From: Lachnospiraceae bacterium
Lineage (GTDB): Bacteria; Bacillota; Clostridia; Lachnospirales; Lachnospiraceae
Direction of reading: 5' to 3'
Assembly: GCA_017553505.1 (NCBI GenBank)
Contig: JAFZLD010000027.1
Location: 1 to 33,118, forward strand
DNA: 33,118 nt
Shown here: positions 1 through 33,118 of the stretch, one piece after another
How positions within the stretch are numbered: position 1 is the first letter of the stretch
Layout: each line of letters begins with the position of its first letter
The notes under the pieces: generated by a model
The model's input: only the letters and a program-made list of their open reading frames with translations
The model's database searches: none
What the model was told of the DNA's origin: nothing
Translations under genes and position numbers: made by a program

Positions 1-174
1 AACCTTGACAACGTTGTAGAGAACACCACAAGTGCTGAATCTGCTATCCGTGATACAGATATGGCTACTCAGATGGTAAGCTACTCTAACAACAACATCC
101 TTGCACAGGCAGGTCAGGCTATGCTTGCACAAGCTAACCAGTCTAACCAGGGTGTACTTAGCTTACTTGGCTAA
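1..174 (+). CDS. Flagellin, C-terminal fragment (cut by window edge)
   Basis: The first base is in frame with the conserved flagellin C terminus. The 57 visible residues run from [18 protein letters not shown] to [11 protein letters not shown] and stop at TAA. They correspond to the end of the D1 helix and the D0 helix that packs in the filament core. They match the ends of the complete copies downstream almost exactly; the LLG ending is shared with flagellin 4. The start and variable domain lie outside the window, so this is a truncated view and not a pseudogene call. A GC-rich hairpin without U-tract and a short spacer link it to the next flagellin. Confidence 0.95.
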
Positions 175-203
175 CACTAATTGAACTTAATACCTTATTA
201 ATC

Positions 204-233
204 GCACTGCCTCCTCGCACGGGGAGGTAGTGC
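204..233 (+). other. Intercistronic hairpin without U-tract
   Basis: GCACTGCCTCC pairs with GGAGGTAGTGC (11 bp with one G-U pair) around a short loop. It is followed by AAAACAAAA rather than a T-run, so it is not a canonical intrinsic terminator. With no promoter visible before the next gene, it is best read as a stabilising, processing or partial-readthrough hairpin inside a flagellin operon. Confidence 0.75.
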
Positions 234-243
234 AAAACAAAAG

Positions 244-283
244 GCGACATGGAAGTCGTTAACTAACATATTTTCAAGGAGGA
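244..283 (+). promoter_or_regulatory. Flagellin 1 leader: CsrA-type hairpin plus SD
   Basis: A small hairpin (stem GCGAC at 244-248 with GTCGT at 255-259) presents ATGGAA in its loop. The segment ACATGGAAGT (247-256) matches the high-affinity CsrA consensus ACANGGANGU. The SD CAAGGAGG (275-282) supplies a second GGA about 27 nt downstream. In Bacillus subtilis hag, CsrA binds two such sites, one over the SD, and FliW relieves it. Binding here is inferred. Confidence 0.6.
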
Positions 284-290
284 AAATAAT

Positions 291-1607
291 ATGGTAGTAC
301 AGCACAATTTAACAGCAATGAACTCCAACAGAATGTTGGGCATTACTCAGAAGTCACAGGCTAAGGCTACTGAAAAGTTATCATCCGGTTACAAGATTAA
401 CCGTGCAGCAGATGACGCAGCAGGCCTTTCCATCAGTGAAAAGATGCGTAAGCAGATCAGAGGTCTTACACAGGCTTCCGCTAACGCTCAGGACGGTATC
501 TCAGCAGTTCAGACAGCAGAAGGTGCACTTACAGAAGTACACGATATGCTTCAGAGAATGAACGAACTTGCAGTTAAGGCTGCAAACGGCACTAACAGTA
601 AAGACGACCGTGATTACATTCAGGCAGAAGTTAACCAGCTTGTAACTGAAATCGACCGTGTATCCACCACCACAAAGTTCAATGAAACATATTTGTTAAA
701 GGGTACCAACAATGATGGTACTGTAGGTGGACTTACATTCGGAACAGCAAAATCAGGTTTGTCACTTGCAAATGATTTTGATTCTGACGGTATTCAGACA
801 CTTACAGCTACAACTGCATCTGACGTTACATTTGGAACCGGCGCAGGAAAGTCAACTTTCACCGAAACGACTACCGGCACAGGAACTGCAACAGCTAGTA
901 CTTTCAAAACCCACACTGTAAAGATTGGTGCAGACGCTACAGAAATGAATTATGTTCTTGTTTCCGATTTCACAGCAGGTGACTTACGTCCTACCACTAT
1001 TGATGACGTAATTAAGGGCTTTGAAGACAATTCAGCAAATACCAAGTACAAAGCATTTAAGGATGTTGCTTCTATGGAAGCTGCAATTAAAGCTGACTGG
1101 GGCAAGGACATTAAAGATGTTGACGTTACGACCACTCTTACAAGTGGTGCTGTAAGTAAGGCAGAAGTTAAGCTCACTGCTTTTTCAGATCTTAACAAGG
1201 GCCTTGATGTAAGCTTACACGTAGGCGCTGACTCTACTAAGGACAACAAGATTGGCTTAACAATCGAAATGATGTCTGCTAGAGGACTTGGAGTTAACGG
1301 TATCAGAGTTGATGGTTCTACCGATACCAATGCTACAAAGTCAATCGACACCATCAAGGCTGCAATCCAGAAGGTATCCGAGCAGAGATCTGCACTCGGT
1401 GCTGTTCAGAACAGACTTGACCACACCATCAACAACCTTGACAACGTTGTAGAGAACACCACAAGTGCTGAATCCGCAATCCGTGATACGGATATGGCTA
1501 AGCAGATGGTTAGCTACTCTAACAACAACATCCTTGCTCAGGCAGGTCAGGCAATGCTTGCACAGGCTAACCAGTCCAATCAGGGCGTTTTAAGCTTACT
1601 CAGATAA
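291..1607 (+). CDS. fliC: Flagellin 1
   Basis: This encodes the 438-residue major filament subunit, exported by the flagellar type III system and polymerised outside the cell. Residues 1-138 are the conserved D0/D1 half (MVVQHNLTAMNSNRMLG start; LQRMNELAV and IQAEV in D1). Residues 139-295 are the variable exposed domain. Residues 296-438 are the conserved C-terminal half ending QGVLSLLR. The start follows CAAGGAGGAAAATAAT at good SD spacing and is shared by every copy. No SigD promoter is visible in the 116-nt spacer upstream, so it is probably cotranscribed with the partial flagellin and with flagellin 2. Family assignment is certain; which copy dominates the filament cannot be told. Confidence 0.97.
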   Translation: MVVQHNLTAMNSNRMLGITQKSQAKATEKLSSGYKINRAADDAAGLSISEKMRKQIRGLTQASANAQDGISAVQTAEGALTEVHDMLQRMNELAVKAANGTNSKDDRDYIQAEVNQLVTEIDRVSTTTKFNETYLLKGTNNDGTVGGLTFGTAKSGLSLANDFDSDGIQTLTATTASDVTFGTGAGKSTFTETTTGTGTATASTFKTHTVKIGADATEMNYVLVSDFTAGDLRPTTIDDVIKGFEDNSANTKYKAFKDVASMEAAIKADWGKDIKDVDVTTTLTSGAVSKAEVKLTAFSDLNKGLDVSLHVGADSTKDNKIGLTIEMMSARGLGVNGIRVDGSTDTNATKSIDTIKAAIQKVSEQRSALGAVQNRLDHTINNLDNVVENTTSAESAIRDTDMAKQMVSYSNNNILAQAGQAMLAQANQSNQGVLSLLR

Positions 1608-1629
1608 GCCAAGTAAAATAGTACAAACA

Positions 1630-1658
1630 GCACTGCCTTCCTAATAGGAGGGCAGTGC
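1630..1658 (+). other. Intercistronic hairpin without U-tract
   Basis: GCACTGCCTTCC pairs with GGAGGGCAGTGC (one G-U pair) around TAATA. The downstream sequence AAATATTTAAAC is not a T-run. It is the same sequence family as the hairpin at 204-233 and occupies the same place between two flagellins that lack a promoter in the spacer. Confidence 0.75.
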
Positions 1659-1676
1659 AAATATTTAAACAATGAT

Positions 1677-1712
1677 GCGACATGGATGTCGTACATACAT
1701 TTTCAAGGAGGA
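1677..1712 (+). promoter_or_regulatory. Flagellin 2 leader: CsrA-type hairpin plus SD
   Basis: ACATGGATGT (1680-1689) is an exact match to the ACANGGANGU CsrA consensus and sits in a short hairpin closed by GCGAC and GTCGT. The SD CAAGGAGG (1704-1711) gives a second GGA. The layout is the same as in flagellins 1 and 4. Regulation by CsrA is inferred; no csrA or fliW gene lies in this window. Confidence 0.6.
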
Positions 1713-1719
1713 AAATAAT

Positions 1720-3015
1720 ATGGTAGTACAGCACAATTTAACAGCAATGAACTCCAACAGAATGTTGGGCATTACTCAGAAAACACAGGCTAAGGCAACT
1801 GAAAAGTTATCATCCGGTTACAAGATTAACCGTGCAGCGGATGACGCAGCAGGCCTTTCCATCAGTGAAAAGATGCGTAAGCAGATCAGAGGTCTTACAC
1901 AGGCTTCCGCTAACGCTCAGGACGGTATTTCAGCAGTACAGACAGCAGAAGGTGCACTCACAGAAGTACACGATATGCTTCAGAGAATGAACGAGCTTGC
2001 AGTTAAGGCAGCAAACGGAACCAATTCCGAAGACGACCGTAATTACATCCAGGCAGAAGTAAACCAGCTTGTAACCGAAATCGATCGTGTATCTACAACA
2101 ACCAAGTTCAACGAGACTTATTTGTTAAAGGGTACTAACGGAACAGAAGTAGGAAAACTTTCATATGCTAAAGCAGCTGCAGCATTAAAGGCAACAGGAT
2201 CTTCTAACAGTGAAGCTGCTAATATTGCGGATGATAAGTTTCAGGCTAATCAGGGTACTGTATCTGTAAAGGGTTCAGCACAGAGTTCTGCTACCAACGT
2301 TTCAGGCAGTGATGCTACTCATGGCACATATAAAAAGACTCAGGTAGTTATTAACGGAACTACTTACACTTACCTTTCAGACTTTACCAAGGGCACAGCT
2401 ACTGATGCAGTTGGATTTGACGATTTTGTTAAGTCATACAAGTCAAGTAACAGCGCTGAAAAGGTTGCAACAGATCTTAGCACACTTGGAAACCTTATTA
2501 AGGCAAACAATACTGCAGATCTCAAGGAAGCAAGCGTTAGTCTTGTAAAAGACGGCGATGCAAATAAGCTTGAAGTTAAGCTTTCTGCATTTGCAGATCT
2601 TAACAAGGGTCTTGATGTAAGCTTACATGTAGGCGCTGATTCTACTAAGGATAACAAGATTGGTCTTACAATCGAAATGATGTCCGCAAGAGGACTTGGC
2701 GTTAACGGTCTTGAAGTAAGTGGTTCAGACGACAGCAAGGCAACAGCAGCTATCGATACCATCAAGGCTGCAATCCAGAAGGTATCCGAGCAGAGATCGG
2801 CTCTCGGTGCTGTTCAGAACAGACTTGACCACACCATCAACAACCTTGACAACGTTGTAGAGAACACCACCAGCGCTGAGTCTGCTATCCGTGATACAGA
2901 TATGGCTAAGCAGATGGTAAGCTACTCTAACAACAACATCCTTGCACAGGCAGGTCAGGCAATGCTTGCACAGGCTAACCAGTCTAACCAGGGCGTACTC
3001 AGCTTACTCAGATAA
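1720..3015 (+). CDS. fliC: Flagellin 2
   Basis: This is a flagellin of 431 residues from the ATG at 1720. An in-frame ATG at 1672 would add 16 residues (MMRHGCRTYIFKEENN), but these are translated leader hairpin and SD, so the downstream start, identical to the other copies, is chosen. Conserved D0/D1 spans residues 1-137 and the C-terminal half about 290-431, ending LLR. The central domain (about 138-289) differs from flagellin 1 but keeps a GTTYTYLSDF strand motif and a FDDFVKSY helix. It ends the apparent three-gene transcript, since a good intrinsic terminator follows at 3031. Its C terminus ([18 protein letters not shown]) is identical to that of flagellin 1, suggesting recent duplication or gene conversion. 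Confidence 0.97.
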   Translation: MVVQHNLTAMNSNRMLGITQKTQAKATEKLSSGYKINRAADDAAGLSISEKMRKQIRGLTQASANAQDGISAVQTAEGALTEVHDMLQRMNELAVKAANGTNSEDDRNYIQAEVNQLVTEIDRVSTTTKFNETYLLKGTNGTEVGKLSYAKAAAALKATGSSNSEAANIADDKFQANQGTVSVKGSAQSSATNVSGSDATHGTYKKTQVVINGTTYTYLSDFTKGTATDAVGFDDFVKSYKSSNSAEKVATDLSTLGNLIKANNTADLKEASVSLVKDGDANKLEVKLSAFADLNKGLDVSLHVGADSTKDNKIGLTIEMMSARGLGVNGLEVSGSDDSKATAAIDTIKAAIQKVSEQRSALGAVQNRLDHTINNLDNVVENTTSAESAIRDTDMAKQMVSYSNNNILAQAGQAMLAQANQSNQGVLSLLR

Positions 3016-3030
3016 GTATTACCAACAATC

Positions 3031-3065
3031 AGGGCTCTCCCATCCGGGAGGGCCCTATTTTTGTT
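3031..3065 (+). terminator. Intrinsic terminator after flagellin 2
   Basis: AGGGCTCTCCC pairs with GGGAGGGCCCT around ATCC (one wobble pair), followed by ATTTTTGTTT. It closes the first flagellin transcript. Confidence 0.9.
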
Positions 3066-3337
3066 TATATTTACATTTGCTTTTGACTAAAGATAAATTT
3101 GCTCGGGGTGAAAATAAATAAAATTGTGCACAATTGGAAACTGTTATTTGTGAATTAGTACCATTGTCCTATTTTTTCTTTTGCGCGATACTGTGTGAGG
3201 ACAGAAAAAGCATGCTTATATCGGTTATGAGGTGGAACGGGACATATTCTTGGATTCAATGTTGCGCGAGCTGATACCGGAAGTCCGGTATGGCGATAAG
3301 GAAGCCGCGCGTTTTTATTTCAAGGAGGAAATAACAA
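3066..3337 (+). promoter_or_regulatory. Flagellin 3 upstream region and structured leader
   Basis: No gene is seen in this gap of about 320 bp between flagellins 2 and 3. No perfect SigD promoter is present. The segment TTTTTTCTTTTGCGCGATACT (starting at 3172) resembles the spacer and -10 of the flagellin 5-7 promoters but lacks TAAA and appears about 2 bp short. Further down, ATACCGG pairs with CCGGTAT (3274-3291) around AAGT. This may be enclosed by a GCGCG/CGCGC helix ending near 3315, just before the SD CAAGGAGG. This leader differs from those of all other copies. Confidence 0.45.
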
Positions 3338-4573
3338 ATGGTAGTACAGCACAATTTAACAGCAATGAATTCAAACAGAATGTTAGGAATCACTTCTAAC
3401 ACTCAGGCTAAGGCAACAGAGAAGCTTTCATCCGGTTACAAGATTAACCGTGCGGCTGACGATGCTGCAGGCCTTTCAATCAGTGAAAAAATGCGTAAGC
3501 AGATCAGAGGTCTTTCACAGGCATCTGCTAACGCTCAGGACGGAATTTCCGCAGTACAGACAGCAGAAGGTGCACTCACAGAAGTACACGATATGCTTCA
3601 GAGAATGAACGAACTTGCAGTTAAGGCCGCTAACGGCACTAACAGCAAGGATGACCGTGATTACATCCAGGCTGAGGTTGATCAGCTTGTAACAGAGGTT
3701 GACCGTGTAGCTACTACTACAAAGTTCAACGAGTCTTATTTACTTAAGGGTACCAACGGTAATGAAGCAGGTAAGCTTACATATGCTACAGCTAAGGCTG
3801 CTCTCGGCAATGATGCTCCCGATTTTGATGCAGACGGCGTTGCTAAGATTACCGCAGCAAACGGTTCAAGCAAGACTAACGCTAGTGCTCCTACAGGTGC
3901 ATACGATTCTGCAAGCATCGAAGTAAACGGTAAGACCTACCAGTACATCAAGAACTACGATGCAAGCGCTACAGGCGTTACAAAGAGCATCTCTGATGTA
4001 GCTAAGGATTTAACTACAGGTGACACCAAGGCATTCACAAGCCTTTCAGAACTTGCAACCGCTATTAAGCGTGACAACGGTGAGAGCCTTAAGGGTGTTG
4101 AGGTTTCTGAAGATTCAGACGGCAAGCTTACTGCTAAGATGACCGCATTCTCAGACCTTAACAAGAGTCTTGACATGAGCCTTCATGTAGGCGCTGATTC
4201 CACCAAGGACAACAAGATCGATCTTGCTATCGAGAACATGTCTGCAAGAGGACTTGGTATTAACGGCCTTAAGGTTTATGGCGACAATGACGATAACGCA
4301 ACATCTGCTATCGACACCATCAAGTCAGCTATCCAGAAGGTATCTGAGCAGAGATCTGCTCTCGGTGCAGTTCAGAACAGACTTGATCACACCATTAACA
4401 ATCTTGATAACGTTGTAGAGAACACCACACGTGCTGAGTCTGCTATCCGTGATACAGATATGGCTACTCAGATGGTAAGCTACTCTAACAACAACATCCT
4501 TGCTCAGGCAGGACAGGCAATGCTTGCACAGGCTAACCAGTCTAACCAGGGCGTACTCAGCTTACTTAGATAA
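3338..4573 (+). CDS. fliC: Flagellin 3
   Basis: This is a 411-residue flagellin with conserved D0/D1 (1-137), a variable domain (about 138-269) and a conserved C-terminal part ending LLR. It is the most divergent group A copy in the normally invariant second half: KSLDMSLHV for KGLDVSLHV, IDLAIENMSARGLGINGL for IGLTIEMMSARGLGVNG, and NTTRAES for NTTSAES. The central domain keeps the VNGKTYQYIKNY strand motif and a TSLSELATAIKRDNG helix. It has its own terminator and an atypical leader with a weak promoter match, so it may be expressed differently from the other copies. That is inference from the upstream sequence, not a measured property. Confidence 0.97.
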   Translation: MVVQHNLTAMNSNRMLGITSNTQAKATEKLSSGYKINRAADDAAGLSISEKMRKQIRGLSQASANAQDGISAVQTAEGALTEVHDMLQRMNELAVKAANGTNSKDDRDYIQAEVDQLVTEVDRVATTTKFNESYLLKGTNGNEAGKLTYATAKAALGNDAPDFDADGVAKITAANGSSKTNASAPTGAYDSASIEVNGKTYQYIKNYDASATGVTKSISDVAKDLTTGDTKAFTSLSELATAIKRDNGESLKGVEVSEDSDGKLTAKMTAFSDLNKSLDMSLHVGADSTKDNKIDLAIENMSARGLGINGLKVYGDNDDNATSAIDTIKSAIQKVSEQRSALGAVQNRLDHTINNLDNVVENTTRAESAIRDTDMATQMVSYSNNNILAQAGQAMLAQANQSNQGVLSLLR

Positions 4574-4592
4574 GTATTAATACAGTATTTCC

Positions 4593-4629
4593 AAAAAAAT
4601 GGGCTCTCCCCGTTGGGAGAGCTTTTTTT
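4593..4629 (+). terminator. Intrinsic terminator after flagellin 3
   Basis: GCTCTCCC pairs perfectly with GGGAGAGC around CGTT, followed by seven T. An upstream A-run makes it potentially bidirectional. Confidence 0.92.
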
Positions 4630-4686
4630 GTGCTTTTTGAGATGTTTTTTTGAACTAATATTAATAGAAAATTATCAATTATGTGG

Positions 4687-4714
4687 TAAAGTGTACTTAC
4701 ACCTGTTCCGATAT
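4687..4714 (+). promoter_or_regulatory. SigD (sigma-28) promoter of flagellin 4
   Basis: TAAA at 4687-4690 is followed after 16 nt by TCCGATAT at 4707-4714. The known SigD consensus is TAAA-N15-GCCGATAT. It lies about 120 nt upstream of the flagellin 4 start. Confidence 0.8.
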
Positions 4715-4791
4715 ATATTGTGACAGGTAATTTGTCAGGGTTTCTTTGGCGCGCGCGTGCGAGCCGGCAGAGGGCCCCAAACAAGTAAACA

Positions 4792-4828
4792 GCGACATGG
4801 AAGTCGCGTATTTCTATTTTCAAGGAGG
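4792..4828 (+). promoter_or_regulatory. Flagellin 4 leader: CsrA-type hairpin plus SD
   Basis: This is the cleanest copy of the leader hairpin. GCGAC (4792-4796) pairs perfectly with GTCGC (4803-4807) around the loop ATGGAA. ACATGGAAGT (4795-4804) matches the CsrA consensus, and CAAGGAGG (4821-4828) is the SD and second GGA. Confidence 0.65.
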
Positions 4829-4836
4829 AAAAAAAT

Positions 4837-6066
4837 ATGGTAGTACAACACAACTTAACAGCGATGAACTCTAACAGAATGTTAGGCATCACATCCAAGT
4901 CACAGGCAAAGGCAACAGAGAAGTTATCATCCGGTTATAAGATTAACCGTGCAGCAGATGATGCAGCAGGTTTATCAATTTCCGAAAAGATGCGTAAGCA
5001 GATCAGAGGTCTTACACAGGCTTCCGCTAACGCACAGGACGGTATCTCCGCAGTTCAGACAGCTGAAGGCGCACTCACAGAAGTACACGATATGCTTCAG
5101 AGAATGAACGAACTTGCAGTTAAGGCAGCAAACGGAACCAATTCCGAAGACGACAGATCTTACATCCAGGCTGAGGTTAATCAGCTTGTAACCGAAATTG
5201 ACCGTGTAGCTACAACTACAAAGTTCAACGAGACATACCTCTTAAAGGGTACCAACGGAACCGAACCCGGTAAGCTTACCTACGCTACTGCGGATGCATT
5301 AACAGGTATTACCGGTGCTAACCTTGTTGCAGGACAGGGCGAAGAAAAGTTATCATTTAATGTAGCTACCGCTGCTAACCAGGATGGAATAGGAACTGCT
5401 AAGTCAGGTTCTATCCAGATCGGTACAGTAACTTATAACTTCGTTAATGTTACATCATTGGAAGATGGTAAGACAGTAGACGATTACAAGGCAAAGTATA
5501 CTGATACTGCTACAGCAAAGTATTTCTTTGATGCCAATGAAATGGCTAGCGCTATTCAGGCTGACAACGGCAAGGATCTTAAGAACGTAACTGCTTCTTT
5601 CGATGCAACCGGAAACAAGATGAATCTTACAGTTTCTGCATTCGCAGATCTTAACAAGGGTCTTGATGTTAGCTTACATGTAGGCGCTGACTCTACCAAG
5701 GACAACAAGATTGGTCTTACAATCGAAATGATGTCCGCTAGAGGACTTGGCGTTAACGGTATCAGAGTTGACGGCGCGGACGATGTTAATGCTACAAAGG
5801 CAATCGACACCATCAAGGCTGCAATCCAGAAGGTATCCGAGCAGAGATCTGCTCTCGGTGCTGTTCAGAACAGACTTGACCACACCATCAACAACCTCGA
5901 CAACGTAGTTGAGAACACCACAAGCGCTGAATCTGCAATCCGTGATACGGATATGGCAACTCAGATGGTTAGCTACAGCAACAACAACATCCTTGCTCAG
6001 GCAGGACAGGCAATGCTTGCACAGGCTAATCAGTCTAACCAGGGCGTACTTAGCTTACTTGGCTAA
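4837..6066 (+). CDS. fliC: Flagellin 4
   Basis: This 409-residue flagellin is the shortest complete copy. D0/D1 occupies residues 1-137, the variable domain about 138-267 and the conserved C-terminal part 268-409, ending LLG like the partial copy at the window start. The central domain has an IGTVTYNFVNV strand followed by DANEMASAIQADNGKDLKNV, the same arrangement as in the other copies. It is a single-gene unit with its own SigD promoter, CsrA-like leader hairpin and terminator. This is the clearest example of independent control in group A. Confidence 0.97.
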   Translation: MVVQHNLTAMNSNRMLGITSKSQAKATEKLSSGYKINRAADDAAGLSISEKMRKQIRGLTQASANAQDGISAVQTAEGALTEVHDMLQRMNELAVKAANGTNSEDDRSYIQAEVNQLVTEIDRVATTTKFNETYLLKGTNGTEPGKLTYATADALTGITGANLVAGQGEEKLSFNVATAANQDGIGTAKSGSIQIGTVTYNFVNVTSLEDGKTVDDYKAKYTDTATAKYFFDANEMASAIQADNGKDLKNVTASFDATGNKMNLTVSAFADLNKGLDVSLHVGADSTKDNKIGLTIEMMSARGLGVNGIRVDGADDVNATKAIDTIKAAIQKVSEQRSALGAVQNRLDHTINNLDNVVENTTSAESAIRDTDMATQMVSYSNNNILAQAGQAMLAQANQSNQGVLSLLG

Positions 6067-6120
6067 TTACCTCTTAATCGCTGACGCGGCTTAGCCGCAA
6101 GGTTCAATTTAGTAATACGA

Positions 6121-6150
6121 AACCGCTCCTCGCACGGGGAGCGGTTTTTG
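6121..6150 (+). terminator. Intrinsic terminator after flagellin 4
   Basis: AACCGCTCC pairs with GGAGCGGTT around TCGCACGG, ending in TTTTT. A smaller GCGGC/GCCGC hairpin precedes it near 6086. Confidence 0.9.
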
Positions 6151-6191
6151 CGTGTCTGAAAGCTTGGCCAAAGAAAATTCTGAAAAAGGGG

Positions 6192-6218
6192 TAAAGTTTT
6201 TTCTTTTGCCTCCGATAT
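6192..6218 (+). promoter_or_regulatory. SigD (sigma-28) promoter of flagellin 5
   Basis: TAAA (6192-6195), a 15-nt pyrimidine-rich spacer, then TCCGATAT (6211-6218). Only the first base of the -10 differs from GCCGATAT. The whole element is repeated almost unchanged before flagellin 7. Confidence 0.9.
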
Positions 6219-6272
6219 AACATGTAGAGGTATTAAATCTGACACATTAACTTGAAAATATTTAGCAGGGAA

Positions 6273-6306
6273 GCATCGGCAGGATGCCACCGGATTTCAC
6301 AGGAGG
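6273..6306 (+). promoter_or_regulatory. Flagellin 5 leader hairpin and SD
   Basis: GCATC (6273-6277) can pair with GATGC (6283-6287) around GGCAG. Alternatively GGC pairs with GCC (6278-6288), exposing AGGAT in the loop. The SD is ACAGGAGG at 6299-6306. This is the group B form of the flagellin leader, with GGA motifs in or near hairpin loops. Confidence 0.5.
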
Positions 6307-6315
6307 AATTTTCAC

Positions 6316-7653
6316 ATGGTAGTACAGCACAATTTGACAGCAATGAACTCTAACAGAATGTTAGGAATTACAACTAAGTCACAGGCAAAAGCAACTGAAA
6401 AGCTTTCATCAGGTTACAAGATTAATCGTGCGGCAGATGATGCAGCAGGCTTATCAATTTCCGAAAAAATGAGAAAGCAGATCAGAGGTCTTACACAGGC
6501 TTCTTCAAACGCACAGGACGGTATCAGTGCAGTACAGACCGCAGAAGGTGCGCTTACAGAAGTACACGATATGCTTCAGCGTATGAACGAGCTTGCAGTT
6601 AAGGCAGCTAACGGCACCAACTCTAAAGATGACCGTGATTACATCCAGGCCGAAGTTGACCAGCTTGTAACCGAAATCGACCGTGTATCTACAACAACCA
6701 AGTTCAACGAGACTTACCTTTTAAAGGGTGACCATGGCGACGGCACAGGTGCACTTACTTGGAATACAGCCAATGATTTGGTTGGAGCTGCTTTCACCGG
6801 TTTATCATTTGATAGCGTTAACGGTGAGGCTGAGTTAACAATCAGTACGCTTACCAAGACAGATGCGATAAAGGGCGCAGATGATATGTATAATACTACC
6901 ACCGGCTTCACAGAGGGAACCAAGCCTTCTTACGAGAGAGCTGATGTAACGGTAGGCGATGTAAAGTATTCGTATATTACAAATATTAAAAACGGTACTG
7001 AAACAAAGGCTGCATCAGGTTCCGATCCCGCAGTTACTCAGGATGTTGTAGTAACATATGACAAAATCGTAAGCGAACTTACTGAGACCGGTAAGGCCGA
7101 TGAAGATACAAAATTCTTCGCATCCAAAGAAGAAATGCTTGCGGCAATTAAGAATGATATAAACGAAGCTGCTGACAAGAGTATTAAGTCTATCACCGCT
7201 AATGGCGACAAGATTAAGATTTCTGCTTTTGCAGACCTTAACAAGGGTCTTGATATCAGCCTTCATGTAGGTGCTGACTCTACCAAGGACAATAAGATTG
7301 GTCTTACAATCGAAATGATGTCCGCAAGAGGACTTGGCATCAACGGTATCAGAGTTGACGGCGATACAGATGCAAATGCAACTGCATCTATCGATGTAAT
7401 CAAAGCTGCAATTCAGAAGGTATCCGAGCAGAGATCTACACTCGGTGCTGTACAGAACAGACTTGAGCACACCATCGCTAACCTTGATAACATCGTTGAG
7501 AATACCCAGAGCGCAGAATCTGCAATTCGTGATACAGACATGGCTACTCAGATGGTTAAGTACTCGAACAATAATATTCTTGCTCAGGCAGGTCAGGCAA
7601 TGCTTTCACAGGCTAACCAGTCTAATCAGGGTGTATTGTCACTCCTTCAGTAA
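6316..7653 (+). CDS. fliC: Flagellin 5
   Basis: This 445-residue flagellin, the longest in the array, belongs to group B: KGDHGDGTGAL after D1, RLEHTIANLDNIVENTQSAES and QMVKYSNNN near the end, and [16 protein letters not shown] as terminus. The variable domain spans about 139-303 and includes a VGDVKYSYITNI strand, a YDKIVSELTETG helix and FFASKEEMLAAIKND. It has its own SigD promoter and a terminator that also serves the converging minus-strand gene downstream. It shares its last 140 residues almost exactly with flagellin 6, although a two-gene minus-strand module separates them. Confidence 0.97.
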   Translation: MVVQHNLTAMNSNRMLGITTKSQAKATEKLSSGYKINRAADDAAGLSISEKMRKQIRGLTQASSNAQDGISAVQTAEGALTEVHDMLQRMNELAVKAANGTNSKDDRDYIQAEVDQLVTEIDRVSTTTKFNETYLLKGDHGDGTGALTWNTANDLVGAAFTGLSFDSVNGEAELTISTLTKTDAIKGADDMYNTTTGFTEGTKPSYERADVTVGDVKYSYITNIKNGTETKAASGSDPAVTQDVVVTYDKIVSELTETGKADEDTKFFASKEEMLAAIKNDINEAADKSIKSITANGDKIKISAFADLNKGLDISLHVGADSTKDNKIGLTIEMMSARGLGINGIRVDGDTDANATASIDVIKAAIQKVSEQRSTLGAVQNRLEHTIANLDNIVENTQSAESAIRDTDMATQMVKYSNNNILAQAGQAMLSQANQSNQGVLSLLQ

Positions 7654-7697
7654 TATTTAATAGCTAACCCAAATCTTTCCATACACAACTCCTTTGA

Positions 7698-7727
7698 AAA
7701 GGCGCTCGGGATACCCCGGGCGCCTTT
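7698..7727 (+). terminator. Intrinsic terminator, probably bidirectional
   Basis: AAAGGCGCTCGGG pairs with CCCGGGCGCCTTT around ATAC (one wobble). A-runs and T-runs flank both arms, so it can end flagellin 5 on the plus strand and the MazF-like gene on the minus strand. Confidence 0.85.
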
Positions 7728-7748
7728 GACTTATGAAGTATTATGTGA

Positions 7749-8045
7749 TTACACGTAGTCGAAGAGAGATTGGATTATATCAACAATCTGTATCAGACCG
7801 GACAAAGGAACACGTCCCTTCGAAGAAAAACGCCTCACGTTCAAATCAAACATGTGAAGGCTGTCGCAACGTACGAAGCCGGTTACAGACTCAGTGTTGA
7901 CGGGGAAGCTTAATACAGAGCCGTTATCTGCAGAAAGAATCGGGCAGGCTAAGATGTGATTGCTAAGGTTATAAGACGATTTACTCACTACCAAAAGCGG
8001 GTACTTGACATCGCTTATCTTAATAATGTCTCCCTGTTCTACCAT
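7749..8045 (-). CDS. MazF/PemK-like toxin-family protein
   Basis: This 98-residue protein has the MazF/PemK fold signature: EQGDIIKI at residues 3-10, YPLLVVSKSSYN (15-26), ACPILSADNG (33-42) and a C-terminal VRCDSLHMFDLNVRRF block (58-73). The family are ribosome-independent RNases that act as toxins. Here the usual Arg before the PALV strand is replaced by Lys14-Tyr15, and the PIT/S Thr is Leu37 followed by Ser38. The protein is also shorter than typical 110-120 residue members. Activity is therefore uncertain. Its start overlaps the end of the upstream Xre gene by 7 nt, giving the antitoxin-then-toxin order of a type II module. It converges on flagellin 5 across a shared terminator. Confidence 0.72.
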   Translation of the reverse strand: MVEQGDIIKISDVKYPLLVVSKSSYNLSNHILACPILSADNGSVLSFPVNTESVTGFVRCDSLHMFDLNVRRFSSKGRVPLSGLIQIVDIIQSLFDYV

Positions 8046-8497
8046 ATTTCATCCCCCTGAGGCTCGCCGAAATCTATTTCCTCGGAGCCGACTATCGGTC
8101 TTCCCGTAAGCTCGGCATACTCTTCCAAAGAACGATGCTTGAAGGTGAATCCGCGCTTAAGCAATTCTTTAATCTGTTCATCTGACATAAATTCGATAGC
8201 ACTGAGATTCAATGTAAGTTCCTCCTTATATCTTGATAAACGATTTGAAGCATCGCTTGTACTCTCTGTATCTATAAAAAAATCGGACTCGGAAACGCCG
8301 AAATAACCGGCCAAAGCAGTGATAGACTTAGCGCGGGGAACGGAATTGCCGTTAAGCCAGTCACATAAAGTCGTATATTTAATGCCTAAATCGCTGCTGA
8401 GCTTACGTCTCGATATGTTACGATTCTTCATCATACGAGACAGATTAACTGAAATAATATAGTTACACTTCGGGGTGTTGGTGTCGGTATTGTGCAT
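8039..8497 (-). CDS. Xre-family HTH regulator, probable antitoxin
   Basis: This is a 152-residue protein. Residues about 17-71 form a helix-turn-helix of the Xre/Cro type (SRRKLSSDLGIKYTTLCDWLNG). The C-terminal 50 residues are acidic (EYAELTGRPIVGSEEIDFGEP), as in antitoxin tails that wrap a partner. The start follows GAGGAG with 5-nt spacing. A perfect inverted repeat covers its promoter, suggesting autorepression. The gene is translationally coupled to the MazF-like gene by a 7-nt overlap. Pairing MazF with an Xre partner rather than MazE is less usual. It could also be a stand-alone regulator with a repurposed partner. Confidence 0.75.
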   Translation of the reverse strand: MHNTDTNTPKCNYIISVNLSRMMKNRNISRRKLSSDLGIKYTTLCDWLNGNSVPRAKSITALAGYFGVSESDFFIDTESTSDASNRLSRYKEELTLNLSAIEFMSDEQIKELLKRGFTFKHRSLEEYAELTGRPIVGSEEIDFGEPQGDEIW

Positions 8498-8511
8498 ATG
8501 AACTCCTCAAA

Positions 8512-8557
8512 ATTACGATTATATCGTAATAGTACGATATAATGGGCGAAAATGCAA
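8512..8557 (-). promoter_or_regulatory. Xre/MazF-like promoter with overlapping operator
   Basis: Read on the minus strand, TTGCAT (8557-8552) and TACTAT (8534-8529) are separated by 17 nt. A perfect inverted repeat, ATTACGAT-TAT-ATCGTAAT (8512-8530), overlaps the -10. A further TACGATAT half-site lies next to it (8533-8540). This is the expected geometry for autorepression by the Xre protein. Confidence 0.7.
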
Positions 8558-8594
8558 GTTTTTTTCCCTCTTTTACAAATTTACAGAAAAAGGG

Positions 8595-8621
8595 TAAAGT
8601 TTTTCTTTTTACGTCCGATAT
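8595..8621 (+). promoter_or_regulatory. SigD (sigma-28) promoter of flagellin 6
   Basis: TAAA (8595-8598), 15 nt, TCCGATAT (8614-8621). It is divergent from the Xre promoter, about 40 bp away. Confidence 0.9.
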
Positions 8622-8666
8622 AGTTAATAGAGTTACAAAAACAAACACAAAACTTTGAAATATTTA

Positions 8667-8707
8667 GCAGGATGCATCGGCAGGATGCCACCTTAATTCA
8701 CAGGAGG
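8667..8707 (+). promoter_or_regulatory. Flagellin 6 leader with twin GCAGGATGC motifs and SD
   Basis: GCAGGATGC occurs twice (8667-8675 and 8680-8688), offset by 13 nt, followed by the SD ACAGGAGG. GCATC (8674-8678) pairs with GATGC (8684-8688) around GGCAG. The alternative GGC-AGGAT-GCC hairpin (8679-8689) would expose GGA. The arrangement suits a two-site RNA-binding dimer such as CsrA. Confidence 0.5.
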
Positions 8708-8715
8708 AAAATTAC

Positions 8716-10029
8716 ATGGTAGTACAGCACAATTTGACAGCAATGAACTCTAACAGAATGTTAGGCATTACAACTAAGTCACAGGCAAAAGCAACTGAAA
8801 AGTTGTCATCAGGTTACAAGATTAACCGTGCAGCAGATGATGCAGCAGGATTATCAATTTCAGAAAAAATGCGTAAGCAGATCAGAGGTCTTACACAGGC
8901 TTCTTCAAACGCACAGGACGGTATCTCTGCAGTGCAGACAGCAGAAGGTGCGCTTACAGAAGTACACGATATGCTTCAGAGAATGAACGAGCTTGCAGTT
9001 AAGGCAGCTAACGGAACCAACTCCGAAGACGACAGAGCATACATCCAGGCAGAAGTTGATCAGCTCGTAACAGAAATCGACCGTGTATCTACAACAACCA
9101 AGTTCAACGAAACTTACCTTTTAAAGGGTGACCACGGCGACGGAACAGGAACACTTAGCTTTAAGGATGCTTCTAAGGCAGTTGCTTCATCCAACACTAC
9201 AGATATTTTTAATTCTGACGGTGTTTACACTCAGGCAGCAGGTGCAACCACTGATGACGTGGATGTAGCGGCAGCAACCACCGGCATTACCGAAACACCC
9301 GGTAGCGGAAGCGGAACAGCAGCAGCAAGTACTTATGATACTGCATCAGTAGTTGTAGGCGGAAATACCTATTATCTCGTTTCTGACTTCAAGGTTGGTG
9401 TTGACACAAACGGAAACAAGTATTCCACAACACTTGATGATGTTGTTAAGGGATTAAATACCAAAGACACAGAGGCTACACATAAATACTACGGAAGCAT
9501 CAAGGAAATCGAGCAGGCAATCAAAGAAGACTCCAAGGGCGAGTTTAAGGCAGTAAACGTTACCGCTGATGATGCAGGCGCAATCTCCGCAAAGATTACA
9601 GCTTTCTCAGACCTTAACAAGGGTCTTGATATAAGCCTCCATGTAGGTGCTGACTCTACAAAGGATAACAAGATTGGTCTTACAATCGAAATGATGTCCG
9701 CAAAGGGTCTTGGAATCAACGGTCTTCTTGTAAACGGTGCAACCGATACAAACGCAACAGCATCTATCGATGTAATCAAGGCAGCTATCCAGAAGGTATC
9801 CGAGCAGAGATCTACACTCGGTGCTGTACAGAACAGACTTGAGCACACCATCGCTAACCTTGATAACATCGTTGAGAACACCCAGAGCGCTGAATCTGCA
9901 ATTCGTGATACAGACATGGCTACTCAGATGGTTAAGTACTCGAACAATAACATTCTTGCTCAGGCAGGTCAGGCAATGCTTTCACAGGCTAACCAGAGTA
10001 ACCAGGGTGTATTGTCACTCCTTCAGTAA
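8716..10029 (+). CDS. fliC: Flagellin 6
   Basis: This 437-residue group B flagellin has conserved D0/D1 (1-138), a variable domain (about 139-295) rich in Thr, Ala and Gly, and a conserved C-terminal part ending LLQ. The central domain carries VGGNTYYLVSDF, a TTLDDVVKGLN helix and YYGSIKEIEQAIKED, closely matching flagellin 7. One conserved Arg in MMSARGLG is Lys here (MMSAKGLG). It is a single-gene unit with its own SigD promoter and terminator. Its leader lies beside the divergent Xre promoter, so the two could influence each other. Confidence 0.97.
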   Translation: MVVQHNLTAMNSNRMLGITTKSQAKATEKLSSGYKINRAADDAAGLSISEKMRKQIRGLTQASSNAQDGISAVQTAEGALTEVHDMLQRMNELAVKAANGTNSEDDRAYIQAEVDQLVTEIDRVSTTTKFNETYLLKGDHGDGTGTLSFKDASKAVASSNTTDIFNSDGVYTQAAGATTDDVDVAAATTGITETPGSGSGTAAASTYDTASVVVGGNTYYLVSDFKVGVDTNGNKYSTTLDDVVKGLNTKDTEATHKYYGSIKEIEQAIKEDSKGEFKAVNVTADDAGAISAKITAFSDLNKGLDISLHVGADSTKDNKIGLTIEMMSAKGLGINGLLVNGATDTNATASIDVIKAAIQKVSEQRSTLGAVQNRLEHTIANLDNIVENTQSAESAIRDTDMATQMVKYSNNNILAQAGQAMLSQANQSNQGVLSLLQ

Positions 10030-10073
10030 TATTAATCTGTTAAACCAAATCTTTCCATACATACTCCTTTCAC

Positions 10074-10103
10074 AAGGCGCTTCGGATAACCGAGGCGCCT
10101 TTT
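10074..10103 (+). terminator. Intrinsic terminator after flagellin 6
   Basis: AAGGCGCTTCGG pairs with CCGAGGCGCCTT around ATAA (one wobble), ending in a short T-run. Confidence 0.88.
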
Positions 10104-10146
10104 ACTATATTTTGCGGAAATTTTGCAAAAAAATACAAAATAGGGG

Positions 10147-10173
10147 TAAAGTTTTTTCTTTTGCCTCCGATAT
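10147..10173 (+). promoter_or_regulatory. SigD (sigma-28) promoter of flagellin 7
   Basis: TAAA (10147-10150), 15 nt, TCCGATAT (10166-10173). It is identical to the flagellin 5 promoter from the GGGG before TAAA through TCCGATATA. Confidence 0.9.
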
Positions 10174-10221
10174 AGTTAATAGAGGTGTTAAAAAACAAAC
10201 AATTTGGGAAAAAGATAGATA

Positions 10222-10259
10222 GCAGGACGCGTCGGCAGGACGCCGTTTTCAAAGGAGGA
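10222..10259 (+). promoter_or_regulatory. Flagellin 7 leader with twin GCAGGACGC motifs and SD
   Basis: GCAGGACGC occurs at 10222-10230 and 10235-10243. GCGTC (10229-10233) pairs with GACGC (10239-10243). Compared with flagellins 5 and 6 (GCATC with GATGC), both arms changed together, a compensatory A-T to G-C swap that supports a real RNA hairpin. The SD is AAAGGAGG. Confidence 0.55.
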
Positions 10260-10264
10260 GAAAA

Positions 10265-11572
10265 ATGGTAGTACAGCACAATCTGACAGCAATGAACTCT
10301 AACAGAATGTTAGGTATCACAACAAAGTCTCAGGCTAAGGCAACAGAAAAGCTTTCATCCGGTTACAAGATTAACCGTGCGGCTGATGATGCGGCAGGCC
10401 TTTCCATAAGTGAAAAGATGAGAAAGCAGATCAGAGGTCTTTCACAGGCTTCCATGAATGCTCAGGACGGTATTTCTTCCGTACAGACAGCAGAAGGTGC
10501 ACTTACAGAAGTACACGACATGCTTCAGAGAATGAACGAACTTGCAGTTAAGGCAGCTAACGGAACCAACTCCGCTGACGACCGTCAGTACATCCAGGCA
10601 GAAGTAGATCAGCTTATCACCGAAATCGATCGTGTATCTACCACAACCAAGTTCAACGAAACATATCTTTTAAAGGGTGACCACGGTGACGGAACCGGTA
10701 CACTTAGCTATGAAAGTGCTACAAAGGCAGTTGATCCCAACGCAGCAGCAGGCGATGATTTGTTTGCAGCAGATAACGGAACATATAAGAAGGTTGGCGA
10801 AGGCAACAAGACTAACGGCGATATGGGTGATACAGGAATCACCGAGGCTACAGGAACCGGTACAGCAGCCAGCACATTTAAGACAGCATCTATCATAGTT
10901 GGTGGCGTTACATACAACCTCGTATCCGATTTTGTAGTTGGTAATGATGCATCCGGTACCAAGTATTCCACCACACTTGATGATATAGTTAAGGGATTAA
11001 ACAATACTTCAGGCAATGCTACCACCAAGTACGTAGGTAGCCTTAAAGATTTAGAAAGAGCTATCAAAGAGGCTTCCAAGGGCGAATTCAAGGAAGTAGC
11101 TCTTGACGCAGATGCAAACGGTAAACTTACCGCAGAGCTTATTGCTTTTGCAGATCTCAACAAGGGTCTTGATGTAAGCTTACACGTAGGCGCAGATTCA
11201 ACCAAGGATAACAAGATTGGTCTTACCATCGAAATGATGTCCGCAAGAGGTCTCGGAGTTAACGGCCTTCTTGTAAACGGCGCAACCGATGACAATGCAA
11301 CCAATTCAATCAATACAATCAAGTCGGCAATTCAGAAGGTATCCGAGCAGCGTTCCGCACTCGGTGCCGCACAGAACAGACTTGAGCACACCATCGCTAA
11401 CCTCGATAACATCGTTGAGAACACCACAAGTGCTGAATCCGCAATCCGTGATACAGACATGGCTAAGCAGATGGTTGAGTACTCGAACAATAACATTCTT
11501 GCTCAGGCAGGTCAGGCAATGCTTGCACAGGCTAACCAGTCTAACCAGGGTGTATTGTCACTCCTTCAGTAA
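10265..11572 (+). CDS. fliC: Flagellin 7
   Basis: This 435-residue flagellin is the last copy of the array. The D1 end and variable domain (about 139-293) match group B, especially flagellin 6 (KGDHGDGTGTLS, STTLDDIVKGLN). Its C-terminal part mixes both groups: RLEHTIANLDNIVEN and LLQ are group B, but [24 protein letters not shown] and MLAQANQ are group A. It also has unique changes (ASMNAQDGISSVQ; LGAAQNR; QMVEYSNNN). This mosaic suggests gene conversion between copies. It has its own SigD promoter, leader hairpin and terminator. Confidence 0.97.
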   Translation: MVVQHNLTAMNSNRMLGITTKSQAKATEKLSSGYKINRAADDAAGLSISEKMRKQIRGLSQASMNAQDGISSVQTAEGALTEVHDMLQRMNELAVKAANGTNSADDRQYIQAEVDQLITEIDRVSTTTKFNETYLLKGDHGDGTGTLSYESATKAVDPNAAAGDDLFAADNGTYKKVGEGNKTNGDMGDTGITEATGTGTAASTFKTASIIVGGVTYNLVSDFVVGNDASGTKYSTTLDDIVKGLNNTSGNATTKYVGSLKDLERAIKEASKGEFKEVALDADANGKLTAELIAFADLNKGLDVSLHVGADSTKDNKIGLTIEMMSARGLGVNGLLVNGATDDNATNSINTIKSAIQKVSEQRSALGAAQNRLEHTIANLDNIVENTTSAESAIRDTDMAKQMVEYSNNNILAQAGQAMLAQANQSNQGVLSLLQ

Positions 11573-11625
11573 TCAGGCCATAATTTCTAATCCTTATATA
11601 AGTAAGTCAGATGAGTGTTTGAGGC

Positions 11626-11656
11626 AGGCGCCCCGGAAGTCCGGGGCGCTTGTTTT
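11626..11656 (+). terminator. Intrinsic terminator after flagellin 7
   Basis: AGGCGCCCCGGA pairs with TCCGGGGCGCTT (one wobble), followed by GTTTTG. It closes the array. Confidence 0.87.
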
Positions 11657-11924
11657 GTGTTGGAAATTTGAACTATACAAGTTTACCGAAAAAGCGTCTG
11701 AATTTCTTGCGAAGTGGCTTGCTCGATGCTGATATTGCTCTCAACCATGCATCTTGACAATTTGGTAGAATTGACGGTTGTTTTTTCTTAAAACCTCAGT
11801 TAGCATTTAAGCATAAGTATATTTCTTGTGGTTTCTGCCACTATGGGTTAACCGTTTTCGGCTCCCGATGAAATCCCTGCTTTGGAACTAAATATAGGGA
11901 GCATCGGGCTCCCGAAGGAGAAGA
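11657..11924 (+). promoter_or_regulatory. Upstream region of the Rpn-type gene, with long hairpin
   Basis: No gene is seen here. A TTGACA at 11754-11759 has no matching -10 at 16-18 nt, so no promoter is called. Just before the start, CCCGATG (11864-11870) pairs with CATCGGG (11902-11908), and inside it TCCCT pairs with AGGGA. The 9-mer GGCTCCCGA occurs directly repeated at 11860-11868 and 11907-11915, the second copy running into the SD AAGGAG. This could be a translational control hairpin. Confidence 0.45.
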
Positions 11925-12788
11925 ATGAAGAAATACGAAGAACTTGGGTTCTCCGATCAGTTTATGTTCAATAAATTGATGGAGGATCCGAAACTTTGCA
12001 AGAGAGTCTTAGAGCTTCTTTTGCAGACTGAGCTCTCAGAGCTTACTACTCCGATTGCGGAGAAAGGAATTAAGGAGACGGCAGACGGTAAGGCAATTCG
12101 GCTGGATGTGTATACCAAAGACTCCGTGAGCGGAGCGGTATACGATGCGGAAATGCAGAATCTCAACCGCAGATCGGTTGACAGCCTTTATCTTCCGGAA
12201 AGAAGCAGATATTATCAATCTGCAATCGATACGGCAGAATTGAAGGAAGGCGATGATTACAGAAAATTGCCGGACTGTAACATTATTTTTCTTTGTACGT
12301 TTGACCCTTTCGATAAGGGATTGTACAGATATTCTTTCGGCGAGTATTGTGAAGAATCCCCCGGGCTTATGTTACAGAGCCGTGCGAGAAAGGTGTTCTT
12401 TAATACATTGTCTTGTAACGAAAAGATGCCTAAAGCGATAAGCTGTTTTTTTAACTACATAAACACCGGTATACCAAGTGATGAGTTTACAAGGGAGATT
12501 GAGAAGATGGTTGAAGAAGCAAGAAATAATGTAGAGTGGAGTCGCGAATATCTCTTACAGAAAGTGTGGAGACGTGACATTATAGAAGAAGGCCGAGAGG
12601 AAGGCCGAGAGATTGGGCTGGTCGAAGGTCGAGCAGAAGGTCGAGCAGAGGGCCGCTTGAATGAGCTGGTGCAAATGCTTGAGAATGGTGCGACGGAAGA
12701 TATACTCAGGAAATATAATAAGGCTACTGATGAAGAGATAGCGACAGCTCGCGAAAGACTGGCGTCTTCCGATGAAAAAACCGAATAA
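11925..12788 (+). CDS. Rpn-family PD-(D/E)XK nuclease/transposase-like protein
   Basis: This 287-residue protein matches the Rpn (recombination-promoting nuclease, TIGR01784-type) family. It opens with the characteristic SDQFMFNKLMEDPKLCKRVLELLL segment (residues 10-33). The nuclease motif follows as RLDVY with Asp61, then YDAEMQ with Glu76 and Gln78, then the RSRYYQSAID helix. The C terminus carries EGR-type repeats (221-244), common in this family. Rpn proteins are annotated as transposases, but E. coli members are DNA nucleases that promote RecA-independent recombination, and some act in defence or toxin-antitoxin settings. Target and role here are unknown. It stands alone between terminators, directly beside the repetitive flagellin array. 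Confidence 0.85.
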   Translation: MKKYEELGFSDQFMFNKLMEDPKLCKRVLELLLQTELSELTTPIAEKGIKETADGKAIRLDVYTKDSVSGAVYDAEMQNLNRRSVDSLYLPERSRYYQSAIDTAELKEGDDYRKLPDCNIIFLCTFDPFDKGLYRYSFGEYCEESPGLMLQSRARKVFFNTLSCNEKMPKAISCFFNYINTGIPSDEFTREIEKMVEEARNNVEWSREYLLQKVWRRDIIEEGREEGREIGLVEGRAEGRAEGRLNELVQMLENGATEDILRKYNKATDEEIATARERLASSDEKTE

Positions 12789-12810
12789 GAAGTAGTATTG
12801 TATGATGGAT

Positions 12811-12839
12811 AGGGCTCTCCCGGCTGGGAGGGCTCTTTT
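12811..12839 (+). terminator. Intrinsic terminator after the Rpn-type gene
   Basis: AGGGCTCTCCC pairs with GGGAGGGCTCT around GGCT (two wobbles), followed by TTTT. Confidence 0.8.
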
Positions 12840-12841
12840 GT

Positions 12842-12888
12842 ATGGTACCATCGTACCATTGCCCCACTCCGTCGCGAGGTGGTATACT
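12842..12888 (+). promoter_or_regulatory. Sigma-A promoter of the nucleotidase gene with adjacent inverted repeat
   Basis: TTGCCC (12859-12864) and TATACT (12883-12888) are separated by 18 nt. Immediately upstream is the inverted repeat ATGGTAC-CATC-GTACCAT (12842-12859), which touches the -35 and could be an operator. No cognate regulator can be named. Confidence 0.55.
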
Positions 12889-12918
12889 GATTGAACCACT
12901 AATCAAGAGGAGGAGATT

Positions 12919-14616
12919 ATGAAGAAACTCTATGCAATTGTGTTGTCTCTTGCACTGGTGCTTTCTTTGGCGGCTTGTGCGGAGAAGACTTCCGTGTCAC
13001 AGTCTGCTTCGGAAGTGACCAAGGAGACTCCTGTTTCTGCGGAGACTAAGACTGAGACCGCAGATGACAAGGGATTGGGTATTGACAAGGATATCATCGT
13101 GCTTTACGTGAACGACGTTCACTGCGGTATCGATGACAATCTCGGCTATCAGGATCTGGTAACCGTGAAGAACGCTTATGAGAGACTCGGCCACAAGGTA
13201 CTTCTTGTGGACAACGGTGACGCTATTCAGGGCGATATCGTCGGAACTCTTTCAAAGGGCGAAGCTATCATTAACATTATGAACGAAGCGGGATTCGACG
13301 TAGCGGTTCCCGGTAACCATGAGTTCGATTACGGAATGGAGAGATTTCTCGAGCTTACCGGTAAGGCTAAGTTCCCTTACGTATCCTGTAACTTCGTGGA
13401 CAAGGACGGCAAGCCCGTTTTTGACGCTTATAAGATCAAAGAAGTAAGCGGCGTGAAGATTGCTTTTGTCGGCATCTGCACTCCCAAGACCATTACTTCT
13501 TCCACACCCAAGTATTTCATGAATGATGCGGGCGAGTACATTTATTCTTTCTGCCAGGATGAAAGCGGAGAGAAATTGTATGAAGCAGTGCAGAGCGCTG
13601 TTGACGCAGCCAGAGCGGAAGGCGCACAGTACGTATTCGCACTTGCTCACCTTGGAACCGAGGACGATTGCGCTCCCTGGACTTCCACAGATGTAATTCT
13701 TAACACCACAGGCATTGACGCTGTTCTTGACGGACATTCACACTCCGTATGGCAGGAAGAGCGCATTAAGAACAAAGAAGGCAAGGAAGTTATCCTTACT
13801 TCTACCGGCACCAAGCTTGCCAACATCGGCGTGCTTACTCTTTCCAATGCCGGCATCATCCGTACCGGACTTGTAGATGACAAGGGCGAGACCGCTTCTG
13901 TTAAGGCAACCATCGACGAGGTTAAGGCTCAGAACGAGGAACTCGTGAACACCGTAGTGGCTCACACTGACGTAGACCTCACCATCACAGACCCCAAGAC
14001 CGGCGAAAGAATGGTTCGCTCCAACGAGACCAACTTAGGCGATTTATGTGCAGACGCATACAGAGCCATGTCCGGCGCTGATATTGCTTTTGTTAACGGC
14101 GGTGGCGTACGTGTATCCATCCCCGCAGGCGACATCACTTACGGCGACATTATAAAGGTTCATCCTTTCGGCAACCAGATGTGTGTTATCGAGGCAACCG
14201 GCGCAGAGATTCTTGACGCACTCGAAATGAGCGCGGCTAAGGTTCCTGCAGAGTTCGGCGGATTCTTACAGGTATCCGGCCTTAAGTACACAATTGATAC
14301 TAAGGTTGAATCTACAGTAGTTACCGACGACAGCAAGATATTCGTTGAAGTATCCGGCGACCGCAGAGTTAAGGACGTATTTGTAGGCGATGAGCCCATC
14401 GATCCCGAGAAGACCTACACTCTTGCCAGCCACGATTACATGCTTAAGAACATGGGCGACGGCTACAGCATGTTTGCCGACAACACTGTTCTTCAGGATT
14501 GTGTAATGCTTGACAACCAGGTTCTTATGAACTACATCATCGACGTTTTGGGTGGTGTTGTAGGCGAAGACTACAAGGATCCTTACGGTCAAGGCAGAAT
14601 CACTATCTTGGAATAA
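12919..14616 (+). CDS. 5'-nucleotidase/metallophosphatase lipoprotein (UshA-like)
   Basis: This is a 565-residue secreted lipoprotein: a signal peptide ending LSLAAC with Cys20 as lipid attachment site, then a Thr/Ser/Glu-rich linker to about residue 55. The metallophosphatase domain shows the dimetal motifs in order: NDVH (Asp66, His68), DNGD (Asp98-Asp101), GNHE (Asn133-His134), AHLG (His244) and DGHSH (His273, His275). The C-terminal nucleotide-binding domain has the VNGGGVRVSIPAGDITYGD segment. The family removes phosphate from extracellular nucleotides or cyclic nucleotides, feeding purine and phosphate salvage. It has its own promoter and a GGAGGAG Shine-Dalgarno site. The exact substrate cannot be told from sequence. 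Confidence 0.93.
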   Translation: MKKLYAIVLSLALVLSLAACAEKTSVSQSASEVTKETPVSAETKTETADDKGLGIDKDIIVLYVNDVHCGIDDNLGYQDLVTVKNAYERLGHKVLLVDNGDAIQGDIVGTLSKGEAIINIMNEAGFDVAVPGNHEFDYGMERFLELTGKAKFPYVSCNFVDKDGKPVFDAYKIKEVSGVKIAFVGICTPKTITSSTPKYFMNDAGEYIYSFCQDESGEKLYEAVQSAVDAARAEGAQYVFALAHLGTEDDCAPWTSTDVILNTTGIDAVLDGHSHSVWQEERIKNKEGKEVILTSTGTKLANIGVLTLSNAGIIRTGLVDDKGETASVKATIDEVKAQNEELVNTVVAHTDVDLTITDPKTGERMVRSNETNLGDLCADAYRAMSGADIAFVNGGGVRVSIPAGDITYGDIIKVHPFGNQMCVIEATGAEILDALEMSAAKVPAEFGGFLQVSGLKYTIDTKVESTVVTDDSKIFVEVSGDRRVKDVFVGDEPIDPEKTYTLASHDYMLKNMGDGYSMFADNTVLQDCVMLDNQVLMNYIIDVLGGVVGEDYKDPYGQGRITILE

Positions 14617-14634
14617 TTTATATGCATTAAATAA

Positions 14635-14666
14635 GGGAGGCGCTTCGTGTGAGGCGTCTCCCTTTT
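14635..14666 (+). terminator. Intrinsic terminator after the nucleotidase gene
   Basis: GGGAGGCGC pairs with GCGTCTCCC around TTCGTGTGAG, followed by TTTT. It lies between convergent genes, so it may also act on the minus strand. Confidence 0.85.
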
Positions 14667-14676
14667 GCTGTGCTTA

Positions 14677-14892
14677 TTATTTATTGCCGTAGTATGCGTC
14701 GTGGTCGGCCTGAGTGCTCTCGTCGTTGGGAAGGCTCTGTGCGGCGGTGTCGGCTGCCGAACCGTTAGGATCTGCGGTCTGTTCCGTCGAATAACTCGGC
14801 ACGCCCGGCTCCTCACAAGCCGCAACCGACAAGCCTACGGCCAGAGTCATCGCCACTGCCGCGCATTTCTTGAATAACTTCTTAAACTCCAT
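14677..14892 (-). CDS. Small lipoprotein of unknown function
   Basis: This 71-residue protein has a basic N terminus (MEFKKLFKKC), a hydrophobic stretch and the lipobox SVAAC at residues 22-26, then a short acidic, Ser/Asp/Ala-rich tail ending HDAYYGNK. GGGAG lies 5 nt before the ATG, and a good promoter lies upstream. The mature peptide would be only about 46 residues, too small for a known domain. It is convergent with the nucleotidase gene. No function is assigned. Confidence 0.7.
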   Translation of the reverse strand: MEFKKLFKKCAAVAMTLAVGLSVAACEEPGVPSYSTEQTADPNGSAADTAAQSLPNDESTQADHDAYYGNK

Positions 14893-14945
14893 AGTATCTC
14901 CCTTTCGCTACCTGTTATGCGCTGACACACAACTTCTCTGATACC

Positions 14946-14974
14946 ATATTACCTACAAATCTCGCTGAATTCAA
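14946..14974 (-). promoter_or_regulatory. Sigma-A promoter of the small lipoprotein gene
   Basis: On the minus strand TTGAAT (14974-14969) and TAATAT (14951-14946) are separated by 17 nt, about 55 nt upstream of the start. Confidence 0.65.
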
Positions 14975-15062
14975 TGATACTTACATAATCGTAAATATCC
15001 GGGCCATTATGAAGAAACAGTTAAGATTCGGCGCCGAAATGCTTAATAAGGCGGCGGAAGCA

Positions 15063-15090
15063 TTGCCACCGCGTAAAAGTGTGGTATCAT
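15063..15090 (+). promoter_or_regulatory. Promoter immediately before the VanZ-like gene
   Basis: TTGCCA (15063-15068), 16 nt, TATCAT (15085-15090) with a TGG extension before the -10. A start point 7-8 nt downstream would fall at or next to the ATG at 15098, implying a leaderless or nearly leaderless mRNA. Confidence 0.5.
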
Positions 15091-15097
15091 GGTGAGC

Positions 15098-15571
15098 ATG
15101 AATAACGGAAAAAGAAAACAATTATTAAAATGCATTCCTATGGTGTTTGTGATGATAGGGATATTCATATTTTCGATGATGCCGGGAGAGAAGTCAGGCG
15201 ATACCAGCAGGGGATTTCTTATGTCGATTGCGCACCTTGTGGAGGGAATATCGCATAAGGACCTGAACGCGGACACTCTGGAGGCATGGCACCACATTAT
15301 CAGAAAGGGCGCGCACTTCACTGAGTACGCGATACTCGGCATGACGGTAGTGTATGCTTTTGGCGAGCGGCTAAAGAAAGCGGCGCGGATAATCCCGGTG
15401 GCGTTAGCCATCTGTGCATTCTACGCAGCGACCGATGAGTTCCATCAGACCTTCGTGGATATGCGTGTCGGATCGGTGTCGGATGTGCTTCTTGACAGTG
15501 TCGGAGCACTCACGGGAATAGTGATTTTTCTTTTGATAACAAGAAAGAAAAGAACTAAATTGCGTGAATAG
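15098..15571 (+). CDS. VanZ-like membrane protein
   Basis: This 157-residue protein has the VanZ signature: RKGAHFTEYAILG (residues 69-81) and TDEFHQTFVDMRVGSVSDVLLDSVGALTG (112-140), with four hydrophobic segments (about 13-28, 74-88, 98-111, 133-147). VanZ proteins are small integral membrane proteins. The founding member gives low-level teicoplanin resistance, but most homologues have no known role and should not be read as resistance genes. An ATG at 15089 is in frame, but it overlaps the predicted -10 element and has no SD, so the ATG at 15098 is preferred. It stands alone, upstream of the flagellar gene promoter. Confidence 0.85.
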   Translation: MNNGKRKQLLKCIPMVFVMIGIFIFSMMPGEKSGDTSRGFLMSIAHLVEGISHKDLNADTLEAWHHIIRKGAHFTEYAILGMTVVYAFGERLKKAARIIPVALAICAFYAATDEFHQTFVDMRVGSVSDVLLDSVGALTGIVIFLLITRKKRTKLRE

Positions 15572-15591
15572 TAGAACTTTTTAAGCAATAC

Positions 15592-15620
15592 TTGCACAAA
15601 CAAAACAAGTGTGGTATCAT
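15592..15620 (+). promoter_or_regulatory. Sigma-A promoter of the FliD-like gene
   Basis: TTGCAC (15592-15597), 17 nt, TATCAT (15615-15620), with the same GTGTGGTATCATG core as the VanZ promoter. The leader to the ATG is about 90 nt. Confidence 0.65.
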
Positions 15621-15719
15621 GAAAACAAAAAATAGGTAAATTATACCCTTTTTTAAATATTGTTTGCCCGGCGCGCAAAACGGATTTTGCACACCTATCA
15701 CGGAAGAAAGGAGGAGCTT

Positions 15720-17021
15720 ATGGCAGACCATACGTCTATTAATAATATCTATAATTATTATCTGACTACGTATGCGCAGAAGTCTGACACCAAGTTCGAT
15801 ACTCATAAGAAGAGTGAACTGCGCGGCGTATACAATTCCATCGTTAAAATGAATAAAGAAGCTCCCCTGTTCATCGTGGATAAATCCCAGGAGACTAAAG
15901 AGTATGCCGTTGGTTTGAAAGAGAACGCGCGTGCACTTCACAATACAATTGCGTCCCTCGGCGGCTTAAGTGATGATGATTTGCTTAGTAAGAAGGTTGC
16001 TTTTTCATCCGACGATTCACTTGCATCGGTTAACTATATCGGTGACGAGTCGGATACTTCGAAGGTTCCTTCTTTTGAAATAAGTGTACAGAGGCTTGCG
16101 GGACCGCAGATTAATGCGGGCCGTATGATTCCTTCGGAGATGTCCAATCTTCCGGCGGATACGTATTCTTTTGATATCGGCATCAACGGACTTAATTACG
16201 AGTTCCAGTACAATGTCGGAGAGAATGACACTAACATCGCGGTTCAGGAGAAGCTTGCAAGACTTATTTCCAATGCGGGCATCGGTCTGGATGCTTCGGT
16301 TGAACGTGACGGTAACGGCAACAGCGCACTGGTGATTCAGTCACAGAGCGTGGGTGCTGCCGGTAACGGTCGCCTGTTCACCGTAAGTGATGCACATACG
16401 AGTAAGACTTCGGGTTCTGTAGGATTCTTCGGAATCGACAATGTAATAAGAGAAGCACAGAATTCGCAGTTTACCATAAACGGCGTGGAGCGCGAGGCTT
16501 CCGGCAACAGCTTCACGGTTGAAAAGATGTACGAAGTTACATTGAATCGTGTAAGCCGCGATGAGGATGATAAGGCCAATATCGATCTTAAGGCTGATCT
16601 TGAGTCCATGGCTTCGAATATTTCCAGACTTGTGGACGGTTACAACGGTTTTATAGAGACTGCCGATTCCTACATGGCCAATCATCCGAAGTCCGGTCGT
16701 CTGGTACGCGAGATGTACGGTCTGGCATCGCTTCACGAGGAAGACCTCGAGAGTGCGGGACTTCACCTTAAGGAAGACGGACATATCGAGCTTGACCGCA
16801 GTAAGCTTATGGAAGCTGTATATCGCGAGGATATCGGAAAGAGCATCGACGGAATCAAGAGTTTCGCAGGTTCTGTATTAAGAAAGGCCAATCAGGTAGC
16901 GCTTAACCCCATGGAATATGCGGACCGCACCGTAGTAGCTTACAAGAATCCGGGTCACAATTACGCATCACCTTATGTGACGAGCGCGTACACCGGAATG
17001 ATGTTTAACGGTTATTGCTAA
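15720..17021 (+). CDS. FliD-like flagellar filament cap protein, atypical N terminus
   Basis: This 433-residue protein starts at 15720 behind GAAAGGAGGAG. A longer in-frame reading from 15660 lacks a ribosome site. Its middle resembles FliD: SFEISVQRLAGPQIN (119-132) is like the FliD_N core, FTINGVEREASGNSF (about 251-265) is a flagellin/hook IN motif, and SRLVDGYNGFIE (about 302-313) matches the FliD_C helix. The first 115 residues are a different, mostly helical extension (KSELRGVYNSIVKMNKEAPLF) in place of the usual FliD start. It ends with an unusual Tyr- and Pro-rich tail. A role at the flagellar tip or hook junction is likely but inferred; it is about 4 kb from the flagellin array. Confidence 0.7.
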   Translation: MADHTSINNIYNYYLTTYAQKSDTKFDTHKKSELRGVYNSIVKMNKEAPLFIVDKSQETKEYAVGLKENARALHNTIASLGGLSDDDLLSKKVAFSSDDSLASVNYIGDESDTSKVPSFEISVQRLAGPQINAGRMIPSEMSNLPADTYSFDIGINGLNYEFQYNVGENDTNIAVQEKLARLISNAGIGLDASVERDGNGNSALVIQSQSVGAAGNGRLFTVSDAHTSKTSGSVGFFGIDNVIREAQNSQFTINGVEREASGNSFTVEKMYEVTLNRVSRDEDDKANIDLKADLESMASNISRLVDGYNGFIETADSYMANHPKSGRLVREMYGLASLHEEDLESAGLHLKEDGHIELDRSKLMEAVYREDIGKSIDGIKSFAGSVLRKANQVALNPMEYADRTVVAYKNPGHNYASPYVTSAYTGMMFNGYC

Positions 17022-17069
17022 GATACCACCTATCTTTTAATTTTGAAGGATATGTGGTATCTTTTTTTT
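17019..17069 (+). terminator. Long intrinsic terminator abutting yfhO
   Basis: AGATACCAC (at the stop codon of the FliD-like gene) pairs perfectly with GTGGTATCT. Inside, TATCTTT pairs with AAGGATA around an AATT-type loop. Eight T follow and end directly at the yfhO ATG (17070). Confidence 0.88.
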
Positions 17070-19520
17070 ATGGAAAATTTGACGGATACAGTAAAAGAAG
17101 AAATAACGCAGGAAGAGGCGGCTGCGCTTAAGCCCGAGAAGCCGGTAAGCGTCGCGAGGGGTGCCTTCAGAGCGTTTATAATAGCATTTTTGATTTTTGC
17201 CGCCGTGGCAATTCCTTCCCTTGTAATGACTAAGGGCGTTTGGATTTACTACGGTGATTTTAACGTGCAGCAGATTCCTTTCTATAATCATCTGCATTCG
17301 GCGCTTAGAAGTGGGAAGTACCTCTATGACTGGGGGACGGATCTCGGCGGGAGCTATGTCGGATGCTATTCTTTTTACATTCTGGGAAGCCCGTTCTTCT
17401 GGCTGACGTTGCTGTTCAGCGACGGCGCAATTCCTTATATTATGGCGTGGGTGACGGCGCTTAAGTATGCTGTGATGGCGACGACGGCTTATGTGTTCAT
17501 GAGAAGACACTTGCGCACGCATATGGGAGCGTTGCTTGGGTCGCTTATGTTTGCTTTTGCCGGATATCAGGGCGCGGTGTTAGTGTACAATCATTTCCAT
17601 GATGCTGTGGCACTGTTCCCGTTGTTCCTGTGCACTTTCGAGGATTTGTTCAAGTTGCGCGAGAACGGTCGCAGGCGTGTGGCGGGCTTTGTGCTCATGT
17701 GCACGCTGATGCTTATTATCAATTATTATTTCTTCGTGGGACAGTGCGTGTTCCTCGTGATTTATTATTTTGCGGTGATTGCGGACTATAAGAAGGGTTG
17801 GAAGAGTGTGCTTGCGGATGTGGCGCGCGCTTTCTTTGGCGGACTTGCGGGCATATTGCTGGCGGGGGCGTATATTCTGCCGGCGGTGTACTATACGATG
17901 GGCAATTCGAGACTGTCGCAGGTGCTGCTCGGCTACGACCTTGTGGCGTACAGCGAGCCGACGATGTTCTTAGGAATCGTGAAGAACGTGTTCATGTTGC
18001 CCGATGTGTCGGGACTTAACTCGATGCTTAACCAGTCATTCAGCAGAGTTTCGGGAATCGGCGCGTATATTCCGCTTTTCTCTATGAGCGGGGTGATCGC
18101 TTACTTCCTATATAATAAAGGTTGGAACAAGTGGAAGAGATTGTGTGGCGTGTGCTGCGTGTTCGCGCTGGTGCCGGTGCTCAATGCTTTGTTTTCGGCG
18201 CTCAACTCCGAGTATTACGCGCGCTGGTACTATATGCCGCTTCTTGCGATGGCGATGTTGACCGGCTGGGCTGTCGAAAACCGTGAGGAGGCTGCGGCCG
18301 AGGTCAGAAAAGGCGCGATTACAGTTATGGTAGTCAGCGCGGTGATTGCCCTGATGGGAGTGCTCCCGGCTCAGGACGAAGACGGCAAGCTGACCGTGCT
18401 CGGTGCACTTAAGAATTACGAGCAGCTCATCAGCGAGATTGTGTTCACGCTGGTGATGGTTTTCTTCCTATATATGTATGTCACCCGAATTTACAAGAAA
18501 TCGACCAAGGTTGTGACGGCTTACGTGATAGGCGCGTGCGTACTGACGGCAGCCACGATGTTCTATACCGGCACCGTGCTCGTTGATGGCGAAAGAAAGG
18601 CCGACTTCTTAGAGCAGGCAGTCTTCGGCGAGTCGCCGATTGAGCCGGACGGAACCTTCTACAGAATAGAGACGGACGAGGACTTCTATAATTATCCGAT
18701 GTTCTGGGACGATGTGCACAGTATTACCTCTTTCATATCGACTATTCCGGATTCGACTTTTTCTTTTTACAAGGCGATGGAGATTCCGAGAAAGGTTACG
18801 AGCCACCCTTACACTACGAGGATCGGGGCGCGGGCCATTCTTTCGGCGAGATACTTCATCACCAACAATATGCACTCGATTGAGCATATCGGCCACATCG
18901 AGGACATGACGGAGCTTAAGGATTACGAGCTTGTCGGTGAGAAGAACGGCTTCAATATATATGAGAATACGAATTATATTCCCATGGGATTTTCTTTTGA
19001 CGGATATATTACGGAAGCTGAGTACGAGGGAATCGAGACGACGGCGCAGTCCAAGGACAGGCTACTTGCCAAGTATCTGATTGTTAGCGCGGAAGATGAG
19101 GCGGCGGTATCTGAGGTGATGGAGCACGGAATAGTTTCGGAGTACAGCATGCCGTCGATTAAGACGTTCGAATCTGTCTGCGAGGCCAGAAGGCAGTCGG
19201 CATGCACCGATTTTGTGGCGACTCAGGCAGGATTCACAGCTCAGGCATCTATGGCCAAAGAAAACTATGTGTTCTTTTCCGTTCCTTACGAAGACGGGTT
19301 CACGGCTTATGTGGACGGAAGCGAAACTTCTATTATAAAGGCGACCTACGGATTTATGGCGGTAAGGGTGCCCGAAGGCGAGCATACGATTGAGTTTAAG
19401 TATGTTCCGTCGGGGCTTAAGACCGGAATCTATATGAGTATTGCGGGACTTTTGCTTTTTGCAATAATTTTAATCAAAAATCGCTTGACTCTTAACGCGG
19501 GCTGTGATAAAGTGTCATAG
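17070..19520 (+). CDS. yfhO: YfhO-family membrane glycosyltransferase
   Basis: This 816-residue protein has a short acidic cytoplasmic N terminus (to about 35), then about twelve membrane segments. A large extracytoplasmic domain of about 270 residues follows, and a last membrane helix lies near the C terminus (GIYMSIAGLLLFAIILI). The early GDFNVQQIPFYNHLH segment, after the first helix, is the conserved acidic motif of GT-C type YfhO proteins. In Bacillus, YfhO transfers GlcNAc onto lipoteichoic acid using lipid-linked sugar. The acceptor here is unknown. The ATG at 17070 has no SD because the terminator U-run sits against it. A TTG at 17043 is in frame but lies inside the terminator stem. 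Confidence 0.87.
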   Translation: MENLTDTVKEEITQEEAAALKPEKPVSVARGAFRAFIIAFLIFAAVAIPSLVMTKGVWIYYGDFNVQQIPFYNHLHSALRSGKYLYDWGTDLGGSYVGCYSFYILGSPFFWLTLLFSDGAIPYIMAWVTALKYAVMATTAYVFMRRHLRTHMGALLGSLMFAFAGYQGAVLVYNHFHDAVALFPLFLCTFEDLFKLRENGRRRVAGFVLMCTLMLIINYYFFVGQCVFLVIYYFAVIADYKKGWKSVLADVARAFFGGLAGILLAGAYILPAVYYTMGNSRLSQVLLGYDLVAYSEPTMFLGIVKNVFMLPDVSGLNSMLNQSFSRVSGIGAYIPLFSMSGVIAYFLYNKGWNKWKRLCGVCCVFALVPVLNALFSALNSEYYARWYYMPLLAMAMLTGWAVENREEAAAEVRKGAITVMVVSAVIALMGVLPAQDEDGKLTVLGALKNYEQLISEIVFTLVMVFFLYMYVTRIYKKSTKVVTAYVIGACVLTAATMFYTGTVLVDGERKADFLEQAVFGESPIEPDGTFYRIETDEDFYNYPMFWDDVHSITSFISTIPDSTFSFYKAMEIPRKVTSHPYTTRIGARAILSARYFITNNMHSIEHIGHIEDMTELKDYELVGEKNGFNIYENTNYIPMGFSFDGYITEAEYEGIETTAQSKDRLLAKYLIVSAEDEAAVSEVMEHGIVSEYSMPSIKTFESVCEARRQSACTDFVATQAGFTAQASMAKENYVFFSVPYEDGFTAYVDGSETSIIKATYGFMAVRVPEGEHTIEFKYVPSGLKTGIYMSIAGLLLFAIILIKNRLTLNAGCDKVS
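19485..19513 (+). promoter_or_regulatory. Sigma-A promoter of rpmG-secE-nusG, inside yfhO
   Basis: TTGACT (19485-19490), 17 nt, TAAAGT (19508-19513). It overlaps the last codons of yfhO. A weak GGAG/CTCC hairpin with T8 (19522-19547) lies at the expected start of the transcript. Confidence 0.72.
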
Positions 19521-19589
19521 CGGAGAGAAATTAGGCTCCTTTTTTTGTGTTAAAATTTTTGAAAATTAACTTACGCGGAGGGAAAGAAT

Positions 19590-19739
19590 ATGCGTACAAA
19601 GATCACATTGGCATGCACAGAGTGCAAACAGCGTAATTACAATACCACTAAGGATAAAAAGACTCATCCCGATCGTATGGAGACCAAGAAATACTGCAGA
19701 TTCTGCAAGCGTCACACCATGCACAAAGAGACCAAGTAA
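19590..19739 (+). CDS. rpmG: 50S ribosomal protein L33
   Basis: This 49-residue protein starts [17 protein letters not shown] and carries two CxxC pairs (CTEC at 9-12, CRFC at 36-39), the zinc-ribbon C+ form of L33. The basic, compact sequence and the place directly before secE-nusG are typical of Firmicutes. GGAGGG precedes the ATG. It is the first gene of the nusG-L11 cluster here. The zinc-binding form is usually the one made when zinc is sufficient. Confidence 0.96.
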
Positions 19740-19764
19740 TTGACCCAATCGGAAGGAGTTAATC

Positions 19765-19965
19765 ATGGCAGATACCAATACTAAGGAAAGCAAGCCCGGA
19801 TTTTTCAAGACCGTAGGAATCGAGTTCAAGAAAATCGTATGGCCTTCAAGAGAATCCGTTTTGAAGCAGTCCGTTGCGGTTACCGTTATTGCGATTGTTG
19901 TCGGCATTCTCATCACCATATTTGACTTTTTCATCCAGTATGGTGTTAACTTTATTACACAGTAA
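19765..19965 (+). CDS. secE: Preprotein translocase subunit SecE
   Basis: This 66-residue protein has the FKKIVWPSRESVLKQS motif (about 21-36) and a single membrane helix (about 37-60), the short one-helix SecE of Gram-positive bacteria. It clamps SecY in the SecYEG channel. It lies 25 nt after rpmG and 15 nt before nusG, in the standard order. Confidence 0.97.
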   Translation: MADTNTKESKPGFFKTVGIEFKKIVWPSRESVLKQSVAVTVIAIVVGILITIFDFFIQYGVNFITQ

Positions 19966-19980
19966 AGTGAGGGCAGTTCT

Positions 19981-20499
19981 ATGGCAGAAGCACAGTGGTA
20001 TGTAGCACATACCTATTCCGGATATGAGAATAAGGTTAAGGTTAACCTTGAAAAGACAATAGCTAACCGTCACCTTGAGGATGAAATTCTGGAAGTACGC
20101 GTTCCGCTTCAGGACGTTGTGGAAGTTAAGGACGGCGTTCGTAAGACTTCCCAGAAGAAGATGTTCCCCGGTTATGTTCTTGTTAAGATGGTTATGAATG
20201 ATGACACTTGGTATGTTGTCAGAAATACCAGAGGCGTTACTGGTTTCGTTGGACCCGGATCCAAGCCCGTACCGCTTACGGAAGCAGAGATGAAGCCTCT
20301 TGGCATTCGTATGGAGAATGTTTCCGTTGATTTCAAAGAGGGCGATACCATTGCGGTTGTTGCAGGTGTTTGGAAAGATACCGTCGGCGTTGTTACCCGT
20401 ATGGATTACAACAAGCAGACCGCTACCATCAACGTAGAGCTCTTTGGTCGTGAGACTCCCGTAGAGATTTCTTTTGCGGAAGTTTGCGCAATGAACTAA
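19981..20499 (+). CDS. nusG: Transcription termination/antitermination factor NusG
   Basis: This 172-residue protein has an N-terminal NGN domain (WYVAHTYSGYENKV start, MFPGYVLVKM, RNTRGVTGFVG) and a C-terminal KOW domain (about 121-170, FKEGDTIAVVAGVWKDTVGVV). NusG binds the RNA polymerase clamp and couples transcription to translation or Rho. Its length is normal for the family. It is linked to secE upstream and is followed by a structured leader before rplK. Confidence 0.97.
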   Translation: MAEAQWYVAHTYSGYENKVKVNLEKTIANRHLEDEILEVRVPLQDVVEVKDGVRKTSQKKMFPGYVLVKMVMNDDTWYVVRNTRGVTGFVGPGSKPVPLTEAEMKPLGIRMENVSVDFKEGDTIAVVAGVWKDTVGVVTRMDYNKQTATINVELFGRETPVEISFAEVCAMN

Positions 20500-20507
20500 T
20501 TGATTTA

Positions 20508-20581
20508 GGTATTAACGGCCTTGTGCCTTTAATATACCCACTAACGTGGGAGCGTCGCCGCATTCCGCGGAATCACGACGC
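20508..20581 (+). promoter_or_regulatory. Structured leader between nusG and rplK
   Basis: Three consecutive hairpins are visible. GGTAT...ATACC has an inner GGC/GCC (20508-20538). CCCAC-TAAC-GTGGG (20537-20550) comes next. GCGTCG/CGACGC (20552-20581) encloses the palindrome ATTCCGCGGAAT. None has a T-run. By analogy with L1 autoregulation of the L11 operon in other bacteria, this could be an L1 target, but no consensus was verified. Confidence 0.5.
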
Positions 20582-20613
20582 GCCTAACCACATATTTATT
20601 AGGAGGTGCCATT

Positions 20614-21039
20614 ATGGCAAAGAAAGTAGAAGGATACATTAAGTTACAGATTCCTGCCGGCAAAGCTACACCAGCTCCCCCTGTAGGACCTGCACTTGGT
20701 CAGCACGGTGTTAACATCGTTGAGTTTACCAAGCAGTTTAACGCTAAGACAGCTGATATGGGCGATACAATCGTTCCCGTTATCATCACTGTTTATGCAG
20801 ACAGAAGCTTTAGCTTCATCACAAAGACTCCCCCCGCTGCAGTTCTTATTAAGAAGGCTTGCAACATTAAGTCCGGTTCGGGTGTTCCCAACAAGACCAA
20901 GGTTGCTACCATTTCTAAGGCAAAGCTTCAGGAAATCGCTGAGCTTAAGATGAAAGATCTTAACGCAGCAAGCCTTGAGGCAGCTATGAGCATGATCGCC
21001 GGAACCTGCAGAAGCATGGGCGTTAACGTAGAACAGTAA
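20614..21039 (+). CDS. rplK: 50S ribosomal protein L11
   Basis: This 141-residue protein has the canonical start [29 protein letters not shown], whose proline-rich N-terminal loop is the thiostrepton-binding region. The C-terminal rRNA-binding domain ends [10 protein letters not shown]11 forms the GTPase-associated centre with 23S rRNA and L10/L12. A GGAGGTG site precedes the start, and rplA follows after 25 nt. Confidence 0.98.
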
Positions 21040-21064
21040 TTAAGGAGCTTAGGAGGAAATTAAT

Positions 21065-21754
21065 ATGAAACATGGTAAGAAATATGTTGAAGCAGCTAAG
21101 CTCGTTGATCGTTCACAGTACTACGAGTCAGCAGATGCAATTGCACTCGTTAAGAAGACAGCTACTGCTAAGTTTGATGAAACAGTTGAATTACATTTAA
21201 GAACAGGTTGTGACGGACGTCATGCTGAACAGCAGATCCGTGGCGCCGTAGTTCTTCCTAACGGTACAGGTAAGACCGTTAAGGTTTTGGTATTTGCTAA
21301 AGGACCCAAGCTTGATGAGGCTCTTGCAGCAGGTGCCGATTACGCAGGCGGAGATGAGCTCATCCCCAAGATTCAGAATGACGGATGGCTTGATTTCGAC
21401 GTTGTTGTTGCTACCCCCGATATGATGGGTGTTGTAGGTCGTCTCGGTAAGGTTCTCGGACCTAAGGGATTAATGCCTAACCCCAAGGCAGGTACCGTAA
21501 CAATGGACGTTACCAAGGCAGTTAACGATATCAAGGCCGGTAAGATTGAGTACCGTCTTGACAAGTCCAACATCATCCACGTTCCCGTTGGTAAGGCTTC
21601 TTTCACTGAGGAGCAGTTACAGCAGAACTACGATGCACTTATGGACGCTATCTTAAAGGCTAAGCCCGCTGCATTAAAGGGTCAGTACATTAAGTCTGCA
21701 ACCCTTACCACTACAATGGGCCCCGGCGTACGCATGAGCGTAGCTAAGTTCTAA
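21065..21754 (+). CDS. rplA: 50S ribosomal protein L1
   Basis: This 229-residue protein of normal length builds the L1 stalk at the E site. The family block [18 protein letters not shown] is intact near residues 136-154, and the C terminus [15 protein letters not shown] is typical. L1 often represses its own operon by binding the L11 leader; the structured region before rplK is a candidate site. It lies 25 nt after rplK. Confidence 0.98.
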
Positions 21755-21778
21755 GTATAGGGCTTAATATTTTGGTAG

Positions 21779-21807
21779 TTGACACAATTTTAAAACTGTG
21801 TTAATTT
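21779..21807 (+). promoter_or_regulatory. Sigma-A promoter of rplJ-rplL
   Basis: TTGACA (21779-21784), 17 nt, TAATTT (21802-21807), directly before the L10 leader. Confidence 0.82.
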
Positions 21808-21810
21808 ATA

Positions 21811-21894
21811 CAAGGCCGAAGACAGTAGGTGAAGGAGTAACCTTCGTAAGATAACCGCCTACCGAGGAACCAGTGAGTATTGATTATTTACGAG
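21811..21894 (+). ncRNA. Ribosomal protein L10 leader
   Basis: The leader contains GAAGACAGTAGGTG and, further on, CCGCCTACCGAGGAACC, which pair to form the L10(L12)4-binding kink-turn structure typical of the Rfam L10 leader. An internal GAAGG/CCTTC hairpin joins them. Excess L10-L12 complex is known to bind such leaders and reduce rplJL expression. Confidence 0.85.
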
Positions 21895-21926
21895 TCCCTC
21901 TGTCTTAAGGCAGAGGGATTTTATAT
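21895..21926 (+). terminator. Attenuator downstream of the L10 leader
   Basis: TCCCTCTG pairs with CAGAGGGA around TCTTAAGG, followed by TTTTATAT. Being between the L10 leader and rplJ, it probably works as the regulated terminator of this leader. Confidence 0.8.
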
Positions 21927-21966
21927 ATGAATCTCCTGTTCGGCAAACTTATAAGGAGGTAAGAAA

Positions 21967-22569
21967 ATGGCTAGTGCTAATGAAGCAATCAAAGCCCAGA
22001 AGGCTGCCATCGTTGCTGAGATCTCCGAGCAGATTAAAGGTGCAGATTCCATCGTAGTTGTTGACTACAGAGGACTCACCGTTGCTGAAGATACTAAGCT
22101 TCGTAAGGCTTTACGTGAAGAAGGCGTTGTATACAAGGTATACAAGAACACTTTCATCACCAGCGCTATTAAGGGCACAGATTTCGAAGGCATCGCACCT
22201 TATCTTGAAGGACCTACCGCTATCGCTATCGGTAAGGAAGATGCAACAGCTCCCGCAAGAGTTATTGCTAAGTTCGCTAAGGATGCTAAGGCACTCGAGA
22301 TCAAAGGCGGCGTAGTAGAAGGTAATGTCTACGACGTTAAGGGTATTGAGAAGATCGCTACAATACCTTCAAGAGACCAGTTAATCTCCAAGTTACTTGG
22401 AAGCTTACAGTCTCCTATTACAAACTTCGCACGTGTTATGAACCAGCTTGCTGAAAAAGGCGGCGCTCAGGCATGTGCAGCTCCTGCACAGGAAGCAGCT
22501 CCCGCAGTAGAGGAAGCACCCGCTCCCGCAGCTGAAGAAGCTCCCGCAGAAGCACCTGCAGAGGCATAA
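21967..22569 (+). CDS. rplJ: 50S ribosomal protein L10 with Ala/Pro/Glu-rich tail
   Basis: This 200-residue protein has a normal L10 body (about 1-165; VVDYRGLTVAEDTKLRKALRE, KNTFITSAIKG and the helix that carries L12 dimers). It is followed by a low-complexity tail (about 167-200) made of Ala, Pro and Glu. Family members usually stop near 165-175 residues. The tail resembles the flexible hinge composition of L12 and is probably disordered. The gene is preceded by its leader and attenuator and followed 55 nt later by rplL. Confidence 0.97.
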   Translation: MASANEAIKAQKAAIVAEISEQIKGADSIVVVDYRGLTVAEDTKLRKALREEGVVYKVYKNTFITSAIKGTDFEGIAPYLEGPTAIAIGKEDATAPARVIAKFAKDAKALEIKGGVVEGNVYDVKGIEKIATIPSRDQLISKLLGSLQSPITNFARVMNQLAEKGGAQACAAPAQEAAPAVEEAPAPAAEEAPAEAPAEA

Positions 22570-22624
22570 GCTTAACAGGTAACAGTTAACATTTCTATTA
22601 AAGATTAAATGGAGGATTTTTAAA

Positions 22625-22999
22625 ATGGCTAAATTAACAGCTCAGGAACTCATTGATGCTATCAAAGAGTTATCCGTACTTGAATTAAATGACTTAGTAA
22701 AAGCTTGCGAAGAAGAGTTCGGCGTATCCGCAGCAGCAGGCGTTGTAGTTGCAGCAGCAGCTGGCCCTGCAGAAGCAGCTGAAGAAAAGACCGAGTTCGA
22801 TGTAGAACTTACCGAAGTTGGTGCTGAAAAGGTTAAGGTTATTAAGGTTGTTCGTGAAGCTACCGGACTTGGCCTTAAGGAAGCAAAGGACCTCGTTGAG
22901 GCTGCTCCCAAGGTTGTTAAGGAAGGCGCTTCTAAGGCAGACGCTGAAGCTCTCAAGAAGACTCTTGAAGAAGCAGGCGCTAAGGTTACTCTTAAGTAA
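22625..22999 (+). CDS. rplL: 50S ribosomal protein L7/L12
   Basis: This 124-residue protein has an N-terminal dimerisation part ([31 protein letters not shown]), an Ala/Val-rich hinge (about 36-55) and the C-terminal factor-binding domain with [22 protein letters not shown]. It recruits translational GTPases to the ribosome. A strong terminator follows 20 nt after the stop, so it does not read on into rpoB as in most bacteria. Confidence 0.98.
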
Positions 23000-23020
23000 T
23001 TTTACCCCTTATAAGAAATT

Positions 23021-23047
23021 GGGCGAGGATTTATCCTCGCCCTTTTT
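23021..23047 (+). terminator. Intrinsic terminator after rplL
   Basis: GGGCGAGGA pairs perfectly with TCCTCGCCC around TTTA, followed by TTTTT. Confidence 0.95.
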
Positions 23048-23120
23048 GTATGCAAAAGTTTAGATTTATCTCACGACGACACAAAATGCTTAAGATTTCA
23101 TAAACATACGAATAACTCCC

Positions 23121-23149
23121 TTGATATTGCGCGACTGCAATGCTAATAT
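23121..23149 (+). promoter_or_regulatory. Sigma-A promoter of the lipoprotein hydrolase gene
   Basis: TTGATA (23121-23126), 17 nt, TAATAT (23144-23149) with an extended TGC before the -10. Confidence 0.8.
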
Positions 23150-23191
23150 ACGGGTATGGTACTAAATTATACGAATTGAGTCGGAGGTTAT

Positions 23192-24556
23192 ATGAAAAGA
23201 TTATTTTTACCTGTTCTTTTGGTGACATGCCTCTTTATGGTGGCATGCGGGGATGCTGACAAGGCCAAAGAATCCAATATAAGCATGTCAGTGACTGTAG
23301 AGTTGGAGACTTCAAGTGAGGATTCGGCAAGTGAGACATCGGAAGTTTCGGAGGACAAGGATGATTCTAAACTGTCGGATAACGACCTGATTTATGACTT
23401 CATTATCGAGTGCTGGAAGAATCGCGACATAGCGCCTTTGTACGAATATTGTTCAAAGGATATTAAAGATCTTATTGATGAAGACGGATTTGTTAAGATG
23501 TTTGATCAGTTTGTCGATAATTTCGGCGCGATTACAAGCGTAGACGAAAAAGAAGTTATTGAAACTCAGGGTATGCAGAGCTATAGCACCACGGTTCATT
23601 TTGAAAATGCCGACTGCCCGGCTTATTTTACCTTTATAAATAATGAAATCGGCGGAATCAATATGATGCCCACTTTCACTAAGGACTTCACTAATGAAGT
23701 TTCGGATACGGTTAAGGAAGACTACTTCCAAATTAATTCCGACGGATATAAGTTAACTGCAGTATTTACCTACTCGGGAAGCGATGCTCAGCCGACCGTT
23801 CTTTTGATAAACGGTTCCGGACCTTCAGATTATAATGAAGCCACAGGACTCGTTGCTCCTTTTGAGGAGATAGCCAGACGACTCGCGGACCGGGGAATCA
23901 ACTCGCTGAGAATGGAAAAGCGTACTTACAGATTTGGCGATAAGTTCAAACCTACAGATGACCTTGACGAAGAGTACTTTACGGACTTCGGTAATGCATA
24001 TAAGTGGCTGCAGAATGATTCCAGAGTTTCTGATATTTATATTGTGGGACATAGCCTCGGAGCGCAGATTGCGCTTGAGATGTCCGATGAGTACAAGCCC
24101 GCGGGACTTGTTTTCTTAAACGGTACTATGAGACATCTTGCAGATGTTGCGTACGATCAGTATGTTGAAGCAGACCCTGCCAATAAAGCCGCATACACAC
24201 AAATGTTTAGTGCCGCCAAGGCTGTTACGGCAGCAAATGTCAGCGGTGCCAACTACGGCGGACTTACCGATTACTACTGGGCGGACTACAACGACATGGA
24301 TCTGGAAGGTGATATGAAAGCGGTTGCTATCCCCGTGACAATTATCAATTGTGGCGCGGACAGTCAGATATATGATGCAGATATTGATTTGTTCAAGACT
24401 CTTATCGAAGGTAAAGACAACTGCACTTTCACACTTCTTCCGGGAATCAACCATTTCGGATATAAATCTGAAGGTCAGAATGCTTACGATACATTTAAGA
24501 ATCGTGAGTTTGCTACCGAGATTATCGATGCTATAGCCGGCGGAATCAAGAAATAG
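23192..24556 (+). CDS. Lipoprotein alpha/beta hydrolase with N-terminal DUF3887-like domain
   Basis: This 454-residue lipoprotein has a signal peptide with lipobox MVAC (Cys19) and an acidic Ser/Glu-rich linker (30-60). A DUF3887/NTF2-like domain follows (about 65-160), then an alpha/beta hydrolase domain (about 180-450). The hydrolase shows an oxyanion-type INGSGPSDYN loop (206-215), the nucleophile elbow GHSLG with Ser288, a likely Asp at 390 or 396 and PGINHFG with His421. It is probably a cell-surface esterase or peptidase-like hydrolase; the substrate is unknown. It has its own promoter and sits where rpoB would normally follow rplL. Confidence 0.85.
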   Translation: MKRLFLPVLLVTCLFMVACGDADKAKESNISMSVTVELETSSEDSASETSEVSEDKDDSKLSDNDLIYDFIIECWKNRDIAPLYEYCSKDIKDLIDEDGFVKMFDQFVDNFGAITSVDEKEVIETQGMQSYSTTVHFENADCPAYFTFINNEIGGINMMPTFTKDFTNEVSDTVKEDYFQINSDGYKLTAVFTYSGSDAQPTVLLINGSGPSDYNEATGLVAPFEEIARRLADRGINSLRMEKRTYRFGDKFKPTDDLDEEYFTDFGNAYKWLQNDSRVSDIYIVGHSLGAQIALEMSDEYKPAGLVFLNGTMRHLADVAYDQYVEADPANKAAYTQMFSAAKAVTAANVSGANYGGLTDYYWADYNDMDLEGDMKAVAIPVTIINCGADSQIYDADIDLFKTLIEGKDNCTFTLLPGINHFGYKSEGQNAYDTFKNREFATEIIDAIAGGIKK

Positions 24557-24598
24557 CAGTCCGCGACGCGCGTTCTTTTTACGTAATAATATGTGTAC

Positions 24599-24627
24599 TT
24601 GCCCGTTTAATTACTTTATTATATAAT
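24599..24627 (+). promoter_or_regulatory. Sigma-A promoter of the methyltransferase gene
   Basis: TTGCCC (24599-24604), 17 nt, TATAAT (24622-24627), about 35 nt before the start codon. Confidence 0.82.
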
Positions 24628-24662
24628 GTCGTGGAACATTAACTAAGATTACAGGTATTATT

Positions 24663-25544
24663 ATGTGGATTGCTAACAATTGGACAGATTATGAAGTAAT
24701 AGATACGTCGGGCGGCGAGAAACTTGAGAGATGGGGCAAGTATATTCTGCTTCGTCCGGACCCTCAGGTTATCTGGAACACCGAGAAGACCAATAAGAAC
24801 TGGAAGAAGTTAAACGGCCACTACCATCGTTCATCCAAGGGCGGCGGCGAGTGGGAGTTCTTAGACCTTCCCGATGAGTGGACGATTTCATATCAGAACG
24901 GAGCCAAGTTTCATCTTAAGCCTTTTGCCTTTAAGCACACGGGGTTGTTCCCCGAGCAGGCGGTTAACTGGGATTGGTTTTCTTCTATTATAAAAGGTGA
25001 GAAGGAAAGAAAGCCCGATAAGCCTATCAAGGTTTTGAACCTTTTTGCATATACCGGCGGCGCTACATTGGCTGCTGCACTTGCGGGTGCTGAGGTTACA
25101 CATGTCGACGCTTCCAAAGGTATGGTAGGCTGGGCGAAAGAAAACGCTGTTTCCTCAGGCCTTCAGGATGCCAAGATTCGCTGGCTTGTAGACGACTGCG
25201 TGAAGTTTGTCGAGAGAGAAATCCGTCGCGGCAACAAGTACGACGGCATCATCATGGATCCCCCTTCATACGGACGCGGACCCAAGGGTGAGATTTGGAA
25301 GATTGAAGAGAGCGTATTTCCTTTTGTGGAATTGTGTGAGCAGCTTCTTTCGGATGACGCGATTTTCTTCTTAATAAACAGTTATACTACCGGACTTCAG
25401 CCTGCGGTACTTACATATATGCTCAGTACTGCGATAGCTAAGAAGCACCCGGGAATGGTTAAGTCGGACGAGATAGGACTTCCGGTATCCGACAACGGAC
25501 TGGTACTTCCCTGCGGCGCGAGTGGCAGATGGATGAGACAATAG
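24663..25544 (+). CDS. Class I SAM-dependent methyltransferase, RlmI-like
   Basis: This 293-residue protein has a Rossmann methyltransferase core: motif I VLNLFAYTGGATLAAA (124-139), acidic motif II VDASKG (148-153), VDD near 176-178 and the catalytic motif DPPSYGRG (199-206). These features place it with COG1092 rRNA cytosine-C5 methyltransferase-like proteins (RlmI group). The classical N-terminal PUA domain is not obvious; residues 1-100 form a shorter, different domain. Substrate is therefore uncertain, though rRNA would fit its place between two ribosomal protein clusters. The SD is weak (ACAGG). Confidence 0.83.
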   Translation: MWIANNWTDYEVIDTSGGEKLERWGKYILLRPDPQVIWNTEKTNKNWKKLNGHYHRSSKGGGEWEFLDLPDEWTISYQNGAKFHLKPFAFKHTGLFPEQAVNWDWFSSIIKGEKERKPDKPIKVLNLFAYTGGATLAAALAGAEVTHVDASKGMVGWAKENAVSSGLQDAKIRWLVDDCVKFVEREIRRGNKYDGIIMDPPSYGRGPKGEIWKIEESVFPFVELCEQLLSDDAIFFLINSYTTGLQPAVLTYMLSTAIAKKHPGMVKSDEIGLPVSDNGLVLPCGASGRWMRQ

Positions 25545-25654
25545 TTTCTTTGGCAGAGACTTATAAAGGCAGTAGTGCATATCGCACATAAACCTGCCGG
25601 GCAGTGCTTAAAAACGGGCAAAACTGCCGATTATGAAAAAAATTAAAAAAATGC

Positions 25655-25683
25655 TTGCTTTTTACGGTGACTTGGTGTATTAT
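25655..25683 (+). promoter_or_regulatory. Sigma-A promoter of the S10 operon
   Basis: TTGCTT (25655-25660), 17 nt, TATTAT (25678-25683). It is the best match in the upstream region and gives a long leader. Confidence 0.65.
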
Positions 25684-25856
25684 AACGATTGCTGTGGCAT
25701 GATAGCTATGAAGCGTGAGGTTGCTGCATTCGGGAATACATAACCGCTTGCAGGTTTTCCGCGGAGCGAAAGTCATGTAAACTGACGACAAGTCACTGTA
25801 CAAAGCAACTGTCTATCAATAGGATAGAAACGACGTGCAAGTCGCTATCCCCGAGA

Positions 25857-25886
25857 GAAGAATGCTTATGTGTTCTTCGTTTTTTT
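25857..25886 (+). terminator. Candidate attenuator in the S10 leader
   Basis: GAAGAA pairs with TTCTTC around TGCTTATGTG, followed by GTTTTTTT. The stem is AT-rich and only six base pairs, so the strength is uncertain. Its place about 90 nt before rpsJ suggests conditional termination. Confidence 0.6.
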
Positions 25887-25974
25887 CAGAGGGTTTAGGA
25901 CACGCACGGGAGAGTGTACAGTCGCCACTTGTCGTACTTAGCTTTAAAAGTACGAAAAGGAGGAGACTTTTTTT

Positions 25975-26286
25975 ATGGCAAGTCAAGTAATGAGAATCAC
26001 ACTCAAGGCATATGATCATCAGTTGGTTGATGCATCTGCCAAGAAAATCATCGAGACCGTTAAGAAGAACGGTTCCCAGGTTAGTGGACCTGTTCCGCTT
26101 CCTACTAAGAAGGAAGTTGTAACAATTCTCCGCGCTGTTCACAAGTACAAAGATTCCAGAGAACAGTTCGAGCAGAGAACCCACAAGAGACTCATCGATA
26201 TCATTACTCCCACACAGAAGACAGTCGAAGCTCTTCAGAGACTCGAAATGCCTGCAGGTGTGAGCATCGATATCAAGATGAAATAA
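25975..26286 (+). CDS. rpsJ: 30S ribosomal protein S10
   Basis: This 103-residue protein of standard length contains [38 protein letters not shown] and the [24 protein letters not shown] end typical of S10. In addition to its ribosomal role in the 30S head, S10 (NusE) binds NusB in antitermination complexes. It is the first gene of the S10 operon, with a 76-nt gap before rplC that can fold into a small GAATG/CATTC hairpin. Confidence 0.98.
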
Positions 26287-26362
26287 TTCTTAAAACTGAC
26301 AAATAACAACCTCTACTAGAATGAATGCCCTGTGCATTCCGCTGTAGACACAAGGAGGAAAA

Positions 26363-27046
26363 ATGAAAAAAGCATTATTAGCTACCAAAGTCGGAATGAC
26401 TCAAATCTTCAATGCAGACGGTACATTGGTACCCGTTACTGTACTTCAGGCAGGCCCCTGCGTAGTAACACAGGTTAAGACAATCGAGAACGACGGTTAC
26501 GAAGCAGTTCAGGTTGGTTTCGCTGAGAAGACAGAAAGAATCACTAACAAGGACGCCAACGGCAAGAAGGAATACGTTCATGTTCACGGCGTTAACAATG
26601 CTCTTAAGGGACATTTCAAAAAGGCCGGCACAACCGCTAAGAGATACGTAAGAGAGTTCAAGCTCGAGAACGTTAGCGATTATGCACTCGGTTCAGAAAT
26701 CAAGGCTGACATCTTCGCAGAAGGCGACAAGGTTGACGCTACCGCTATTTCAAAGGGTAAAGGCTTCCAGGGCGCAATCAAGAGATTAGGCCAGCACAGA
26801 GGACCTATGAAGCATGGTTCCAAGTTCCATCGTCATCAGGGTTCCAACGGTGCATGTTCCTCACCCAGCCGTGTATTTAAGGGAAAAGGAATGCCCGGTC
26901 ACATGGGACACGTTAAGGTAACTGTTCAGAACCTTGAAGTAGTAAGAGTTGATGCAGAAAACAACTTATTACTCGTTAAGGGCGCAGTACCCGGACCCAA
27001 GAAAGCCTTGGTTACCATTAAAGAAACCGTTAAGGCTAACGCTTAA
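26363..27046 (+). CDS. rplC: 50S ribosomal protein L3
   Basis: This 227-residue protein begins with [32 protein letters not shown] and contains the conserved tip segment [32 protein letters not shown], which reaches toward the peptidyl transferase centre. It is somewhat longer than the usual 205-210 residues because of extra sequence around residues 60-95 ([20 protein letters not shown]). AAGGAGG precedes the start. Confidence 0.98.
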
Positions 27047-27072
27047 TACAGATCGGAAGGAGGACCATTAAG

Positions 27073-27693
27073 ATGGCAAAAGTAGCTGTTTATAATATGG
27101 AAGGCAAGGAAGTTGAAAAGATCGACTTAAGCGATGCAGTATTCGGTGTAGAAATTAACGAACATCTCGTACACATGGCTGTCGTACAACAGCTTGCAAA
27201 TAATCGTCAGGGAACTCAGAAGGCTAAGACCCGTTCCGAAGTTTCCGGTGGCGGAAGAAAACCTTGGAGACAGAAAGGAACCGGACATGCTCGTCAGGGT
27301 TCAACCAGATCTCCTCAGTGGACAGGCGGCGGCGTAGTATTCGCTCCCGTACCCCGCGACTATTCCTTCAAGCTTAACAAGAAGGAAAAGAGAGCTGCAT
27401 TAAAGTCTGCTCTTACCAGCCGTTTACAGGCTGAGAAGTTAATTGTTGTTGATGCTCTTAAGTTCGATGAGATCAAGACCAAGAACTTCGCTAACGTAAT
27501 GAAGAACTTAAAGGTTGAAAAGGGCCTTGTAGTATTAGCTGAGAACGATGCTAACGTTGTTCTTTCCGCTAAGAACATGGCTGATGTTGATACAACTCTT
27601 GTAAATCAGATCAATGTATACGACATCATGAAGGGCGGCACAATCGTTCTTACCAAGGACGCCGCTAAGAAGATCGAGGAGGTGTACGCATAA
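27073..27693 (+). CDS. rplD: 50S ribosomal protein L4
   Basis: This 206-residue protein contains the exit-tunnel loop ([30 protein letters not shown]), the site where macrolide-resistance changes occur in other species; it looks wild type. L4 is the autogenous repressor of the S10 operon in E. coli. Its stop overlaps the rplW start by one base (TAATG), indicating translational coupling. Confidence 0.98.
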
Positions 27694-27992
27694 TGGCAGC
27701 AATTCAGTACTATGACGTAATCCTTAAGCCTGTACTTACCGAGAAGAGTATGTCAGGCATGGGCGAGAAGAAATACACTTTCCTTGTACACACCGAGGCT
27801 AACAAGTCTCAGATCAAGGAAGCGGTTGAGAAGATGTTCGCAGGAACAAAGGTTAAGCGCGTTAACACCGTTAACTACGACGGCAAGTCCAAGAGACGTG
27901 GCGCTACAACCGGTAAGACCGCTGCTACCAAGAAGGCAGTCGTTTGGCTTACAGACGACAGCAAGGATATCGAAATCTTTGCAGGTTTATAA
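27693..27992 (+). CDS. rplW: 50S ribosomal protein L23
   Basis: This 99-residue protein begins [15 protein letters not shown] and has the loop region [22 protein letters not shown] typical of L23. It lies at the exit tunnel and docks trigger factor and SRP. It starts inside the rplD stop (GGAGGTGTACGCATAATG gives the SD). A 62-nt spacer leads to rplB. Confidence 0.98.
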
Positions 27993-28054
27993 GATAGGCC
28001 TTCAATTTATACGCACATGAAGCGTGATAACAAATCAGTAAAGGAGACATTAAA

Positions 28055-28897
28055 ATGGGAATTAAGACATATAACCCCTATACACCCTCCAGAAGAAATA
28101 TGACCAACTCCGATTTTGCGGAAATCACCAAGAAGACTCCCGAGAAGAGCCTCGTTGTTAGCATTCCCAAGACCGCAGGTCGTAACAATCAGGGTAAGAT
28201 CACCGTTAGACACATCGGTGGCGGTAACAAGAAGAAATACAGATTAGTTGATTTTAAGCGTTTAAAAGACGGCGTTCCTGCTAAGGTAATCGGTATCGAA
28301 TACGATCCCAACAGAACAGCCAACATCGCTCTTATCTGCTACGCAGACGGCGAGAAGTCATACATCCTTGCTCCCGAAGGACTTAAGGACGGTATGAAGA
28401 TTATGAACGGACCTGAAGCTGAAGTAAGAATCGGTAACTGCTTACCTCTTTCAGAAATCCCGATCGGTACTGAAGTACACAACATTGAGCTCTATCCCGG
28501 TAAGGGCGGACAGCTTGTTCGTTCCGCTGGTAACAGCGCTCAGGTTCTTGCTAAAGAAGGTAAGTACGCAACACTTCGTCTTCCTTCAGGCGAAATGAGA
28601 ATGGTTCCCCTTGTATGCCGCGCATCTATCGGTGTTGTAGGCAACGGTGACCACAACCTCGTAAACATCGGTAAGGCCGGACGTAAGCGCCATATGGGCA
28701 TTCGTCCTACTGTACGCGGTTCCGTTATGAACCCTAACGACCATCCTCACGGTGGTGGTGAAGGTAAGTGTGGTATCGGTCGTCCCGGTCCCAGCACTCC
28801 TTGGGGCAAGCCCGCACTTGGTCTTAAGACTCGTAAGGCTAAGAAGGCTTCCAACAAGCTCATCGTAAGAAGACGTAACGGTAAGGCTATTAAATAA
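28055..28897 (+). CDS. rplB: 50S ribosomal protein L2
   Basis: This 280-residue protein has the full L2 core ([39 protein letters not shown]) and the conserved [19 protein letters not shown] loop at about 228-246, whose histidines are essential in other bacteria. It is required for subunit joining and peptidyl transferase assembly. Lengths and spacing are normal; AAAGGAG precedes the start. Confidence 0.98.
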
Positions 28898-28914
28898 TAC
28901 AGGAGGAAGAATCA

Positions 28915-29196
28915 ATGGCAAGATCGATTAAAAAAGGACCCTTCGCAGACAAGAGCCTTCTTAAGAAGGTTGATGCGATGAATGCAGCCGGACAGAAGCA
29001 GGTAATCAAGACCTGGTCCCGTCGTTCTACAATCTTCCCCTCATTTGTGGGACATACGATTGCAGTACACGATGGACGTAAGCACGTTCCGGTATATGTA
29101 ACAGAAGACATGGTTGGACATAAACTTGGCGAATTCGTTGCTACCAGAACCTTCAGAGGCCACGGTAAGGACGAAAAGAAGTCAAAAGTAAAGTAA
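28915..29196 (+). CDS. rpsS: 30S ribosomal protein S19
   Basis: This 93-residue protein starts [18 protein letters not shown] and contains [37 protein letters not shown], the classical S19 pattern. It pairs with S13 in the 30S head. It lies 17 nt after rplB behind AGGAGGAAG. Confidence 0.98.
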
Positions 29197-29223
29197 GAGG
29201 CAATTTGAAAGGAGGACATATCT

Positions 29224-29610
29224 ATGGCTAAAGGACATAGATCTCAAATTAAGAGAGAAAGAAACGCACAGAAAGATACAAGACCTTCAGCAAAATTGTC
29301 TTACGCTAGAATTTCGGTTCAGAAGGCTTGTTTCGTTTTAGATGCCATCAGAGGAAAAGATGCAAAGACAGCTCTTGCTATTCTTACATATAATCCCAGA
29401 TATGGTTCAAGTATCATCAAGAAATTGTTGGAGTCAGCAATCGCTAATGCCGAGAACAATAACGGCATGAACGCTGATAACCTTTACGTAGCAGAATGCT
29501 TCGCTAACAAGGGACCCACAATGAAGAGAGTAAGACCCCGCGCACAGGGCCGCGCTTACAGAATCGAGAAGCGTATGAGCCACATCACTGTTGTGCTGGA
29601 TGAAAGATAG
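29224..29610 (+). CDS. rplV: 50S ribosomal protein L22
   Basis: This 128-residue protein has the tunnel-lining beta-hairpin near its C terminus ([26 protein letters not shown]) and an N-terminal helical domain with [27 protein letters not shown]. No macrolide-resistance insertion is seen in the hairpin. The next gene starts 11 nt later. Confidence 0.98.
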
Positions 29611-29621
29611 GAGGAGCGAAA

Positions 29622-30281
29622 ATGGGACAGAAAGTTAATCCTCATGGACTTAGAGTCGGTGTAATCAAGGATTGGGATTCCAGATGGTATGCTGAATCCG
29701 ATTTCGCCGATAACCTTGTAGAAGATTACAACATCAGAAAATATCTCAAGAAGAAATTATTTGCTGCAGGTATCAGCAAGATTGAAATTGAAAGAGCTTC
29801 CGACCGCGTAAAGGTTATTATCTTCACTGCTAAGCCCGGTGTTATCATCGGTAAGGGCGGTCAGGAAATCGAAGTTACTAAGAACGAAGTTGCTAAGCTT
29901 GTAGGCGGCAAGAAAGTACTTGTTGATATCAAGGAAATCAAGCGTCCCGATAAGGATGCTCAGCTTGTTGCAGAGAACATTGCACAGCAGCTTGAGAACC
30001 GTGTATCTTTCCGTCGTGCTATGAAGTCTTCAATGTCCAGAACAATGAAGGCAGGCGCTCTTGGTATCAAGGCAGCTGTAGGCGGACGTTTAGGCGGCGC
30101 TGATATCGCTCGTACCGAGACATACAGCGAAGGCACCATTCCGCTTCAGACACTCAGAGCTGACATCGATTACGGTTTCGCTGAGGCAGATACCACTTAC
30201 GGTAAGCTCGGCGTTAAGGTTTGGATCTACAAGGGTGAGGTCCTTCCTACAAAGTCTAACAAGGAAGGGAGCGATAAATAA
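29622..30281 (+). CDS. rpsC: 30S ribosomal protein S3
   Basis: This 219-residue protein starts [21 protein letters not shown] and has a type II KH domain with the GxxG loop as GKGG at 77-80 ([13 protein letters not shown]). The C-terminal domain ends in [17 protein letters not shown]3 lies at the mRNA entry site and contributes helicase activity. The stop codon overlaps the rplP start (TAATG). Confidence 0.98.
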
Positions 30282-30718
30282 TGTTAATGCCTAAGAGAGT
30301 TAAGCGTCGTAAACAGTTCCGCGGTACTATGGCAGGAAAAGCGATGCGTGGAAATAAGATTTCCTATGGTGAGTTCGGTCTTGTAGCTACAGAGCCCAGC
30401 TGGGTTAAGTCCAATCAGATTGAGGCAGCCCGTGTAGCTATGACAAGATACGTAAAACGTGGCGGTCAGGTTTGGATCAAGATTTTCCCTGACAAGCCCA
30501 TCACAGCTAAGCCGGCAGAAACCCGTATGGGTTCCGGTAAAGGAACAGTAGAATATTGGGTAGCAGTAGTTAAGCCCGGACGTGTAATGTTCGAAATCGC
30601 AGGCGTTCCCGAAGAGACCGCCAGAGAAGCATTACGTCTGGCATCACACAAGCTTCCTTGTAAATGTAAGATAGTTTCCAAAGCGGACTTGGAAGGCGGT
30701 GCATCTAATGAAAACTAA
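30281..30718 (+). CDS. rplP: 50S ribosomal protein L16
   Basis: This 145-residue protein begins [15 protein letters not shown], the usual Firmicutes L16 start, so the first ATG (overlapping the rpsC stop) is kept over the second ATG at 30287. The [28 protein letters not shown] segment near the tRNA elbow is intact. It overlaps rpmC by 11 nt. Confidence 0.97.
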
Positions 30719-30917
30719 TAAGTATGTTGACAGTTTAAATGCAAAGACAACTGCAGAATTGACAAAGGAATTAACCGATGCCAAGAAGGAACTTTTCAAC
30801 TTGAGATTCCAGAATGCTACTAACCAGTTGGATAACACAGCAAGAATTAAAGAAGTTAGAAAGAACATAGCAAGAATTCAGACCGTTATGACTGCAAAGT
30901 CTAAGGCTGAAGCGTAA
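30708..30917 (+). CDS. rpmC: 50S ribosomal protein L29
   Basis: This 69-residue protein starts at the ATG at 30708 ([18 protein letters not shown]). A GTG at 30699 would add three residues but sits only 2 nt after the SD GGAAGG. The family motif [30 protein letters not shown] is present. L29 borders the exit tunnel next to L23. Its start lies inside the end of rplP, implying coupling. Confidence 0.95.
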
Positions 30918-30955
30918 GTTCGGCATTTGGATAATCAGAAAGGAGACTTAAAGTC

Positions 30956-31213
30956 GTGGAAGAAAGAAACTTAAGAAAAACACGTGTCGGCAAGGTTGTC
31001 AGCGATAAGATGGATAAGACAATCACAGTTGCAGTTGAAGACCACGTAAAGCATCCTCTTTACGGAAAGATTGTTAAGAAGACCTACAAGTTGAAAGCTC
31101 ATGACGAGAACAACGAATGTCAGGTTGGCGATACAGTTAAAGTAATGGAAACAAGACCCCTCTCCAAGGATAAGAGATGGAGACTTGTTGAAATCGTAGA
31201 AAAAGCTAAGTAA
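30956..31213 (+). CDS. rpsQ: 30S ribosomal protein S17
   Basis: This 85-residue protein has [37 protein letters not shown], the OB-fold rRNA-binding pattern of S17. It uses a GTG start behind AAAGGAG, with spacing of about 10 nt. It binds 16S rRNA early in 30S assembly. Confidence 0.97.
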
Positions 31214-31233
31214 GCATTGGAAGGAGAAAAAGC

Positions 31234-31602
31234 ATGATTCAACAGGAAAGCAGATTGAAGGTTGCTGATAACACCGGTGCTAAGGAATTGCTTTGCATCC
31301 GTGTTATGGGCGGATCTACAAGAAGATATGCTAACATCGGCGACATCATCGTAGCCAGTGTTAAAGATGCTACACCCGGCGGAGTTGTTAAGAAGGGTGA
31401 TGTAGTTAAAGCTGTTGTTGTTCGTACAGTTAAGGGCGCTCGTCGTAAAGACGGCTCCTATATCAAATTTGACGAGAATGCTGCGGTAATCATTAAAGAC
31501 GACAAGGAACCCAAGGGAACCCGTATTTTTGGACCCGTAGCACGTGAGCTTCGTGAGAAACAGTTCTCCAAGATCGTTTCTTTGGCTCCCGAAGTACTGT
31601 AG
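31234..31602 (+). CDS. rplN: 50S ribosomal protein L14
   Basis: This 122-residue protein of exact family length starts [19 protein letters not shown] and contains [28 protein letters not shown]14 forms an intersubunit bridge and is the docking site of the silencing factor RsfS. It has standard spacing with rpsQ and rplX. Confidence 0.98.
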
Positions 31603-31612
31603 GAGGTAGCTA

Positions 31613-31924
31613 ATGGCAACAATGAAGATTAAAAAAGGTGATACCGTTAAGGTTATCGCCGGCAAGGACACCGGTAAAGAAGGTAAGGTTCTTGTTGTAG
31701 ACCAGAAGAACGCTAAGGTTGTTGTTGAAGGCGTTAACATGGTTAGCAAGCATATGAAGCCCTCCCAGGCTAATCAGAACGGTGGCATCGTACAGAAGGA
31801 AGCAGCTATCGACATCTCTAACGTTATGCTCGTATTCAAGGGCAAGACCACAAGAGTCGGCTTCAAGATGGACGGTGACAAGAAAGTCCGTTATGCCAAG
31901 GCAACGGGCGACGTTATCGATTAA
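31613..31924 (+). CDS. rplX: 50S ribosomal protein L24
   Basis: This 103-residue protein has an N-terminal KOW motif ([25 protein letters not shown]) and the [35 protein letters not shown] block. It is an assembly initiator of the large subunit. It starts 10 nt after rplN behind AGGAGG. Confidence 0.98.
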
Positions 31925-31947
31925 TACGTAAAGGAGGCCAATTAAAC

Positions 31948-32487
31948 GTGAGTAGATATAAGGATTTATACAAGAACGAAATTGTCAAGGCTATGACTGA
32001 CAAGTTCGGATATAAAAACGTTATGGAAGTTCCCAAGCTCGACAAGATCGTTATCAACATGGGTGTTGGCGAAGCTAAGGAAAATGCCAAGGTTTTAGAG
32101 TCTGCTGTTGCTGACATGGAAAAGATTGCAGGTCAGAAGGCAGTTATCACAAAGGCAAAGAAGTCTGTTGCAAACTTCAAGATTCGTGAAGGTCAGGCTA
32201 TCGGATGTAAGGTTACCCTTCGCGGTGAGAAGATGTACGAGTTCTGCGATCGTCTTGTAAACCTTGCACTTCCCCGAGTTCGTGACTTCAGAGGTGTAAA
32301 CCCCAACGGATTCGATGGCAGAGGTAACTACGCTCTCGGTATTAAAGAGCAGATTATTTTCCCTGAAATCGAGTACGATAAGGTAGATAAGGTTCGCGGT
32401 ATGGACATTATCTTCGTAACTACAGCAAAGACAGATGAAGAGGCACGTGAATTACTTAGATTATTCAACATGCCGTTCGCGAAATAG
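31948..32487 (+). CDS. rplE: 50S ribosomal protein L5
   Basis: This 179-residue protein includes [51 protein letters not shown] and [28 protein letters not shown], all typical. L5 binds 5S rRNA and contacts S13. It starts with GTG behind AAAGGAGG. Confidence 0.98.
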
Positions 32488-32501
32488 GAGGAGGTAAATT
32501 C

Positions 32502-32687
32502 ATGGCTAAAACAGCAATGAAGCTTAAACAGCAGAAGAAGCCTAAGTTCTCTACAAGAGCTTATACCCGCTGCAAGATTTGTGGACGTCCCCATGCAGTT
32601 TTAAGAAAGTATGGAATTTGCAGAGTTTGCTTCCGTGAACTCGCATACAAGGGCGAAATCCCCGGCGTTAAGAAGGCCAGCTGGTAA
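32502..32687 (+). CDS. rpsN: 30S ribosomal protein S14, zinc-binding (type Z)
   Basis: This 61-residue protein has the two CxxC pairs of the short zinc form ([20 protein letters not shown]) and ends [14 protein letters not shown]. The zinc form is normal in the spc cluster of Firmicutes. It lies 14 nt after rplE with a GGAGGAGG ribosome site. Confidence 0.98.
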
Positions 32688-32707
32688 GAAGAAAGGAGGA
32701 CAATCAA

Positions 32708-33109
32708 ATGGCATGTAATGATCCCATTGCAGATATGCTTACAAGAATTCGTAATGCTAACACTGCAAAACACGATACAGTAGATGTTCCCTCATCTAAG
32801 ATGAAATTAGCTATCGCTCAGATTCTTCTTGATGAAGGTTACATAAAGAAATTTGATTTAGTTGACGAAGGTAGCTTCAAGAATATTCACATCACCTTGA
32901 AGTACGGCGCTGACAAGAACGAAAAGATTATCTCCGGTATTCAGAGAATCTCCAAGCCCGGTCTTCGTGTATACGCTAGCAAGGAAGATCTTCCCAGAGT
33001 ACTTGGCGGACTTGGTATCGCTATCATCTCCACCAACCAGGGCGTAGTTACCGACAAGAAGGCTCGTGAGCTTGCAGTCGGCGGCGAAGTTCTTGCTTTC
33101 GTATGGTAA
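32708..33109 (+). CDS. rpsH: 30S ribosomal protein S8
   Basis: This 133-residue protein starts [43 protein letters not shown] and ends [26 protein letters not shown], complete before the window edge. S8 binds helix 21 of 16S rRNA and in E. coli represses the spc operon. The operon presumably continues into rplF beyond the window. Confidence 0.98.
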
Positions 33110-33118
33110 TTATCTGAT

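What the first reader, a model, noticed from the sequence alone, without database searches (positions are those of the whole stretch)
1..11572. Eight flagellin genes in tandem with retained reading frames
Seven complete copies and one edge-cut copy follow each other with no frameshift or obvious decay. All keep intact D0/D1 ends, ribosome sites and, mostly, their own promoters and terminators. That argues for selection to keep several filament subunits, for example for antigenic variety, mixed filaments or growth-condition switching. The copy number is high even for bacteria with multiple flagellins.
Basis: partly seen in the sequence, partly recalled or inferred. Interest (0 to 1): 0.75.

Follow-up and report, generated by a model that had tools for sequence, protein, structure and literature searches.

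The report
Nine-gene flagellin array, shared RNA hairpins
A gut-type bacterium keeps nine side-by-side genes for its flagellar filament protein; their ends and, in most, an RNA control hairpin are conserved while the middle of each looks swapped out over time, which fits a way to vary the filament's surface under one shared control.

Summary
In detail: seven intact flagellin genes plus a tail. The window is a contig end. Contig C5 of the same genome ends with an exact 99-bp overlap of the window's first bases, giving a nine-copy array (A, B, 1-7) directly behind fliW-csrA-flaG-fliD-fliS-flgN, and eleven flagellins in the genome. A PemK/MazF-like toxin/HTH pair interrupts it. Ends are under purifying selection (dN/dS 0.03-0.20, 36 of 36 pairs).

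(1) Family-wide, flagellin leaders carry a GGA-loop hairpin before the ribosome site, with compensatory changes (67 of 140 fragments with all five pairs, 0-3 off register), the form of a CsrA site; canonical in five of nine copies here. (2) Against a relative, ends diverge modestly (dS 0.27-0.39, five slots) while middles are saturated (dS 1.4-2.0): middles were exchanged by recombination. Copy number is joint highest of 298 sampled family genomes, but 14-15-copy arrays are known elsewhere (PMC7175107). I read it as a co-regulated, surface-diversifying multi-flagellin array: a new variant of a known kind. CsrA binding and filament composition are untested.

The parts
1..174 (+). C-terminal tail of flagellin copy B; the rest is on contig C5 (L013:13484-14650)
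   Evidence: exact 99-bp overlap; Flagellin_C match
291..1607 (+). flagellin copy 1 (438 aa)
1720..3015 (+). flagellin copy 2 (431 aa from the conserved start)
3338..4573 (+). flagellin copy 3 (411 aa)
4837..6066 (+). flagellin copy 4 (409 aa)
6316..7653 (+). flagellin copy 5 (445 aa)
8716..10029 (+). flagellin copy 6 (437 aa)
10265..11572 (+). flagellin copy 7 (435 aa)
10679..11143 (+). variable middle of copy 7 (example): 5 of 140 positions invariant between residues 141 and 280 across the nine copies
   Evidence: bounds computed from the 138/142-residue ends used
243..260 (+). leader hairpin SL1 of copy 1, loop AUGGAA (CsrA-like)
269..288 (+). leader hairpin SL2 of copy 1: ribosome site AAGGAG in a six-base loop
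   Evidence: arms read
1676..1693 (+). SL1 of copy 2
3292..3306 (+). SL1-like of copy 3, non-canonical (9-nt loop)
4792..4807 (+). SL1 of copy 4
6278..6288 (+). short SL1 variant GGC-AGGAU-GCC of copy 5 (the best fold prefers another pairing)
8679..8689 (+). short SL1 variant of copy 6 (the best fold prefers another pairing)
10233..10245 (+). short SL1 variant of copy 7 (the best fold prefers another pairing)
4687..4714 (+). sigma-28-like promoter of copy 4 (spacing 16)
6192..6218 (+). sigma-28-like promoter of copy 5
8595..8621 (+). sigma-28-like promoter of copy 6
10147..10173 (+). sigma-28-like promoter of copy 7
3031..3056 (+). terminator-like hairpin after copy 2
   Evidence: scan total not above chance
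4601..4624 (+). terminator-like hairpin after copy 3
   Evidence: scan total not above chance
7749..8045 (-). PemK/MazF-like gene between copies 5 and 6
   Evidence: Pfam PF02452, 23.9 bits, cut-off 23.1
8039..8497 (-). HTH (Cro/C1) gene, probable partner of the toxin-like gene
   Evidence: Pfam PF13443

Best explanation
This is the window part of a nine-copy flagellin array in a Lachnospiraceae genome, lying directly behind fliW, csrA, flaG, fliD, fliS and flgN. All copies share the polymerising ends (D0/D1) and differ in the middle, which in flagellins forms the filament's outer surface (family knowledge). Shown by sequence: intact copies under purifying selection; slots shared with a related species; family-wide flagellin leaders with covarying GGA-loop hairpins, canonical in five of the nine copies; middles whose genealogy is older than their flanks. 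Inferred: sigma-28 starts transcription at 4, 5, 6, 7 and perhaps A and 3, with B, 1, 2 read through from A; CsrA binds the leader hairpin and the ribosome site and blocks translation; FliW, released as flagellin is exported, removes CsrA, so total flagellin is held by one homeostat whatever the mixture; several copies are made together and give mixed filaments; the near-identical ends serve as homology arms through which middles are exchanged, renewing the surface seen by phages, protists or host antibodies.
For: Array and context; one csrA in the genome. Selection: dN/dS 0.03-0.20 in 36 of 36 pairs. Leader: a GGA-loop hairpin of at least 5 pairs in 111 of 160 distinct flagellin leaders, against 2.8% of dinucleotide shuffles and 47 of 668 non-flagellin leaders (an over-count: at least 4 of the 25 printed are flagellin leaders read from an upstream start). 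With the GGA chosen by sequence only, 67 of 140 fragments form all five pairs (mean 4.5, maximum 13 in 500 arm shuffles). In 30 of 43 genus fragments, picked by eye: 86% of cells paired, covariation 0.666 against 0.265 shuffled. CsrA's SELEX consensus RUACARGGAUGU with mostly six-base loops, and CsrA blocking of the hag ribosome site with FliW as antagonist, are in PMC7652899 (passages); copy A's leader contains ACAAGGAUGU. Middles: flanking DNA 89-92% identical and contiguous into slots A, B, 1; ends dS 0.27-0.39 and six neighbouring genes 0.21-0.74, middles 1.4-2.0 in slots A, B, 1, 5, 7. Promoter-like sites: 4 of 9, shuffles mean 0.31.
Against: No binding, expression or filament data. Canonical loops are clear in five of nine copies (A, B, 1, 2, 4); copies 5-7 have 3-4-bp variants that lose to another pairing in the best fold (z -1.95, -0.72, -1.25), and copy 3's leader folds no better than shuffles (z 0.03). 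SL2 covariation is weaker (49 of 145 complete stems against 17.4 in shuffles, maximum 29); the ribosome-site hairpin is absent from the best fold of copies 6 and 7 and from the centroid of 4. No sigma-28-like site before B, 1, 2. No donor of an exchanged middle was found: for A, B, 1, 4 and 5 the listed best matches are 34-41% identical (fetched loci only). dS is saturated in the middles and their alignment is uncertain. Only one relative gives slots A, B, 1, and its assembly is fragmented. Two well-assembled genomes of the genus show only two flagellins here, so a large array is dispensable.
Confidence: 0.62

Rival explanations
1. One-at-a-time antigenic variation: copies are expressed alternately, through a switch or by gene conversion into an expression site.
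For: Variable middles between conserved ends; mosaic ends (copy B's N end is closest to copy 2, dS 0.26, its C end to copy A, 0.39).
Against: No inverted repeats flanking a promoter in window 1-12000 (five pairs, all within the coding motif around GATGTAAGCTTACA); no silent cassettes lacking start or ribosome site among the nine; four copies have their own sigma-28-like promoter.
Confidence: 0.12
2. Specialised subunits: each copy builds a particular filament segment or serves a particular medium, as in other multi-flagellin bacteria.
For: Two subclasses (A-4 and 5-7) differ in ends, in the start of the middle and in leader type; copies 2 and 6 keep recognisable middles in G11 (78%, 61%) and copy 7 in G002 (67%).
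Against: Slots A, B, 1 and 5 do not keep their middle between species (31-38% identity), which a slot-specific role would oppose.
Confidence: 0.3
3. Gene dosage or neutral duplication; the copies are redundant.
For: Near-identical ends; unequal exchange is easy (the relative has one gene where the window has 5-TA-6); some genomes of the genus have only two copies here.
Against: All copies intact, old (end dS 0.25-1.26) and under purifying selection.
Confidence: 0.1
4. The leader hairpins are not CsrA sites but another RNA element (processing, stability, another binding protein).
For: No binding data; many stems have five or more pairs whereas most SELEX hairpins had four or fewer (PMC7652899); some were also picked up as terminator-like.
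Against: Covarying stem around a GGA loop, csrA and fliW in the same cluster, known hag and flaA precedents.
Confidence: 0.15
5. Assembly artefact inflating or collapsing copies.
For: Contig break inside copy B on the array's longest exact repeat; in 8 of 14 genus genomes with this FliS the contig ends within 3.3 kb behind it.
Against: All nine differ by synonymous distance of at least 0.25 in their ends; G017 has ten N ends in one contig, the last copy cut by the contig's edge.
Confidence: 0.04

Closest known systems
Tandem flagellin arrays of magnetotactic cocci MO-1 (14) and MC-1 (15) (PMC7175107, passages read)
   Same: Large tandem array; a flgKL-fliW-flaG-fliD-fliS cluster with a flagellin; all 14 expressed in MO-1
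   Different: Sheathed flagellar bundles of magnetotactic cocci; there most copies are apart from that cluster; the passages read do not describe a leader hairpin or slot-wise exchange of middles
Roseburia/Eubacterium flagellins and the flgM-flgN/fliC locus (PMC3720852, passages read)
   Same: Several fliC genes, similar gene cluster with csrA, sigma-28 promoters, MVVQHNL start
   Different: No nine-copy array and no leader sites in the passages shown (12 of 19 places); CsrA is mentioned as a possible regulator
B. subtilis hag leader with CsrA-FliW-Hag partner switch (PMC7652899, passages) and C. jejuni flaA leader (PMC4894983, passages)
   Same: GGA sites, one over the ribosome site in hag, two GGA stem-loops in flaA; fliW and csrA
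   Different: One or two flagellins; here the leader recurs on most copies of an array and varies by compensatory change
Dual-level flagellin diversity (Hu and Reeves, PMC7018530, passages)
   Same: Conserved ends, hypervariable region concluded to be acquired from outside the species; similar pattern in Clostridium group XIVa
   Different: There between strains and species; here within a syntenic array, slot by slot

Membership tests
Bacterial flagellin | Flagellin_N and Flagellin_C at the two ends | tested here: met
   NCBIfam and PDB matches for copy 7
Tandem multi-flagellin array | many intact flagellin genes in one direction at one locus | tested here: met
   nine copies, interrupted once by a two-gene minus-strand insert
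CsrA-FliW controlled flagellin leader (hag type) | GGA in a hairpin loop upstream of the ribosome site | tested here: inconclusive
   met in A, B, 1, 2, 4 and family-wide; weak variant in 5-7; not in canonical form in 3
CsrA-FliW controlled flagellin leader (hag type) | second site over the ribosome site | tested here: inconclusive
   AAGGAG loop in the best fold of A, B, 1, 2, 3, 4 (not in the centroid of 4), loop ACAGGA in 5, none in 6 and 7; weaker covariation
CsrA-FliW controlled flagellin leader (hag type) | fliW and csrA present | tested here: met
   PF02623, PF02599
CsrA-FliW controlled flagellin leader (hag type) | CsrA binds and represses | not testable with these tools
   needs gel shift and reporters
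Phase-variable flagellin (invertible promoter) | invertible promoter segment between inverted repeats | tested here: not met
   window 1-12000 only (arms of at least 18 nt)
Silent-cassette antigenic variation | donor copies without start or ribosome site | tested here: not met
   all nine copies have both

The most novel reading that the evidence does not exclude
The array is a modular surface-diversification locus: fixed slots, most with the same kind of covarying CsrA-type leader and all with the same polymerising ends, into which new outer domains recombine; any newcomer is at once under the shared CsrA-FliW homeostat. The covarying flagellin leader is a widespread RNA element of motile Lachnospiraceae that a search against Rfam 15 (gathering scores) does not report in this array.
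Probability: 0.4. Interest if true: 0.68.

Novelty: new variant of a known kind. Interest (0 to 1): 0.5.

Why it matters
Flagellins of motile Eubacterium and Roseburia are described as pro-inflammatory, and flagellins as TLR5 ligands (abstract starts of PMC3720852 and PMC13353774, listings). A locus that swaps outer domains while one post-transcriptional switch sets the total would explain how a motile anaerobe keeps many filament surfaces without upsetting assembly, and makes the question 'mixed filament or alternate filaments?' directly testable by mass spectrometry and reporter assays. The leader hairpin gives a simple marker for flagellin genes that may be under CsrA control across the family.

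Tried and rejected
Phase inversion was looked for and not found. Rfam at gathering threshold reports only two ribosomal-protein leaders in the window, nothing in the array. A sigma-70 scan of 1-12000 gave fewer sites than shuffles (5 against mean 18.0) and the terminator scan no more than shuffles (11 against 10.3). A glycosyltransferase module (DUF3880/Glyco_trans_1_2, plus a methyltransferase in one) sits inside the arrays of two relatives; the own genome has no match to one of these proteins (no positive control) or to PF12996 (rang in one of 14 controls), so it is not part of the explanation here. Donors of the middles were sought in the fetched loci only: only copies 2, 6 and 7 have a match above 42%. 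AlphaFold of copy 7 with 16 homologues (alignment A1) could not be run: machine full; the outer position of the middle therefore rests on flagellin family knowledge; PDB flagellin matches have best stretches at the N end, most ending near residue 140 and some reaching 276. Paper searches: none of the listings shows a nine-copy Lachnospiraceae array or a covarying CsrA leader in this family, but listings show only titles and abstract starts and the library holds only open-licence PMC papers. Passages of PMC7278147 were read and not used.

Dropped before counts: one search used 160 distinct of 183 leaders (duplicates removed); one search used 140 distinct fragments from the 156 of 160 leaders with a GGA outside the ribosome site; one search used 145 distinct of 159; one search used 30 of 43 genus fragments chosen by eye for the expected register, so it is biased and one search is the fair test; two of its 30 rows were shifted by MAFFT. 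In one search the slot pair 6/G002 (same gene as slot 5) is left out of the five-slot ranges (ends dS 0.27, middle 2.01).

Full report
WHAT WAS CHECKED. The window is bases 1-33118 of contig C3 (106,015 bp) of a 3.13-Mb genome in 28 contigs, 99.68% complete, contamination 3.51. It holds seven complete flagellin genes and a 3' tail, all on the plus strand, without internal stops. The tail belongs to a copy that begins on contig C5: the last 99 bases of C5 equal window 1-99. C5 brings flgK, flgL, fliW, csrA, flaG, fliD, fliS and flgN, then copies A and B. The array is thus A, B, 1-7. The same 99-mer also lies inside copy A, and the longest exact repeat among the nine genes is 119 bp between A and B; the contig break is on that repeat. 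Flagellin_C finds 13 places in the genome: A, B (split in two), 1-7, two distant flagellins on C25 and C22, and FlgL. So the genome has eleven flagellins, nine of them here. A hidden extra copy at the break is possible.

INTERRUPTION. Between copies 5 and 6 two minus-strand genes encode a PemK/MazF-like protein (23.9 bits, just above the cut-off of 23.1) and an HTH protein. In relative G002 a single flagellin gene stands where the window has 5-TA-6: its upstream side is contiguous with the 4/5 spacer and its downstream side with the 6/7 spacer; its leader is as close to that of 6 as to that of 5.

AGE AND SELECTION. Ends (138 N-terminal and 142 C-terminal codons) differ by synonymous distance 0.25-0.92 and 0.31-1.26 over 36 pairs; dN/dS is 0.03-0.11 and 0.07-0.20. 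Copies are old, intact and constrained. Nearest neighbours differ between the two ends of a gene (B: N end nearest copy 2, C end nearest copy A), a sign of recombination. Two subclasses exist: A-4 and 5-7, differing in the C end, in the first residues of the middle and in the leader.

SLOTS AND MIDDLES. Relative G002 is, by equal contig lengths, the sheep-rumen MAG RGIG6987. Its DNA is contiguous with the array at 89% over flgL-flgN and into the N end of A, at 92% over the A/B spacer and at 92% over the B/1 spacer. Within these slots N ends are 135/138, 135/138 and 136/138 identical and C ends 131/142, 131/142 and 137/142, while middles are 32%, 31% and 38%. Slot 5 is 31%; slot 7 is 67%. Synonymous distance of ends is 0.27-0.39 in slots A, B, 1, 5 and 7, of six neighbouring genes 0.21-0.74 (fliS and fliD highest, 0.74 and 0.62), but of middles 1.4-2.0 in all five slots. 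Positive selection in place raises amino-acid change, not synonymous change; so the middles have another, older genealogy, that is, they were exchanged by recombination. Even slot 7, whose middle is still 67% identical, has middle dS 1.42. Non-slot pairs are similar (39 pairs, mean pN 0.48, mean pS 0.72). In the isolate Lachnospiraceae bacterium G11 two middles match window copies at 78% (copy 2) and 61% (copy 6), so some types persist. Alignment of low-identity middles is uncertain, saturated dS is only a rough depth, and stronger codon bias in the ends could lower their dS somewhat.

LEADERS. Upstream of the ribosome site most copies carry a hairpin with GGA in the loop. Over 160 distinct leaders from 183 flagellin genes of the fetched family loci, 111 have such a hairpin of at least five pairs; dinucleotide shuffles give 2.8%; non-flagellin leaders 47 of 668, which includes at least four flagellin leaders. 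With the GGA picked by sequence alone, the loop NN-GGA-N gives 73% paired cells and 67 of 140 complete five-pair stems; registers off the symmetry axis give 0-3 complete stems at 30-44% paired, while shifted loops on the same axis (1/0, 3/2, 4/3) stay high as they share the stem. Every stem position uses several pair types. Shuffling arms among sequences gives 4.5 complete stems on average, at most 13 in 500; this does not correct for relatedness. The tool count on 30 of 43 genus fragments, chosen by eye, agrees (covariation 0.666 against 0.265 +/- 0.036; 0 of 500). RNA folding of the nine leaders shows SL1 in A, B, 1, 2 and 4 (in A and 2 the fold closes one more A-U pair, leaving a four-base loop with GGA) and, in A, B, 1, 2, 3 and 4, a second hairpin with the ribosome site AAGGAG in the loop; copy 5 has a similar one with loop ACAGGA; 6 and 7 have none. 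SL2's arms covary less (49 of 145 complete four-pair stems, shuffles mean 17.4, maximum 29), though its second pair is U-A in 67 and A-U in 59. [quoted passage not shown] C. jejuni flaA has two GGA stem-loops (PMC4894983, passages). The genome has one csrA, next to fliW. Exceptions: copy 3 has no good hairpin, copies 5-7 a short variant that the best fold does not choose.

PROMOTERS. Sigma-28-like sites with two mismatches precede 4, 5, 6 and 7 (4 of 9; shuffles mean 0.31, maximum 3); with three mismatches also A and 3, near chance; none B, 1, 2. T-tailed terminator-like hairpins follow 2 and 3, but the scan total is at chance. A-B-1-2 may be one transcript; this is inference.

HOW COMMON. The genus has 18 genomes here, 14 of them with the array-side FliS; in 8 of these 14 the contig ends within 3.3 kb behind FliS. 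Against this, G006 and G011, 98-99% complete, show two flagellins each in the 20 kb fetched. Among 298 family genomes of at least 90% completeness, 153 have a Flagellin_N match; G000 and G017 have 12 each, the next 11 and 10, FlgL included. Isolate B63 has 11 flagellins over about 31 kb, with other ORFs between them. A same-order genome has 15 matches. So the copy number is extreme for the family sample, not a record.

MECHANISM. Shown: array, constraint, covarying leaders, exchanged middles. Inferred: CsrA binding, FliW partner switch acting on the sum of copies, mixed filaments, and diversification of the filament surface as the benefit. The main rival is specialised subunits; both can be true, as 6 and 7 look more stable than A, B and 1.

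COMPARISON AND NOVELTY. Large tandem arrays (MO-1, MC-1), CsrA-FliW control of flagellin and hypervariable-region exchange are each known (PMC7175107, PMC7652899, PMC7018530; passages read). New here, as far as the listings of searches show, is the combination: an array in which most slots carry a covarying CsrA-type leader and whose middle domains are replaced slot by slot.

Noticed in passing
window:7749-8497: PemK/MazF-like and HTH genes on the minus strand between copies 5 and 6, not in the corresponding place of G002 where 5 and 6 are one gene; such a pair between direct repeats could guard the array against deletion (speculation).
   Followed up: partly
window:15660-17021 (likely start 15720): FliD-like gene (weak FliD_C, 2e-9) downstream of the array with a GGA-loop hairpin GCAAA-ACGGAU-UUUGC at about 15675-15690; similar hairpins appear before ORFs in L128, L131 and L138.
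   Followed up: partly
window:11925-12788: Rpn-family recombination-promoting nuclease/putative transposase just behind the array (TIGR01784, 76 bits).
   Followed up: no
L051:4872-8252 and L127:3203-7610: DUF3880/glycosyltransferase genes (and a methyltransferase in L127) inside the arrays of two relatives; no match found in the window's genome.
   Followed up: partly
L015:8121-10868 (contig C22): A lone 915-aa flagellin with a very long middle, outside the array; a similar-sized open frame (924) is in G013.
   Followed up: no
L014:7772-8962 (contig C25): A lone flagellin followed by a FliS-family gene; the second FliS type is found in most genomes of the genus.
   Followed up: no
L013:2651-6162: Three minus-strand genes that look like an ABC sugar transporter sit between flgK and flgL (named by eye, no family search).
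   Followed up: no
L131 and L129 (G006, G011): Genomes of the same genus with two flagellins at this locus; in G006 both are short (270 aa).
   Followed up: no
window:21798-21933 and 25700-25791: L10 leader and S10-Clostridia ribosomal-protein leaders (Rfam).
   Followed up: no
G037 (same order): 15 Flagellin_N matches in a 1.4-Mb, 69% complete genome.
   Followed up: no
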